Shown: positions 1 through 64,000 of the stretch, piece by piece
Numbering within the stretch: position 1 is the stretch's first letter
Layout: each line of letters opens with the position of its first letter
Assembly (NCBI GenBank): GCA_938023735.1
Contig: CALJDK010000036.1
Span: 1 to 64,000 of the forward strand
From: an uncultured Acidimicrobiales bacterium
GTDB taxonomy: Bacteria > Actinomycetota > Acidimicrobiia > Acidimicrobiales > SHLQ01
DNA length: 64,000 nucleotides
Direction of reading: 5' to 3'
Notes under the pieces: generated by a model
Databases searched by the model: none
What the model saw: the letters and a program-made list of their open reading frames with translations, nothing else
Told to the model about the DNA's origin: nothing
Translations under genes and position numbers: made by a program

Positions 1-2046
1 CTCGGAGCCCACATAGCGAAGCGTTGCCCGCTTCGGGAGTGCGCGATTGAACCGCAGGATGATGCGGCCCGGCTTAGCGGTCATCCGCACAATCTTGCGG
101 CGCTTCGACGAACTGGCAAACTCCTGCGTGTCGTTCAGTAGCGGCACATCGTTGGGGTCAGAAAGAATGATCTCTACGATTTTGCGGCTCTTGTTGGTGA
201 ACCGGATTGAAATCGGGCGGGGCCCTTCGATGCCGGCGCCGAAGTCGGTGCCAAACTGGTCACGCTGAAATAAGGTGGCCAGATGCGAGCCAAGCGCCGC
301 ATAACCCTTGGCCGAGAAATGACACCCATCGTGGCCGGGGAGGGCGCTGGTGCTCACCAGGGTTACTTCGTCGCGCTGCGCCGCAATCTGACGCTGAGTC
401 TCACGCAACCGAAGATCGCCATCGGCAATGTCGCGCGAGCCACAGCCGTTGCGGATCTGCATCGAGTAGATGTGCTGCAGCTGCGGCATATCCTCGGCCC
501 ACGCATCGAACAGCGGGTTCACGAAATCGACCTGGTTTTTGGGTTGGCGCCAATCGGCCTCACCCTGGTACCAGGCAAACGTCGTCGGCGAGTTATCGAG
601 ACCGGCAGCATCGATACGCCCCAGCAGGCGGCCGTAGTTGGTGGCCGGATCCATTGGATCGTCGTCGTTTCGTTGGAAGAACCGGGCGCCCTCGCCACCT
701 TCAGCTCCGTTGATAACGACAACAGGAACCGACGTCGCAGTAAAGAGATCGTGTCCGAGCTGCAGACCCCATTGGCCGACACTGCCCAAGTCATAGGAAG
801 AGCGCGCGTTGGCCTGGTTCCAGCCATAAGCTTTTGGCGCGTTGACCCGCATCGATGATCCGTAGGACCGAATCCATCGAGACTCGCGTTTGGCCGAATT
901 GTTCCTCTTACCTAGGTTTCGTGCCACCGAGTTGGACTGGCCTTGGATGACAACCAGATCGCCGCCCGCCACATCGGCAGCCGTGAGCAGTCGTTTCGGC
1001 TTGCCACCAACCATCGCCTCGACAACCACCGAGTGACTGCGGGCCCGAGCCGGAACGTCGACATCGATCGAGAACGTGCCGTCGTCGGCAATGGCTGTCT
1101 GGCGGAAACGACGCAGCAGGGCGCCATCTCGAACACTTACCCGAACGCTTGTGGCGTCGGGAGCGCTACCCGATACAACCGTACGACCGCTGGCGGCCAA
1201 TGGTCGGCGCGGAATTATGGCGCCGGTTTGAAGCGCACCGGCGTCGGTGATCGTGCCGGCGCTCGCTTGGGCGAAAACGCGGAGTCGGGGTGCGTCGAGC
1301 GATTTGCTGTTGCGAGCCAAGGTCCAGTCAGGGGCGCCCGTGGACCGAGTGCCGATACCGACATCTTTCGCCCCTCGAATCGCAAAGCGGTTGAAGGCCC
1401 ACACCGTGGCCGACCCTTGCATGTCGGTTTCGGTGAGATGAACCTGCATCGAGCCGTAGGAGCCGGAGCGTCGCGTGTCGTCGACATCGAACGCATCGTC
1501 GGAGGCACCGGGAACTCCGGTCTGCCGATCGGCATCGTACTTGTTGGGCCAGAACTCAATTGCCCCAGCAAGGGAATCGCCGGTGGGGATCCCGTCGACG
1601 TTGGTTCTCACATCGATGGCTCGACGAACCTGCTGAAACGACGAGGTGCGAATCGGCACACCCAACTCGGAGCTGTCGCTGGACGGTGCATCGAAGGTCG
1701 TAAGCACCCACTCGTCGCCGATTTCCATGCAGTACGCAACTCGACCAACACCAGTCTCGGCGTAACGATCGCGTTCGTCGAGGACGTACTTTGGCGGCCG
1801 CTTGGGGGTGTAGGCCGGACCCGAAACGATGTTGAGTCGCAGCACCTCGGTAAAGCCAGCTGTGAGGTTGCCTTCGCAACCCACCTCGAGATTGCGGCGC
1901 TGCGTGACATCGATGTCGGGCGGTGCGCTCGGTTCAGAGTTGGCAGGGGGCGCGACCATCGCGATGCTCACGAACGCAACGAGAGCAATCAGAAACCATT
2001 TGGTTAGGGCACCAGCGGGACGATTTTGGGGGGAATAGGTGGTCAT
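1..2046 (-). CDS. Secreted sialate O-acetylesterase (SASA)-like carbohydrate esterase, 3' end truncated by window edge
   Basis: Manual minus-strand translation from ATG at 2046 (MTTYSPQNRPAGALTKWFLIALVAFVSIAMVAPPANSEPSAPPD...) is open to position 1. Contains 'VIQGQSNS', 'INGAEGGEGARFF', 'FAWYQGEADW' and a C-terminal 'DGCHFSAKGYAALG', typical of SASA/SGNH esterases. Signal-peptide-like N-terminus. Absent from the ORF track because it runs off the edge. Confidence 0.8.
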   Translation of the reverse strand, partial: MTTYSPQNRPAGALTKWFLIALVAFVSIAMVAPPANSEPSAPPDIDVTQRRNLEVGCEGNLTAGFTEVLRLNIVSGPAYTPKRPPKYVLDERDRYAETGVGRVAYCMEIGDEWVLTTFDAPSSDSSELGVPIRTSSFQQVRRAIDVRTNVDGIPTGDSLAGAIEFWPNKYDADRQTGVPGASDDAFDVDDTRRSGSYGSMQVHLTETDMQGSATVWAFNRFAIRGAKDVGIGTRSTGAPDWTLARNSKSLDAPRLRVFAQASAGTITDAGALQTGAIIPRRPLAASGRTVVSGSAPDATSVRVSVRDGALLRRFRQTAIADDGTFSIDVDVPARARSHSVVVEAMVGGKPKRLLTAADVAGGDLVVIQGQSNSVARNLGKRNNSAKRESRWIRSYGSSMRVNAPKAYGWNQANARSSYDLGSVGQWGLQLGHDLFTATSVPVVVINGAEGGEGARFFQRNDDDPMDPATNYGRLLGRIDAAGLDNSPTTFAWYQGEADWRQPKNQVDFVNPLFDAWAEDMPQLQHIYSMQIRNGCGSRDIADGDLRLRETQRQIAAQRDEVTLVSTSALPGHDGCHFSAKGYAALGSHLATLFQRDQFGTDFGAGIEGPRPISIRFTNKSRKIVEIILSDPNDVPLLNDTQEFASSSKRRKIVRMTAKPGRIILRFNRALPKRATLRYVGSE

Positions 2047-2978
2047 ACGCCGGGCAACACACACAACATTTCATAGAGAAGGTTTGCGGCAAGGTGCGCG
2101 GTATTGCCGCTGGTGTCATACACCGGCGCAACTTCGACGAGGTCGCAGCCGACGAGGTCGAGGCCCTTGCAGCCACGGATGATTTCCATGCCCTGGATCG
2201 AGGTGAGGCCGCCGATTTCGGGGGTGCCGGTTCCTTGGGCGACCGAAGGGTCGAGGCCATCGATGTCGAAACTCAGGTACACCGGACCACCGGACACCTG
2301 CTCGCGGACTTCTTCCATGAGCGGGGTGAGCGACTTGTGCCAGCAATCCTCGGCCTGCACCACGCGGAAACCCTGATCGCGGGACCACTCGAAATCATCA
2401 TCGGCGTAGCCGGTTGCGCGCACACCGATCTGCACAACCCGTTCGGGGTCGAGAAGGCCCTCTTCGACCGCTCGACGAAACGGCGTGCCGTGAGCGATCT
2501 TCTCGCCAAACATCGTGTCGTTGATATCGGTATGAGCATCAACATGGACCAACCCGACCGGGCCGGTCTTTTTGGTGAGGGCACGAAGAATGGGCAACAC
2601 GATGGTGTGGTCGCCACCCATCGACACCGGAATCAGATCGTTGGTGAGCAGCTGGTCGTAGTGGGCTTCGATGCGGTCGACCGAATCAAGAAGGTTGAAG
2701 GTATTGATGGCCACATCGCCCGTGTCGTCGATGCGAAGTTTGTCGAAGGGGGCTGCCTTGGTGGCCATGTTGTAGGGCCGGGTCATGACCGACTCGCTGC
2801 GAATTCCCCGAGGCCCAAAGCGCGCACCGGGACGCCACGACGTACCAATGTCGAGCGGGACGCCAACGATGGCGACGTCAAGATCGGCGGGTTCGGAGGT
2901 GCCCGGAAGGCGCATGAACGTAGCAATACCGCCGAAGCGCGGCATGGCGTTTCCGCCAAGCGGCTGTGGGTTACTCAT
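2043..2978 (-). CDS. speB: Agmatinase / ureohydrolase family protein
   Basis: ORF 2043..2999, likely start at internal Met (MSNPQPLGG). Ureohydrolase metal motifs 'GGDHTIVLPIL', 'HVDAHTDIND', 'SFDIDGLDPSVAQGTGTPE'. Stop overlaps the start of the SASA gene (ATGA). Confidence 0.9.
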   Translation of the reverse strand: MSNPQPLGGNAMPRFGGIATFMRLPGTSEPADLDVAIVGVPLDIGTSWRPGARFGPRGIRSESVMTRPYNMATKAAPFDKLRIDDTGDVAINTFNLLDSVDRIEAHYDQLLTNDLIPVSMGGDHTIVLPILRALTKKTGPVGLVHVDAHTDINDTMFGEKIAHGTPFRRAVEEGLLDPERVVQIGVRATGYADDDFEWSRDQGFRVVQAEDCWHKSLTPLMEEVREQVSGGPVYLSFDIDGLDPSVAQGTGTPEIGGLTSIQGMEIIRGCKGLDLVGCDLVEVAPVYDTSGNTAHLAANLLYEMLCVLPGV

Positions 2979-3105
2979 AACCCCCGAGAGTAGATGCAAT
3001 CGGGCATTCGATAAATAGTGGATTTATTGATTCGTCGCCAGCTATTGACAAGTGAATTTGGCGATTTCTCGCCCCTAGGGCGTTCGGCCTACGGTCCGAA
3101 TCACC

Positions 3106-3822
3106 ATGACCGCGCCCTCGGGTCCTCCTGTCGCAGCACCTCGGCTCAGCCGGGCCGACTTCGCGACGATGGGCATCACGTTTTTCTCCCTTGGCGTAAC
3201 CCTGCAGGTGCTGCTGATCGACAACGGCACCTCGGCCACCCGGGCGTTCATTGCCTCGGCGGTTATCTTCTCGGCCACCTCGCAGTTTGCCTACCTGGCA
3301 GTGCGCGATGGCGGCGGAAGCGACTTGGCCGGAATTGTCGCCGCCTGGGTGGTCGCCACCCGGTTCGGGATCCTGGCCGTGAGCCTGAACCGCCGGCTCC
3401 CGAAGGGGATCGGGCGCCGAGTGCTTGCCGCACTCAACGCCTTCGATCCCAATGTGGCCATCGCGGTACAACAAACCAGCCCGCAGGCGGTCGAGCGAGA
3501 GTTCTGGCGCACCACCGCTGGAATGATGATCGGCTGGTTCCTTGGCATCGGAGTCGGAACCTTCCTTGGCAATGTTGTCGGCGACACCAGTCGCATCGGG
3601 CTCGACGCAGTCTTCCCTGCCGCGCTGTTGGCCATCCTCGGCAACCTGCTCCGCCAACGAGACGGATTCGTTGCCGGTATCTGCGGTGCCCTGATTTGCC
3701 TAGTACTGATCCCGCTTGTTCCCGCCGGGCTCCCCATCATCCTGAGCGTGTTCGGCGCAGCTGTGGCGCTGTTGCTTTCGCGCCAGCCAGTGTCCGATAC
3801 CGAGAACGGGAGCAGCGCATGA
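3106..3822 (+). CDS. azlC: AzlC-family branched-chain amino acid exporter large subunit
   Basis: Hydrophobic protein with AzlC features ('AFIASAVIFSATSQFAYLAVRDGG', 'RFGILAVSLNR'), followed by an AzlD-like ORF. Confidence 0.85.
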   Translation: MTAPSGPPVAAPRLSRADFATMGITFFSLGVTLQVLLIDNGTSATRAFIASAVIFSATSQFAYLAVRDGGGSDLAGIVAAWVVATRFGILAVSLNRRLPKGIGRRVLAALNAFDPNVAIAVQQTSPQAVEREFWRTTAGMMIGWFLGIGVGTFLGNVVGDTSRIGLDAVFPAALLAILGNLLRQRDGFVAGICGALICLVLIPLVPAGLPIILSVFGAAVALLLSRQPVSDTENGSSA

Positions 3823-4124
3823 CCACCGTTGCCATCGTGGCGATAACTATCGGCGTTTGGGGCCAGCGACTCGCTGGAGCCTTCCTTGTCGGACCGCTCC
3901 TCGAGAAACGCCCAGCGCTATCACGCGCCGCAGCGCTGCTACCCGCTGCGGTAGTGATGGCGGTAATCGTGCAGCTCACCGTTACCAAAGCCGGATCGCT
4001 AACCGTCGATGCCCGACTCGCCGGAATGGGCGTCGCGGCGGTGCTGGTGTGGCGAAAAGCACCGTTCCTGGTGGTGGTGCTGTCTGCGGCGGCAACCGCA
4101 GCCCTTCTTCGGGCCTTCGCGTAG
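3819..4124 (+). CDS. azlD: AzlD-family branched-chain amino acid exporter small subunit
   Basis: ATG at 3819 overlaps azlC stop (ATGA). Short hydrophobic protein (MTTVAIVAITIGVWGQRLAGAFLVG...). Confidence 0.8.
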   Translation: MTTVAIVAITIGVWGQRLAGAFLVGPLLEKRPALSRAAALLPAAVVMAVIVQLTVTKAGSLTVDARLAGMGVAAVLVWRKAPFLVVVLSAAATAALLRAFA

Positions 4125-4215
4125 GTTCAAAAACTTCTCCCCCAAAAACGGGCCGCGATAGGGTCGACGTCCACACGACCCGCAACTATTTCAGTGCGTT
4201 TCATAGGGGGAACAC

Positions 4216-5583
4216 ATGGCAAGCGACGACTATCACAAGATTCTGCTCGACGAATCGGAGATTCCGACCCAGTGGTACAACATCGTGCCCGACCTTCCTG
4301 TACCACCGCCGCCGGCTCTGCACCCGGGTACCCACGAACCGGCCGGACCCGACGACTTCGCCCCGCTGTTCCCGATGGAACTCATCATGCAAGAGGTCAG
4401 CCAGGAACGATTCATCGATATCCCCGGCGAGGTGCTCGATGTCCTCAAGCTCTGGCGACCATCGCCGCTGTTTCGGGCCCGACGGCTCGAGAAGATGCTC
4501 GACACCCCGGCCAAAATTTTCTACAAGTACGAAGGCGTAAGCCCGGCTGGCTCACACAAACCCAACACCTCGGTGCCGCAGGCGTACTACAACGCCAAAG
4601 CCGGCGTGAAGAAGCTCACCACCGAAACCGGCGCCGGCCAATGGGGATCGGCTCTGGCCTTTGCCTGCGCGCAGTTCGGTATCGAATGCGAGGTGTGGCA
4701 GGTAGCGGCGTCGTACCGGCAGAAGCCCTATCGAAAGACAATGATGGAAGTGTGGGGAGCCACGGTTCACCCCAGCCCATCCGACGTCACCGACTTTGGC
4801 CGCTCGCTGCTAGCCCAAGACGCCGACCATCCCGGCTCGCTCGGCATCGCCATCTCCGAAGCCGTGGGCGAAGCGGCCCCGCACGACGATGTTCGCTACG
4901 CACTGGGTAGCGTGCTCAACCACGTGCTGATGCATCAGACCATTATCGGCGAAGAGGCTCTGCTTCAGCTCGCCAAGGTTGGCGAAACGCCCGACGTATT
5001 GGTTGGCTGCACCGGCGGTGGATCGAACTTTGGCGGCCTGGCGTTCCCGTTCATGCGCGAGAAGATGGCCGGGAAAATGGACCCCATCATTCGATGCGTC
5101 GAACCAATGGCATGCCCAACCCTCACCAAGGGCGAGTACCGCTACGACTTCGGCGACACCGCCGGCATGACCCCACTGATGAAGATGCACACACTGGGCC
5201 ACAGCTTCGTACCCGAGCCGATTCACGCCGGCGGACTCCGCTACCACGGCATGGCACCGCTCGTGTCTCATATCTACGAGCAGGGCATGGTCGAGGCGAT
5301 CTCGATTGGTCAGAACGAATGCTTCGCCGGCGCCCTGCAATTTGCCCGAGCCGAAGGAATTGTTCCGGCACCCGAACCAACCCACGCAATCGCTGCGGCG
5401 GTTCGCGAAGCAATGGCGTGCAAGGAATCGGGTGAAGAAAAAGTGATCCTCACCGCCCTTTGCGGCCACGGTCACCTCGACCTTGCAAGCTACGAGCAGT
5501 ACCTGAGCGGCGCGATGGTCGATGTCGACCTCAGCGAAGATGCCATCACCGAGGCCATGGCCGGTGTACCAGTCATTGCCTAA
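4216..5583 (+). CDS. trpB: TrpB2-type tryptophan synthase beta-like protein
   Basis: 'WRPSPLFRARRLEKML', PLP-lysine motif 'GSHKPNTSVPQAYYNAKAG', 'TETGAGQWGSALAFA', 'GCTGGGSNFGG'; the long N-terminus is typical of TrpB2. Confidence 0.92.
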   Translation: MASDDYHKILLDESEIPTQWYNIVPDLPVPPPPALHPGTHEPAGPDDFAPLFPMELIMQEVSQERFIDIPGEVLDVLKLWRPSPLFRARRLEKMLDTPAKIFYKYEGVSPAGSHKPNTSVPQAYYNAKAGVKKLTTETGAGQWGSALAFACAQFGIECEVWQVAASYRQKPYRKTMMEVWGATVHPSPSDVTDFGRSLLAQDADHPGSLGIAISEAVGEAAPHDDVRYALGSVLNHVLMHQTIIGEEALLQLAKVGETPDVLVGCTGGGSNFGGLAFPFMREKMAGKMDPIIRCVEPMACPTLTKGEYRYDFGDTAGMTPLMKMHTLGHSFVPEPIHAGGLRYHGMAPLVSHIYEQGMVEAISIGQNECFAGALQFARAEGIVPAPEPTHAIAAAVREAMACKESGEEKVILTALCGHGHLDLASYEQYLSGAMVDVDLSEDAITEAMAGVPVIA

Positions 5584-5607
5584 GCAATTGCCCTGAACAG
5601 CAAAACC

Positions 5608-5639
5608 TAGAAGGCCCGGCCTGTTGGCCGGGCCTTCTA
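5608..5639. terminator. Strong, possibly bidirectional intrinsic terminator between convergent genes
   Basis: Perfect 14-bp inverted repeat TAGAAGGCCCGGCC-TGTT-GGCCGGGCCTTCTA followed by CTTTTTGG (+) and GGTTTTG (-). Sits between the trpB2 stop (5583) and the convergent lipoprotein gene (5782). Confidence 0.93.
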
Positions 5640-5781
5640 CTTTTTGGCCACTCTGGCGGGAAACCATGCCGTGGCTCGTGCTTTTTCCCGAGGGGACTGG
5701 AGGGGTTGCCCCCTCGGGAAAGGACTCAGCAGCTCGCAGGAAACTCAGCCGACAGGCCGGCTTCCAGACTGCTGGTCGGCC

Positions 5782-6876
5782 TTAGCCAAGGACTGCGGTG
5801 CCGGCGATAGCAACGGGTCCTTGGCCGAATTCCTGGACGACATGGTCGTCGATGCCATCAGCGACCTCGCTCACGAGGGGCTTGAGAGCAAACGGTGCCG
5901 GGCTGTCATCGTCGACTGGCTCAACACTGATCACGACGGTTCCGTCACGGAGATCGGTTGGGAAGTTCACACCACCAGGAGCGTTGACGATGAAGTCCTC
6001 GCCGGGGAAGTTCGGGCCCGATGCGTCGGTGCCACTGAAGCCGTTGAAGTCATCGGCTGCACCGGGGTCGGTGAACCGGCCGGTCGAAACCGGAACTCCA
6101 TCGATGACGGCCCAACCTTCATAGACCCAACCCTCGTTGAGTTCGGGGAGGTCGAGACCTTGTACGGCGCCCCCATCGAGGCCGACGAACCAGACACCCG
6201 ACAACTCGTCATCTTCGACGGCGGTGGTTGGTGTGCCAAGGATGTAGACACCCGAGGCATCAGCAAAGTCGGTGCCGACTGCTGCCGGATGAGCAATGCT
6301 GAGTTCGGCCTGTCCGTCGACAACGTCGCCGGCAAGGATCTTGATTGCTGACGGGGCAGGGTCGGTGTCGTTTGCGGGTTCGATGGATACCACTACCGCT
6401 TCGGCGCGGTCGGTATGAGCTGCTGCAAAGGGATCGTCGATACGTTCGCCGTCAAGATCAACGACGTATCCGTTGGCATCGATGTTGAAGTTTCCGGTGC
6501 TTACCGGCTCGCCATCGACAACAATCCAGCCTTCGTAGTGAACACCGTTGGCGAGCGGCTCAAGGCCCTCGAAGGTGAGCTCGAGCGTGCCTACGGCGTC
6601 ATCCTCCATGGCGTCGTCCTCCATGGCCTCTTCATCCTCCATGGCGTCGTCCTCCATGGCCTCTTCATCCTCCATGGCGTCGTCCTCCATGGCCTCTTCA
6701 TCTTCCATGGCCTCTTCGACGACCTCTGTCTCGGTCTCGGGAGCACCCGAGACTGATGTGCCGCTGTCGGCAGCAACATCGGCTCCGCAAGCAGCGGCAA
6801 GTACACCGATCGACATCAGGAGGGTGGCCAATTTCTTGTTGACCTTGGGGGGTTGTGACTCTTGGTCTGGGCTCAT
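5782..6876 (-). CDS. Lipoprotein with acidic Met-Glu-Asp tandem repeat and two YEGW-containing extracytoplasmic domains
   Basis: Start at internal Met 52 of ORF 5782..7029 (MSPDQESQPPKVNKKLATLLMSIGVLAAACGAD; lipobox LAAAC). Contains (EEAMEDDAMED)n and two related segments 'HYEGWIVVDGEPVSTGNF' and 'VYEGWAVIDGVPVSTGRF'. Confidence 0.8.
   Translation of the reverse strand: MSPDQESQPPKVNKKLATLLMSIGVLAAACGADVAADSGTSVSGAPETETEVVEEAMEDEEAMEDDAMEDEEAMEDDAMEDEEAMEDDAMEDDAVGTLELTFEGLEPLANGVHYEGWIVVDGEPVSTGNFNIDANGYVVDLDGERIDDPFAAAHTDRAEAVVVSIEPANDTDPAPSAIKILAGDVVDGQAELSIAHPAAVGTDFADASGVYILGTPTTAVEDDELSGVWFVGLDGGAVQGLDLPELNEGWVYEGWAVIDGVPVSTGRFTDPGAADDFNGFSGTDASGPNFPGEDFIVNAPGGVNFPTDLRDGTVVISVEPVDDDSPAPFALKPLVSEVADGIDDHVVQEFGQGPVAIAGTAVLG
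6601..6717 (-). repeat. 33-bp in-frame tandem repeat, three perfect copies plus a partial copy, encoding EEAMEDDAMED
   Basis: ATCCTCCATGGCGTCGTCCTCCATGGCCTCTTC at 6601-6633, 6634-6666 and 6667-6699, then a degenerate partial unit. Confidence 0.95.
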
Positions 6877-6989
6877 GGGTTTCTCTTTCGGAATAGCCCG
6901 GGCTCCGTTGCCTGGGCGTTGCAAACCAAACGGCACGCAACGTTCATCCGGTTCCCTAAATACCCAAAAGAAGAAGGGAATCTTTCGAT

Positions 6990-7619
6990 TCAGTCCAGGG
7001 TTTGCTGCGCCAATTCGACCTTGGTCCATGCCCCGAGATACACCACATCTCCCGAGCTCAACGGTGTCGCGACACCCGCTGGAATCACCGTGTCGGAGTC
7101 GCCCAGGTAGGTCCCGTTGGTCGATGACAGATCGGCGATGACATAGCTACCATCGGCCTGACGCTCGAGCATGGCGTGACGGGTCGAGACTGCCGGATCC
7201 CCGGTGATAGCCAAAACATCGATCTCGGGAAACACGCCGCGGCTTTCGCTTCGACGCCCCATGAGCGCCTTTTGCAGGGAAAGATCTACGGTGACCGCGG
7301 AGGGAACCGGATCGGGAAAATCCAGCTGACCCTCGGCCGACATGCGATCGAAGTAGGCCCGGTCGACACTGATAACCAACTGCCACCCAGAGGCACTGTT
7401 ATCTGGAGCGGCACTGTTATCAGCGGAACCGGAATCAGCACCGTCAGAATGAGCACCGTCAGAATCAGCACTGCGCAGCGCCGCTTCGGGACCCGCGACC
7501 GTAGGGTCCGGGTCGCTCAGCGCACTTGGCATGCTGCCGGCAAGGAAGTCATAGCCGCAGTTCTCGCAGAAGACGGCCGACTCAGCATGAGGGTCGGCGC
7601 AGTTGGGACACGTTGCCAT
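6990..7619 (-). CDS. Zinc-ribbon plus FHA-domain protein
   Basis: Start at MATCPNC (7619). N-terminal 'CPNCADPHAESAVFCENCG'; C-terminal FHA pattern 'AVSTRHAMLERQADGSYVIADLSSTNGTYLG'. Confidence 0.9.
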   Translation of the reverse strand: MATCPNCADPHAESAVFCENCGYDFLAGSMPSALSDPDPTVAGPEAALRSADSDGAHSDGADSGSADNSAAPDNSASGWQLVISVDRAYFDRMSAEGQLDFPDPVPSAVTVDLSLQKALMGRRSESRGVFPEIDVLAITGDPAVSTRHAMLERQADGSYVIADLSSTNGTYLGDSDTVIPAGVATPLSSGDVVYLGAWTKVELAQQTLD

Positions 7620-7620
7620 A

Positions 7621-8916
7621 TCAGGACCCTTTGTTGACTCGAACGGTTCGGGTCGATCGCACATCGAGCGCCATCGTGTCGGCGTCGTCGACCTTCTTTT
7701 TCAAACGAACGGTGCCGGATTTCGGGTCGTCGACCTCGACAACCTTCTCCAACAGCTTCACCGTGTCGCCGTTGCCGGCTTCGTGCGCCAATTGCACCGC
7801 CCGGCCAAGTTTCACGGTGGCCGTTGCCCCATCGCCGGAATCTCGGGCTGCCAACCCCTCGGCGATTGCATCAGCCAATTCGGCTTGGCCCGTATAGTGA
7901 GCGACCTCGCGATTTATTCGGGTAGAGAGCGCCTCGTCGTTGGTCCAGATTGCTCGCACCAGCGCGCTCGGCTGTTCGACATCGTCGATGGTGAGCATGA
8001 CTCGGGCACCAAGTCGTTCGTCGCCGACGTTGCCTACCGGGATACGAATGCGCAGGTGGTAATCGCGCGATTCGTCGCCCGCCCAAGCTCCCAATGGGTA
8101 ATCGTTGGTAAGCGCCTTCACCGGCATTGCCTTCGAGGTGAGATCGTCAATGTTGGGAGCTACCTGTTTGATGAACTCCACCTGCGAGCCTTGTGGGGTC
8201 CACAACCGAAGCGAGACCGATCCAACCTCTTTCCCCATGGCCGCTTGCGTGAGTGCTCGGAACTCGGCCTCCATGTCGGCGGGGCTGGGAATGATGTCGA
8301 CCGTACCCAAAAGGGCGTTGGCGATGCGACGAAGCTCGTCGATGTTCCAATCGGTTCCGAGACCCCGAGCATCACACTGAAACAGACCGCTGCATTGGGC
8401 AATGGCGTTGTTAAGCGCCCGGTCGCTTTCGCTTTGGTTCTTGCCGTCGGTAAGCAGGATGCAGTGGTTGATGGAGTTGGGTACCCCATTGAAGATTCCG
8501 GCGGCCGCAGTGAGCCAGGTGCCGATGGCGGTACCGCCCTTGGCCCGAACTCTCGACACGACACCCTTGGCGGCTTCGCGGGTTTGACCGTCGGCCCGAG
8601 CTACGGCGCCGGCTTCCTGCGGGTACAGCGCGTACGCGCCGTCGACGCCGGCCACGATGGCAAACAGCGTGCCGTCGCTGAGCGTGTCGATGGCGGCCAT
8701 GGTGGCCTCACGAGCCGCCCGCATTTTGAGGCCGCCGTCTTCGTTCATCGACCCCGAACAGTCGATCACGATGACCTCGACCCGTTCTTGCCCGGCCGGC
8801 GGCGCTGCCGCACCTCCAGACCCGCCCGAAGCGGTCACCGTGACCACGGCGTCGACAACATCGGCGCCTTCGTGGAGATACTCGTTCTGAAAAACTTCGG
8901 CCTTAAAGTCAGCCAC
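7621..8916 (-). CDS. vWA (von Willebrand factor A) domain protein
   Basis: Probable GTG start at 8916 (VADFKAEVFQNEYL). MIDAS motif 'VIDCSGSMNED'; 'CILLTDGKNQSES'. Overlaps the PP2C gene by 8 nt. Confidence 0.9.
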   Translation of the reverse strand: MADFKAEVFQNEYLHEGADVVDAVVTVTASGGSGGAAAPPAGQERVEVIVIDCSGSMNEDGGLKMRAAREATMAAIDTLSDGTLFAIVAGVDGAYALYPQEAGAVARADGQTREAAKGVVSRVRAKGGTAIGTWLTAAAGIFNGVPNSINHCILLTDGKNQSESDRALNNAIAQCSGLFQCDARGLGTDWNIDELRRIANALLGTVDIIPSPADMEAEFRALTQAAMGKEVGSVSLRLWTPQGSQVEFIKQVAPNIDDLTSKAMPVKALTNDYPLGAWAGDESRDYHLRIRIPVGNVGDERLGARVMLTIDDVEQPSALVRAIWTNDEALSTRINREVAHYTGQAELADAIAEGLAARDSGDGATATVKLGRAVQLAHEAGNGDTVKLLEKVVEVDDPKSGTVRLKKKVDDADTMALDVRSTRTVRVNKGS

Positions 8917-10018
8917 GGGCGCCGTCCTGTTCTCTTTCTGGGTCTTGTTCGGGGTCGGGGTCTTGTTCTGGGTCCGAATCGGGTTCGGATTCTGGGTCGG
9001 GTTGGGTTTCTTCGGATTCTGGGTGAGCAGCAGGGTTACCCGAGTGATCGGCAAGTGCGACGGTGGTGTTGTCGTGGCCACCTGACTCCAACGCAAAGCC
9101 CACCAAGTTTTGCGCAAGCGCCAGCAACGTATCGCCTTGATGTGCTGCCACCTGGGCGGTCATTGCCTCGTCGGTATCGGCATAATTCCACAATCCGTCG
9201 CTGCACAACAGCACAAATCCAGCACCCCCCGTATGGGTGGCGATGCCGGGTTCAAGATCGAGGGCATCGTCGCCCAACCAGCGAGTGATGGTATGGGCTC
9301 GGCGATCGGCGTTGGCCTCCTCGGCGGTCATCAACCCATCGGCAACCTGTTCGCGCGCCCACGAATGATCGATGGTCAGTTGGGTGACCTCGCCCTGCTC
9401 GTCGATCCAGTAGGCACGGCTGTCGCCCAACCATCCAATAGTTACGTCGACGCCCGACTCGCTCACCGAGGTGATCGATGCAACGAACGTGCACGATGGC
9501 GACCCTTTGGAGCTGGCGCCCTTTGCTACCGGTACCTCAAGCGCCGCTGCTTGCCCCGCAGCCACTGCGGCCTGCATGGCCGCGACGTGGTCGGACTCGC
9601 CGTTCTCGAGTGCGGCAACGAGGACACCGGTGGCAGCAGTAGTTGCCTGAAACGATGCCTGTTCTGGATTGTCGGTGGACGACACGCCATCGCACACCAC
9701 CAGCACCGAACTGGTACCTACCTGCGCGACCGCTCCGTGATCTTCGTTGCGATGGTGTCGCTTGCCGCGATCGGTAACCACCACCGTCCAACCCTGGTCG
9801 TCCTCGAGATGATCGCGGGCCTCGGGCTGTTTATGACCGCAGCTGCCGCAGTAGCCGTCGGCGGCGATATCGGTACTGGGTGCTGCGCAGCTGACACATG
9901 GGTCGCTCGACGCCGTCGACAGCGCTGAGTCGGCGGTGCCATCGAGGTCGGCGCCGCACGCTTCGCACCACTCTCCACCGCTCGCCGGCTCGGCGCAGGC
10001 CGGACACACTTGTGCCAT
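8909..10018 (-). CDS. PP2C-family Ser/Thr protein phosphatase with two N-terminal zinc ribbons and acidic C-terminal tail
   Basis: 'CPACAEPASGGEWCEACG', 'CVSCAAPSTDIAADGYCGSCG'; PP2C motifs 'NEDHGAV', 'VVCDGVSSTDNP', 'GWLGDSRAYWI', 'LLCSDGLWNYAD', 'HDNTTVALA'. Confidence 0.92.
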   Translation of the reverse strand: MAQVCPACAEPASGGEWCEACGADLDGTADSALSTASSDPCVSCAAPSTDIAADGYCGSCGHKQPEARDHLEDDQGWTVVVTDRGKRHHRNEDHGAVAQVGTSSVLVVCDGVSSTDNPEQASFQATTAATGVLVAALENGESDHVAAMQAAVAAGQAAALEVPVAKGASSKGSPSCTFVASITSVSESGVDVTIGWLGDSRAYWIDEQGEVTQLTIDHSWAREQVADGLMTAEEANADRRAHTITRWLGDDALDLEPGIATHTGGAGFVLLCSDGLWNYADTDEAMTAQVAAHQGDTLLALAQNLVGFALESGGHDNTTVALADHSGNPAAHPESEETQPDPESEPDSDPEQDPDPEQDPEREQDGARG

Positions 10019-12501
10019 CAGACCAGGCTCCGGGGCCGTACCAGGTTGGCCTTGTCGACGAGTTCGAACCGCTCGGCGTCGGTTGGAGCCATACGTGCCT
10101 GGTCGCGATACACCGCCTCAAGCTTGGCGCGCAGGTCGAGTTCGGTAAGTCCACCACCAAACAACTTCTTTGACGCGTCGGGTGCAAGCGCACCGGTACC
10201 CATGGCCGCCAAGGCCCGTTCGAGTACTTCGGCGGCGAGCCGCGATCGTTCGGCGGCGTCGATCTGCAACTGGTCGATGGTTTGGGCCGCGGCTTCGAGT
10301 TCGGATGACGACGGTGCGTCGCTACTGCGAACCCCGGCCAAGGTGCGGGCTGACTCGACCTGAGCACCAGCAAAGGCCGCCGAGCTAGGAGGTACCCGTC
10401 GATACGCGGCAACGGCGCCGGCGCGGTCGCCCTCTGCGGCCCGGCACCGGGCCAAGCCAAAGGGCGCGGAGACAAAAGTCGAATCCACCGAGGCCGCAAG
10501 CTCATACAGGGAGGCGGCCCGCCCGTACTCGCCCGCCCGTTCGGCGGCGATAGCCACCGCCACCTTGGGGGCAACCTCGCCCGGGATCTCGGTCCAGACG
10601 TTGCTCAGTGCCTCGGCCGCCCCGGTGGGGTCATCGTTCTCAAGCTTGAGAAGTCCTCGGTACCAGTTGATTCGCCAATCCCAGGGGTCGGCTGCTTCGA
10701 TGCTGTCGAGGGTCGAGGTGATATGCCCCGAACCAGCGCCGCCACCTTGCAACAGCGCTTGCACAGTGCGAAGTCGAACCTCACGCGTGTCAGGGAGTGA
10801 TCCGTCTTTCAACCCCGCACTTATCACTTCGAGTGCCCGAGCGGGTTCGACATCTTCGATGCCTAAGAGGAACGAAGCGGCAGGGTCGGCCGGGTCGACC
10901 TTTGGATGCGGAAGAACTCGCCAATCGGGTGTATCGACCAGAGAGTTATCTTCGGCGTCGATAAGTAGCGTTGCCAACTGATCGCCCTCGAAGAGTTCGC
11001 TGGGAACCGGGCGCGGGCTTCGTTGGGTGACCGCCACAATCTCGCGGAGTACGCCAGTGAGTTGCGCTGCGGTTTCGTCGGCGTCTTGAAAACGGTCGTC
11101 GGGGTGGTGGGCGGTGGCCTTGAGGAGGAACCGGTAGAGCGACTCCCACTCGGCGAACAGCGGCACCTCAGCCGGACCGGGAAGTGTGTGCTCGAAGGTG
11201 CCCTTGTGGAACACAAAGTCAAGAATCATCACGGCCAGCGTTCGACCCACCGTGAAGATGTCGGACGACACCGAGGGACCCATGGTGGCGATTTCGGGCG
11301 CCTGAAATCCTCGGGTTCCGAAGATGGCAGCATCGTCGTCGTCGATCTGCATCACGCCGCCCACATCGATGAGCTTCACACCGTCGCCAACACTCATGAC
11401 GTTGGCCGGCTTGAGATCGTTGTAGACCAGCCCCGACTCGTGGAGGTACCCAAGTGCGGGAAGAATGCCCAAGATGTAGGCGATGGCGTCGGTGACAGGT
11501 AGAGGGTTGGGTACTCCGCCGTTTGCCTTGCGTCGGTCTTTCAGCTTCGAGTTGAGCGACTCGCCACCGACGTACTCCATGACGATGTAGCCAGCACCAG
11601 CATGGGTGACGAAGTTGTAGATGTTGACGATGCTTCCGTGTTCGATGCGCGCAAGAAACTGGCGCTCGGCAACCGCCGATGCCGCGGCATCTTCGTCGTC
11701 GGAGTTGAGAAGCCCCTTCAGTACGACCCACCGGTCGGAGACGGCTTTGTCCTTGCCGAGGTAGATCCACCCCATACCGCCGTGAGCGAGCGGGCCAAGA
11801 ATCTCGTACTGCCCGGCCACCAGATCGCCCGCAGCCAACGATGGTGCGTTGGTAGTGAAATCAAACGGGGTCCGGCAGTTTCCACAGAAACCCTGCACTC
11901 GGCCGGAGCGATTGTCAGATGAGCGACCCACCTCGTTCCCACAGGTTGTACACACCCGCTTCTCTTCGGGCACAACACCCAGAACGCTCTGAATCTTCTC
12001 GGCCGACATGAGCGCCGCTGCCGGGTCGCCCTCAGGGGTCGGCGGCACCGTAACCAGGCCGAGACCGAGCCGTTCGCGAGCGATTCCGGTTCGGCGGGTG
12101 CTGGCAGTTCGGCGGGTCGATGTGGGGTTGGTGCGCCGCGACGAGGTGCCCGGCGCGGTCGGCGCAGCAAGCGAAGCGGCACTAGCAGCACTGGCGGCAC
12201 CAGCTGAGCCGCTCGAAGCGGTCGACATTGGACCGTGTCCAGCAAGCCCGCACGTATTGCAGTAGCCGTCGGCCTCGACTGTGCCGCCGCACCCAGCCTG
12301 GGAACAGGCAGTCCCCGCCGCGACGGGTGCAACCGAAGGTGCCGAAACCCTTGCTGCAGGAGCGACAGTCTGAGCATTGGACGGAGCAGCGGCTACGGCC
12401 GGTGCGGCCGCGCTACTGGGTGCTTTGGCGCCGCACGTATCGCAGTAGCCATCGCTTGCGTAGGAGCCGGTACAGCCGGCGGTGAGACTACATGAACTCA
12501 T
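10018..12501 (-). CDS. pknG: PknG-type Ser/Thr protein kinase: zinc ribbons, rubredoxin-like, kinase and TPR
   Basis: Rubredoxin-like 'CTTCGNEVGRSSDNRSGRVQGFCGNC'; kinase 'GQYEILGPLAHGGMGWIYLGKDKAVSDRWVVLKGLL', 'VYNDLKPANVM', 'LIDVGGV' (PknG-like divergent HRD/DFG); C-terminal TPR-like region; two additional N-terminal 'DGYCxTCG' ribbons. Confidence 0.9.
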   Translation of the reverse strand: MSSCSLTAGCTGSYASDGYCDTCGAKAPSSAAAPAVAAAPSNAQTVAPAARVSAPSVAPVAAGTACSQAGCGGTVEADGYCNTCGLAGHGPMSTASSGSAGAASAASAASLAAPTAPGTSSRRTNPTSTRRTASTRRTGIARERLGLGLVTVPPTPEGDPAAALMSAEKIQSVLGVVPEEKRVCTTCGNEVGRSSDNRSGRVQGFCGNCRTPFDFTTNAPSLAAGDLVAGQYEILGPLAHGGMGWIYLGKDKAVSDRWVVLKGLLNSDDEDAAASAVAERQFLARIEHGSIVNIYNFVTHAGAGYIVMEYVGGESLNSKLKDRRKANGGVPNPLPVTDAIAYILGILPALGYLHESGLVYNDLKPANVMSVGDGVKLIDVGGVMQIDDDDAAIFGTRGFQAPEIATMGPSVSSDIFTVGRTLAVMILDFVFHKGTFEHTLPGPAEVPLFAEWESLYRFLLKATAHHPDDRFQDADETAAQLTGVLREIVAVTQRSPRPVPSELFEGDQLATLLIDAEDNSLVDTPDWRVLPHPKVDPADPAASFLLGIEDVEPARALEVISAGLKDGSLPDTREVRLRTVQALLQGGGAGSGHITSTLDSIEAADPWDWRINWYRGLLKLENDDPTGAAEALSNVWTEIPGEVAPKVAVAIAAERAGEYGRAASLYELAASVDSTFVSAPFGLARCRAAEGDRAGAVAAYRRVPPSSAAFAGAQVESARTLAGVRSSDAPSSSELEAAAQTIDQLQIDAAERSRLAAEVLERALAAMGTGALAPDASKKLFGGGLTELDLRAKLEAVYRDQARMAPTDAERFELVDKANLVRPRSLV

Positions 12502-13802
12502 GAAGCTGCTCCTGGGGACTCGATGGGCTTGCCGGGCAAACGCATAGCGTTCCCGAATCCGGCTACCAGCATGTTGGCCCGTTCAAGGTCGGTCGGTGAA
12601 GTAAATAACTCGTTGTGGGCTTCGTCGTGCAGGTCCGAAAGCGCAGGATCCTCGGCCCGGCCGAGCGCCGCTGCCTTGGCCCAATAGGCCGCCAGAAGCC
12701 CGCGTAACTCGTCGCGTTCGCGTAGCGGCGCCGAATTGATGGAGTACGCCCTCGAGAGCTGCTCGCGCAGCGCCACAACCTTGGCCATCCACTCGTCGAG
12801 CAGTTGGCGCTTCTGCTGCCAGTCGCCACTACCCGCCCGTAGTTCGTCGGCCCGAGCTGCGAGACCGTTGTCGCCGTCGATGATGGCAACGTCGGGGGTA
12901 CGAATGAGGCCCTGCACGTCGACGATCTTGGCGGTGGACTGCGTGTGTGCGGTCGCGGCGCGGTTGCGGAGCATTCGAAGCTCGGCCAGGTGGGTCTCGG
13001 ACTCAGCGATATCGCCATCGAGCTGGTCATAACCCCGAGCGATGTCGGCCATCTGATGTGTGGCATCAGCGACCAGCGTGTCGAGATCGCTGGCGAAGTC
13101 CCGACTCAGCGAGATGGGGTCTTGCGCCAGCGCTGACTTCACGTCTCGGAGTCGAGCCTGAAGCACGGTAAGCGTCGGATCGGAGATTCCGAGCCGGCTT
13201 GCATCGGCCTTCAACCGGTCGAGGGTTGTTTCGGCACCCGAGGTTCGCGGTACCACCTCGGTCCACACCTGATCGACCGTCGCCACCGCGTCGCGTATTG
13301 GCTCATAGACCAATCGCATTTCGCTGAGCAGCTCTTCGATGGTGCCGTACACATCGGCGCTGCCAACGTCGAGCAGGTCTCGTTGGATCACGGTTCGCTC
13401 ATCGACCTGCAACACCACGGTGTCGCCAGTGAGCAGTTCGGTGAGTTGTTGGCGACGCTCACTACTCATGCGGCCGTCGTCACGGATACCTCGGGCGTCG
13501 TTAAGGGTGCGTTGCAGCTGCCCAAGCCACCGCCAAAGTTCGGGGCTTTTCTCCATCGCTGGCCCAACCGTGGCGAGGGTGGTACCTCGAAGCCCACCGG
13601 CGCTCAGAATCTTGAACGTTGGATGCTCGTCAAGCTCGAGAAGATTGGCCGCAATCCGCGCTTCGGCAGCGCCGTAGCGAGTGAGAAGTTCGTCGATCTG
13701 TTCGGTTTGCAGCAACCGGGTTTCCCTTTGGGATTCGTGGTTCCGAACAGCGTACAGCCCGCTCAGTAGCGGTGTCTTTTTCTGTCCGCGTCGGGAAGAC
13801 AA
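12498..13802 (-). CDS. Predicted coiled-coil protein, first gene of the kinase/phosphatase module
   Basis: 434-aa ORF, charged and helix-rich, no recognisable catalytic motif or TM segment; stop overlaps kinase start (ATGA). Confidence 0.8.
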   Translation of the reverse strand: MSSRRGQKKTPLLSGLYAVRNHESQRETRLLQTEQIDELLTRYGAAEARIAANLLELDEHPTFKILSAGGLRGTTLATVGPAMEKSPELWRWLGQLQRTLNDARGIRDDGRMSSERRQQLTELLTGDTVVLQVDERTVIQRDLLDVGSADVYGTIEELLSEMRLVYEPIRDAVATVDQVWTEVVPRTSGAETTLDRLKADASRLGISDPTLTVLQARLRDVKSALAQDPISLSRDFASDLDTLVADATHQMADIARGYDQLDGDIAESETHLAELRMLRNRAATAHTQSTAKIVDVQGLIRTPDVAIIDGDNGLAARADELRAGSGDWQQKRQLLDEWMAKVVALREQLSRAYSINSAPLRERDELRGLLAAYWAKAAALGRAEDPALSDLHDEAHNELFTSPTDLERANMLVAGFGNAMRLPGKPIESPGAAS

Positions 13803-13868
13803 ACGAAACGTGGTGATTGGAAGCGGATTTTATCGGCCACGGCGCAAGCCGACCTCTAGATTGGGGTC

Positions 13869-14123
13869 ATGTGTCGAAACATCACCACCCTGCGAGGGCT
13901 CGAACCCACCGCTACCGACGACGAAATCGTTGCTGCTGCTCAGCAGTATTGCCGCAAGGTAAGCGGTGTGCAGAAGACCTCGGCCAACACCGAAGAGGCC
14001 TTCGAGCGCGCTGTTGCTTTGGTAGCCGCTGCCACCACCGATCTGCTCCGAGATCTCCCGCCGCGAAAGCAGCCACCCAAAACCGAACCTCCGCTTCGCC
14101 GACTGGCTCGCGCCAAAAGCTAG
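13869..14123 (+). CDS. DUF2277-family protein
   Basis: 84 aa, MCRNITTLRGLEPTATDDEIVAAAQQYCRKVSGVQKTSANTEEAFERAV, as in the DUF2277 family. Confidence 0.85.
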   Translation: MCRNITTLRGLEPTATDDEIVAAAQQYCRKVSGVQKTSANTEEAFERAVALVAAATTDLLRDLPPRKQPPKTEPPLRRLARAKS

Positions 14124-15590
14124 CTACGCAAACCCGGGAGGCGGACCGATTGGTTCGATGACCTCGGTGAGCATTCGGGCAACGGCCAACGTGGTGGCGT
14201 CGTGGAGATACGGGCCGACGATCTGGATTCCCACCGGGAGCCCATCGGGCGCAACACCAACGGGCACCACGGTTGCGGGCAGATAGCAGCAGCCCGCTGG
14301 CGCCATCCAGTTGGTGAGGTCCATGTACGGAATCTCTCGCCCGGCCACCTCAGCCATTCTTTTGGCCTGAGGAAAGTGGTGATCGTGAGGAAACGCCGTG
14401 CGGGGCATTACCGGCAGAAGCAGCACATCCCAGTCGACGAAGAAGTCTTCAAAGGACTTTCGCATCTGAAGCCGGCGCTCGTGAAGACTCAACCAGTCGC
14501 GGTGTCGCATTGCGGTGGCTCGGCGGTCGCGAGCGTGCGGGGTATCGCCGTCGTCGGCCGCGAACTTCTCGATTCGTTGCCGGTCGAACCCACCCGATAG
14601 GGCAGCCATCAACAACTGGTTGAACGTGTCGACCACTTTCTCGAGCGTGAACCCCGGCCGCACCGCATCATCGACCCGAGCACCGGCTCCGGCCAGCGCT
14701 GCGGCTGCGCCTTCGAGCAGCGTGCGCACATCGGGGTCGACCGGGCAACGCTCGTCATCGAACCACGTCGCAACCCGCAGTTTGGACACATCGTCGGTCC
14801 GAGCCGGTGGAAGATTGAGCGACCAGCCCGGGGCGTCCCAGCGGTCGGGGCCAATCATCAGGTCGAGTTGTAGCTCAAGGTCGTCGACGCTCCGCGCCAT
14901 TGGTCCATACACAGCCAGGTCGGCCATGGTGAACATGCCTGGCGGACTCGGAATGTGGCCGTGGCCGGGTGCCACCGCGTAACTGGGCTTATGGCCCATC
15001 ACGCCGCACATATGCGACGGAAGTCGAATCGAGCCGCCGATATCGCTCCCTAACTCGATGGGCGTGAACCCGGCAGCCAACGCCGCACCCGCTCCACCCG
15101 ACGAACCACCGGGAGTGCGGGTTGTATCCCACGGGTTGTTGGTGGTGCCGAAGACCTCGTTGAAGCTTTGAAGATCGCCAGCCCAGATGGGGAGGTTGGT
15201 TTTCGCATACGGAATCGCTCCGGCATCGCGCATGCTGGCCACCGCCCAAGCATCTTCGGTTGGCACATAGTCGGCCAGCTCAGGCGCACCCGAGGTGGTG
15301 AGCATTCCGGCGGTGCTGTAGCTGTCCTTCACCGTCATGGGTACGCCATGCAGCGGCCCGAGCGGTGCGCCACCAGACTTGGCCGCCATCACCGCTTCAT
15401 CGGCCTTCACGGCGGCAGCTCGAGCCTGTTCGGCGTCGACCGTCACCACCGCGTTGATGTCGCCATCGAGCCGTTCGACGCGCTCCAAGAAGTGATCGAG
15501 CACTTCCACGCTCGATAACTCCGACGCAGCAATCAGCTCGGCGAGCCGGGTAGCAGAAGCGAAACTTGGGTTGGTTGGTTCGGGCGCCAT
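14124..15590 (-). CDS. Amidase (amidase-signature family)
   Basis: Amidase-signature 'PGGSSGGAGAALAAGFTPIELGSDIGGSIRLPSHMCGVMGHKPS'; 'GPLHGVPMTVKDS'. Confidence 0.93.
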   Translation of the reverse strand: MAPEPTNPSFASATRLAELIAASELSSVEVLDHFLERVERLDGDINAVVTVDAEQARAAAVKADEAVMAAKSGGAPLGPLHGVPMTVKDSYSTAGMLTTSGAPELADYVPTEDAWAVASMRDAGAIPYAKTNLPIWAGDLQSFNEVFGTTNNPWDTTRTPGGSSGGAGAALAAGFTPIELGSDIGGSIRLPSHMCGVMGHKPSYAVAPGHGHIPSPPGMFTMADLAVYGPMARSVDDLELQLDLMIGPDRWDAPGWSLNLPPARTDDVSKLRVATWFDDERCPVDPDVRTLLEGAAAALAGAGARVDDAVRPGFTLEKVVDTFNQLLMAALSGGFDRQRIEKFAADDGDTPHARDRRATAMRHRDWLSLHERRLQMRKSFEDFFVDWDVLLLPVMPRTAFPHDHHFPQAKRMAEVAGREIPYMDLTNWMAPAGCCYLPATVVPVGVAPDGLPVGIQIVGPYLHDATTLAVARMLTEVIEPIGPPPGFA

Positions 15591-15640
15591 AGCGCCGACC
15601 TTATGCGGGTCGTCGCATCGCGAGCGAGAATCGTTCCTCG

Positions 15641-16570
15641 CTAGCTTTTACCCCAGCGGCCGCCGAAGCCTCGCTTGGGAGTTTCGGCCGGCGGTGGCGG
15701 GAGTTGCGACGGGTCGAAGTTCTCGGGCGGCGGCGGTAGGTGTTCGTATGAGGGATTGGCCGGCGGCAACGCTCCCGAGAATCGCTCGCGGCTTTCGGCG
15801 GTGATGACGTTGCCGGAGTTGGCCGGATTCTGAGAGTCGGGCCCGAACTCGCTGAAACCGGTCTCGCGAAGCGGCGCGCTGCGGAAGAACTCGTCGGCGT
15901 GCTTTGCCAGGTTCCGAACCATCGTGAAGTTGGCGCCGCCGCCAATGACTGCGCCGATACCAAAGGGAAGAAGCCGCCCAACCGTGGCGATGCCGCGGCG
16001 GGTGCCGTACTTCGTAAGTACATGGGTTCCGAGCGAACCATTGACCCGCTCGATCACCTCTAGGGGCATCTTCATGCCTTGGACACCCGTGGGGTTCATG
16101 TTCATCTTGTCGACCAAGGCGGTGAATTCGGTGGCCGCTTCATCGCCGAACGCCAGAATCGAGAGCACCCAGGCTCGCCGCTGCTCAGGGCTGGCATTGG
16201 TGTGACCGTGGATGGCCGCAATGGTCATGATGAGATCGGTGGAACGGAGGGCGAGCCACGCAACATCGGCCGTTAGCCAACTGGCGGCCGCCGCCGTACC
16301 AAGGCCGGGGGTTGCTGCCGCAGCACCGGTTGCGGCGCCAGCGCTGGTGAGTTCTTTCTGGAACGAGTTGTAGAGCTCGGCGAGTCGCTGATCGCGGGTT
16401 CCCTGCGTTTTGGCGGCCCGGTCGAGCGCCCGCTGCCATCGCATCGTCACCGCTTTGTCAACACCCTCGACCATCGCCTTCCCAAGCGCGTCGAGCACGG
16501 GTTGGGGGATCATGTCGGGGCTGAGGGCCTTCTTTGCGGCCTTCTTGGCTATGCGTTTACGAATTGCCAT
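15641..16570 (-). CDS. EcsC-family protein
   Basis: Start at MAIRKRIAKKA (16570) inside ORF 15641..16990. EcsC-like 'GAATGAAAATPGLGTAAAASWLTADVAWLALRSTDLIMTIAAIHG'. Confidence 0.75.
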   Translation of the reverse strand: MAIRKRIAKKAAKKALSPDMIPQPVLDALGKAMVEGVDKAVTMRWQRALDRAAKTQGTRDQRLAELYNSFQKELTSAGAATGAAAATPGLGTAAAASWLTADVAWLALRSTDLIMTIAAIHGHTNASPEQRRAWVLSILAFGDEAATEFTALVDKMNMNPTGVQGMKMPLEVIERVNGSLGTHVLTKYGTRRGIATVGRLLPFGIGAVIGGGANFTMVRNLAKHADEFFRSAPLRETGFSEFGPDSQNPANSGNVITAESRERFSGALPPANPSYEHLPPPPENFDPSQLPPPPAETPKRGFGGRWGKS

Positions 16571-16623
16571 GTCCACTACGCTAACGGCGTCGCGAGAGGG
16601 CTTATTCCTCGCGACGGTTGCGG

Positions 16624-17346
16624 TTAGCCGGAGAGTGCTCCGAGAAGCCCACCGGAGCCACCGCCACCAGCTGGAGTGGGGCGACCCTCGGACGGCTGCA
16701 CAAGAATGAACCCCTGTCCTTGGAAATCCATCTGGAACGTTTCGCCAGAACCACCGCGCGCCATCGACTTGATGCCGCCGGTGGTATCGGTCTTGAGGTT
16801 CATCTGTACGCCCGAGCTCCACATGACTACGGCCTGCGGATCGCCGAAGGTGTTGCCGCCAGCTACGTCGAGCATGACCGGGGGCCCGTCGGTGGTGATA
16901 GCCACGTAGCCGCTTCCGCTGAGGGTGACGTTGAAGAGTCCGCCAGCCATGGCACCGGCCATGCCGCCGCCCAAGCTTTTGATGTCCCACTCGATACTGC
17001 TGGAGAAGGCGAGCACGTTGTCGCCGTTCACCGAGATCTGATCGTTTTCGAGGTACAGGACCTGGATATCATGGGCTTCGTTGGCGAAGAACACCTCGCC
17101 CTGGCCATCGACATGCATCATGTTGACGCCTTCGCCGGTGGTTACCTTCTTGAGCAGTTTGCCCATGCCGCCTGAACCCTTGTTTTCGAAGGTCACTGCG
17201 CCTTGGTAGGCCACCATCGACCCGGTTGCGGCTTCGACCGGACCGTGGGCCAGAGAAACACGCAGCAGCTTCTTGTTCTGCAATTGAAACTGCTGTTCAC
17301 CTGCAGGAATCTCTCCGTATTGAGCAAGTTCGCTGTGGATTGGCAT
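16624..17346 (-). CDS. AIM24-family protein
   Basis: 'ATGSMVAYQGAVTFENKGSGGMGKLLKK', 'GEVFFANEAHDIQVLYLENDQISVNGDNVLAFSSSIEWDIK', 'GSGYVAITTDGPPVMLDV': beta-rich AIM24 pattern. Confidence 0.88.
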   Translation of the reverse strand: MPIHSELAQYGEIPAGEQQFQLQNKKLLRVSLAHGPVEAATGSMVAYQGAVTFENKGSGGMGKLLKKVTTGEGVNMMHVDGQGEVFFANEAHDIQVLYLENDQISVNGDNVLAFSSSIEWDIKSLGGGMAGAMAGGLFNVTLSGSGYVAITTDGPPVMLDVAGGNTFGDPQAVVMWSSGVQMNLKTDTTGGIKSMARGGSGETFQMDFQGQGFILVQPSEGRPTPAGGGGSGGLLGALSG

Positions 17347-17429
17347 GTTCGTCTCCGCTCTCCGCCACCCGGCGTGGCGACTATCCGTACCTTAATCGGC
17401 ACGTGCCGCCCGGCGCTCGAAGCCGCTCG

Positions 17430-20400
17430 TTAATCGGCAGGAGATTGGGGTGGAGGAGATGAGGGTGGAGGAGGAGGTGGTGGAGGCGGTGAGTCGTTCG
17501 ATCCCTTGGCTGGGCGCCGATTGCTCGTTCGTTCGCGGTAGATCGCCTGGCGGGCGGCCCGGCTTACCTCGTCGGCTTTGATGAGCTGACGAAGAGTTTC
17601 GTCGAACAGCGCCATTGCTTCGGCCGCATCGGGGCCGCGGTTCTCACTCAGCACACGGAGTTGCTCGCTGATACCGCTCACCGCTCCGGCCACCCGAACC
17701 ATCGGATCATCGTCGGAGCCACCCATCAGCTTCACCCGACGGAACGAGTTCTTGATTTCGTCCCAGCGTTCGGTGTCGTCGTCGCTGAGTACGCCACGAA
17801 GTTCGCGCAGCTTGAGCAGGTTGGCTTCGGCGCCGGTGGTGAGGGTTTGGGCTTCGCCGACGTAGTGATCGTCGAGCAGCGCCTCGAGCTCGTCGTCGTT
17901 CATAACCGGCAGCACTTTTTCCGCCAACCGGTTCATGTTTCGATACGAACCCTGCAGCTGGAAGCGTGGTTCGGTGCGGAACTCGTCCTCCTGCGATGCC
18001 GAGCTGATGTAGGTCTGATTAACCGCCAGCAACACTTGCTGCACCTGGATAAGTCGTCGGAACGTGGCGACGAGCTCGTCGATCTCGACGGCCGAGTAGG
18101 GGTGGGTGAGGTCGTCAGGCGACACCGCATCGCCCTGCGCCATAGCGATGAGCTTGAGGGTGTCGGCGGGGTCACGGGTAGTGAGTGCCGCAAGAACGGG
18201 GTTCGAGGTGAGCGAGTTCTCGAGGTAGCTCAACGCGAATTGCTGATCATTTCCGGTGAGCACATCGCCAAGGTTGTAGGTATCGGCACGGTTGGCGAGC
18301 ATGTCGGGAATCTGGAACCGCTCGCCCGACTCGGTGTAGGGGTTACCGGCCATCACCACGGCGAAGCGCTTGCCGCGAAGGTCATAGGTTCGGGTGCGTC
18401 CGTTCCACACACCCTCCATGCGGCGCTGTGCATCGGACATCGAGATGAACTTCTGTAAAAGCTCGGGGTTCGTGTGCTGAATATCGTCGAGGTAGAGCAG
18501 CACGTTGCTGCCCATCTCCAACGCGAAGTTGATCTTGTCGACCTCTTGCGCCGCCGTGGCGTTGGGAGCCTCGGACGGGTCGAGCGAGTCAACACCGTGG
18601 CCGAGCGCCGGGCCGTTGACTTTCACAAACACCATGCCCAACCGGTTGGCCACGTATTCCATGAGCGTGGTCTTGCCGTAGCCAGGCGGCGAGATGAGCA
18701 GCAGCAGACCCATCTGGTCGGTGCGGCCGCCTTCGATGGTGCCGAGCTGCTTGGCCAGGTTGTCGCCGATGAAGGGCAGGTAGACCTGATCGATCAGCTG
18801 GTTGCGCACGAACGCGCTCATCACCTTGGGAGTGAACTCGTCGAGGCGAAGCCGGTGTCGGGTATTGGCGAGGAGCTCGTGGCGGGCCGCTTGGTAGGCC
18901 CGGAAACCGGGCACCACAGTGCGGCGGAAGACGTCGCCTTCGGCCAGCAGTTGGTCGTACCGGAATGACAGCGTCTGGTTGACGATGCGACCGTGCTGGC
19001 TCAGCAGGCCGTCTACCTCGCAGCGAAGATCGACGGCGCCGGCTTGATGAGGAAGGTCGCCGGCGACGAGCAGCGCTACCGCCTCGGGAACGTAGGGAAG
19101 AGCCTCGGGTTGCTGGGCCTCGGCAAAGGCGGTGAACCAGGCGGCGAGCAGCCGAGCCCTGTCGCTCAGGCTCTCGAGTTCGGCGAGCGAGCTACCGACC
19201 GTGTCGTGATGCAGCGCCAGTGCGTCGCGAAGGTTTGACGCAGCGCTGCTCACTACGAAGGCCAGCGGCTCTTCGGCAAGTTCTTCGAACAGATATGCGG
19301 CAACCGCAACCAGGTCGCCGTCGACACCGAGCGCGTCGACCACTGCGGGATTCTGTTCAGCAAACACGGTGATGCGCTCGGTAAGGGCGCTGATGAAGTC
19401 GGCGATGGCTGGTGATTTTGCAAAGGTCGAACGAAGTCGACCCAGGCTCTTGCCACTGGCCAACAACTTTCGTTGATCATCGTCGTCGACGCCGTGGGCC
19501 CAGAACACCTGCGCCATGGCCCGGGTGTGAGGCTCAAAGCGAAGCAGCGCTACTTCGTCCCATCGGTTCACCAGCACTCCGAGGATGAGCGCGGCGTCGT
19601 GGTCGTGCACACCACGGTCGTAGCCCTCGTCGACCCGACCCTCGGCCGCTGATCGAACAAGTGCTTCGAGACCAGTTGGCGAACCAGCGGCCGCACGCAG
19701 CTCGGCCATGGAGATCTCGCCTTCGCCATCTGCTGCGTTAGCAAGCAGCGCGGTGGCAAGAAACTCGATGCGACTGAAATCGCTTCGCTCGGAAACCAGG
19801 CTTTGGTCCCAGAATGGTCGAAGCGCATCGAGGTTGTAGTCGTCGACCCCGGCACCGGCGAGCGCTTCGGCCGAAACAACTTCCCGGAAGTCGGTTCCCG
19901 TGATCACCACATGGAGTTGGCCATCGATAACGGCAGTGGTCAGCTCGAGTCGCTGCGAATCGACACTGAACCGGTGGCGGCCCAGACGAATGACCTGACC
20001 GCCATCTTCGAAGATGTCGGTGCGGTCGCGAAGTGATCGGGCGGCTTCTTCTTTGGCGGTTTCAAGGGTTCGCAGTACTTCGTCGGCGCGTACCTGCTCG
20101 TCGAGACCGCGCAGGTCCTCGGCAATCGAACGCACCTTGGCGACCAGCGGATCGCTCACAAAGAAGGCATTGATTTCGTCCGGTGATTCGAAGCCCTCGA
20201 TCCGCCGGTTCAGGCTGACGAGAATTCGGTCGGACGCATCGACTAGTCGACGGGCGGCGCGCTGACGGTCGTCGATAAGCGACTGCTTGCGCGACGAGAA
20301 CGCCTCGTAGATATCTTCCCGTTTGGTGGCGATCTGTTCGAGATAGTCGTCGGATTCACCGAACCGGCTCTCGAGATTCTCCAGCTGCACGAGCAGAGTT

Positions 20401-22661
20401 CCAAGAGCTGCGTCGGCCCGTTCGGGAGTGGTGGATCGAGAAAGTTCGGCGGTAACCGATTGCGAGAAGAGCCCAAACTCAACGCCAAACGCTGCGCTGC
20501 TTTCCGCATCGTTGAGCGTGCGGCGCTGGTTCTCGGCGACCGCTCGGGTGCGGTTGAGTGAGCCCATCACATCGGACACTCGTTCGAAGATGCTGGTTCG
20601 GACGGTGGCGTCGTCGATATCGAGACCGCCGACCACCTCGGTGAGCAGATCGAGACCGCCGCCGATGTCGTCAAGCGACTCGAGGTGCGGTTGCAGGTCG
20701 GTGACCTTCTCAGTCGACTCGATCGTGGTGGTTAGTGCGGCAACATCGGTGTGGAACCCTTCGAACGCTGCATCGTCGGCGAGGAACTCGACCGCCTGAC
20801 CCGACTGGCTGTCGAACGCCTCGGTCAGCGTGCTGTCGAGCTCGTCGAGCGCAGCATTGTCTACATAGCGAACATCGCGCAGCGTGAGTACATGACCCTG
20901 CTGGCGACGAAGTTGCTGGAGGGCGTCGACAAACTCTCGCGTGCTGCTGGGACGCTTGGCACGAAGTCCGTCGACCAACGTGTTGATCTCGGCACGCGAC
21001 TCGTCGACCACATCGATGGCGGTTGCCTTGAGCGACTCGGCCTTATCGAACTCGTCGATGATGAGCTCGGAGGTGGCACGGATCTCGCCGAGTGGTTCGG
21101 CGAGGTCGCCGGCCTTGTCGTCGGCGAGCCAGGGGTGCGCATCGAGCACCCGGACGGTGGTGGTGGACAGGGCTTCAAACACCGCTGCCGACGGCTCGAC
21201 GTCGGCGACGAGGCGTTTGATGTTGAGCGACTCACTTACGCCGCGCACAGCTTCGGCGTTGCCGATGCGCTCGAGAAATCCGTCGCCCAACGGCTGCCGG
21301 GCGTGAAAGTCGTCGCTGACAAACGGCGTGGCCCAGATCTGCATGGGGTGCACCCGCGTGGGTTCGCCGTCGTCGCGGAACACCACCAGCGTTCCGTCCT
21401 CGAAGATGCTGTAGCCGTGGCAGTTGAGAGGCGGGGCGACCTCGCGACGGATGAGGTTGTAGCTCAACAGGATGGTGCGGCCCTCGGAGCGTTGATGAAA
21501 CGCGTACAGCACATCCTCGCCGTTCGGCGACCTGCGCTCGGCCTTGAACTCCATCGACGAGGTATCGAGGTCGAACACCTTCGTGTCGCCTTCGCGCAAG
21601 TAGTAGCCGCCGGGAAAGATCAACCCGTGGTCTTCGGGCAGGATCTGGCAGGACTGCCCGATCGCGTCCACTCGAAGAGCGGTGCGGTTGAACAGATTGA
21701 CGACGAAGTACCGGTCGTGGTCTTCCAGATACGGCCGCACCTTCAACAGGACGAGGTCGCCGACCACGGCGTAGTCGATAGATGTGTCGTCGACCGATTG
21801 GTCGGCATTGTCCACCGACTCGGTGAGAACCACGGCACCGGTTTCGGTGTTGTCTTCGAGGCGAAGTTCGAGTTTCCCGTTCTCGGGATACACAAACACG
21901 CTGTCGGCGATGTTTACGTGCGGCTCGGGACCACCCGAGTGGTTTGCCCTGGTGCTGGCAACCCATTCAAACCCGAACTGCGGCGGGTAGCCGTGGTCGC
22001 GTTCGCCACGGTTGTCGAGGTAGCGAGCAGCGCCGTCGGGCGAGACCTCCCAGCGAAACACCCGGATATCGCTAATCGAGTTACCGATCTGAAACGCGGC
22101 GAGCAACCGACCTTCGGTGCGTCGGAGCTGGAGGAGCTTGTTGTCTTTGTAGTAGCGGGTGAGCTCGGCGAAATCACTGAGGAACGATGGGTCGTGCAAC
22201 CAGGCGCTGGATGCACCGTCGACGTCCTCGGAGACTGGCGACAGCGAGAAGGCAGTCTCGGCGCCGGCCTCTCCCTGGGCTCCCCTGGCTAGGCGGTGCA
22301 GGCTGAATACATCGTCGATGGTGGTCTCGGACTTCAGCCCCATGAACACGTTGTAGCCAAAGAGCAGCTGGTCGCCGACCGACACGATGTCGCGCGCAAC
22401 ACAGTTGTTTTCGGTACGAATCCGTTCGCTGCCGACCAGCTCGAACCGGCTGGTGCCGAACGTTTCGAGGCGTTCGTCGTTGAGGCGCGATGCTCGACGG
22501 CCCAGCTCGTCTGCGTGTTCGAGCAGGCGTGACCGCAGAAGTTCGTAGGTTCCGGCGCCGGCCGTATCGGCAACGGCGGAGGCCGACTCTGCTGAGCCAG
22601 CAGCAGCAGCAGTGTCGGCGGGCTCAGCGCCGGAGGGAAACTCGGGTTCGGTGGTCGTCAC
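17430..22661 (-). CDS. Giant (1743 aa) AAA ATPase of the 'DNA repair ATPase' type, with polyproline C-terminus
   Basis: N-terminal DUF3686-like region; P-loop 'SPPGYGKTTLMEY', 'NVLLYLDDIQHTNPELLQKFISMSDAQRRMEGVWNG', 'FAVVMAGNPYTESGERFQIPDMLANRADTY'. Ends PPPPPPPPPSSPPPQSPAD. Confidence 0.88.
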   Translation of the reverse strand: MTTTEPEFPSGAEPADTAAAAGSAESASAVADTAGAGTYELLRSRLLEHADELGRRASRLNDERLETFGTSRFELVGSERIRTENNCVARDIVSVGDQLLFGYNVFMGLKSETTIDDVFSLHRLARGAQGEAGAETAFSLSPVSEDVDGASSAWLHDPSFLSDFAELTRYYKDNKLLQLRRTEGRLLAAFQIGNSISDIRVFRWEVSPDGAARYLDNRGERDHGYPPQFGFEWVASTRANHSGGPEPHVNIADSVFVYPENGKLELRLEDNTETGAVVLTESVDNADQSVDDTSIDYAVVGDLVLLKVRPYLEDHDRYFVVNLFNRTALRVDAIGQSCQILPEDHGLIFPGGYYLREGDTKVFDLDTSSMEFKAERRSPNGEDVLYAFHQRSEGRTILLSYNLIRREVAPPLNCHGYSIFEDGTLVVFRDDGEPTRVHPMQIWATPFVSDDFHARQPLGDGFLERIGNAEAVRGVSESLNIKRLVADVEPSAAVFEALSTTTVRVLDAHPWLADDKAGDLAEPLGEIRATSELIIDEFDKAESLKATAIDVVDESRAEINTLVDGLRAKRPSSTREFVDALQQLRRQQGHVLTLRDVRYVDNAALDELDSTLTEAFDSQSGQAVEFLADDAAFEGFHTDVAALTTTIESTEKVTDLQPHLESLDDIGGGLDLLTEVVGGLDIDDATVRTSIFERVSDVMGSLNRTRAVAENQRRTLNDAESSAAFGVEFGLFSQSVTAELSRSTTPERADAALGTLLVQLENLESRFGESDDYLEQIATKREDIYEAFSSRKQSLIDDRQRAARRLVDASDRILVSLNRRIEGFESPDEINAFFVSDPLVAKVRSIAEDLRGLDEQVRADEVLRTLETAKEEAARSLRDRTDIFEDGGQVIRLGRHRFSVDSQRLELTTAVIDGQLHVVITGTDFREVVSAEALAGAGVDDYNLDALRPFWDQSLVSERSDFSRIEFLATALLANAADGEGEISMAELRAAAGSPTGLEALVRSAAEGRVDEGYDRGVHDHDAALILGVLVNRWDEVALLRFEPHTRAMAQVFWAHGVDDDDQRKLLASGKSLGRLRSTFAKSPAIADFISALTERITVFAEQNPAVVDALGVDGDLVAVAAYLFEELAEEPLAFVVSSAASNLRDALALHHDTVGSSLAELESLSDRARLLAAWFTAFAEAQQPEALPYVPEAVALLVAGDLPHQAGAVDLRCEVDGLLSQHGRIVNQTLSFRYDQLLAEGDVFRRTVVPGFRAYQAARHELLANTRHRLRLDEFTPKVMSAFVRNQLIDQVYLPFIGDNLAKQLGTIEGGRTDQMGLLLLISPPGYGKTTLMEYVANRLGMVFVKVNGPALGHGVDSLDPSEAPNATAAQEVDKINFALEMGSNVLLYLDDIQHTNPELLQKFISMSDAQRRMEGVWNGRTRTYDLRGKRFAVVMAGNPYTESGERFQIPDMLANRADTYNLGDVLTGNDQQFALSYLENSLTSNPVLAALTTRDPADTLKLIAMAQGDAVSPDDLTHPYSAVEIDELVATFRRLIQVQQVLLAVNQTYISSASQEDEFRTEPRFQLQGSYRNMNRLAEKVLPVMNDDELEALLDDHYVGEAQTLTTGAEANLLKLRELRGVLSDDDTERWDEIKNSFRRVKLMGGSDDDPMVRVAGAVSGISEQLRVLSENRGPDAAEAMALFDETLRQLIKADEVSRAARQAIYRERTSNRRPAKGSNDSPPPPPPPPPSSPPPQSPAD

Positions 22662-22697
22662 GGGAGCGACTTGTCAGGAGTGCTTGCGGCGGCCCGA

Positions 22698-24734
22698 CTA
22701 GAGGTCTCCGATCGGCAGATCGCCGATTCCTTCTTTGGCGACCGCGTCGATGATGTTGCTCAGCTTGCTCTTCATCTCACCGTCGGAGTTCTTCATAGCC
22801 TGGGCGAGGAACGCCGAGATCGTGAGATCGCGGAGACCCGACCCGCCGAGCCCTGCAGTGAGTTCGGTGAGGTCGGCCACAATGTCTCCGTCGCCATCGA
22901 GGTACTTGCCGAACAGCTTGCTGGTGGTGCCTGAGTTCTCCACAAACGCGTCGACGGACTTGCCGCCGGCAACCGCGCCAACGAGACGATCGACGAAGAT
23001 ATCGGATCCGCCGACAATGTCGATGTCGGCGCTTTCGAGACCAGCTTTGAGTGCGTCGGCCTGGGCGTTGGCGATACCAACCTGGGCTTCGACCTTGGCC
23101 AGGTCGACCTCTTTCTGTGCATCGAGGCGTCGGGTGAACTCTTCGAATTCCTGACCCACACCTTCGAGCTCGCGCATGGCGGCAGCCTTGTCGGTGAGAC
23201 CAGCGGCCTCGCCACGCAGAATCGCTTCGGCGGCGTGCGCTTCGGCCGTACCCATGTCGCGGACCACAGCGGCCTCGGCGGCGCCTTCTTTTTGGGTTGC
23301 GCCAGCGTCAGCTTCACGAACCCGAACCTCGGCCAGACCAACCTTCTCGATGGCGATTGCGTCGGCTTCCTTCACGGTGACCTCGGCGAGTCCCTTGGCG
23401 GCCGCCTCGGCCTGTGCACCTTCGGCTAGGCGAACCATGGCTTTGGCATCGAGGTCGCTGGCTTCAAGATCGGCGCGCGAGATGGTGACTCGCTCGGTGG
23501 CCTTGTGCTGCGCTGCCTTCTCGGCAGCCTCGGCGGCCTTGATGTCTTTGACGAACGCGCCCTCGGCTTCGGCTTCAGCCTCGATGACGGTTGCGTCCCG
23601 GTGACGGTTGGCGTCTTCGACAACACGGAGGGTCTTAATTGCCTCTTCTTCTTCGGCGACCGACTTCTCGACCGATGTCCGCTTGGCCACGATCTCGGCG
23701 ATCTCGGTCTTTTCGAGCTCGAGCCCTTTGGTGGCGCCGACGGTTTCGAGTTCGCGGGCGATGATCTCAAGCTCGCGAGCCTTGGTGATGCGTTCTTCTT
23801 CGACGGCGACAACCCGCAGGCGGTTGCGCTCGGCGACCTCGACTTCGCGCATGAGGTTTTCCTGCTGCACCCCAACGTCTTGTTCGGTAGCGAGGCGTGC
23901 GGTTTCTGCCCGAAGATGTTCTTCGGCTGCAATCTTTGCGGTCTCTGCTTCTTCGCGGGCGCGCACCGTCTGGATCTCACGAGACTGCCGAGCCTCGGCG
24001 TCGGCCTGCTGTCGTTGCAGCTCGAGCACTGCTTCGCGTGTCTCGACGTCCTTCTGCGTGATCTGCTTCTCTTCTTCTCGGGTCGCAACGTTGGTTGCCA
24101 CATGCTCGAGCGCCGTGAGCTCGGTGATCTTACGAATACCCTGGGCGTCGAGGATGTTGGTGTCGTCGAGGCTCGAAAGCGGCGTCTGCTCGAGGTAATC
24201 GATGGCGGCGTCTTCGAGCACATACCCGTTGAGGTCGGTACCAATCACCTCGATGATCTCGTCACGGAACCGGCGACGCTCGGTGTAGAGGTCGATGAAG
24301 TCGAGGCGCTTACCCACAGTTTTGAGCGCCTCAGAGAACTTGGCGGTAAACAACTCTTCGAGCGTTTCCTGCTGGCTGGCCCGGTCGACACCGATGGCCT
24401 GTGCCACCTTGATCACGTCTTCCTCGGCGTTGTTGACCCGCACGAAAAAGTTCACCTTGATGTCGGCCCGAATGTTGTCGCGACAGATCAAACCTTCGGT
24501 GGCGCGACGATCGATCTCGATGGTCTTGACCGAGGTATCCATGATCTCGGCCTTGTGAATCACCGGCAGCACAACGCGGCCAGTAAACGACACCACGACG
24601 TCGTTCATGGTGCTCACCACCAGCGCCTTGCCCTGAGGAACCTTGCGGAACAGGGTGCTGAAGAACGCCGCAATGAGCAGCGCAAGGATCACGAGGACGG
24701 CAATGACGGCACCGATGCCAATGAGAACAGACAT
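22698..24734 (-). CDS. Flotillin / SPFH-domain protein (YqiK-like)
   Basis: N-terminal TM (MSVLIGIGAVIAVLVILALLIAAFFS), SPFH region, long Ala/Glu-rich flotillin coiled coil, 678 aa. Confidence 0.92.
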   Translation of the reverse strand: MSVLIGIGAVIAVLVILALLIAAFFSTLFRKVPQGKALVVSTMNDVVVSFTGRVVLPVIHKAEIMDTSVKTIEIDRRATEGLICRDNIRADIKVNFFVRVNNAEEDVIKVAQAIGVDRASQQETLEELFTAKFSEALKTVGKRLDFIDLYTERRRFRDEIIEVIGTDLNGYVLEDAAIDYLEQTPLSSLDDTNILDAQGIRKITELTALEHVATNVATREEEKQITQKDVETREAVLELQRQQADAEARQSREIQTVRAREEAETAKIAAEEHLRAETARLATEQDVGVQQENLMREVEVAERNRLRVVAVEEERITKARELEIIARELETVGATKGLELEKTEIAEIVAKRTSVEKSVAEEEEAIKTLRVVEDANRHRDATVIEAEAEAEGAFVKDIKAAEAAEKAAQHKATERVTISRADLEASDLDAKAMVRLAEGAQAEAAAKGLAEVTVKEADAIAIEKVGLAEVRVREADAGATQKEGAAEAAVVRDMGTAEAHAAEAILRGEAAGLTDKAAAMRELEGVGQEFEEFTRRLDAQKEVDLAKVEAQVGIANAQADALKAGLESADIDIVGGSDIFVDRLVGAVAGGKSVDAFVENSGTTSKLFGKYLDGDGDIVADLTELTAGLGGSGLRDLTISAFLAQAMKNSDGEMKSKLSNIIDAVAKEGIGDLPIGDL

Positions 24735-24789
24735 GGGAACTACTCGCTTTCTGTGGGCAATTGCCCGGTGTGGCTCGAAGAGCCTGGTG

Positions 24790-24836
24790 TGGGGGTTGGG
24801 AAGAGTGTGGGGGTTAGGAAGGGGGTAGGGGTTGGG
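24790..24836 (+). other. G-rich tract with G-quadruplex potential between yqiJ-like and flotillin genes
   Basis: GGGGGTTGGGAAGAGTGTGGGGGTTAGGAAGGGGGTAGGGGTTGGG: more than four runs of three or more G, short loops, TTGGG/TTAGG-like units. Confidence 0.75.
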
Positions 24837-24838
24837 AT

Positions 24839-25456
24839 CTAGCCGAGGTCGTCGGTATCGGGGGACACGAGGTAGGTGTCGGCCGAGCTGTCACGGCCGA
24901 AAATGAGGGCCTGATCGCCGGCGGTGAGGTCGTTCTCGACGTTGCAACGAACCTGCACGAGCAGCGTGCCGCCCGCCGGATCGGCCACTTCGGCCTGACC
25001 GAACACGTCGGTGACTTTGAGGGTGGTGATGACACAGAGTTGGCCAGCCAGGTCGCCTCGGCTGCGACCGGCACCGGCGGCGAAGACTTTGCCGACCGGG
25101 CGAGAAACGACACTGGCGGCGAGGACGCCCACCACCAGGGAAACGACGATAACCACCACGCCAACGATGATGAGCAGCGTGTCGTTGCGGTCGCCGATGA
25201 TGCTCATCAGCAGGAAACTGGCGAACCAAGAGAAAAGCGAAACCAGGGTGGCAGTGAGCGCAATCGGTAGCCCGGCAAGCCCAAGGTTGGAGAACAGGTT
25301 GCCACCCATGTCGGCGTCGATCTCGAAGCCGGCCTCGGCGCCAAAGCCAAGAAGCGTCGTGAGCGCAAAGAACAGTAGCGATACTGCCAGAGCCACGGTA
25401 AAGATGACCGTCGGGAATGCAATCGCCACATCGACGAAATCTTCCACGTTCCTCAC
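24839..25456 (-). CDS. YqiJ/NfeD-like membrane protein with C-terminal OB-fold
   Basis: Several TM helices then 'GRSRGDLAGQLCVITTLKVTDVFGQAEVADPAGGTLLVQVRC'. Immediately upstream of flotillin, like yqiJ-yqiK. Confidence 0.8.
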   Translation of the reverse strand: MRNVEDFVDVAIAFPTVIFTVALAVSLLFFALTTLLGFGAEAGFEIDADMGGNLFSNLGLAGLPIALTATLVSLFSWFASFLLMSIIGDRNDTLLIIVGVVVIVVSLVVGVLAASVVSRPVGKVFAAGAGRSRGDLAGQLCVITTLKVTDVFGQAEVADPAGGTLLVQVRCNVENDLTAGDQALIFGRDSSADTYLVSPDTDDLG

Positions 25457-25624
25457 CGCTCCCTTCTCAATCCATTCTTGCGCACCGGCTCACCTTCCTT
25501 CCAACGAATTTCGGGAGGTCAGCGAGTTGGTCCGATCGTGAGAAACTCATGGCAAGCCATGCGCATCGTCCCGCCAACGGGACCAGACCGGTCTGTTCCT
25601 CATCGGCAAGAAAGCCTCAAACTC

Positions 25625-26617
25625 ATGCCATTCGACCCTCTTTCCGCCGACGCGGTATCTCATCACGCCCCTGCTCGGGCTGCGCTGGCCGGAAACCCCT
25701 CGGACGGATACGACGGCCGAGTGGTAGCAACCGTGATCACCCAGATGTCGGCGACGGTCACGGTTGCGCCGAGCGACACGTTTCGGGTGGGTGACACAAC
25801 ATTCGCGACAACCGACAACCTCCCTCCTTATGACCAAACAGGCGATGCGGCGCTATTCGTTGCATCGATCGCCATCGCCGCCCGCCGATGGCAGGTAACG
25901 CCCTGCACGATTCAGTGGACCACCACGATTCCCCGCTCGGTGGGTCTTTCTGGTTCAAGCGCGCTCGTCATAGCCACGCTCAAGGCGCTCGCCGAACATG
26001 ACCAGCAGCAACTCGACCCCCAACAGTTGCCGTCTATGGCCCTCGCCGCCGAGAAGCTGCTGGGAATCACCGCCGGACTCCAAGACCGAGTCGTGCAAAC
26101 CTTCGGCGGTCTTCAGGACATGACTTTTCCTCGTCGGCCGGCCCGAGGCGAAGCCGCATTCACCCAACGTCTTCTTTCGCCTCGACGCGAACTGGAACTC
26201 GCCGTCCTTTACGACACGTCGGCAGCTGAGCCGAGTCAGGTCTTTCACGGCGAACTCCGGCAACGTTACGACGACGGCGACCAGTCGGTTCGAACCGCCA
26301 TGCGCTCGCTCGCTCGGGCCGCCGAAACGGCCTCTCGGGCTGTCGAGGCAGGGGATCTCAGGGCGCTTGGCGTCGCAATGAATGAAAGCTATGACCTACG
26401 GGCGGGAATGAGCGACCTCTCGCCCAGCCATGTCCGACTCATCGAACTGGTTCGGTCATGCGGGCTTGCTGCGAACTACGCAGGCTCGGGCGGATCCGTC
26501 GTGGCGTTGATCACCTCCACCGCCGGCCGCGACCGACTCGCTGCACTCGCCGACCAACAGAAACTCGGTCTTCACCGGTGGACCGTTCCGCCCTCTCGGC
26601 CGGCCTCCTTCGGGTAG
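25625..26617 (+). CDS. GHMP-family small-molecule kinase (glucuronokinase-like)
   Basis: 'HAPARAALAGNPSDGYDG', GHMP ATP motif 'TTIPRSVGLSGSSALVIATL', 'CGLAANYAGSGGSVVAL'. Confidence 0.88.
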   Translation: MPFDPLSADAVSHHAPARAALAGNPSDGYDGRVVATVITQMSATVTVAPSDTFRVGDTTFATTDNLPPYDQTGDAALFVASIAIAARRWQVTPCTIQWTTTIPRSVGLSGSSALVIATLKALAEHDQQQLDPQQLPSMALAAEKLLGITAGLQDRVVQTFGGLQDMTFPRRPARGEAAFTQRLLSPRRELELAVLYDTSAAEPSQVFHGELRQRYDDGDQSVRTAMRSLARAAETASRAVEAGDLRALGVAMNESYDLRAGMSDLSPSHVRLIELVRSCGLAANYAGSGGSVVALITSTAGRDRLAALADQQKLGLHRWTVPPSRPASFG

Positions 26618-26776
26618 CCGTCGGCGAGCTGTACGAGCGATTTCCAACCTGAACCCCAATCACTTTCGGTACGTACAAAGTATTTTCGACCCGCGCGGCC
26701 AGTCGTTGCAACGAATGGGGCCCATGTGGAAATTGTTCACCGTGGAAACCGGCCCAATCTGGATAGAAATAGTGCC

Positions 26777-28783
26777 ATGATTGCTTCCTCCCGCGGACTT
26801 CGTCTGCTTGCTGTTCTCGCCGTAATCGCCTCGATCTTGGCCATCGTTTCGGTGACATCCGATCAACGGTCGGCAGAGTCAGCCCCAGCGTTACCGATCT
26901 ACGACACTGCGTGGGATCTCCCCTTCTGGGCCAACGAGGGTGAAGCAGCTACCTACCTCGACCATCTCCAGAACGCTGGCTACACCGGTGTCTGGTTGTC
27001 GCTGTTCAACCACACCGGCGGCGGCATGACTGCCACCAGCCCCGGCGCGGGCCACCCAACCGCCAGCCTGAACGAAGGCCAGTTCCAACTCAACGACGGC
27101 TACGCCGCCCACATGACCAAGATCCTCGACATGGCCCACGCACGCGGCCTCAAGGTCGGTCTGGTTCCAATCTGGGGTGTGTTCTACCTCAACGATCTCC
27201 GCCAAGGTTGCAGCAACGGCGGGGGCGGCGGCAGCGGCGCCGGACCCCTCAAGAGCTGGAACTCGTACTGGCTCGGACAGCAGATCGCCCGCAAATTCGC
27301 CAGCCATCCGGCCATCCAAAGCTGGGTTCTAGGCGGCGACAACTTCTGTGGTTGGGAAGACGTGAACATCTGGCGCAACCTTGCTGCCGGTCTCGAAGCC
27401 GAAGGCGCATGGCAGCCAATGACCTACCACACTGCCGGTCTGCAATCCCGCCAACTCCAGTTCGCCAACGAAGGCTGGGTCGACTTCCTCTCGCCCCAAA
27501 CCGGGCACTGCATCACCGCCGGTGAAGCCGAAGCCGCCCTTCGACGGGTAAAAAATGCCACCAACAAACCGGTCTGGGCCGCCGAGATGCGCTACGAAGC
27601 CGCCGAACCCGACTGGCCAATCTGTCCCGCTCACGGACCAGGGAACCCACCGGACGCCGCCGACATCACCGCCGACGTGCAAGCAGCTCGACGAGTCGGA
27701 GTTGCAGCCATCATGTTCGGCAACAACGAACGCTGGCAGTGGGCCAGCGGCGGTGCGCTCGGCAGCCGCGGCGGCGGCACCGCCAAGGTCTTCTCCACCT
27801 TCTGGTCACCCGGCGAACGGGCGTTCCTGGCCGCAACCGGCGGTGGGACGCCACAAACAACCGTGCCGCCCACCACTCCTCCCCCAGCACCAACGGCGCC
27901 GCCATCGACCCAACCACCACAGGGTGACGCCACCACCGTCGTCATCTACGCCGCTGGCCAAACCGGATCCGAACGGCTTCGGCTTCACATTGGTGAGCGA
28001 GTGATCTCGGACTTCGACGTTCGGGTCACCATTGCGTCGAACAACCTTCAGCGGTTCGAATACATCGTGGCTGGCAACGTCACCCCCGGACAGGTGCGGG
28101 TGAACTTCATCAACGACTTCCGCAATGCCGACGGATCGTTCGACCGCAACCTCAAGATCCCGGGCATCGAGCTCAACGGCAACTACTACGCCACCACCAA
28201 CCCGGCCGTGTACTCCGAGGGCGGCTACACCATCGACAGCGGATGTCAGCCGGGCAACAAACGAACCGACCATCTCGCCTGCACCGGCTTCTTCCAGTTC
28301 GCCGATGTTGCGCCCGATATAAACCCGAACGACACAACCCCGACGTCACCTCCAGCTACACAACCTCCCGCCACACAACCTCCAGCCACCCAGCCTCCGG
28401 CTTCGCAGACCGACTCGATCGTTCACATCTACGCCGCTGGCCAAACCGGCGACGAGATCATGGACCTTCGTATCGACGGTAGGACCGTTGCCACCTGGAA
28501 TGTGGGCGGCGACATCTTTGCCCCCCGGTATCAGGAGTTCACCTACCGCCACGACGGGCAGCTATCGCCGTCGCAGATCCGAGTGCGCTTCCTCAACGAT
28601 CTCTGGGCACCGCCCATTGACCGCAACCTTCGCGTCGACCGCATCATGGTCGACGGTGTGACCTACCAGACCGAAGATCCGGGCGTTCGGTCAAAGGGCA
28701 GCTGGAATCCTCGCAACGGTTGCAACACCGGTGAGAAGCAAAGCGAAACCCTTCACTGCGAGGGCTGGTTTCAGTTCAACTAA
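26777..28783 (+). CDS. Secreted DUF4038/apiosidase-like glycoside hydrolase with two CBM60-like carbohydrate-binding modules
   Basis: Signal peptide; 'SWVLGGDNFCGWEDVNIWRNLAAGL', 'MTYHTAGLQSRQLQFANEGWVDFLSPQTGH', 'KPVWAAEMRYE'; two 'IYAAGQTGxExxxLxI' modules joined by Pro/Thr linkers. Confidence 0.78.
   Translation: MIASSRGLRLLAVLAVIASILAIVSVTSDQRSAESAPALPIYDTAWDLPFWANEGEAATYLDHLQNAGYTGVWLSLFNHTGGGMTATSPGAGHPTASLNEGQFQLNDGYAAHMTKILDMAHARGLKVGLVPIWGVFYLNDLRQGCSNGGGGGSGAGPLKSWNSYWLGQQIARKFASHPAIQSWVLGGDNFCGWEDVNIWRNLAAGLEAEGAWQPMTYHTAGLQSRQLQFANEGWVDFLSPQTGHCITAGEAEAALRRVKNATNKPVWAAEMRYEAAEPDWPICPAHGPGNPPDAADITADVQAARRVGVAAIMFGNNERWQWASGGALGSRGGGTAKVFSTFWSPGERAFLAATGGGTPQTTVPPTTPPPAPTAPPSTQPPQGDATTVVIYAAGQTGSERLRLHIGERVISDFDVRVTIASNNLQRFEYIVAGNVTPGQVRVNFINDFRNADGSFDRNLKIPGIELNGNYYATTNPAVYSEGGYTIDSGCQPGNKRTDHLACTGFFQFADVAPDINPNDTTPTSPPATQPPATQPPATQPPASQTDSIVHIYAAGQTGDEIMDLRIDGRTVATWNVGGDIFAPRYQEFTYRHDGQLSPSQIRVRFLNDLWAPPIDRNLRVDRIMVDGVTYQTEDPGVRSKGSWNPRNGCNTGEKQSETLHCEGWFQFN
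27925..28317 (+). repeat. Copy 1 of duplicated CBM60-like module
   Basis: DATTVVIYAAGQTGSERLRLHIGERVISDF...RVNFINDF...DRNLKIPGIELNG...CTGFFQF; shares ATCTACGCCGCTGGCCAAACCGG with copy 2. Confidence 0.8.
28410..28780 (+). repeat. Copy 2 of duplicated CBM60-like module
   Basis: DSIVHIYAAGQTGDEIMDLRIDGRTVATW...RVRFLNDLWAPPIDRNLRVDRIMVDG...CEGWFQF. Confidence 0.8.
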
Positions 28784-28812
28784 CGGCGATCTGAAGAGCG
28801 GCTTTTAGCCCC

Positions 28813-29142
28813 TTAGCAAGACTCAGCGTCGGCTGGCCGATGTAGCACCGCTCCACTGATGGCAATGGTAAGCCCATCATCGGTGGCCGTGGCCTGACCG
28901 TCGGCAATGAGGCTGTAGGTCTGCGTTTCGGTGGGCGGCCACAGCAGCACCACGCTTGGCCGTTCGGCCACGGCGGCTCGGGTTCCCTTCCCTGCCGGAC
29001 ACGTCGCCACCCCGTCGGCAATCGCTACCAATTGATGGGTGACGTGCGACGTGCCGTCGGACTTGGTGGTTATCACGAAGGCAGCGGGCCCGTACTCGGC
29101 GGCTTTGTCGGCAAGTTCTTCGGGGCTTACGCGAACACTCAT
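28813..29142 (-). CDS. Pyridoxamine 5'-phosphate oxidase-like protein
   Basis: 109-aa split-barrel-like: 'AAFVITTKSDGTSHVTHQLVAIADGVATCPAGKGTRAAVAERPSVVLLWPP'. Overlaps ilvE by 4 nt. Confidence 0.7.
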   Translation of the reverse strand: MSVRVSPEELADKAAEYGPAAFVITTKSDGTSHVTHQLVAIADGVATCPAGKGTRAAVAERPSVVLLWPPTETQTYSLIADGQATATDDGLTIAISGAVLHRPADAESC

Positions 29143-30152
29143 ACTGGCAACATCCAGCCGTGGGTGTCGTCGGAGGTTCCAGCATGAATCGACGTCAGCG
29201 CTTCGCGCAGCTTCAACGTGTTGGGGCCTGGCTGGCCATCGCCTACCTGGACCTTGTGTCCATCGGCAATCAGCGAGCCGACCGGGGCAACCACCGCCGC
29301 TGTACCCGACAAGAACACCTCACCGCTTTCGCTCCAGGCCAACAACTCTTCGACCGAGATCGAGCGTTCCTCGATGGCATAACCAAGCTCGTTGGCCAGG
29401 GTCAGGAGCGACGCTCGGGTCACACCGTGCAGAAACGACTCGTCGAGGTTACGAGTGATCAGCGTCTTGTCGTCGACAAGGAAGAAGTTGGATGCGCCGG
29501 TCTCGGTGATATCGCCATCTGTGGCAAAGAGCACCTGGTCGGCCACGTGGTCACGTTTCGCATCGAGGGTTACGCCCAGCGCCATCACATAGTTGGCGCC
29601 CGACTTCACCATGCCGAACTGGGGCGTGGTGCGAGGAGTACTGCTTTCGATCAGCAGGGTGAGGGGCCGAATGCCACCGGCAAAGTAATCGCCGACCGGG
29701 CTGTTGAGAATGTAGAGAAGTGTGGACTTGCTGGGGGTGGCTGCGGCACCGATGTTGGGTTCGGTACCGATGAGCGTGGGCCGGATATAGAGCGAGCCGG
29801 GGGCATCGGGGCAGTCCGCCACGTTCGAGGCGACCGCATCGATCACCATCTGGCGGATCAGCTCGGCGTCGGGAACACCCAGATAGAGCTTGGCGATACT
29901 TTGACGGAACCGGGCAACGTGGTCGTCGAGGCGAAATATTGCAACACCTCCGTCGGGCTGACGGTGAGCTTTGAGCCCTTCGAAACAGGTCGACCCGTAG
30001 TGCAGCGCGTGAGTCGCTGGCGAAAGGACGAGGTCACGCAAGGGTTCGACCGACCCGCCGTAGCTGTAGTCATCTCCATCGCCAACCGCAATGGTGAAGT
30101 TCTCGCTAAAGAGCGTGCCAAACGGTTCGGAGAAAGGATCGCGTGAAGCCAT
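29139..30152 (-). CDS. ilvE: Branched-chain amino acid aminotransferase
   Basis: Start at MASRDPFSEPFG (30152). 'LHYGSTCFEGLKAHRQPDGGVAIFRLDDHVARF', 'YIRPTLIGTEPNIG', 'SGANYVMALG', 'ETGASNFFLV'. Confidence 0.93.
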   Translation of the reverse strand: MASRDPFSEPFGTLFSENFTIAVGDGDDYSYGGSVEPLRDLVLSPATHALHYGSTCFEGLKAHRQPDGGVAIFRLDDHVARFRQSIAKLYLGVPDAELIRQMVIDAVASNVADCPDAPGSLYIRPTLIGTEPNIGAAATPSKSTLLYILNSPVGDYFAGGIRPLTLLIESSTPRTTPQFGMVKSGANYVMALGVTLDAKRDHVADQVLFATDGDITETGASNFFLVDDKTLITRNLDESFLHGVTRASLLTLANELGYAIEERSISVEELLAWSESGEVFLSGTAAVVAPVGSLIADGHKVQVGDGQPGPNTLKLREALTSIHAGTSDDTHGWMLPV

Positions 30153-30228
30153 AACCGCAGACTTTACCCATGTCGCCGCCACGGGATCCCTATTTAGCCC
30201 CGCAGAAGGCCCGCAGGGCGAGATTCGC

Positions 30229-30870
30229 TCAGACGATCTTGCGTTTTGCGGCCCACGTGGTGAGCTGATGCCGATTGGAAAGTTGCAGCTTTCGGAGCAC
30301 CGCCGACGCATGGGTTTCGACGGTCTTTACCGAAATGTCGAGCTTGGCCGCCACCTCTTTGTAGGCGTAACCGCGAGCGAGCAGTCGCATGACCTCGCGC
30401 TCGCGATTGGTGAGCTGATCGAGCTCGGGGTCGACCGGCGTCGGCTCGGAGGTGGCAAACGCGTCAAGAACAAAGCCGGCGAGTCGAGGCGAGAACACCG
30501 CATCGCCTTCGGCAACCCGCACGATGGCCGAAGCCAACTCGTCGCCGTTAATGGTCTTGGTGACATAGCCACGGGCACCGGCCCGCACCACGCCGATGAC
30601 ATCTTCGGCGGCATCGCTCACCGATAGGGCCAGAAACTTTGCCTCGTTACCTTCGGCCGCCACCTGGGTGATGACCGAACCGCCCGTGCCGCTGGGAAGG
30701 TGCACGTCGAGAAGCACCACATCGGGGTTCGTATCGAGAATCACGTCGACGGCCTCGGCAATATCGCCGGCCTCGCCAACAACATGCACTGCATCGCCAA
30801 GCGACGTGCGCACGCCCGAACGTACCAACTCGTGATCGTCGACAATCACGACTCTTGGTTGCCAACTCAT
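30229..30870 (-). CDS. NarL/LuxR-family response regulator (LiaR-like context)
   Basis: Start at MSWQPRVVIVDDHELVRSG (30870). Receiver 'DVVLLDVHLPSGTGG'; LuxR HTH 'LTNREREVMRLLARGYAYKEVAAKLDISVKTVETHASAVLRKL'. Confidence 0.93.
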   Translation of the reverse strand: MSWQPRVVIVDDHELVRSGVRTSLGDAVHVVGEAGDIAEAVDVILDTNPDVVLLDVHLPSGTGGSVITQVAAEGNEAKFLALSVSDAAEDVIGVVRAGARGYVTKTINGDELASAIVRVAEGDAVFSPRLAGFVLDAFATSEPTPVDPELDQLTNREREVMRLLARGYAYKEVAAKLDISVKTVETHASAVLRKLQLSNRHQLTTWAAKRKIV

Positions 30871-32090
30871 GATGCGGCCTTTCGTTGTGCCGGAAGAATT
30901 AGGTAGACCTCGGCGCCTTCGCCCGGCGCTGAGGTGATGGTGGACTCGCCACCGATACGTTTCATCCGACGAACGATGGAGTCGCGGATACCTCGCCGAT
31001 CCTTCCCGATCAGCCCGGGATCGAACCCAGCGCCGCGATCGCGTACCCAAACCTCGACTTGGCCTTCATCGCCTTCGACAAACACCGAGATCTGGGACGA
31101 GCCGGAGAACTTCGACGCGTTCACCATGGCTTCTCGTGCCGCTTTGGCCAGGGTGACTACCGAATCGTCGACTGGAACGTCGCCGACCACCACCAGCTCG
31201 ATGGGCACCCGGTGGCGCTCTTCGACATCGGATACTGCCGACTCGAACAACGTGACCAGATCAACATCGGTATGCACAAAGGACTCGGGCCGGGCATACA
31301 GCCATGACCGCAGCTCTCGCTCCTGCCGGCGAGCCAGACTTGCCGCCTCGAACGGATCGTCGGTGCGCTGAATAAGCGCCAAGGTCTGAAGCACGGAGTC
31401 GTGAAGGTGCGCAGCAAGATCGGCGCGCTCATCAGCTCGAACCCGTTTTCGACGCTCGTCGGCAAGATCGGTCAGCAACACATAGATCCAGGGCCCAAAC
31501 ACCAACGCCAAACCGCCCACGACGAACAGCACAACAAAAAGGCTTCCACCCAAGGTCGAGAGCGACATTTCGGTGAGCAATGCCGACCCGATACCACCGG
31601 CAACAATGAGTCCGCCGGCAATAATGCGCAGCGTTCCATACCGGCTGTCGCCCTGCATCGCAGAGGAGAACTGCCCCCGACGGCCATCGCCGAGCTGCCA
31701 CGACACCACTCCGAAACCAGCCGACACCAGAAGCACCGGCCAGATGTACTCATCGACAATGAGCGAGCTGTCGGTTCGGCCCAGAAGTACAACAAGGCCC
31801 CAAACCAACAGCGCAAGGCCAAGGACCTTCGAATTTTCGGTCGGCCAATCGTCGGCCATCTCAACCGGTTCGGTGGACCGCATGAGGAGAAAAGCGCCAA
31901 CATAGAAAATGACACCAACACCGGTGAGCGCCAGCGTCACAAATGCCAGTCGCACCAGGGTGGTCTCGAGGAAGAACCGGCGGGCTAATCCGGCAGACAC
32001 TCCAGTGAGTAGACCATCGGCAGCACGAGCGGGCCGACCGAAACGGTGCGGACTCGCAGAGAACTGAAGTGACGGGTTGGTGTCGGTCAT
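30867..32090 (-). CDS. Sensor histidine kinase with N-terminal PspC domain
   Basis: Start at MTDTNPSLQ (32090). PspC 'RAADGLLTGVSAGLARRFFLETTLVRLAFVTLAL'; 'DLAAHLHDSVLQTLALIQR'; HATPase 'VWVRDRGAGFDPGLIGKDRRGIRDSI'. ATGA overlap with the RR. Confidence 0.92.
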   Translation of the reverse strand: MTDTNPSLQFSASPHRFGRPARAADGLLTGVSAGLARRFFLETTLVRLAFVTLALTGVGVIFYVGAFLLMRSTEPVEMADDWPTENSKVLGLALLVWGLVVLLGRTDSSLIVDEYIWPVLLVSAGFGVVSWQLGDGRRGQFSSAMQGDSRYGTLRIIAGGLIVAGGIGSALLTEMSLSTLGGSLFVVLFVVGGLALVFGPWIYVLLTDLADERRKRVRADERADLAAHLHDSVLQTLALIQRTDDPFEAASLARRQERELRSWLYARPESFVHTDVDLVTLFESAVSDVEERHRVPIELVVVGDVPVDDSVVTLAKAAREAMVNASKFSGSSQISVFVEGDEGQVEVWVRDRGAGFDPGLIGKDRRGIRDSIVRRMKRIGGESTITSAPGEGAEVYLILPAQRKAAS

Positions 32091-32139
32091 ACTTCTTTCA
32101 TGATCGCATGTCGCGACCCCCAAACACTACGGGGTGTTT

Positions 32140-32178
32140 CCCTGAGGACCCTGAGACCATCTCAGGGATGATTCAGGG
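32140..32178. promoter_or_regulatory. Cluster of four CCCTGAG-type half sites in the divergent pspC/HK-RR promoter region
   Basis: CCCTGAG 32140-32146, CCCTGAG 32149-32155, CTCAGGG 32161-32167, TTCAGGG 32172-32178. Confidence 0.65.
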
Positions 32179-32223
32179 TTGTCCCCGATACCGGCACCGC
32201 CCGCATTCCTCGATGCTTAAGTC

Positions 32224-33540
32224 ATGCAGGAAGCAACCATGAACCCACCAAACTCCAATCCACCGCCGCCCCCGGCACCGGCGCCGAAGATCCTTCGGCG
32301 CCCAACCCACGGGCGCAAGCTCGCCGGCGTGGCGCAATCGATTGCCGACTACCTGGTGATCGACGCCACCATCGTTCGAATCCTCTTTGTGATCTGTGGA
32401 TTCCTCGGCGGCAGTGGAGTCATCCTCTACCTGGCCGGAGCAATCCTCATTCCGTCCGAGGATGGCGCGGGCGCAAACTTCACCACGATCGACAGCATCA
32501 AGCGTGATCGAAGCACCGCCACCATCATTGGCCTCATCGTCGCAGCCGTTGGCAGCATCGTGTTGTTGGGCGAGCTGAGCGACAGCGATCTGATCGCTCC
32601 TCTCCTTCTGGTAGCGGTAGGTTGCGGCCTCCTTCTCTGGAAGTCCGACGGCACAACGGGAGTCTCCGGCGGAACGGGCAACGCAACCGTGGCCGCACCG
32701 CCGTCGCCCGGGGTTCCCGGCGACACCGCAGCCAAACAGCAGGTCAGCGGCTACGAACCGCCGCCGGTTCCCACCTCGATGAACGCATTCGGCGCCGCGC
32801 AGGAGCAGCCCTACGGCGCCGACGCAACCGAACCAATCCCGCCGGCCCCTCGGGTTGGCTCCGATGGCGACGTGCCGTGGGTACCACCACAGGCAACCCA
32901 ACCAACACCGCCGCCATCGCAACCCAAGCCCAAACGACCCAAGTCGCGTCTGCCATGGCTCGCACTTGCCGGACTCATGATGTTCTTCGGCATCGCCATC
33001 GTGCTCAACGAGTCGGGCGCACTCAATGTTGATGCCGACCGCACCATCGCCTGGGGTCTCGCCGGCGTCGGCGGCGTCCTTGCCTACAGCGCCTTCTTCG
33101 GCCGGGCCCGTTCGCTCATCTTTGTCGGACTCCTCATGCTGCCCATCATGTTCGCGGCCGGTGAAACTGTCGATGGGTTCAACATCAACTTTGAGACCAC
33201 TCGGGTTCAGGTTGATGGCCTCAATATCTCCGAGGTTCGTGGACGAACGAATGAGACCGGAGTCGGATCGGTCGAATACGACCTTCGAGAGCTCGACCTC
33301 GACGGCGGGACCGAAACCATCGACATCGAACATGGGGTCGGCGAAGTACTCGTGCGAGTACCAGACGACGTCGAACTCGACATCGACGCAAGCGCCGGAG
33401 TCGGCGACGTCGACATCCTCGGGCGGCAGGCCGGCGGACCGGGTGCTGAAATGAGCTACGGCAGCGGTTCAGGGAACTCAAACGGAAAGCTGATCCTCGA
33501 CATCGAGATCGGCATAGGAGAAATCAAGGTAACGAAATGA
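32224..33540 (+). CDS. PspC-domain membrane protein with LiaF-like C-terminal region
   Basis: 'RRPTHGRKLAGVAQSIADYLVIDATIVRILFVICGFLGGSGVILYLAGAILIPSED', TM helices, C-terminal beta-rich 'IDIEHGVGEVLVRVPDDVELDIDASAGVGDVDILG'. Start 32224 or 32239. Confidence 0.88.
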   Translation: MQEATMNPPNSNPPPPPAPAPKILRRPTHGRKLAGVAQSIADYLVIDATIVRILFVICGFLGGSGVILYLAGAILIPSEDGAGANFTTIDSIKRDRSTATIIGLIVAAVGSIVLLGELSDSDLIAPLLLVAVGCGLLLWKSDGTTGVSGGTGNATVAAPPSPGVPGDTAAKQQVSGYEPPPVPTSMNAFGAAQEQPYGADATEPIPPAPRVGSDGDVPWVPPQATQPTPPPSQPKPKRPKSRLPWLALAGLMMFFGIAIVLNESGALNVDADRTIAWGLAGVGGVLAYSAFFGRARSLIFVGLLMLPIMFAAGETVDGFNINFETTRVQVDGLNISEVRGRTNETGVGSVEYDLRELDLDGGTETIDIEHGVGEVLVRVPDDVELDIDASAGVGDVDILGRQAGGPGAEMSYGSGSGNSNGKLILDIEIGIGEIKVTK

Positions 33541-33914
33541 ACTCACTCAACATCACCAAGCACCCCATTGACCGAACTGCACTGATTGCGGGAATCATGT
33601 TTACCTTTGCCGGACTTGCCTACCTTGTTGACGACCACGGAATTATCAATGTCACCGAAGGGGCCGTGGCGGGCACCGTGGTCATCGTGATCGGCCTGGT
33701 GCTACTGCTCGCAGCGGTCATCGACAGCCCTGACGTTCCACAGCTCGCCACCGAGGCGCCAGCCGATATAACCGATGGTCTGTTCGGTTCCTCGACCGAA
33801 ACCGACATCACCGACAACGCCGACTTCAGCTGGGCAACCAACGCCCCCGCAGCACCGGCAGCACCGGCCCTGTTCAACGAAAGCGCCGAGTTCACCCCCG
33901 ACGAAGCCGAATAA
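33537..33914 (+). CDS. Small membrane protein coupled to PspC gene
   Basis: 125 aa, two TM helices, ATGA overlap with the preceding gene, acidic C-terminus. Confidence 0.78.
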   Translation: MNSLNITKHPIDRTALIAGIMFTFAGLAYLVDDHGIINVTEGAVAGTVVIVIGLVLLLAAVIDSPDVPQLATEAPADITDGLFGSSTETDITDNADFSWATNAPAAPAAPALFNESAEFTPDEAE

Positions 33915-33918
33915 CCAG

Positions 33919-33949
33919 CGCGACACAGGTGTCAGACACGAGTGTCGCG
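33919..33949. promoter_or_regulatory. 31-nt nested palindrome (GACAC/GTGTC array) between pspC operon and mshC
   Basis: CGCGACAC-AG-GTGTC-A-GACAC-GA-GTGTCGCG, near-perfect dyad. Confidence 0.7.
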
Positions 33950-34002
33950 GTTTGGTCGACATCCGTGTGGGCATTGAACCGCACTTCCGAGGCTGCCGGA
34001 AT

Positions 34003-34020
34003 CGTGAACTCGCGTTCACG
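34003..34020. promoter_or_regulatory. LexA-like palindrome CGTGAAC-TCGC-GTTCACG upstream of mshC
   Basis: Perfect 7-bp arms with a GAAC-N4-GTTC core, 18 bp before the mshC GTG. Confidence 0.5.
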
Positions 34021-34038
34021 GACCGGTAGCCTCGGCGC

Positions 34039-35241
34039 GTGCAGCTGTACGACACCACCGCTCAAGCCATCGTCGCATTCGAACCAGGACCGATCGCCCG
34101 AATCTACGTGTGTGGCATTACGCCGTATGACTCGACCCATCTCGGGCATGCGATGACCTACCTAACGATCGATCTCATCGTCCGCCGACTCGAAGATCTC
34201 GGCCACGAGGTTCAGATGGTCCGCAACGTCACCGATGTCGACGATTCGATTCTTCCGAAGGCTCGAGAGCTGGGTATCGACTTTCTCGAACTGGCCGACC
34301 GCGAGATGAAACGGTTCCACGGCGACCTCGAGGCCCTCGAAGCCCGACCTGCGTTCGCCGAACCTCGCGCCACCGAATCCATCGACGCCATGATCGAGCT
34401 GATCTCGGCGCTCGACGCGAACGGCCAGATCTACACGGTTGAGGGCATCACCTACTTCGACGTGTCCACGTTCCCCGACTTCGGGAAGTTGTCGCATTAC
34501 TCCCCCGAGCAGATGGTGGAGTTTGCGCGCGAACGTGGTGGCACTCCCGACGATCCCCGCCAGAAAAACCCGCTCGACTTTATCTTGTGGCAACCATCGG
34601 CCGACGACGAACCATCGTGGGATTCGCCCTGGGGCGCCGGCCGACCCGGCTGGCACATCGAGTGTTCGGCCATGTCGTGGGCACAGTTCGGCCAACCACT
34701 CGACCTGCATGCCGGCGGCGACGACCTCATCTTCCCGCACCACGAGTGCGAGATCGCCCAGAGCGAAAGCGCCTATGGGGCACCATTCGCTCGCCACTGG
34801 CTTCACGGCGGCATGGTTGCCTACGAGGGAACCAAGATGTCGAAATCGCTCGGCAACCTCGTTTTCGTGAGCGAACTTCGCGAGAACCACGACCCTCGGG
34901 CCATTCGGTTGGCGCTTCTAGCCCACCACTACCGGGCCGGTTTCGAGTGGTTCGACAACTTCATCGACGATGGTGACGAACGGCTAGCCCGACTCCTTGG
35001 TGCCGTCGATTCAACCGGTGGGCCCGATCCAGCACCGTTCCTCGAACGGGTTCGGGCTGCAATCGATAACGATCTCGACACTGCCACCGCTCGCGACGTG
35101 CTCGACGAGTTGGCCATGGCCATCCTCGCCGACGACTCATCCGACGACAGCGCTTCCAACGACGAGGCATCAGACGACGCCGCTCCGGCTGCTGGTCTTG
35201 TGAAAGCGGCAGGCATTCTCGGCATCAATCTGGCGAAGTAA
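34039..35241 (+). CDS. mshC: Cysteine:1D-myo-inosityl 2-amino-2-deoxy-alpha-D-glucopyranoside ligase (mycothiol biosynthesis)
   Basis: CysRS-like fold with MshC-type 'IYVCGITPYDSTHLGHAMTYLTIDLIVRRL', 'RNVTDVDDSILPKA', '[15 protein letters not shown]'. GTG start. Adjacent to a full CysS. Confidence 0.9.
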   Translation: MQLYDTTAQAIVAFEPGPIARIYVCGITPYDSTHLGHAMTYLTIDLIVRRLEDLGHEVQMVRNVTDVDDSILPKARELGIDFLELADREMKRFHGDLEALEARPAFAEPRATESIDAMIELISALDANGQIYTVEGITYFDVSTFPDFGKLSHYSPEQMVEFARERGGTPDDPRQKNPLDFILWQPSADDEPSWDSPWGAGRPGWHIECSAMSWAQFGQPLDLHAGGDDLIFPHHECEIAQSESAYGAPFARHWLHGGMVAYEGTKMSKSLGNLVFVSELRENHDPRAIRLALLAHHYRAGFEWFDNFIDDGDERLARLLGAVDSTGGPDPAPFLERVRAAIDNDLDTATARDVLDELAMAILADDSSDDSASNDEASDDAAPAAGLVKAAGILGINLAK

Positions 35242-35299
35242 CCCCCAACGCTCGCGTAAAGCTGGGCCGGGTTGCCCGCTCCGGCTCTATCCTGATCGG

Positions 35300-36691
35300 G
35301 TGATCAGGTTCTACGACACCCTCTCCGCCCAAAAACGCGACTTCGAGCCGCGCATCGATGGTGAGGTGTCGATCTACGCATGCGGTCCAACGGTGTATGA
35401 CCACCCTCATCTCGGCCACGCCCGAACCGCGCTCACGTACGACATCGTGGTCCGCTATCTGCGGTGGCGGGGCCTGAAGGTCACGTACGTGGCCAACATC
35501 ACCGATATCGATGACAACATCATTGCCCGAGCCCAACGCGAGGGATCCACCGAACCCGAGATCGCCGCCACCTACGAGGCGTCCTACATCGAACAGCTCG
35601 ACCGGTTGTCCATCATTCACCCCGACCAGCGGACCCACGCCACCGAGTTCGTCGCCGAGATGATCAGCACCATCGAGACGCTGCTCGAACGGAACATGGC
35701 GTACGTGCTCGACAGCGGCGTGTACTTCGATGTCAGCGAACTCGACGACTATGGCGCCCTGGTTCATCGCACGGTCGACGACCTTCGCGAAGGCGCCGGC
35801 GCTCGGGTCGAGGTCGATGAAGACAAAGACGACCCCCTCGACTTCGCTCTGTGGAAAGCCGCGAAGCCGGGCGAACCGACCTGGGAGTCTCCTTGGGGTC
35901 CTGGTCGCCCCGGCTGGCACATCGAGTGTGTTGCGATGTCGCTTGGCATTCTTGGGCCAGACTTCGATATTCACGGAGGCGGTTCGGACCTGGCGTTTCC
36001 TCACCACGAGAACGAACGGGCCGAGGCCGTGGGCACCGGCGTGCCTTTTGCCCGCAACTGGCTTCACAGCGCCATGGTTAATGTTGGTGGCGAAAAGATG
36101 TCGAAGTCGTTGGGCAACTTCACCACCCTCGCTGACTTTCTCGACGCGTATGACCCTCGGGTTCTACGTCTGCTGATGCTCCAAACGCACTATCGCAAAA
36201 CGATGGAGATCAACGCCGAAGCGCTCGACTCCACCGCACAAGCCTTGGCCCGCTTCGATGCGCTCGATCGCAATGCCGAGTCGGCTGGCGTGGCGAGCGC
36301 CGATCCCGACCAGACCATTCTCGATGAGTTCATCGCTTCGATGAACGATGACCTGGGCACACCAAAGGCTCTCGCCACCATCTTCGAAACACTTCGGGCT
36401 TCCAACGCGGCCATCTCGGCTGGCGATCTCCCGCTCGCGGCGACACTGAAAGCGACGGTTGATGAGCTTCGTTCGGTGCTAGGTATCGACGCCGCCTCCA
36501 CCGTTGCCGCCGATGCCGACGACGACGCTGACGCCGCCATCGATGCCTTGGTGGCCGAGCGCGACCAAGCCCGAGCAGCAAAGGACTTCGCTACCAGCGA
36601 CCGGATCCGCGACCAACTCGCCGCCGACGGCATCGTCATCGAAGACAAACCAACCGGAAGCACCTGGCATCGCAGCAAAACGCTCAAATGA
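35300..36691 (+). CDS. cysS: Cysteinyl-tRNA synthetase
   Basis: '[30 protein letters not shown]', '[19 protein letters not shown]', '[16 protein letters not shown]', C-terminal '[36 protein letters not shown]'. GTG start. Confidence 0.93.
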
Positions 36692-36815
36692 ACTTTTGTA
36701 CCTGGCACCAAAACCCCCCAAAGGTGCCAGGTACCTAATAGCCCAGTGGTGCCAGGTACCTTTCGCCTGCCAGGTTCCAGGTACCCTGCGCCAAAAAGGT
36801 TCCAGGCACTGGGCT
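36692..36815. repeat. Intergenic cluster 1 of GGTnCCwGGnACC palindromic repeat
   Basis: GTACCTGGCACC 36698-36709, GGTGCCAGGTAC 36723-36734, GGTGCCAGGTACC 36748-36760, GGTTCCAGGTACC 36773-36785, GGTTCCAGGCAC 36798-36809. Confidence 0.92.
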
Positions 36816-36856
36816 CTCCACTGGGTCCTTCAGGCTGGTCGCGGTAGGGTCCTGAG

Positions 36857-39127
36857 ATGTCTGCCACTGCATCTGCGTCCACATCAATTCTTGGAAACCC
36901 GGTTGTTCGGCGAGAGGACCCGGCGTTGCTGCGAGGCGAAGGCGTGTACGTCGCCAACCGTCCGCTCGAAAACCCTGCCCACCTGTTCTTTGTGCGGTCC
37001 ACGGTCGCTCACGCCAAGATCGTCGGTCTCGACGTGTCCGAGGCCAAGACGATGCCCGGCGTCATCGACGTTCTCACCAACGCCGACCTGGGGCTCGCGC
37101 CGCTGCCACCCAACCCACCCTTCTACCCGGCCGAAACCGCCCGTCCGGTGCTTGCAGACGGTGTGGTTCGATTCGTTGGCGAACCAATCGCCATCGTGCT
37201 CGCCGACTCGGTGTACCAAGCCGCAGACGCAGCCGAGATGGTGTTTGTCGACTACGACTTCGACGACGCAATCGTTGCACCATCCAGTTCCACTGGCTCA
37301 CCGGCCCTCTTCCCGGGAACCGAATCGAATGCGGTGTTCGGGCTGCCCCCGATGGAGGCCGACTTCTCCGGTTGCGACGTGGTGGTCGAAGCAGAGATCG
37401 TGAATCAAAAGGTGGCACCCGCGCCCATTGAAAATCGAGCGGCTGCCGCAGAGATCGTCGATGGACGTTTGACGTTCTACACCTCGGCTCAAGGCTCACA
37501 CCCCGCCAAGGAAGCCATCGGAAAGGTGCTCGGCCTCGACGCCGACGACATTCGAGTGGTGGTGGGCGATGTCGGCGGCGGCTTCGGAGCAAAGGGCGGC
37601 GCCTCGCCCGAAGAGCTCCTCACGGCTGCGGTGGCCCATCGCCTGCAGCGGCCAGCAATCTGGGAAGAGACCCGTACCGAAAACATGACCAACATGGGCC
37701 ACAGCCGGGCCCAGCACCAGACCATCACCATCGGCGGCGATCGCGACGGAAACATCACCGCCTACAAGCTCGGCATCCTCGCCGATGCCGGCGCCTACCC
37801 CGCCCTCGGCGGCGTTCTGCAGGTGTTTACCCAAATGATGGTGAGCGGCACCTATACCGCCACGAACATCGGATTCGAATCGAGCGCCGTACTCACGAAC
37901 ACCACGCCAACAGGTGCCTACCGCGGTGCCGGACGACCCGAAGCCACCGCGGCCATCGAGCGTGCGGTCGACATGTTTGCGGCCGAAATCGGCATGGATC
38001 CGGTAGACGTGCGACGCAAAAACCTCATCGCCCCCGAAGCGTTCCCGTACACCACACCAACCGGCAAGGTGTACGACAGCGGCGCGTACGCCGACGCTCT
38101 CGACAAGCTGGTTGAGGTATCTGACTATGCGGCTCTGCGAGCCGAGCAGCAACGACGCCGCGACGCCGGCGACTCCATGCTCTTGGGCCTCGGCGTTTCC
38201 AGCTACGTCGAAATTACCGCCCCGATGGGCGGCAAGGATTATGGCGAAGTTCGACTCCTCGACGACGGCAGCATCCTGGCTATCACCGGCTCAACGCCCT
38301 ACGGCCAAGGCCACCTCACCGCCTGGGCGCAGATCATCTCCGAACGAACCGGCGTTCCGATGGACCGGATTGAGGTGCAGTTCGGCGATACCGACATCGT
38401 GCCCGAAGGCGGAATCACCGGCGGTTCACGTTCGGCACAACTTGCCGGATCGGCCATGAGTAACGCCTCGAACCAGTTGGTGACTGCGGCGATGCAACTG
38501 GCTGCGGACCGACTCGAAGCCAACGTGGACGACATTGTGCTCGACCGAGAGAACGCCGTATTTCATGTGGCAGGAACGCCAGCCGTGTCGGTTGATTGGA
38601 CCACGATCGCCGAGTCGGCATCCACCGCCGACCAGGTGCTGACCTTTGTCTCCGACCTGGCCGAGCAAGAGCCAACGTTTCCCTTCGGCGCCCATCTGGC
38701 CGTGGTCGAGGTGGACTCCGAGACTGGCCATGTGGTGCTCGACCGGCTTATCGCTGTCGACGACGCAGGCACGCTCATCAACCCGATGCTCGCCGCCGGA
38801 CAGGTGCACGGCGGCTTGGCCCAGGGCGCCTCGCAAGCCCTGTACGAAGAGGTGCTGTACGACGACGATGGCAACCCTCTCACCACGAACTTCATGGACT
38901 ACGCCATCCCGAGCGCCGCCGAGTTTCCAAGCTTTGAGCGTCATGTGATGGAGACGCCCACCCCGTTCAACGAGTTGGGTGCCAAGGGCATCGGCGAGTC
39001 CGGAACCATCGGAGCGACGCCAGCGGTGCAGAACGCGGTCGTCGACGCGCTCGGACACCTCGGCGTGCGCCATATTGACATGCCGTGCACGCCGCTGCGG
39101 GTGTGGGACGCCATCCAAAACGCCTAG
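36857..39127 (+). CDS. Xanthine dehydrogenase / CoxL-family molybdopterin-binding large subunit (form II-like)
   Basis: 'VGDVGGGFGAKGGASPEELLTAAVAHRLQRPAIWEETRTENM', 'PTGAYRGAGRPEATAAIERAVDMFAAEIGMDPVDVRRKNLI', 'GQGHLTAWAQIISERTGVPMDRIEVQFGDTD', 'ELGAKGIGESGTIGATPAVQNAVVDAL'. Confidence 0.92.
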   Translation: MSATASASTSILGNPVVRREDPALLRGEGVYVANRPLENPAHLFFVRSTVAHAKIVGLDVSEAKTMPGVIDVLTNADLGLAPLPPNPPFYPAETARPVLADGVVRFVGEPIAIVLADSVYQAADAAEMVFVDYDFDDAIVAPSSSTGSPALFPGTESNAVFGLPPMEADFSGCDVVVEAEIVNQKVAPAPIENRAAAAEIVDGRLTFYTSAQGSHPAKEAIGKVLGLDADDIRVVVGDVGGGFGAKGGASPEELLTAAVAHRLQRPAIWEETRTENMTNMGHSRAQHQTITIGGDRDGNITAYKLGILADAGAYPALGGVLQVFTQMMVSGTYTATNIGFESSAVLTNTTPTGAYRGAGRPEATAAIERAVDMFAAEIGMDPVDVRRKNLIAPEAFPYTTPTGKVYDSGAYADALDKLVEVSDYAALRAEQQRRRDAGDSMLLGLGVSSYVEITAPMGGKDYGEVRLLDDGSILAITGSTPYGQGHLTAWAQIISERTGVPMDRIEVQFGDTDIVPEGGITGGSRSAQLAGSAMSNASNQLVTAAMQLAADRLEANVDDIVLDRENAVFHVAGTPAVSVDWTTIAESASTADQVLTFVSDLAEQEPTFPFGAHLAVVEVDSETGHVVLDRLIAVDDAGTLINPMLAAGQVHGGLAQGASQALYEEVLYDDDGNPLTTNFMDYAIPSAAEFPSFERHVMETPTPFNELGAKGIGESGTIGATPAVQNAVVDALGHLGVRHIDMPCTPLRVWDAIQNA

Positions 39128-39178
39128 GGCTTCCGCGACCCGACCACGGCAACCCAGCCAGAGCTACCCGTTCGGCCG

Positions 39179-40717
39179 CTATTCGGTGACGGCGTAGAAG
39201 TGCCCCTCGCGCGTGCCAACGTAGATCCAGTTGTCCCAGACCGCAGGAGTCGACTCGATACATCCGCCGCCGCCGAGCCGAATCTGCCAAAGCTCGGGCG
39301 GCTTCACTGCCGTATCGGTTACGTCGAACGCATGGAGTTGGCCGATGCAGTCGCCGATGATGAGCGTGTCGTCGACCACCACGGGTGATTGCCAGGTAGG
39401 GCCTTGGAGTTTTATGAACCAGCGCTCGTCGCCGGTCATACGGTCGAGACCGATGATCTTGCCTTCGTCGGTCGACACGATAAGCAGGTCCTCGTAGAGC
39501 GCCGGGGTACCCCACACTCCCGAATTGAGATACGGACGTTCGCTGACCCCCCACACCAGCGGGTCGTCGGGGTTCGACGGGTCGAGCTTCAGGATCTGAC
39601 CAATCTCTTGGGACCGGCCGGTGCCTCGTTCGTATTCGACGCCCACGTACAGCATTCCCTGTTCGTCGATAACGATCGAGGCGTCGATATCGTCGCCGGC
39701 CCAGTAGCGGAACACGCGCTCCACCGGACCACCGCTCTTCAGCTGCGACAAATCCCAGCCCTGCACAAGGCCGCCCGAGTTCGCGAAGTACATCGTGTCG
39801 CCCGAAATCGCGACCGAGTTCTCGATCGATACATTTCCGCCGACCCGGTTGATGAGATCTTCGTCCCAGCCCGGGGCGTTAAAAACAAGCTCGGGATCGA
39901 CCGTGACAAAACCGTCGGCGTCGTACCCACGGTTGAGTTTCACCACATGGATCTGTGAGTTTTCGCCGCCTTCAAAGAGGTAGTCGTCGATGACCAGGGC
40001 GGCGCCATCCCAATCGTTGTTCCAGCGGGTTGGCGATACGGCGTCGGCCGAAAGCTTCCATAGCTCAACCGGCTCGTCACGATCGATGGCGATGGCTCGG
40101 AAGAAGTTGTCGCGGGAGCCGGTGTACACGATCGGAAATCCATCGGGGTCGACGGTGACCGAACCTTTGATGATGTCGCCCACCGGGAAGTCGGGCAGGA
40201 TCCGCTCGCCCGTGTAGGCGTCGAGAAAGTGAACTTTCGCGGCATAGGAACCGAACACGACCCATCGTCGGCCTTCGCGTTCGAACACCGACGGCTGCCC
40301 GGTCCAACCGCTGCCACACCACTCTATCGACTTGCCGCCTACCGTTGATTGGGAGCAGAGTCGGCCACTTTCGGGGAACCGCCAGCCAAGGTCGGGCGAC
40401 TCAGGTACCGGCCCCTTTCCGTAGTAGCTCCGGGTGGGCGAGCCGCGGAAGGTAAGCAGCCCCTCGACGGTGTTGCCCCACGGTTCACCGGTAGAAAGCG
40501 GGTCGACCCAGCCATCGAACGGCGGGCGGGTAGTCGTGGTCGGAACCACGGTGGTCGTGGTGGTGGGCGGCGGAGCGACCGTGGTGGTTGTAGTGGTTAG
40601 CGCGACCTCGGTGCCGAAGCCGCCTGCCGGTGGAAACAACAGGCTCAGCACGGCGGCCACCGCAAGGACAACGAATGCCCCTATCCCCAGACCGGCTAGC
40701 CGCCCACTGCTCATCAC
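39179..40717 (-). CDS. Membrane-anchored PQQ-like beta-propeller protein
   Basis: N-terminal TM, Thr/Pro-rich linker, repeated propeller blades ('GKIIGLDRMTGDERWFIKLQGPTWQSPVVVDDTLIIGDCIGQLHAFDVTD'). Confidence 0.82.
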   Translation of the reverse strand: MMSSGRLAGLGIGAFVVLAVAAVLSLLFPPAGGFGTEVALTTTTTTVAPPPTTTTTVVPTTTTRPPFDGWVDPLSTGEPWGNTVEGLLTFRGSPTRSYYGKGPVPESPDLGWRFPESGRLCSQSTVGGKSIEWCGSGWTGQPSVFEREGRRWVVFGSYAAKVHFLDAYTGERILPDFPVGDIIKGSVTVDPDGFPIVYTGSRDNFFRAIAIDRDEPVELWKLSADAVSPTRWNNDWDGAALVIDDYLFEGGENSQIHVVKLNRGYDADGFVTVDPELVFNAPGWDEDLINRVGGNVSIENSVAISGDTMYFANSGGLVQGWDLSQLKSGGPVERVFRYWAGDDIDASIVIDEQGMLYVGVEYERGTGRSQEIGQILKLDPSNPDDPLVWGVSERPYLNSGVWGTPALYEDLLIVSTDEGKIIGLDRMTGDERWFIKLQGPTWQSPVVVDDTLIIGDCIGQLHAFDVTDTAVKPPELWQIRLGGGGCIESTPAVWDNWIYVGTREGHFYAVTE

Positions 40718-40756
40718 GACATGTTTACATGGTTCGGCGCAACAACTGGTGGTCGA

Positions 40757-41299
40757 CTACCGGGGTGGGAGGAAACCACGGGCGTGGCCGCGAAGAAACC
40801 CGTCAAAAGGCGCAGCGAGAATTGCTGGGGTCACCGAAGCCGATGCCGCCCCGCCAGCCGATCCGGTTCGAGGCGCCGACGAGTCAGCGTCGGTGCCAGC
40901 AGCTTCAGACGGGGGCGTCGGTTGCTCTTCGTCACTTCGCTCAAGCCACGACTGACGCCGCTTGGGACGAGAGTCAGACTCGGGGCCTTGGAACGCCCGG
41001 TTGAGTAGTCCGCCTTCGGGGGCAGACGGGCGGCGCGGCACCGTCGCCTCGTCGGAGGTATCGACCCGCTCGCCACGGGGTGTGGGAAGCGCTGACTTTT
41101 CGGCAGGTGCATGAGATCGCTCGTCGGCCAGCGTCCATCCCATTGGGACGGTGAGGCGGCCAACATGGGTCTCGCACAGCCCGATGGTGAACGCCGAATC
41201 AGAATCGACATTGCGGAGTCGAACAACCAGGTTCTCTCGGTCGAAGGACGCCAACGCTGCGGTTTCTCGCCCACAGCCAGCTCGAACGCAGACAGTCAC
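40757..41299 (-). CDS. DUF3499-like actinobacterial protein with long disordered C-terminus
   Basis: 'CVRAGCGRETAALASFD...GLCETHVGRLTVPMGWTLADERS' matches the DUF3499 Cys/His pattern; C-terminal half is low complexity. Confidence 0.65.
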   Translation of the reverse strand: MTVCVRAGCGRETAALASFDRENLVVRLRNVDSDSAFTIGLCETHVGRLTVPMGWTLADERSHAPAEKSALPTPRGERVDTSDEATVPRRPSAPEGGLLNRAFQGPESDSRPKRRQSWLERSDEEQPTPPSEAAGTDADSSAPRTGSAGGAASASVTPAILAAPFDGFLRGHARGFLPPR

Positions 41300-41418
41300 A
41301 AACTAAACGGTACTTCCCAGACCTCTGAACAGGGAGGATACCCTACCAAACAACGGTGTGATGCACACTCAAATATACTGAAATACGTTTCTGGGGTTTC
41401 CTGATCTACACTGTTTTC

Positions 41419-42387
41419 ATGCCCGAGGCCCCCGATCTCAAACCCAGTGGCTTCCGACAAGTACCCGGCTCATTCGAGCCGCTCCCCACCCAAGTCGAAC
41501 CACTCTCTGCGACTTCCTCGCGCACCGAAATCCCCAGCGCCGCTCCCGATGTCGGATTCCGGACAACGCCGAACTCGGGTCGTCGGCCACTGGTACTGGC
41601 CATCGGCGTAGGGCTGTTTCTGCTACTCGCGGCGATCACCTCGATCGTGGCGATTCCTGCAATCGAAGATCATCTGCAGACCGAGGCGCTCGAACGCCTC
41701 GAGGAGGCCGGGATCCAAGGCGCCATGGTCGAGCTCGATGGTCGCACCGCTACTATCAGCGGACTTTCCGGAGCCGACGCCGAAGAAGCCGAACGAATCC
41801 TTGATGGCGAATGGGGAATCCGCGACGCGAAACTCGCCGACGACGGCGACCCTCAGCCAGTGGTGGTTCCCGACGACACCGTCGCACCTCCCGGCACTTC
41901 GGCGCCACCGGGTACTGAGCCGGAAGACCAGGTCGACCCAGCCGACGAATCCGAGCCGGAAGTTGAAGCCGAAGAACCCGCCCCCGACGAACCTGCAACC
42001 GTGGTGCCCGAGGGCGGACCAAACCTCGACGACGAACTCGCCGATATCGAGCAGCGCTTCAACGCCAACGGAGCGTTCGCTCCGGGCTCGGCCGAACTCA
42101 CCGCTGATGCGACCACGATTCTCGACGACGCATTGGAAGTTCTCGATGAGTTTCCCGAAGCCACCGTTCAGATCGAAGGACACACCGACGACGAAGGCGA
42201 GCTGCTCGATAATCTGCTCCTTAGTCAGGCCCGCGCCGACGCCGTCGCCGACTACCTCGTCACCGAAGGGGTTGCCCCCGAGCGACTTGTCGCAGTCGGA
42301 CTTGGCGAGAACAACCCCATAGCCGACAACGCTACGGCGGCCGGCCGGGCCATGAACCGCCGCACCGAGTTCGCGGCGCTGCGTTAA
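41419..42387 (+). CDS. Single-TM protein with acidic linker and C-terminal OmpA-like domain
   Basis: TM 'LVLAIGVGLFLLLAAITSIVAI', BON-like segment, Pro/Glu linker, OmpA 'VQIEGHTDDEGELLDNLLLSQARADAVADYLVTEGVAPERLVAVGLGENNPIADNATAAGRAMNRRTEF'. Confidence 0.88.
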   Translation: MPEAPDLKPSGFRQVPGSFEPLPTQVEPLSATSSRTEIPSAAPDVGFRTTPNSGRRPLVLAIGVGLFLLLAAITSIVAIPAIEDHLQTEALERLEEAGIQGAMVELDGRTATISGLSGADAEEAERILDGEWGIRDAKLADDGDPQPVVVPDDTVAPPGTSAPPGTEPEDQVDPADESEPEVEAEEPAPDEPATVVPEGGPNLDDELADIEQRFNANGAFAPGSAELTADATTILDDALEVLDEFPEATVQIEGHTDDEGELLDNLLLSQARADAVADYLVTEGVAPERLVAVGLGENNPIADNATAAGRAMNRRTEFAALR

Positions 42388-42430
42388 GCCGAAGGGCCGC
42401 CAACCCAAGGACTTCGGTAATGTCGCGCTG

Positions 42431-43189
42431 ATGAACGCACGCTCTGATCAACTTGTGGTGGCGCTTGATGCTGACGACACCCTTTGGGCAAACGAAGACA
42501 ACTTTCAGCAAGCCGAGGTCGAGTACGTCGACCTCATACATCCCTACTGCCGCGAACGGTCGCGCGAGGATGTTTCGGCGGTGCTGTTCGAGATCCAGCG
42601 AAACCATCTCGATATTTATGGCGTTGGCGTGAAGTGCTTCACCTTGTCGATGGTGGAAGCGGCCACGGTGCTGAGCGACGGCGCGGTGAGCACTGCCGAC
42701 ATCAACAACATTCTCGAGATCGGCAAAGGGCTGCTACGAGAACCGGTCCACCTGCTGGCCGGCGTCGAGGATTCGGTGACCGAACTGGCCGCCAATTACC
42801 GGTTGCTGTTGGTCACCAAGGGCGAACTCTCGCACCAGAATGCCAAGATCGATCAGTGTGGCCTTAAGCACCATTTCGAATCGACCCATGTGTTGGTGCG
42901 AAAGTCGGTCGACGACTACCAAGACCTGCTCGCCCTAAAGGGCATCGACCCAACCCGGTTTGTGATGGTGGGCAACTCGCTGAAATCTGACGTTCTGCCG
43001 GTGATCAAACTCGGCGGCATCGGGATTCATATCCCGTACCAGCTGCTGTGGAAGGCTGAAGAGATCACCCCGCCGAAGAATCTTGACGTGCCCACACTCG
43101 CCAATCTGGCCGAGGTTCTCCCCTTTCTCCAGAGCAACCCGAGCACAGCATCAACACAACTCACTCCCGAAGCCGGTACCCCATCATGA
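42431..43189 (+). CDS. HAD-family hydrolase
   Basis: 'VVALDADDTLWANEDNF', 'LLLVTKGE', 'FVMVGNSLKSDVLPVIKLGGIGIHIPY'. Confidence 0.88.
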   Translation: MNARSDQLVVALDADDTLWANEDNFQQAEVEYVDLIHPYCRERSREDVSAVLFEIQRNHLDIYGVGVKCFTLSMVEAATVLSDGAVSTADINNILEIGKGLLREPVHLLAGVEDSVTELAANYRLLLVTKGELSHQNAKIDQCGLKHHFESTHVLVRKSVDDYQDLLALKGIDPTRFVMVGNSLKSDVLPVIKLGGIGIHIPYQLLWKAEEITPPKNLDVPTLANLAEVLPFLQSNPSTASTQLTPEAGTPS

Positions 43190-43563
43190 GACTCGCCCGC
43201 CAGCTTGAAGGCCCCGAACTCAACGCCTACGACCACATCTCACAGATGCTCACAAATCGAGTGCGCCTCGTGAAGGTACCGTGGCTCCCCAATGGAGCCG
43301 ATGGACTCACCATCGCCAACGTGGTTCTGGTGAAGAAGTTTGTTGACCCCGAGGACTTTCGCGAGCTCATCGCCCACGAACTGGTCCACGTGCGGCAGTG
43401 GAAAGAGTACGGCATTGTCGGGTTCCTCAGCCGCTACGTCATCGGCTACCTCAAAGGGCTCAAGAAGCACCGCAACCACTACCAGGCGTACCTCGACATC
43501 CCTTTTGAGATTGAGGCCCGGGCCGAAGCAAAGAACTGGAGCCAGGCTCGGTCGCAGCTCTAA
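43186..43563 (+). CDS. Small zinc-metallopeptidase-like protein (HELVH motif)
   Basis: 'ELIAHELVHVRQWKEYG' (HExxH); ATGA overlap with the HAD gene. Confidence 0.75.
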   Translation: MRLARQLEGPELNAYDHISQMLTNRVRLVKVPWLPNGADGLTIANVVLVKKFVDPEDFRELIAHELVHVRQWKEYGIVGFLSRYVIGYLKGLKKHRNHYQAYLDIPFEIEARAEAKNWSQARSQL

Positions 43564-43697
43564 CGAGCCAATCTGCCAAATCTGGCGCTTCGGGCGATGA
43601 GTCGGTGTCGATGCGACGCGCGTGCATTCCTCACTGACCGGGCGTTAATGGCAAGCTGACCTTGCCGGGAAACCCGGCTGCGAGGCACAGGGGGAAA

Positions 43698-46271
43698 ATG
43701 ATGAGTGAGCTCGACACCGATGTTGTGGTGGTTGGCGCCGGATTCGCGGGACTGTATTTGCTGCACCGGCTGCGAGGAATGGGCGTCTCGGCAACGGTGC
43801 TCGAAGCGGCCGACGACGTGGGCGGAACCTGGTATTGGAATCGGTATCCGGGCGCCCGGTGCGATATTCGAAGCCTCGACTACTCCTACAGCTTCGACCC
43901 CGAGCTTGAGCAGGAATGGGAGTGGTCCGAGAAGTTCGCCACCCAACCCGAAATCCTGCGATATCTCCAACACGTCGCCGATCGCCACGACCTCCGGAAG
44001 GACATCGAGTTCTCAAACAAGGTGACCTCTGCCGTTTGGGACGAGGAGTCCTCAACTTGGAAGGTCAGCAGGAGCGGCGGCGACCCCATCACCTGCCGGT
44101 GGTTCGTCATGGCAACCGGGTGCCTCTCCGAGCCCAAAGCGGTCGACATTCCGGGCGTCGAAACGTTCACCGGCCCTACCTACTTCAACAGCAGGTGGCC
44201 CCACGAGGGCGTGGATTTCAGCGGCATGAAGGTGGCGGTCATCGGCACCGGTTCGTCAGCCATCCAGTCGATACCGCTCATCGCCGAGCAGGCGAGCCAG
44301 CTCACGGTGTTTCAGCGCACGGCCAACTTCTCGGTGCCCGCCCACAACGGCGCTATCCCGGCCGACGAAGTGGCCGAGGTGCGGGCGCGGTATCCGGAGT
44401 ATCGCGAGGAGGCCCGCTACTCACGTGGTGGCGTAACGCTCCCCCAAAATCTCGAAGGCGCACAGATGGTTTCGGCCGACGAACGCAACGCCCGACTGGA
44501 GCGAGCCTGGGCCAAAGGCGACCTCCAGGGGTTCCTCAACACGTTCCCCGACACGATGCTCGACGAGGACTCCAACCGACTCGTGGCCGAGTTCATCCAC
44601 GACAAGATCCGCGCCGTGGTAGAGGATCCCGAAACCGCCGAGTCGTTGTGCGCGAAGGATCACCCCGTTGGGTCCAAACGTCTGTGCCTCGACACCAACT
44701 ACTTCGCCACGTACAACCTTCCGCACGTGCGCTTAGTCGACCTGAAGAACGACCCCATCACCGAGATCACGCCGTTGGGCATCACCACCGCTTCTGAAGC
44801 TCACGAGTTCGACGCCATCGTGTACGCCACCGGGTTCGACGCAATGACCGGCGCAATCGTGGCTGTCGACATGACCGGCCGAAACGGGCTGCGCCTCGAG
44901 GACAAATGGGCCGATGGACCGGCCACCTACCTGGGTCTCACCGTGCGCGACTTCCCCAACTTCTTCGCCATCACCGGCCCGCAGAGCCCATCGGTTTTGT
45001 CGAACATGGCTGTGTCGATCGAACAGCACGTCGAGTGGGTCAGCGACACCATCGAGACCATGCGCGACCGGGGGTTCACCTCGATGAACCCCACCGAAAC
45101 CGCCGAAGCCGGCTGGCAACAACACTGCCAGGACTGCGCCGACCTCACCATCTTTACCCGCGCCGACTCGTGGTACATGGGAGCAAACGTCCCGGGCAAA
45201 CCTCGCACGGTGCTGCCGTATCTTGGCGGCGTCGACACCTATCGCAAGACCTGCGACAAGGTGGCCGAGAATGACTTCTTTGGCTTTGAGCTGCGGGGTC
45301 CTGACCAGTCCCTTTGCAACGATGGCGTCGTCAACCGTCTCATGCCCGACGTGGCCATGGTGCTCGACATCATGGCGCAGATGGGCCTGCCACCCCTCGA
45401 ATCGATGTCGCCCGAAGAAGCCCGCGGATTCATGACAGCATCCGCCGAGCAAAGTCCACCGGGACCCGACGTCGGCGAGGTGCTCGATGGCACGTACCCC
45501 GGCGCCGATGGTCAGGACATGGCCTACCGCCTGTACCGGCCGGCCACCCCCGGGCCGCACCCAGTGGTTGCGTACTTCCATGGTGGCGGCTGGGTGCTCG
45601 GCGGCGCGGATTCCGACGATGCCCTTTGTCGTGACCTTTGCAACCAGTCCAACAGCATCATCGTCTCGGCCGATTATCGTCACGCCCCCGAGCATCCATT
45701 TCCCGCTGCGGTCGACGACGGGTATGCGGCCGTCACGTGGATATCGGACAACGCGGAATCCTTGGGCGGACTGGCCGGATCGATCGTCGTTGCCGGCTGG
45801 AGCGCCGGTGCCAACGTGGCCACGGTGGCCGCCCAGACCGCTCGGGACAACAACTCCCCCGCCATCGCGGGACAGGTTCTGCTGCACCCCGTCACCGACA
45901 GCGACATGTCGCGGGCCTCCTATGTCGAGAACGCTGAAGGGTACGTGCTTACTACCGCGCTGATGACCTGGTTCTGGGACCACTACTGTGATGCCGCCGA
46001 CCGTACCGACCCTCGAGCCGCGCCGATCCGTGGTGACCTGGCTGGGCTTCCCCCAACGCTAGTGGTGACGGCCGAATTCGATCCGCTGCGCGACGAAGGC
46101 GCGGCCTACGTCGAAGCGCTTCAGGCCGCAGGTGTCGATGCCCGCGGACTGCCGCTTCGCGGCCAAACCCATACCTCCATCGGTGGCGTCGGACTGTTCA
46201 TCTCCCCCCGATCGGCCCGAGCCGAAGTCGCCGAAACATTGGCGTCGTTCGCTTCGGCAACCGTGGGATAA
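43698..46271 (+). CDS. Fusion: N-terminal Baeyer-Villiger-type flavin monooxygenase plus C-terminal HSL-family alpha/beta hydrolase
   Basis: FAD motif '[16 protein letters not shown]', '[27 protein letters not shown]', fingerprint-like '[12 protein letters not shown]', '[10 protein letters not shown]'; then '[18 protein letters not shown]', '[11 protein letters not shown]', 'GWSAGANVA', 'EFDPLRDEG', 'GQTHTS'. One uninterrupted frame. Confidence 0.93.
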
Positions 46272-46342
46272 ACATCTCGACATCACCGCGAGTAACACTC
46301 CGTAGGCCGAACGACTTAGTCGGAAGCATCCGCCGCCGATAG

Positions 46343-47251
46343 GTGGAGGTGGAAAAGGCCGATCGTGAAAACACCGATTCTGAGGGCTCGGCCGATACCG
46401 AGGCTCCTACCTCGCGCTCAGAACCGGGCCTGGTCAATCGAGCTTTCACGGCAACCACACTGATCGTGGGTTTCGGCATCATCGTGATCATGTTGTTCGC
46501 GACGTTCGCTCCCGGACCACGACCGTTTCTTCGCGGCCGGGTTGAGGTGCTTGGTTCGACCGAATCCACGGTCGCGCCCGTCTCCGCCAGTTCTTCGGCT
46601 TCCGAGACCAGTGCGCCGAGTAGTTCCCTCCCCGACGAGTCGACGATCGACCCCAACGACGACTGGAGTGGCGCAGTCTTCGGCGTCAGAGATACCACTT
46701 TCGGCGACGAACCGGTTCTCGACGCGCTTCACACTCGATGCAGCGATGAAGATCACCTCGCCTGCGACGACCTGGTTGCGCTGACCAGTGAGACCCGATC
46801 GCCCTATGAGCTATGGGGTCTCACCTGTGGAGACCGCTCAGATCTCATCACCGGCACCTGCGTGGAGCGCTTCGGAGACCAAGCCGACACCCCGAGCGTC
46901 GACCTGTCTATCGGCGATTGCCTTGCTTTGCCTCGTTCCGCAGACGGCACCACTCGAATACTCGACTGTCAACAACCACACGATGCGCAACTCTTCGCCC
47001 ACTTCGCGAGCAACGACCCGCTGCAAGCACTCGACGGCTCGTTCTATGTGGGCCCCGAGGTCCTGGAGTCGATGAATGCCGTCTGCACCGCCGCCGCCAC
47101 TCGTTTGCTATCGGACGACTCCTGGGCGTTTCCAACCGATCTTCGGGCCGGAGTAATCGCTCCTACCGCTGCTTCGGCTGATCGGCTGTTTGGGTGTTTC
47201 CTCTGGGCACCCGGCTGGCCGCTTGAAGAATCGCTTTTTGCTAGAGGCTGA
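46343..47251 (+). CDS. Single-TM protein with septum-formation-like extracytoplasmic region
   Basis: TM 'FTATTLIVGFGIIVIMLFATF', then 'GDCLALPRSADGTTRILDCQQPHDAQLFAHF', similar in pattern to the septum formation domain. Confidence 0.65.
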   Translation: MEVEKADRENTDSEGSADTEAPTSRSEPGLVNRAFTATTLIVGFGIIVIMLFATFAPGPRPFLRGRVEVLGSTESTVAPVSASSSASETSAPSSSLPDESTIDPNDDWSGAVFGVRDTTFGDEPVLDALHTRCSDEDHLACDDLVALTSETRSPYELWGLTCGDRSDLITGTCVERFGDQADTPSVDLSIGDCLALPRSADGTTRILDCQQPHDAQLFAHFASNDPLQALDGSFYVGPEVLESMNAVCTAAATRLLSDDSWAFPTDLRAGVIAPTAASADRLFGCFLWAPGWPLEESLFARG

Positions 47252-47279
47252 TTCGATAGTCACGTCGTTCTGACAGGCT

Positions 47280-48875
47280 ATGGACCGGACCAAGCCGATA
47301 CCGTTGATGTCCTTGGCTCTCACTGAATCCCCAACCGAAGTCCACGCGGCAATCGACCTCGGCACGAACTCGTTTCACCTGCTTGTGGCCGAGGTGAACG
47401 CCGAGGGGCGCCTCGAAATTCTCACCCGCGAGAAGGAGCCGGTTCGCTTGGGTTCAGGGTCGGGCGACATGTCCGAACTGCACCCCGACGCCATCGACCG
47501 CGGCATTGAATGTCTCAAACGCTTCAAGAAGATTGCCGACACCTTCGATGCCGACATCACGGCGGTCGCCACCAGCGCCACCCGCGAAGCGGCCAACCGA
47601 AGCGTGTTCGTCAAACGGGCCCGCAAGGAAGCGAAAATTGACGTGTCGGTGATCTCGGGCGTCGAAGAGGCCCGACTCATCCACCTCGGGGTCCTTCAGG
47701 CGGTCCCGGTGTTCAAAGACCAGGTGCTGGTCATCGACATCGGCGGCGGAAGCACCGAATCGATCATTGGCAAACGAGGCAAGGTCATCGACGCCCGCTC
47801 GCAGAAGCTGGGACACATCCGGTTAACCGATCGGTTCTTTGCTGGCGGACGGATCCGCAAAGGTTCGGTCGAAGAATGCCGGACCTACATCCGCAGCTTT
47901 CTGGCGCCGGTCGCCCGCGACCTCTCGAAGATCGGCTTCGACACTGCGGTTGGTAGCTCGGGCACGATCGGTGCGATTGCCAAAATTATTGAACATCGCA
48001 AGGGCCGCGAGCCGAACCGGTGGGTCAACAACGTCACATTCAGCCGGAAGGATCTGGCCCAAACCGTTGACGCCCTGATCAGCGCAAAGACCGTCAAACA
48101 ACGACTGCTGATTGCAGGGCTCGACGAAGGGCGCGCCGACGTCATCGTTGGCGGCGCGCTGCTTCTCGAAGGGCTCTTCGAATCGCTGGGCATCAAAGAG
48201 ATGACGGTGTCGTCCTATGCCCTCCGAGAAGGCGTGCTTCTCGACCAAGTACGACGAGGCGACGACGAGGCCTTTCACCACCTGTCCGATCTACGTCGCG
48301 AGCGGGTGCTTCGTCTTGCCGATGCCTTTCACGAAGACCTCGATCACGTACTTCATGCCACCGACCTTTCGCTCGAGATCTTCGATGCCACCGTCGATCT
48401 TCATCAGCTAGGCATGGCCGAGCGCGACCTTCTTGAGGCCGCTGGAATGCTGCACAACGTCGGCCTCTTCGTCAGTCACGCCGCCCATCACAAGCACTCG
48501 TACTACGTGATCCGCAACAGCGATCAGCTGGTTGGTTTCACCGAACACGAGATCGAACTCATCGCACAGATTGCCCGGTATCACCGGAAGAGCTTTCCCA
48601 AACCGAAGCACTCGGAATACATGGACCTTCGGCCTAGCGAACGCAAGACGGTGTCGATTCTTGCCGGAATGCTCCGCATTGGCATCGCTCTCGATCGGAC
48701 TCGTTCGGCAGCGGTGGCTGACGTCGAGGCCCACATCGCGCCCCGCACCAAGAAGGTCACCATTACGCCCACGATTCGCAAGAAGGCCGATGCGTCGCTC
48801 GAGCTCTACACCGCTCGGGAACGGTGCGGTCTGCTGGCCGAGGCGCTGGGTAAGCCGGTCGAGGTGGTTGCCTAA
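47280..48875 (+). CDS. ppx: Ppx/GppA-family exopolyphosphatase
   Basis: 'HAAIDLGTNSFHLLVAEV', 'AVATSATREAANRSVFVKRARKEAKIDVSVISGVEEARLIHLGVL', 'VLVIDIGGGSTESIIG'; HD-like C-terminus. Confidence 0.9.
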   Translation: MDRTKPIPLMSLALTESPTEVHAAIDLGTNSFHLLVAEVNAEGRLEILTREKEPVRLGSGSGDMSELHPDAIDRGIECLKRFKKIADTFDADITAVATSATREAANRSVFVKRARKEAKIDVSVISGVEEARLIHLGVLQAVPVFKDQVLVIDIGGGSTESIIGKRGKVIDARSQKLGHIRLTDRFFAGGRIRKGSVEECRTYIRSFLAPVARDLSKIGFDTAVGSSGTIGAIAKIIEHRKGREPNRWVNNVTFSRKDLAQTVDALISAKTVKQRLLIAGLDEGRADVIVGGALLLEGLFESLGIKEMTVSSYALREGVLLDQVRRGDDEAFHHLSDLRRERVLRLADAFHEDLDHVLHATDLSLEIFDATVDLHQLGMAERDLLEAAGMLHNVGLFVSHAAHHKHSYYVIRNSDQLVGFTEHEIELIAQIARYHRKSFPKPKHSEYMDLRPSERKTVSILAGMLRIGIALDRTRSAAVADVEAHIAPRTKKVTITPTIRKKADASLELYTARERCGLLAEALGKPVEVVA

Positions 48876-51514
48876 TGCTGAGCAACTTTGTTCTGTTCTT
48901 TGCCAAACGGCCAAAGGTGACGATCACGTCCTGGGCTGCGCTGGTGGTTGTCGGCGCGCTCATGTTTGCGTTCGTTTTGCCGCGCAACGGCTTTCCCGCA
49001 GTCGATGTTCCGATCGCTATCGCGCAGGGAAGTTATCTGGTCGATGACAAAGACGCGGTCGACGCCGACATTCTTCAACCGATGACCGCGGCGGTGGAAG
49101 ATCTCGAAGACGTCAAGGGCATCAATACCTTTGCGTCCGACAACGGCTTCACGTTCGTCGCCGACCTTGACACCTCGCGTACTTCGGCCGAAGGAGCTGC
49201 TCTGCTTCTCGACCGGTTTGCCGATATCGGACTCCCGCCCGAGGCCGAGTTCTCGGTGCTCGAAGTCGACGCTGGTCTGTTGTTCAACGAATTCGAGCTG
49301 CTCGCGGCAGTGCAGGGCCCAAGCGGAACGTCGCCCGAAGAGTTGGAGGCGATAGCCGAACCGGTCGTGGCGCTGCTCGAGGCGCATCCCGATGTCGAAC
49401 GGGCCGAGGTTCTCGAACTCCTGACGTCGGGCACCGATCCCGGCACCGGCGAACCCGTCACCCGGCAGGTGAACTTCAACGAGCTCTCGCTTGGAGGTGG
49501 CGATCCGCTTCCGGCCGTGTCGATTGGCGTTGCCGCCGCAGATGGGGTCGACGCAATCGGCATCGACGCAGCAGCCACCGAGGCGCTCAAGCGCGCCGAG
49601 GTTCCCGAGGGCTTCACCGCAGTGGTGTCGTTCAATCAGGCAACGCAGATCCGTGAACAAATCTCGTCGCTGCAGCGCAACGTTCTCACCGGCATTCTGG
49701 CCGTCGCAGTGGTGAGCTTCCTGCTTATCTCTTGGCGGTCGTCGCTCATCACGTCATTGTTCATTCTCACGGTGATGGCGGTTGCGATGATCGTGCTGTG
49801 GGTCGTGGGGATCTCGCTCAACACCGTCTCTCTGTTCGGGTTGATTCTTGCCTTAGGTCTCTTTGTCGACGACGCGATCGTTATCGCCGAAGCGATCGAC
49901 GCGTTTCGCGACGAAGGCGGCTCGCCGACCGACGTCATCCGGCGAGCCATCAAACGAGTAGGCGCTGCCAGCGTTTCCGGCACGCTCACGACGGTTCTGG
50001 TGTTTGCACCAATGCTCTTTGTCTCGGGCATTCTTGGCGAATTCATCCGCGAACTACCGATCACGGTCATCATCGGCTTGTTGTTGTCACTGCTGCTTTC
50101 GTTGGTGTTCATTCCAACGGCGACTCGCGTTGTGGTCCTCAACAGCGACCCGAAACCCGGACTCTTCAGCGGTGTCGAAGCCCGACTTGCCCGAGCCGTG
50201 GCGTCCTTGCCTGGGCAACTTCGTTCAAGCCCAATCCGGGGCCGCATCATCGCGATTTCGATGTTTCTGCTGAGCCTGGCCCTCACCTTCGCCGGTATTC
50301 AGATTGCCGGGCAGGTTGGTTTCGATATTTTCCCGGCACAGTCCGACTCCAACGAAATTGGCATCGACTACGAGTTCGAACCTGGCACCTCCATCGAAGG
50401 CGCTTCGGCGAAGGTCAACGAGATCAACCAACTCATCGAGTCCGAGTTCGGCGACCTCATCGAACGAAACTACGTGTACTTCGGAACCGAGCGGAGTGCC
50501 GGAGGCCAGATCACACTCATCGACCTGGGTTCGCGAGATCTCACCTCGCCGCAGATCGTCGACCTCATCGAACCGGTTGTCGATCAGGTCGATGGCGTGC
50601 GGGTGGCGGTCGGAATTCTGTCGAATGGCCCTCCCGAATCCGAGTTTCCCTTCAGCGTTCAGCTCTTCGGCGAGGATCTGGCCACCGTGTCGGCTCTTGC
50701 GGGCGAGATCCAAACGGCGCTCGAAGCCAACGAGTTCGAGCGTGGCAACGGCAGCACCTTTGAAGTTATTGAAACCCGCGTTGATCTTGCCGACATCGTT
50801 GCTCGCACCGACGGCCGCAGGGTCATTGAGGTTCTTGCTCGCTATGAAGACGAGGACACCACCACCCTCCTCGACGTGACCGAGAGCTTCCTGCAAGAGC
50901 GGTTCGACGAAGATGCGCTAGCCGAGCGTGGTCTACCTGCCGACACGTTGGGCTTCGATTTTGGCCAAGAAAGCGAAAACGAGGAGTCTTTCGGGTCGAC
51001 CATCTCGGCGTTTATTACGGCTCTGGCAATGATGTTCGTGTTGCTGATGGTCCAGTTCCGGTCCCTGCTTCAGCCACTGCTCGTGTTCCTAGCGATTCCG
51101 TTTGGATTCTTTGGCGTCTTCGGCGGGCTCTGGCTTACCGGCAACCCGGTGAGCTTCTTCGTGATGCTTGGGCTGATCGGCCTCATCGGTATCGCAGTGA
51201 ACAACACGATTCTGCTCACCGATTTCGCCAATCAGGAACGCCGCGCTGGCGCCGACCGCGTCAGCGCGATCGAGACGGCGATCCGTCGTCGGTTCCGTCC
51301 CCTCATTGCGACATCGCTCACCACGGTTGCGGGCCTTTTGCCGCTGGCGCTCACCGACCCGTTCTGGGAGCCGCTGGCATTCACCATCATCTTCGGTCTC
51401 CTCAGCAGCACCCTGCTCGTGATCCTGAGTTTCCCCTACTACTACGTCTTCATAGAGTGGATCAGAGACTCCTTGAAGGCCCTAAGAAAGAGGCTCCGAG
51501 GCGCTCCAGCCTAA
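48875..51514 (+). CDS. RND-superfamily efflux permease (AcrB/HAE-like)
   Basis: 879 aa, about 12 TM, 'SLFGLILALGLFVDDAIVIAEAIDAFRDEGGSP', 'MLGLIGLIGIAVNNTILLTDFANQER'. TAATG overlap with ppx. Confidence 0.9.
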   Translation: MLSNFVLFFAKRPKVTITSWAALVVVGALMFAFVLPRNGFPAVDVPIAIAQGSYLVDDKDAVDADILQPMTAAVEDLEDVKGINTFASDNGFTFVADLDTSRTSAEGAALLLDRFADIGLPPEAEFSVLEVDAGLLFNEFELLAAVQGPSGTSPEELEAIAEPVVALLEAHPDVERAEVLELLTSGTDPGTGEPVTRQVNFNELSLGGGDPLPAVSIGVAAADGVDAIGIDAAATEALKRAEVPEGFTAVVSFNQATQIREQISSLQRNVLTGILAVAVVSFLLISWRSSLITSLFILTVMAVAMIVLWVVGISLNTVSLFGLILALGLFVDDAIVIAEAIDAFRDEGGSPTDVIRRAIKRVGAASVSGTLTTVLVFAPMLFVSGILGEFIRELPITVIIGLLLSLLLSLVFIPTATRVVVLNSDPKPGLFSGVEARLARAVASLPGQLRSSPIRGRIIAISMFLLSLALTFAGIQIAGQVGFDIFPAQSDSNEIGIDYEFEPGTSIEGASAKVNEINQLIESEFGDLIERNYVYFGTERSAGGQITLIDLGSRDLTSPQIVDLIEPVVDQVDGVRVAVGILSNGPPESEFPFSVQLFGEDLATVSALAGEIQTALEANEFERGNGSTFEVIETRVDLADIVARTDGRRVIEVLARYEDEDTTTLLDVTESFLQERFDEDALAERGLPADTLGFDFGQESENEESFGSTISAFITALAMMFVLLMVQFRSLLQPLLVFLAIPFGFFGVFGGLWLTGNPVSFFVMLGLIGLIGIAVNNTILLTDFANQERRAGADRVSAIETAIRRRFRPLIATSLTTVAGLLPLALTDPFWEPLAFTIIFGLLSSTLLVILSFPYYYVFIEWIRDSLKALRKRLRGAPA

Positions 51515-51572
51515 GCCGCCCAGACAGGCCCACCTTCGCCACAGCCAAACCCGACCGACCGACTAAGACCGA

Positions 51573-51708
51573 CGGTGCCTGTCGACGGTGCCTGGAACCT
51601 TCGGAGCAAATAGTTCCTGGCACCTAGAGCGCTAATGGTTCCTGGCACCTTTTGGGGTGTCTGGTACCTGGCACCTTTTGGGGTGTTTGGTGCCAGGTAC
51701 AAAAGTCC
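51573..51708. repeat. Intergenic cluster 2 of GGTnCCwGGnACC palindromic repeat, inverted relative to cluster 1
   Basis: GGTGCCTGGAACC 51587-51599, GTTCCTGGCACC 51613-51624, GGTTCCTGGCACC 51637-51649, GGTACCTGGCACC 51663-51675, GGTGCCAGGTAC 51689-51700. Confidence 0.92.
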
Positions 51709-51834
51709 AAATGAGCAAATGCCACGACCGAAGGACTGGAGTCGTGCCGGAGCGCCAGCGGAGGCCGATAGAGAAACCGGAGCCTGATAGCGAAACGCAG
51801 AGAGAGCGAACTTGTGAGCGAACGACCAAAGCTC

Positions 51835-52689
51835 CTAGTAGTCGTAGAAGCCTTTGCCGGTCTTTCGGCCGAGGAGGCCGCCCTCTACCATGCGACTGAG
51901 GAGCGGTGGTGGGGCGTAGAGCTGCTCTTTGTATTCGTCGAACATGGCCACGGCGACGTGATGAATGGTGTCGAGGCCGATCATGTCGCTCAGGGTGAGC
52001 GGGCCCATCGGGTGACCACAGCCGAGCTTCATGCCGTTGTCGATGTCTTCGACCGTTGCGTGGCCGTCGCCGAGCATGCGGATTGCGGCGACGAGGTACG
52101 GCACCAGCAGGAAGTTGACGATGAATCCCGAACGGTCGGGAGCCATTACCGGCTCTTTGTCGAGACGGTCGGCGGCGAAGGTTCGCACCCGGTCGACAAC
52201 ATCGTCGCTTGTGAGGATCGACGGAATGACCTCCACCAGCTTCATAACCGGAGCGGGGTTGAAGAAATGCAGACCCACCACGTTCTCTGGCCGCTTCGTG
52301 CTCACGGCGATCGATGCGATCGGAATCGACGACGTGTTCGAGGCGAAGATGGCCTCGGGCTTGGTGCAGACCTCGTCAAGCGCCTGGAAGATCTCGTGCT
52401 TGACCTGCGGTGACTCGACAACGGCCTCGACGACCAGGTCACAGTCGGCGAGGTCGGCGAGGTCGGTGGTGTAGCTCAGGTTGGCAATGGCCGCATCGTG
52501 GGCGTCCTGTTCGATCTTGCCGCGGTCGAGTGCCTTCCCGAAGGAACCGGAGAGACGCTTCTCGGCTCCTTCGACGGCTTCGGCGTTGATCTCGCGAATG
52601 ATGACCTTACATCCGGCCTTTGCGGCGAGTTCGGCGATTCCGGCGCCCATCTGGCCGCCGCCTACCAATCCGACTGTGTCGATCGACAT
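51835..52689 (-). CDS. 3-hydroxybutyryl-CoA dehydrogenase family protein
   Basis: 'MSIDTVGLVGGGQMGAGIAELAAKAGCKVIIREINAEAV', 'ASNTSSIPIASIAVSTKRPENVVGLHFFNPAPVMKLVEVI', 'MGPLTLSDMIGLDTIHHV'. Confidence 0.93.
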   Translation of the reverse strand: MSIDTVGLVGGGQMGAGIAELAAKAGCKVIIREINAEAVEGAEKRLSGSFGKALDRGKIEQDAHDAAIANLSYTTDLADLADCDLVVEAVVESPQVKHEIFQALDEVCTKPEAIFASNTSSIPIASIAVSTKRPENVVGLHFFNPAPVMKLVEVIPSILTSDDVVDRVRTFAADRLDKEPVMAPDRSGFIVNFLLVPYLVAAIRMLGDGHATVEDIDNGMKLGCGHPMGPLTLSDMIGLDTIHHVAVAMFDEYKEQLYAPPPLLSRMVEGGLLGRKTGKGFYDY

Positions 52690-52803
52690 GTGATTTCTCC
52701 TGTTTGGTTCGTGGCTGAAAATAGCCAACGCCGCCGGGTTCGAAGGAATCCGCAGATTCCAAACTCGATCCCGGCGGCGGTTGGTACGTGTTCGTACGTG
52801 TGG

Positions 52804-53364
52804 TTAGTCGTCGTGCTCGGTGATGGTTACCGACTGAATGACGACATCGGTGAGCGGCTTATCACCGGGAGCGGTGTCGACGTTCTGGAGCGCATCGACA
52901 ACATCGAGGCCGGCGACAACCTTGCCGAACAGTGAGTACTGCGGCGGCAGGCCGACACCCGAGGGGCCGCTGACGATGAAGAATTGGCTGCCGTTGGTGT
53001 TTGGACCAGCGTTGGCCATGGCCAACGAGCCGATTTCGTAGCGTCCGGGTGAGGGAAGCTCATCTTCAAAGCGATAGCCGGGGCCGCCTCGGCCGGTTCC
53101 GGTGGGGTCGCCGCCCTGGCACATGAATCCCTGGATGATGCGGTGGAAAATGATGCCTTCGTAGTATTTGTAGCGGGCCAGAACAACGAAGTTGTTGACG
53201 GTCTTGGGGGCAGCCGCGGCATCGAGAGCGATGGTCATGGTGCCCATCGAGGTAACCATCTCGGCGGTGTAGCGCTTCGAGGGGTCGATGCACATTGGTG
53301 GTGCGGAGTCGAACTCAACTTTGCGTTCGCTCGAACCATCTGCGGGCGGGCATTCGGTGGCCAT
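52804..53364 (-). CDS. Cyclophilin-type peptidyl-prolyl cis-trans isomerase
   Basis: 'IIFHRIIQGFMCQGGDPTGTGRGGPGYRFEDE', 'SLAMANAGPNTNGSQFFIV', 'YSLFGKVVAGLDVVDAL'. Start 53364 or 53373. Confidence 0.93.
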   Translation of the reverse strand: MATECPPADGSSERKVEFDSAPPMCIDPSKRYTAEMVTSMGTMTIALDAAAAPKTVNNFVVLARYKYYEGIIFHRIIQGFMCQGGDPTGTGRGGPGYRFEDELPSPGRYEIGSLAMANAGPNTNGSQFFIVSGPSGVGLPPQYSLFGKVVAGLDVVDALQNVDTAPGDKPLTDVVIQSVTITEHDD

Positions 53365-53443
53365 ACTTTCCACTTTTCCTTACTTGTTTTGAAACTTGTC
53401 TTGGGTACGCGAATTGACCGACCAACTCTTTCACGGATTGGTT

Positions 53444-54268
53444 CTAGGTACGCGCTTGGGCGAGCGCGTAGAACGCAACCGCTGCCGCCGTGCCCACATT
53501 GATGGAGTCGACGTCGGCCTGCATAGGTATGCGGAGTTTGCGGTCGCTGGCTTCGATGGTCTCGGCGGTAAGGCCGGGGCCTTCCGCTCCGACCAGCAAC
53601 GCCACGTTCTGGTTAGGGTTAACGCGGAGTTGGCTGATGTCTTCGGCGGCTTTATCAGGGGTGAGGGCAAAGGTCGTGTAGCCGGCGTCGGCCAACGCCG
53701 AAAGGCTCTGAGGCATCTGCCCGATGCGGGCGTGCGGGATGGCAAACACCTCGCCCATCGATACCCGAACGGCCCGCCGATACAGCGGGTCACATGAGGT
53801 TGGGTCAAAGAGCACGCTTTCGATTCCCAGACCAGCAGCACAACGCATGATGACACCCATGTTGGTCGGGTTGTTCACCCCTTCGGTGACCAGTACGGTT
53901 CGCGAACCCTGAAGAAGATCAGCGACGTGATGCTCGGGTGGTCGCACAAAACAGGCGATGGGGTCGCGTAGTTCGGTGCGGCCCGCCACCTTTTGCAGCA
54001 CCTCGGGTCCTGCGAGAAGAACGTCGGCGCCGGAAGGAAGTGTGGGCAGTGGACGAGTGCGGGCCTGATCGACCAGCACACATTCGAGCTGGTGGCCGGC
54101 TCGCAGTGCACGATCGATGACCACGTCGCCCTCGCCGATGAATGAACCGGCCATGTCGCCGCCCGGCCGCTCACGAAGTTGACGAAGCTTGTGATCGCGT
54201 AGCCCGAGAAAGACCGCGAGTCGCGGGTCGTCGGGATCACTGACGACCGAAGAGTTGGCGTCAGTCAA
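53444..54268 (-). CDS. SpoU/TrmH-family RNA methyltransferase
   Basis: Probable TTG start at 54268 (LTDANSSVVSDPDD). 'VLVTEGVNNPTNMGVIMRCAAGLGIESVLFDPTSCDPLYRRAVRVSMG', 'ALLVGAEGPGLTAETIEASDRKLRIPMQADVDSINVGTAAAVAFYAL'. Confidence 0.9.
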   Translation of the reverse strand: MTDANSSVVSDPDDPRLAVFLGLRDHKLRQLRERPGGDMAGSFIGEGDVVIDRALRAGHQLECVLVDQARTRPLPTLPSGADVLLAGPEVLQKVAGRTELRDPIACFVRPPEHHVADLLQGSRTVLVTEGVNNPTNMGVIMRCAAGLGIESVLFDPTSCDPLYRRAVRVSMGEVFAIPHARIGQMPQSLSALADAGYTTFALTPDKAAEDISQLRVNPNQNVALLVGAEGPGLTAETIEASDRKLRIPMQADVDSINVGTAAAVAFYALAQART

Positions 54269-54434
54269 CGATGGTGATTGTTGAGGCGGTTTGCACGCCC
54301 TCACCGTCGCACGCCCAGCACGGCGTCTCCGGTCGACCCCTCCAGGTGACTTCACAGGTGGGGCAGAGCAACGAGATCCAGGTCCGTCGTCGTTCGGGGC
54401 TCAGTCCGATGGCGCGACCAGCTTGGGGCAACAT
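54261..54434 (-). CDS. 57-aa small zinc-ribbon-like protein overlapping the start of the SpoU methyltransferase gene
   Basis: Manual translation: MLPQAGRAIGLSPERRRTWISLLCPTCEVTWRGRPETPCWACDGEGVQTASTITIVD. Two CxxC knuckles; stop at 54263-54261 lies just inside the TTG start of the next gene. Below the length cutoff of the supplied track. Confidence 0.65.
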   Translation of the reverse strand: MLPQAGRAIGLSPERRRTWISLLCPTCEVTWRGRPETPCWACDGEGVQTASTITIVD

Positions 54435-54668
54435 TCCGATTAATGTATGCGCAAAATTCGCGCATGCGGCGGTCGCATTCCCACAAGGAGTGGGTTTTCA
54501 TGTCATTTCTGGGGCTCTGATGTAACCATGATCACGAAGTGACGCAAGTTTGTAATGTTGCACATGGGCTTCACCACGTGAGATAGCAGGGGATGAACCG
54601 GGAAATACCCCCAATCGATACCTCTGCAGTACTTTCGAGCCACGAAGAGAGGGACGAGGGAGACAACA

Positions 54669-55193
54669 ATGAGCGGCAGCGTGCCACGAATAGAGGGACT
54701 TGAGCACACCATCATTCATCCGGACGGCGACAACGACGTTCCCTGGATTGCGGTGCGAAGTCAGCGCAACGCCGATGGCTCGGAGTCGAGCGTGTGGGAG
54801 CGATGGGTGGCCTTTTCGGTCGAACCGCTGTACCTGGCCCTCTTTGCCAAGTGGGATCCCGGCATGATCGTGCGGCGGCACGGCCACCACAGCCCACATA
54901 CCCTCACCGTCCTCAAGGGCGAGTTCAGTTGCGGCGACGAACTGTGCGGGGTGGGCTCGCACATCGAACTTCCCTATGGCGCAGCGTTTGGGCCGTTTGT
55001 GGCGGGACCCGAGGGGGTCGAGTTGTACGAAGTGATGATGGGCGATCCGCGCTCGTGGAGCGACGAACCCGAGGTCATGCAACAGATCCTCGCCGCCCGC
55101 GGCGTCGAGCAACTCCCCGACCCACCCATCGAGCTACCCGGCGGCCTCGAAGACCTTCGAGCCGTCTTCAGCGCCGGCGAAGGCGCAGACTGA
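54669..55193 (+). CDS. Cupin-fold protein
   Basis: 'WDPGMIVRRHGHHSPHTLTVLKGEFSCGDELCGVGSHIELPYGAAFGPFVAGPEGVELYEVM': cupin metal-binding pattern; GAGGGAGA-like RBS upstream. Confidence 0.82.
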   Translation: MSGSVPRIEGLEHTIIHPDGDNDVPWIAVRSQRNADGSESSVWERWVAFSVEPLYLALFAKWDPGMIVRRHGHHSPHTLTVLKGEFSCGDELCGVGSHIELPYGAAFGPFVAGPEGVELYEVMMGDPRSWSDEPEVMQQILAARGVEQLPDPPIELPGGLEDLRAVFSAGEGAD

Positions 55194-55225
55194 ATACGGT
55201 GTCGCTGAATACGGTGTCTGGAACC

Positions 55226-56497
55226 CTATTTCGCTTTGCGCATGCCTTCGACGGTTGCGGCTACCGCTGTACCGATTCGGCGATGACCGGTGCCGTTGGG
55301 GTGGACACAGTCGACCCGTGACACCCACGTGTCGTCGAGCGTCTTGCCCCGAGCGCAGTAGGGGTGCGTACCCTCGACCAGGCGACCGAAGATGTCACGG
55401 ATTACCGGCACGCCCTCTTCACGGGCGCCGTCGGGACCGAACCCGTTGGCCGCTCCGTGGCCCACGAACTGTGCCCGGATATCGGCGACGGCCAACCGGG
55501 GCGAATCGACGGCATCGACCACATCGAAGATCGTGTCGTTCAGTCGATCGAGAGCATCGTGGGATATCGCCAGGAAACAGTCGCGGCGGCAGCCCTTGAT
55601 GCCTTGGGGCGACTGCGCAGCCGGGTTGTAATAGGTCGTGAGCACGATGTCGGCGTCGGTACGCTCGACCAAGCGGCGCACAACGATGTCGAGCCTCCGG
55701 GCATAGGTGGCGAGGAGCGGCTCGAGGTAGTCGATGTTGAGCTCATCTTCGGGGGTAACGAAGTTCCACGGCTCATCGAAACGGATGTCGTTGGCACCGA
55801 CGGTGAGGGTGATGACGCCGGGGTTGAGATCGATGGCTCGCTGAAGCTGACTCACTCCATCGCGGCGTTTACTCATGACATCGAGGGCAGTCGAACCGCT
55901 GCAAGCAACCATCTCGAACCGGGCGTCGGAGCCGAGAAGCCGCTTCTTCGACAACGTGTTGAAGGCTCGACGCCCGTATGCCTGCGACTCCGAGCGCCAG
56001 CAATCGTCGCGACCGAGGTAATCGAGTACATCACGGCCGTGGCCACTACCGAGCGAATCGCCCATCGCCAACAGCGTCGCCGACTCGTGCGGATTCCGAG
56101 CAACAAAAGCAACGTCCTGGGAAACCGAGGCGCCGCGCTCGTCGAGTGCAGTAAGGGTCATGGTCCAGGTTCCGGGAACACGCGGCCGAAACCGGAACCC
56201 GGTGATTTGCCCGCCTGACCTGATGGTCCGTACCCCGGGGATCGATCGATTCGGTCGAAGTCGCACTGCGTCGCCGTCGGGATCTGAAACCTCAACCAGC
56301 ACGGTGACGTCGCTGGTGTCGGCATCGCCAAGAACGGCCCGAACCTCGGATGCGATGGTGAGCCGTGGCGCACGGTTTGAGGACTGCCCGGCCGCAGGGA
56401 CTGCTTCGCCGATGAGAAGCGCTACAAGGAACGCCGAAAGCAGAGCAAACCCGAGCCGACGGTGGCGCGAACGAATGGGGTGAGCCGACGCAAGCAT
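55226..56497 (-). CDS. Secreted SGNH/GDSL-type hydrolase
   Basis: Signal peptide; 'TLLAMGDSLGSGHGRDV', 'ITLTVGANDIRF', 'CVHPNGTGHRRIG'. Confidence 0.85.
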   Translation of the reverse strand: MLASAHPIRSRHRRLGFALLSAFLVALLIGEAVPAAGQSSNRAPRLTIASEVRAVLGDADTSDVTVLVEVSDPDGDAVRLRPNRSIPGVRTIRSGGQITGFRFRPRVPGTWTMTLTALDERGASVSQDVAFVARNPHESATLLAMGDSLGSGHGRDVLDYLGRDDCWRSESQAYGRRAFNTLSKKRLLGSDARFEMVACSGSTALDVMSKRRDGVSQLQRAIDLNPGVITLTVGANDIRFDEPWNFVTPEDELNIDYLEPLLATYARRLDIVVRRLVERTDADIVLTTYYNPAAQSPQGIKGCRRDCFLAISHDALDRLNDTIFDVVDAVDSPRLAVADIRAQFVGHGAANGFGPDGAREEGVPVIRDIFGRLVEGTHPYCARGKTLDDTWVSRVDCVHPNGTGHRRIGTAVAATVEGMRKAK

Positions 56498-56568
56498 CCT
56501 GCCAACGTAGTGCTCACCCCACGCTGCACACGTTCAGGGCCGATTGGCTGATTCGCCAACCCCAACCG

Positions 56569-57201
56569 TTAGTCGGCTGGAGCGTCGACGTAGCGGAGGT
56601 AGGGCTTGGGTGCGTCGAAGGAGCCGAACCGCTCGTTTGCCTCGTCGTCGGATACCGCTGGCGAAACGATGACCTTGTCGCCCGGCGTCCAGTTGACCGG
56701 CGTTGCCAACTGCTTTTCGGCGGTGAGCTGAAGCGAATCGATAACCCGCAGGATCTCGTCAAAGTTGCGGCCGGTGCTGGCCGGGTAGGTAAGGGTGAGC
56801 TTGACCTTGTTGTCGGGACCGATCACAAACACCGACCGAACCGTGAGGGTGTTGTCGGCATTGGGGTGAATCATGTCGTATAGGTCGGCGACCGTCCGGT
56901 CGGGATCGCCGATGATCGGGAAGTTGACCGCGGTGCCCTGCGTTTCTTCGATATCGGCCACCCAGCCGTTGTGGCTCTCGACCGAGTCGACCGAAACTGC
57001 GATGGCCTTCACGTTGCGGGCATCGAACTCGCCTTTCAGTTTGGCGGTGTAGCCCAACTCGGTGGTGCACACCGGGGTGTAGTCCTTCGGGTGGGAGAAC
57101 AGGACCGCCCACGATCCGTCTTTCCAGTCGTGGAAGTTAATCTCACCATCGGTGGTATCGATGGTGAAGTTTGGGGCTTCGTCGCCCAATCGAATTGCCA
57201 T
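56569..57201 (-). CDS. 1-Cys (Prx6-type) peroxiredoxin
   Basis: 'MAIRLGDEAPNFTIDTTDGEINFHDWKDGSWAVLFSHPKDYTPVCTTELGYTAKL', C-terminal 'YPASTGRNFDEILRVIDSLQLT'. Confidence 0.94.
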   Translation of the reverse strand: MAIRLGDEAPNFTIDTTDGEINFHDWKDGSWAVLFSHPKDYTPVCTTELGYTAKLKGEFDARNVKAIAVSVDSVESHNGWVADIEETQGTAVNFPIIGDPDRTVADLYDMIHPNADNTLTVRSVFVIGPDNKVKLTLTYPASTGRNFDEILRVIDSLQLTAEKQLATPVNWTPGDKVIVSPAVSDDEANERFGSFDAPKPYLRYVDAPAD

Positions 57202-57321
57202 AATCTGCAACCATTCTCTCCCGACGGGAGCTTGAGTTCTGACGGGCGAACCCTCGCCCGCCTAATCCCGACAAACTAAGTCGGGTTTAACGAACCCGTC
57301 AACCAATGTGACATCAAACTC

Positions 57322-57393
57322 ACAGGCAGCACAGGCAGCACAGGCAGCACAGGCAGCACAGGCAGCACAGCCAGTACAGCCAGTACAGCCAGA
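57322..57393. repeat. 9-bp tandem repeat, eight units
   Basis: Five CACAGGCAG units (57322-57366), one CACAGCCAG, two TACAGCCAG (to 57393); 8 bp from the cyclase-ATPase stop codon. Confidence 0.95.
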
Positions 57394-57400
57394 GAGCGCT

Positions 57401-60400
57401 TTAGGACTCGACGTTGCCCAGGATGGTGTCGAACGCCAGGCGCCACCCTTCGGCCTCGATGCCGAGTTCGGCGAGCCGCTCCTCGGTTTCAAGCCGGAGA
57501 ATGTTGGCGTTGGGAAGGTCCAACCGTTTCGAGCTCTGAGCATGCGCCAGAGTGGTGAGCGCATACCCGAGTCGGTCGCCAGTCGTCGAGAGAAGCGCCT
57601 TGGCATCGGCGAACGCCTCGGACGTTTGGTGGGCATCTCCCGCCACCGCACTGGCCAACCCAAGAGAAATCTGAACTCGAAGCTTGTCGATGTAGGTGGC
57701 ACGAGCCGACGACTCGACCGTGGCAACCAACTGTGCAGCCGTTTCGATATTGCCATCGGCGGCCACGCAGTACGACAGCGCCGCAACCTCGGACGGACTA
57801 GCACCCATGTCGTTGGGCGTGGTGTTGCGCTCGAGCATTTCTCGGGCCTCGGCAAGTCGCCCCGATTGCAAGAGAGCAAGACCGTAGGCAACTACTCGTT
57901 CGGACTGTCCAACAAGCGACGGGTCGATATCGGCCGACAAGATGTTGCCGAGTTGTTCGAGCGCTGGTGCAGGGCGACCGACGTTGACGTTGCCGGTAGA
58001 CAGCGTGGTCTTTGCCAACTCGCCAATGCCATCGTTGGTTTCGGGCAGAACACCAAAGGTTCCTCGGATAACACGGAAGCCTTCATCGACCCGGCCGAGG
58101 CGGATCAGCGAACGGCCCAGGATGGAACCCGATTGCACAAGCCCAAACGGATCGCTGATTGATTTGAACAGCGCCACCGCAGTCTCGGCACTGTCGACCG
58201 CTTGCGCCGTGCGGCCACCCCAGAGGTTCACCGAAGCCAGCAACACATGCATCATGCCTTCGGCCCAGGCATCGTTTCGGGCCGAGGCGTCGGCCAGCAC
58301 TACCTCGGCGAGTTCTGATGACTCGGTGAAACGACCCTGATGCATACGAACGTACGCCAGCAGGCCGGTGGACCATGACACACCGATCTGGTCGCCCAAC
58401 TCTCGGAACAACTCGAGTGATTTCTTGATGCGCTCGTCGGCTTTGCCGGTGCGGCCCTGCACAAAGCCAAGCCACGCAAGATTCTGTCGAGCCCACGCCT
58501 CGTTGCGCCGATCGCCCAACGCAAGGCTGGCAGCCAACGCATCTTTCATCGCTACTTCGGCCTGCTCGCTGGCGCCAGCCATGAGGAAGGCCATTCCGGC
58601 TGAGCGTTGCACTTCGGCCACGCTCGCCAGATCGTCCTGGGCTCGGAATCCGTCGAGGGCGGCATCGAAGAACTTCAGCGCACCATCGAGGTTGGCTCGA
58701 CGTTGTTCGATCTCGCCGCGACGGAACGCAACATGGGGAGCGAACCGGGGCTCGTCGATCGTCAGCGCATCGATCTCGGCCAGGTCCACCCCGGCCCGGT
58801 CGAGTTGTCGAGCTCCGGTGAGCGCCTCGACCCGCCCAAGCAGCATTTCGATACGACGATCGAGGCTGGCCATGTCGTCGGCGCTGAGCAGGCTCAGTGC
58901 CTGTCCGTACAAATCGATAGCCGGTTCCCACCGCTCGGTTTCGAGGTTGGACTTGGCCGCGCGGTCGATCCACACCAACGCCCGCTCGTCGATGTCGGCC
59001 GGGATACCAACGATGCGGGCCATTTCGTTGGTGAGTTCGGCGGCCCGAAGGTAGTGGTGGGCGATGGTGGTGGGAGGAACCGAACCGCGCATCGCGGTCT
59101 CGATGTACTGCGCAACTCCGAAGTGACGGGTGGCCCGATCGGATTTGGTGAGCCGGTTGTACACGACATCGCGAACCAGATCGCTGTGAAACTCCCACCA
59201 CGTGGAGTCGTCGTCAACCTCGAGCAGGTCGGCCTCGACGAGAGACAGAACCAGCGGCTCGACCGGTTCGGTTTCGCCTCGCGCCTCGGCCATTTTGCCC
59301 AACGCCATCGTGAGCCCTCGCCGGCCGAGCACCGCGGCATCTTCGATTACGCCAGCTTCGGCCGGGGTTAAGCGGTCGAGACGAGCGGCAACAAGTCCGC
59401 GGATGGTTGCGGGCAATTCGTCACCGTCGACCATCCCACCGCTTTCGACAAGCGACGCCAGTTCTTCGAGAAAGAACGGGTTGCCGCCGGAGCGAGCCAC
59501 AAGGTCGGCACGCATCTCGGCGGTGGCGTTGGGAAGAAGCGTGGCCGCCAGGTCCGACGCTGCCTCGGATTCGAGCGGATCGAGCGTGAGGGTGAGATTG
59601 TTGTGCCGGCCGCTCTGCGGAGACCACTTCTCGGTGAGAGAGAACCGCGAGGTTGCCAGCACCACAAAGGGCTGGTGCACAAGGCGCTGCACTAAATCGT
59701 TCACCAGCGACAGCACCACGGTGTCGGCCCAATGAAGGTCGACCAGACGCAGGAAGACCGGCCGTTTTTCGGCGATGGCTTCAAACACCAGCCGGGCGGA
59801 GCGTGCCACTTCATCGCGGGCATGGGTTGGCTCGATCGCATCGAGCGGGCTGGGCAGATCGAACAGGTGAAGAAGGCCATTGACCAACCGCTGTTGCTCG
59901 TCGGGGTTCGCACCGAACCCGGCAACCGCGTCGGCCAAGTGCACCTCTGGGTCCTGTTCGCCGAAGTTCTTGGCAAGATCGAGCGCAGCTTTTACCGCCT
60001 CTGCAATGGGAAACCAGGCGTTCGCTTCGCCATAGGGCACACATCGACCGGTGAGAACGGCCGCTCCAGATTCGGCAGCGTGCGATGCAACTTCGAGCGC
60101 TAGGCGAGACTTGCCCACGCCAGCCTCGCCCATCACCAGGAGTAAAAGAGACCGACGAAGGCGGAACGCCGAGTCGACCGACTGTTGAGCGATGGAGAAC
60201 TCGATATCGCGCCCGACCATCTTGTTGCGAGCGCCGTGGCGTTGGCCGGGGAGTCCTACTGCGGCCTTGGCGACCCAGATCTCAACCGGCTCGGCCCGGC
60301 CGGACAGGTGTAGTTCGTTGCCCGGCTCATAGGTAATGGCATCGCGGGTGGATTCGCGGGTATCGACACCGACCAAGACCTGGCCAGGCTGCGCGTTATC

Positions 60401-60883
60401 CGAGAGCCGACTGGCGATGTTCACGACATCGCCCATCGCGGTGTAGTCACCGGCTGCCCGGATCTCGCCCATCAGAACTTCGCCGGTATTGACGCCAATG
60501 CGCACCTGAAGTGTGGTGCCGAACTCGCTGTTGAACGACCCGACGGTGGACAGAATGGAAAGCGATGCCCGGACCGCCCGCTCGGCATCGTCCTCGTGCG
60601 CAACCGGTGCACCAAAGATGGCCAGAAGACCGTCGCCCAGCACCTTGTCGACTCGGCCGCCAAAATCGGTCACATCGTTGGCCACGCGCTCAAAGACCGC
60701 GTCGACCAGGTTCTTTACCTGTTCAGGGTCGGCGGTTTCGGACAGCCCAGTGAAGCCAACGATGTCGGCAAAAACCACGGTGACAACTCGCCGCTCATCG
60801 TGACGATGCTCCACCCGATGCCCGCAAGAGGGGCAGAAGCGGGCGGCTTCGGGAAGCGCCGACCCACAACTAACGCAATGCAC
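57401..60883 (-). CDS. Class III adenylate/guanylate cyclase fused to AAA ATPase and TPR domains, N-terminal zinc ribbon
   Basis: 'MHCVSCGSALPEAARFCPSCGHR', cyclase 'VTVVFADIVGFTGLSE...GGRVDKVLGDGLLAIFGAP', P-loop 'LLLVMGEAGVGKSRLALEVA', C-terminal TPRs; 1160 aa. Confidence 0.93.
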   Translation of the reverse strand: MHCVSCGSALPEAARFCPSCGHRVEHRHDERRVVTVVFADIVGFTGLSETADPEQVKNLVDAVFERVANDVTDFGGRVDKVLGDGLLAIFGAPVAHEDDAERAVRASLSILSTVGSFNSEFGTTLQVRIGVNTGEVLMGEIRAAGDYTAMGDVVNIASRLSDNAQPGQVLVGVDTRESTRDAITYEPGNELHLSGRAEPVEIWVAKAAVGLPGQRHGARNKMVGRDIEFSIAQQSVDSAFRLRRSLLLLVMGEAGVGKSRLALEVASHAAESGAAVLTGRCVPYGEANAWFPIAEAVKAALDLAKNFGEQDPEVHLADAVAGFGANPDEQQRLVNGLLHLFDLPSPLDAIEPTHARDEVARSARLVFEAIAEKRPVFLRLVDLHWADTVVLSLVNDLVQRLVHQPFVVLATSRFSLTEKWSPQSGRHNNLTLTLDPLESEAASDLAATLLPNATAEMRADLVARSGGNPFFLEELASLVESGGMVDGDELPATIRGLVAARLDRLTPAEAGVIEDAAVLGRRGLTMALGKMAEARGETEPVEPLVLSLVEADLLEVDDDSTWWEFHSDLVRDVVYNRLTKSDRATRHFGVAQYIETAMRGSVPPTTIAHHYLRAAELTNEMARIVGIPADIDERALVWIDRAAKSNLETERWEPAIDLYGQALSLLSADDMASLDRRIEMLLGRVEALTGARQLDRAGVDLAEIDALTIDEPRFAPHVAFRRGEIEQRRANLDGALKFFDAALDGFRAQDDLASVAEVQRSAGMAFLMAGASEQAEVAMKDALAASLALGDRRNEAWARQNLAWLGFVQGRTGKADERIKKSLELFRELGDQIGVSWSTGLLAYVRMHQGRFTESSELAEVVLADASARNDAWAEGMMHVLLASVNLWGGRTAQAVDSAETAVALFKSISDPFGLVQSGSILGRSLIRLGRVDEGFRVIRGTFGVLPETNDGIGELAKTTLSTGNVNVGRPAPALEQLGNILSADIDPSLVGQSERVVAYGLALLQSGRLAEAREMLERNTTPNDMGASPSEVAALSYCVAADGNIETAAQLVATVESSARATYIDKLRVQISLGLASAVAGDAHQTSEAFADAKALLSTTGDRLGYALTTLAHAQSSKRLDLPNANILRLETEERLAELGIEAEGWRLAFDTILGNVES

Positions 60884-61016
60884 CTCTCAATGGTACTGCC
60901 CGCAACGCATCCGAGGGGTCAGCATTATTGGGGTGCGTACATCCTCCGGACGGGTACCTCGACATCATCCTTTCGTTGGATGCACGAACGGGCGGTCTGC
61001 CGTACCGTTGGTGGCA

Positions 61017-62234
61017 ATGGCATACCTGTGGCGCCGCGTGAGTGCGTGGATGAAAACCCATCCGGTCATAACCGATGTCATCATCACCGCGCTCTTGTTT
61101 GCTTTGGTGGTGTCGTCGTTCATCTTTCCCTCGAACCCCAATGACGACGTTCGAGCCGTCGATTGGTTTGCGTGGGTGTTGGCGGTGGTCGGAACCTTGC
61201 CGGTCGTGGTGCGCCGCCGCTACCCGGGACGGGCCCTACTCATCTGCACCTTCAGCACCGCCGTTTACTGGGTCCTCGACTACGCAGATACCGCTGTTGG
61301 CGTGCCGTTGCTGGTGCTCGCCTACTCGGCAGCTGCCTACGTTGGGTCAAACAAGGATGCCCGTCGGGTCGGAATCATGTTCGCCGCCGTCGTTTTCCTC
61401 GTCATCACCGCGGGGGTCTTGTACGACGGCGAGGACATAACTGCCATCGAGGCCATTGCAAACTTTGTTCTCTACGGCGCCGCGTGGATCATCGGCGACA
61501 ACGTGCGCACGCACCGAAACCATATGAACGAAATGAAAGAGCGGGCGCTGGTGGCCGAGGCGCAACGCGAGACCGAGGCGGCACGAGCCATCGAGCAAGA
61601 ACGCACAGCTATTGCCCGCGAACTTCACGATGTGGTTGCCCATGGGCTCAGCGTGATGGTGGTGCAGGCGTCGGCGGCACGCCGCGTATTGCAAACCGGC
61701 AACGGAAGCGCCAAGGAACTGGCGGCAGCCGAAAAAGCGCTGGGCGCCGTCGAAGATACCGGCCGATCATCGCTCGACGAGATGCGTCGACTTCTTGGCG
61801 TTCTGCGCCCCGAAGACTCCGACGGTACGGCGTTGGCTCCGCTTCCCGGCCTTGACGATCTCGAACAACTCGTCGATCAGGTCAAGAGTGCCGGGCTGCC
61901 GGTTCGGCTCAGAATCGAAGGAACATCGCGGGCGCTTCCCGCTGGCATCGAACTTTCGGCGTACCGGATCGTGCAGGAATCGCTCACCAATGCCATCAAG
62001 CATGCCGGGCCAGCCATTGCCGATGTAACGCTCGACTATCAAAGCGATGCCCTTGGCGTGAAGATCGCCGACGATGGACGCGGCAACGCCACCCGATCGT
62101 TCAACCACGACAGCGGACAGGGTCTTCGAGGCATGCGCGAGCGGGTGGAGTCGATTGGCGGAACCTTCTCGGCCGGCCCAAAGACCGGCGGCGGATACTG
62201 CGTGTCGGCAATGCTCCCCGTGCGGTCATCGTGA
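61017..62234 (+). CDS. NarL-type sensor histidine kinase
   Basis: N-terminal TM helices; 'ERTAIARELHDVVAHGLSVMVVQASAARRVL'; HATPase 'VKIADDGRGN...GQGLRGMRERVESIGGTFSAGP'. Confidence 0.93.
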   Translation: MAYLWRRVSAWMKTHPVITDVIITALLFALVVSSFIFPSNPNDDVRAVDWFAWVLAVVGTLPVVVRRRYPGRALLICTFSTAVYWVLDYADTAVGVPLLVLAYSAAAYVGSNKDARRVGIMFAAVVFLVITAGVLYDGEDITAIEAIANFVLYGAAWIIGDNVRTHRNHMNEMKERALVAEAQRETEAARAIEQERTAIARELHDVVAHGLSVMVVQASAARRVLQTGNGSAKELAAAEKALGAVEDTGRSSLDEMRRLLGVLRPEDSDGTALAPLPGLDDLEQLVDQVKSAGLPVRLRIEGTSRALPAGIELSAYRIVQESLTNAIKHAGPAIADVTLDYQSDALGVKIADDGRGNATRSFNHDSGQGLRGMRERVESIGGTFSAGPKTGGGYCVSAMLPVRSS

Positions 62235-62893
62235 TCCGCATCGTGGTGGTCGACGATCAGGAACTGGTTCGATCAGGCTTCGGCATGATCCTTGCCTCCG
62301 AACCCGACTTCGAGGTGGTCGGCGAGGCAGCCGACGGCATCGAAGCGCTCGAGGTTATTCGCCTTGAAGCACCCGACGTGGTGCTGATGGACGTTCGCAT
62401 GCCCAACCTCGACGGGGTCGCCGCCACCGAGAAGCTGCTGGAACGCCGTCGCGACACCGACCCAAAGGTCATCATCCTCACCACCTTTGATCTTGACGAG
62501 TATGTGTACAGCGCTCTCAAGGCCGGCGCATCGGGCTTTCTCCTCAAAGACACTCCGCCTGATGCTCTGGTCAATGCCGTGCGGGTCGTCGCAACGGGCG
62601 ACGCACTGCTGGCGCCATCCATCACCCGCCGCCTTATTGCCGACTTTGCCGCCGGTGGGAGCCCGCAGGTCGAACCAAACCCTGCGTTCGACACGCTGAC
62701 CGATCGCGAAACCGAAGTCCTTCGGCTTCTGGCCCGTGGTTTCAGTAACGCCGAGATCGCCACCGAGTTGATCGTGGGCGAAACCACCGTGAAGACCCAT
62801 GTGGGTCGGGTGCTGATGAAACTCGGCGTGCGCGATCGCGTACAAGCCGTAGTGGCTGCCTACGAGAGCGGCCTCGTCACCCCGGGCGAGTAA
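62231..62893 (+). CDS. NarL/LuxR-family response regulator
   Basis: GTG start overlapping HK stop (GTGA). 'IRIVVVDDQELVRSGFGMIL', 'VVLMDVRMPNLDGVAATEKLL', 'LTDRETEVLRLLARGFSNAEIATELIVGETTVKTHVGRVLMKL'. Confidence 0.94.
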   Translation: MIRIVVVDDQELVRSGFGMILASEPDFEVVGEAADGIEALEVIRLEAPDVVLMDVRMPNLDGVAATEKLLERRRDTDPKVIILTTFDLDEYVYSALKAGASGFLLKDTPPDALVNAVRVVATGDALLAPSITRRLIADFAAGGSPQVEPNPAFDTLTDRETEVLRLLARGFSNAEIATELIVGETTVKTHVGRVLMKLGVRDRVQAVVAAYESGLVTPGE

Positions 62894-62902
62894 TCGGGGC
62901 AG

Positions 62903-62964
62903 GTCCGAATCGAAAACACGCAACGGGGTTCGGACTCTCCCCTCCAGATGAGACCGAACCCCGT
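62903..62964 (+). promoter_or_regulatory. Competing hairpins downstream of the response regulator (attenuator-like)
   Basis: GTCCGAA (62903-62909) can pair with TTCGGAC (62929-62935); ACGGGGTTCGG (62923-62933) pairs perfectly with CCGAACCCCGT (62954-62964). Mutually exclusive. Confidence 0.55.
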
Positions 62965-63274
62965 GATGCGCTATCGCGAAACGTACTGAAGTTTCGACGC
63001 AATGTGCGTTCAGCGTCATCAAACCGCAACAATTCGGAAGTTTCATCCACGTAGGCACATTCGGCGCACATTCAATGCGGTGTTGCTACGAGCTGCGGTT
63101 GGTCCCCACGAAAGCTGTCCCCGGTTCTTGCGAAGTCGGACGATGCGGTCACGAAACTGGAACGTTCATCCTCGGGGACGACCGGCAAATCGTCCGAGAG
63201 GACGACGACGAACCGGCCGGGTTCCAATAGCCTGAGGGCAACGCAAGATCGCAACTCCCGAAAGAACGACTCTG

Positions 63275-64000
63275 ATGAACACGATGACGACCATGGCGGC
63301 TCGAACCGAAGGCGCCAGCAAGATCTACGGAAGTGGCGACACCGAAGTTCGCGCCCTCGACAACGTGTCGATCGGGTTCAACCCTAGCGAGTTCACCGCC
63401 ATCATGGGCCCCTCCGGCTCAGGCAAATCAACCCTGATGCACACGCTCGCCGGACTCGATCCACTGACCAGCGGCTCGACCTATATCGGCGATGTTGAGC
63501 TGGGTTCGCTGAGCGAGAAAGAGCTCACGCTGCTTCGTCGACAGAAAGTGGGCTTCATCTTCCAGGCGTTCAACCTGATCCCCACGCTCACCGCCATCGA
63601 GAACATCACCCTCCCAGTCGACCTCGCCAAGGGTCAGGTCGATATGACCTGGGTCGATAACGTTGTGAGCACCGTTGGTCTGGCCGACCGAAAGACCCAC
63701 CGCCCCGATGAGCTTTCGGGTGGTCAGCAGCAGCGGGTTGCCGTGGCTCGAGCACTGGCCAGCAAACCCGAAATCATCTTTGCCGATGAGCCCACCGGAA
63801 ATCTCGACTCCAAAACCGGGGGCGAAATTCTGGACTTTATGCGCTCGGCAGTCCGTGAGCTTGGACAGACCATCGTGATGGTCACCCACGATGCCGTGGC
63901 CGCAAGCTACAGCGACCGGGTGGTGTTCCTGGCCGACGGCAAGATCGTCGACGAAATGGCCAACCCCACCGCCGATGCCGTGTTCGACCGCATCAAGAAC
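63275..64000 (+). CDS. ABC transporter ATP-binding protein (MacB/LolD-type), truncated by window edge
   Basis: Manual translation from ATG at 63275: 'IMGPSGSGKSTLMHTLAGLDPLTSG', 'GFIFQAFNLIPTLTAIENI', 'ELSGGQQQRVAVARALASKPEIIFADEPTGNLDSKT'. Open to the edge; absent from the track. Confidence 0.94.
   Translation, partial: MNTMTTMAARTEGASKIYGSGDTEVRALDNVSIGFNPSEFTAIMGPSGSGKSTLMHTLAGLDPLTSGSTYIGDVELGSLSEKELTLLRRQKVGFIFQAFNLIPTLTAIENITLPVDLAKGQVDMTWVDNVVSTVGLADRKTHRPDELSGGQQQRVAVARALASKPEIIFADEPTGNLDSKTGGEILDFMRSAVRELGQTIVMVTHDAVAASYSDRVVFLADGKIVDEMANPTADAVFDRIKN

What the first reader, a model, noticed from the sequence alone, without database searches (positions are those of the whole stretch)
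6990..13802. Translationally coupled kinase/phosphatase/vWA/FHA module with shared zinc ribbons
Five minus-strand genes are packed with -4, -1, -8 and +1 nt junctions: coiled-coil protein, PknG-type kinase, PP2C phosphatase, vWA protein, FHA protein. Kinase and phosphatase carry near-identical modules (kinase 'CTGSYASDGYCDTCG' and 'CGGTVEADGYCNTCG'; phosphatase 'CAAPSTDIAADGYCGSCG'); the FHA protein begins with a related ribbon 'CPNCADPHAESAVFCENCG'. Writer, eraser, phospho-reader and MIDAS scaffold in one coupled unit suggests a stoichiometric phospho-signalling complex held together by ribbons. vWA/PP2C/kinase triads (TerY-P type) are a known theme in Ter stress systems, but pairing with a PknG-type kinase and a coiled-coil lead gene may be a distinct version.
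Basis: partly seen in the sequence, partly recalled or inferred. Interest (0 to 1): 0.72.

Follow-up and report, generated by a model that had tools for sequence, protein, structure and literature searches.

The report
Extended PknG kinase signalling operon
The five genes are the inner-cell half of a widespread actinobacterial nutrient-sensing pathway built around the kinase PknG (known from the tuberculosis bacterium), here with a phosphatase, a vWA protein, a phosphopeptide reader and an unknown helical protein that the textbook three-gene version lacks.

Summary
In detail: five minus-strand genes with -4/-1/-8/+1 junctions encode a helical protein (CC), PknG (rubredoxin-kinase-TPR), PP2C, vWA and FHA, with ribbons where stated. 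It is not a TerY-P system: TerD is absent from the genome and no TerY_C domain was found. It is an extended PknG operon conserved across Actinomycetota. With vWA as bait, 55 of 55 fully flanked loci keep CC-PknG-PP2C-vWA-FHA in order. In a sample of 398 phylum genomes, all 23 with the vWA protein carry it beside a PknG; the 20 PknG genomes without it all fall in one family, inferred to be Mycobacteriaceae. Most loci add GlnX-GlnH, PknG's known amino-acid receptor. In Acidimicrobiia GlnX instead sits beside a PotD-like (polyamine-type) binding protein; the window's genome has two unlinked GlnX-GlnH pairs. The phosphatase's two ribbons differ: the first is FHA-type (83/84 loci), the second kinase-type (84/84), suggesting it bridges kinase and reader. 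CC matches no known family or solved fold. Likely function: relaying periplasmic nutrient signals to a phospho-switch on FHA targets such as GarA. Family placement is strong; the complex and its targets are inferred. Held papers describe only pknG-glnX-glnH.

The parts
12498..13802 (-). CC: helical lead protein, 434 aa (start TTG 13802 or GTG 13748); no known family
   Evidence: present in all 55 fully flanked loci
10018..12501 (-). PknG-type Ser/Thr kinase, 827 aa
12430..12492 (-). kinase zinc ribbon 1 (CSLTAGCTGSYASDGYCDTCG)
   Evidence: sequence; homologues
12247..12306 (-). kinase zinc ribbon 2 (CSQAGCGGTVEADGYCNTCG)
   Evidence: sequence
11854..12078 (-). PknG rubredoxin domain
   Evidence: PF16919
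11218..11805 (-). kinase catalytic domain (YNDLKPANV loop)
   Evidence: PF00069
10027..10917 (-). PknG TPR domain
   Evidence: PF16918
8909..10018 (-). PP2C phosphatase, 369 aa; catalytic motifs RNEDHG, CDGVSS, SDGLWNY and GGHDN present
9953..10006 (-). PP2C zinc ribbon 1, FHA-type (CPACAEPASGGEWCEACG)
   Evidence: sequence; class test
9836..9898 (-). PP2C zinc ribbon 2, kinase-type (CVSCAAPSTDIAADGYCGSCG)
   Evidence: sequence; class test
7621..8916 (-). vWA protein, 431 aa, intact MIDAS (DCSGSM, GTAIG, TDG) and VWA_3_C domain
7636..7659 (-). conserved vWA C-terminal tail RSTRTVRV (S421, T422, T424 and R426 invariant in the alignment); candidate phosphosite, inferred
6990..7619 (-). FHA protein, 209 aa, with N-terminal zinc ribbon
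7554..7610 (-). FHA-protein zinc ribbon (CPNCADPHAESAVFCENCG)
   Evidence: sequence
7032..7262 (-). FHA domain with canonical GRR, STRH and STNG motifs
   Evidence: PF00498

Best explanation
The five genes are the cytosolic signal-processing half of an extended PknG pathway. A periplasmic binding protein (GlnH-type in this genome, encoded elsewhere) senses a nutrient and acts on the membrane receptor GlnX, which activates PknG through its TPR domain, possibly with CC as adaptor. PknG phosphorylates FHA-type proteins (the operon's own and/or GarA) and the operon PP2C reverses this. The vWA protein probably serves as a peptide-binding scaffold. The ribbons probably hold the kinase, phosphatase and FHA protein together, with PP2C in the middle because it carries one ribbon of each class. 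Shown here: family membership, conserved gene order, co-occurrence with GlnX and ribbon classes. From published work on relatives: GlnH-GlnX-PknG-GarA/OdhI signalling. Inferred: the complex, CC's adaptor role, the vWA role and which FHA protein is the target.
For: PknG_rubred + kinase + PknG_TPR. Order CC-PknG-PP2C-vWA-FHA in 55/55 fully flanked loci found with vWA as bait. In 398 phylum genomes the vWA gene occurs in 23, all with a PknG match within about 3 kb. GlnX lies in the same locus in 52 of 55, with GlnH in 40 and a PotD-like SBP in 11. In the window's family, 13 of the 14 genomes with PknG have GlnX and 4 of the 5 without PknG lack it. The window genome has two GlnX genes, each followed by a GlnH homologue; for the one searched the best PDB hit is M. 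tuberculosis GlnH (E=3e-58). GarA/OdhI homologues with an N-terminal ribbon and a conserved Thr occur in the family. Phosphatase ribbon 1 is FHA-class in 83/84 and ribbon 2 kinase-class in 84/84; with clades held out 41/42 and 42/42. Published: GlnH-GlnX activates PknG, which phosphorylates GarA/OdhI (PMC6069109, PMC9769921); TPR proposed to bind GlnX (PMC8546545).
Against: No direct evidence of a complex, kinase activity or substrates. In this genome GlnX/GlnH are unlinked to the operon, so their coupling to it is inferred. Mycobacterial PknG works without an operon CC, PP2C, vWA or FHA gene and without the ribbons, so these parts are not essential to the pathway in general. G001 has 4.4 kb between PP2C and vWA and L052 has 0.9 kb, so tight coupling is not universal. 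The FHA-class ribbon is close to generic double zinc ribbons; GarA ribbons score about equally for both classes or nearer the FHA class. Regulation of 2-oxoglutarate metabolism was not tested in this lineage.
Confidence: 0.62

Rival explanations
1. A TerY-P type stress module (vWA/PP2C/kinase triad) that recruited a PknG-like kinase.
For: Same three domain classes with zinc ribbons; an AIM24/EcsC/DUF3686/flotillin-like gene group lies just upstream in the window.
Against: No TerD anywhere in the genome; vWA matches VWA_3/VWA_3_C with no TerY_C hit; the module travels with GlnX/GlnH.
Confidence: 0.06
2. The operon is co-inherited and co-expressed, but the proteins act separately: PknG on GarA, PP2C on other substrates, and vWA/FHA in another process. 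Ribbons are autonomous zinc-binding modules, not a shared assembly code.
For: Mycobacteriaceae-type PknG functions without the partners; FHA-class ribbons are generic; the perfect ribbon/vWA association (40 versus 11, none discordant) rests on only about two independent changes (sign test p=0.5).
Against: Order never broken in 55 loci; vWA never found without PknG; consistent two-class ribbon pattern in the phosphatase.
Confidence: 0.25
3. A defence or conflict system resembling the kinase/PP2C/vWA associations of NTPase conflict systems.
For: PADLOC kinase profiles match the kinase domain; kinase/PP2C/vWA sets are reported beside GTPase conflict systems (PMC7159879).
Against: The PADLOC hits are to the kinase domain generally; near-universal order and linkage to a nutrient receptor are unlike patchy defence islands; no effector domain found.
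Confidence: 0.04

Closest known systems
GlnH-GlnX-PknG-GarA/OdhI pathway (Mycobacterium, Corynebacterium)
   Same: PknG rubredoxin-kinase-TPR architecture (as in Mycobacterium); GlnX and GlnH homologues in the genome; GarA-type FHA protein in the genome
   Different: Four extra operon genes (CC, PP2C, vWA, FHA), extra N-terminal ribbons on the kinase, receptor genes unlinked here and often PotD-type in relatives
TerY-P triad of Ter stress systems (from general knowledge; original paper not held)
   Same: Kinase + PP2C + vWA, zinc ribbons
   Different: No TerD, no TerY_C, PknG-type kinase with TPR, FHA and CC added, nutrient receptor association
Stp1/PstP-type PP2C phosphatases
   Same: Catalytic PP2C fold (NF033484 E=2e-30)
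   Different: Below that family's curated cutoff; carries a double zinc ribbon and sits in the kinase operon

Membership tests
PknG pathway (GlnH-GlnX-PknG-GarA) | Kinase with PknG rubredoxin and PknG TPR domains | tested here: met
   PF16919, PF00069 and PF16918, all above cutoff
PknG pathway (GlnH-GlnX-PknG-GarA) | GlnX receptor homologue in the genome | tested here: met
   Two copies, E=4.5e-94 and 1.3e-91, with a model built without G000 sequences
PknG pathway (GlnH-GlnX-PknG-GarA) | GlnH beside GlnX | tested here: met
   Next to both GlnX copies; PDB best hit M. tuberculosis GlnH
PknG pathway (GlnH-GlnX-PknG-GarA) | pknG in one operon with glnX and glnH (typical, treated here as not essential) | tested here: not met
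   Receptor genes on other contigs in G000; met in Streptomyces and most other relatives
PknG pathway (GlnH-GlnX-PknG-GarA) | GarA/OdhI substrate with N-terminal phospho-Thr | tested here: inconclusive
   FHA homologue E=5.6e-44, below the NCBIfam cutoff; conserved Thr in the N-terminus; phosphorylation not testable
TerY-P triad / Ter system | TerY-type vWA with TerY_C domain | tested here: not met
   Only VWA and VWA_3_C hits
TerY-P triad / Ter system | TerD-family protein | tested here: not met
   No PF02342 in a genome about 91% complete
TerY-P triad / Ter system | Kinase + PP2C + vWA encoded together | tested here: met

The most novel reading that the evidence does not exclude
The well-studied three-gene PknG system of mycobacteria is a stripped-down form of an ancestral seven-part signalling assembly (receptor, binding protein, CC, kinase, phosphatase, vWA, reader). 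Its writer, eraser and reader are zipped together by two classes of zinc ribbon, and its receptor is interchangeable, in Acidimicrobiia sensing polyamines instead of acidic amino acids.
Probability: 0.3. Interest if true: 0.72.

Novelty: new variant of a known kind. Interest (0 to 1): 0.5.

Why it matters
PknG is a much-studied kinase and drug target of M. tuberculosis, and how it is switched on, off and coupled to its receptor is still open. The actinobacteria outside the mycobacterial family examined here nearly all keep its likely partners (a dedicated phosphatase, a reader, a vWA protein and an unknown helical protein) next to it, giving testable candidates that can be studied in harmless Streptomyces. 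The exchange of the binding protein suggests that one kinase core is wired to different nutrients.

Tried and rejected
Ter/TerY-P membership: rejected. Defence system: kinase-domain PADLOC hits only. CC as a known coiled-coil family or solved fold: no Pfam family for the window protein and only scattered weak hits among relatives, PDB sequence hits only generic coiled coils, best Foldseek hit EzrA at E=0.46. Loss versus gain of the module in Mycobacteriaceae: the kinase tree cannot decide (AU p=0.53); only the species distribution suggests loss. Ribbon/vWA association as statistical proof: perfect (40/11/0) but about two independent changes. An earlier run listed three discordant kinases, but its motif anchor skipped many sequences and cut N-termini. 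A PSSM run that let rubredoxin cysteines into the kinase class was repeated without them (outside Streptomyces-type loci only 8 had a detected kinase ribbon with that stricter filter). A phylum search with the kinase alignment failed.

Full report
What is there. On the minus strand, 13802 to 6990, five genes overlap or abut: CC (13802-12498), PknG (12501-10018), PP2C (10018-8909), vWA (8916-7621) and FHA (7619-6990) (junction DNA). Pfam places the kinase in the PknG family by its rubredoxin, kinase and TPR domains, and recognises PP2C, vWA and FHA; CC matches nothing. Catalytic and ligand motifs are intact by inspection: kinase YNDLKPAN, PP2C RNEDHG/CDG/SDG/GGHDN, vWA DCSGSM/GTAIG/TDG, FHA GRR/STRH/STNG. 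No sigma-70-like promoter above chance was found inside the unit, which is weak evidence.

How conserved it is. In the window's family 14 of 19 genomes carry PknG. Counting the window, 12 of these have all five genes in the same order; the other two are cut by contig ends. Two of the 12 have gaps: G001 has 4.4 kb and L052 0.9 kb between PP2C and vWA. Using the vWA protein as independent bait across GTDB representatives gave at least 587 relatives, of which the best 80 were kept. Of 55 loci with enough flank, 54 read exactly CC-PknG-PP2C-vWA-FHA and the 55th has the same five plus another kinase nearby. Named hosts include Acidimicrobiales, Solirubrobacteraceae, Streptomyces, Kribbella, Cellulomonas, Saccharothrix and Kibdelosporangium. 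In Kribbella, Cellulomonas and L059 the CC slot holds a protein of like size but only weak similarity (E about 1e-5 to 1e-8). In an even sample of 398 phylum genomes, 43 have PknG and 23 have the vWA protein; all 23 are among the 43, with the vWA gene within about 3 kb of a PknG match. The 20 PknG genomes without it all belong to one family (f47), which I infer to be Mycobacteriaceae from very high PknG_TPR scores. The search scored only a few candidates per genome, so prevalence is a lower bound.

The receptor. Published work shows that GlnH senses Asp/Glu and, through GlnX, activates PknG, which phosphorylates GarA/OdhI (PMC6069109, PMC9769921); the TPR domain is proposed to bind GlnX (PMC8546545). 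GlnX homologues occur in 52 of the 55 loci, with GlnH in 40. In Acidimicrobiia GlnX is divergent from CC (or downstream of FHA in L147) and is followed by an SBP_bac_8/PotD-like protein and a PLP decarboxylase. That protein's nearest solved relatives are mostly spermidine/putrescine-binding proteins, and residues that I recall as polyamine contacts in PotD (two Trp, Asp, Glu, Tyr) are kept or conservatively changed in the alignment; a polyamine ligand is therefore an inference. The window's genome and two same-genus relatives lack GlnX at the locus. G000 instead has two GlnX-GlnH pairs elsewhere, beside an aldehyde dehydrogenase and an Ldh2-like gene (names of these neighbours read from sequence), while a fourth member of the genus (G004) keeps the linked PotD-type receptor. 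The cytosolic core is thus constant while the receptor is exchanged or moved. GlnX ends in a conserved R-x2-EY tail in 12 of 13 aligned proteins (EF in the other), a possible docking site.

The ribbons. Module-linked kinases carry one or two N-terminal ribbons; the Mycobacteriaceae-type and one other unlinked PknG do not. Among 51 kinases ribbon and vWA linkage agree without exception (40 both, 11 neither), and four further vWA-linked paralogues also have ribbon-like cysteines by eye. The tree implies about two independent changes, so this is not statistically significant. The phosphatase has two ribbons of different classes: ribbon 1 is closer to the FHA ribbon in 83/84 loci and ribbon 2 closer to the kinase ribbon in 84/84. 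Training on other taxa and testing on Streptomyces-type loci gave 41/42 and 42/42; the reverse test had only six loci (5/6 each). The FHA class is close to generic double zinc ribbons, so the kinase-PP2C link is the more specific one.

CC. AlphaFold2 with a 29-row alignment gives an almost entirely helical model (pLDDT 90, pTM 0.70). It has no known family and no significant fold match. Its constant place before PknG makes an adaptor role plausible, not shown.

Targets. The genome encodes a GarA/OdhI-like FHA protein with an N-terminal ribbon followed by a conserved Thr. Whether PknG acts on it, on the operon FHA protein or on the conserved vWA tail (RSTRTVRV) is open.

History. Species distribution (Acidimicrobiia, Solirubrobacteraceae, several Actinomycetes groups) suggests that the extended operon is old and was reduced in Mycobacteriaceae, but the kinase tree does not decide this (AU p=0.53) and horizontal transfer is not excluded.

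Comparison with the literature. The three PknG papers read describe only pknG-glnX-glnH; the terms phosphatase and von Willebrand do not occur in the main text of PMC6069109 or PMC8546545, and the OdhI phosphatase named in PMC9769921 is Ppp. Searches for PknG with vWA found no such description. Subscription papers, including the original Ter system paper, were not searchable, so priority cannot be claimed.

Verdict. A real, highly conserved extension of a known pathway, ordinary in kind but with a little-described set of partners; interest 0.5.

Noticed in passing
window 15641-25456, minus strand: A run of EcsC (15641-16585), AIM24 (16624-17346), a 1743-aa DUF3686/AAA ATPase (17430-22661), a flotillin-like protein (22698-24734) and a small NfeD-like membrane protein (24839-25456) lies upstream of the module, separated by an amidase gene; it looks like a membrane-stress cluster. 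Flotillin and NfeD are read from sequence; Pfam gave no hit for the flotillin-like protein.
   Followed up: no
window 5782-7029, minus strand: A lipoprotein-like gene with acidic EEAMEDDAMED repeats and a below-cutoff anti-sigma-factor match lies directly downstream of the FHA gene.
   Followed up: no
window 13869-14123, plus strand: A small ORF (MCRNITTLRGLEPTATDDEI...) divergent from CC resembles the DUF2277 family (recalled, not tested); relatives have GlnX in this place.
   Followed up: no
window 57401-60883, minus strand: A 1160-aa protein with an N-terminal zinc ribbon followed by what reads as a nucleotide cyclase, an ATPase and a TPR-like region.
   Followed up: no
L075-L078, L061: Second PknG-like paralogues in Streptomyces-type genomes and in G395 sit beside a vWA gene, without PP2C or FHA matches, and carry ribbon-like cysteines.
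   Followed up: partly
G315:C25:47538-50563: One genome of the Streptomyces-type family has fragmentary vWA and PknG matches side by side, as if the module is decaying or misassembled.
   Followed up: no
L120, L121, L122: GlnX-GlnH pairs of the window's genus are linked to an aldehyde dehydrogenase-like and an Ldh2-like gene and a putative secreted protein gene, in duplicated loci.
   Followed up: partly
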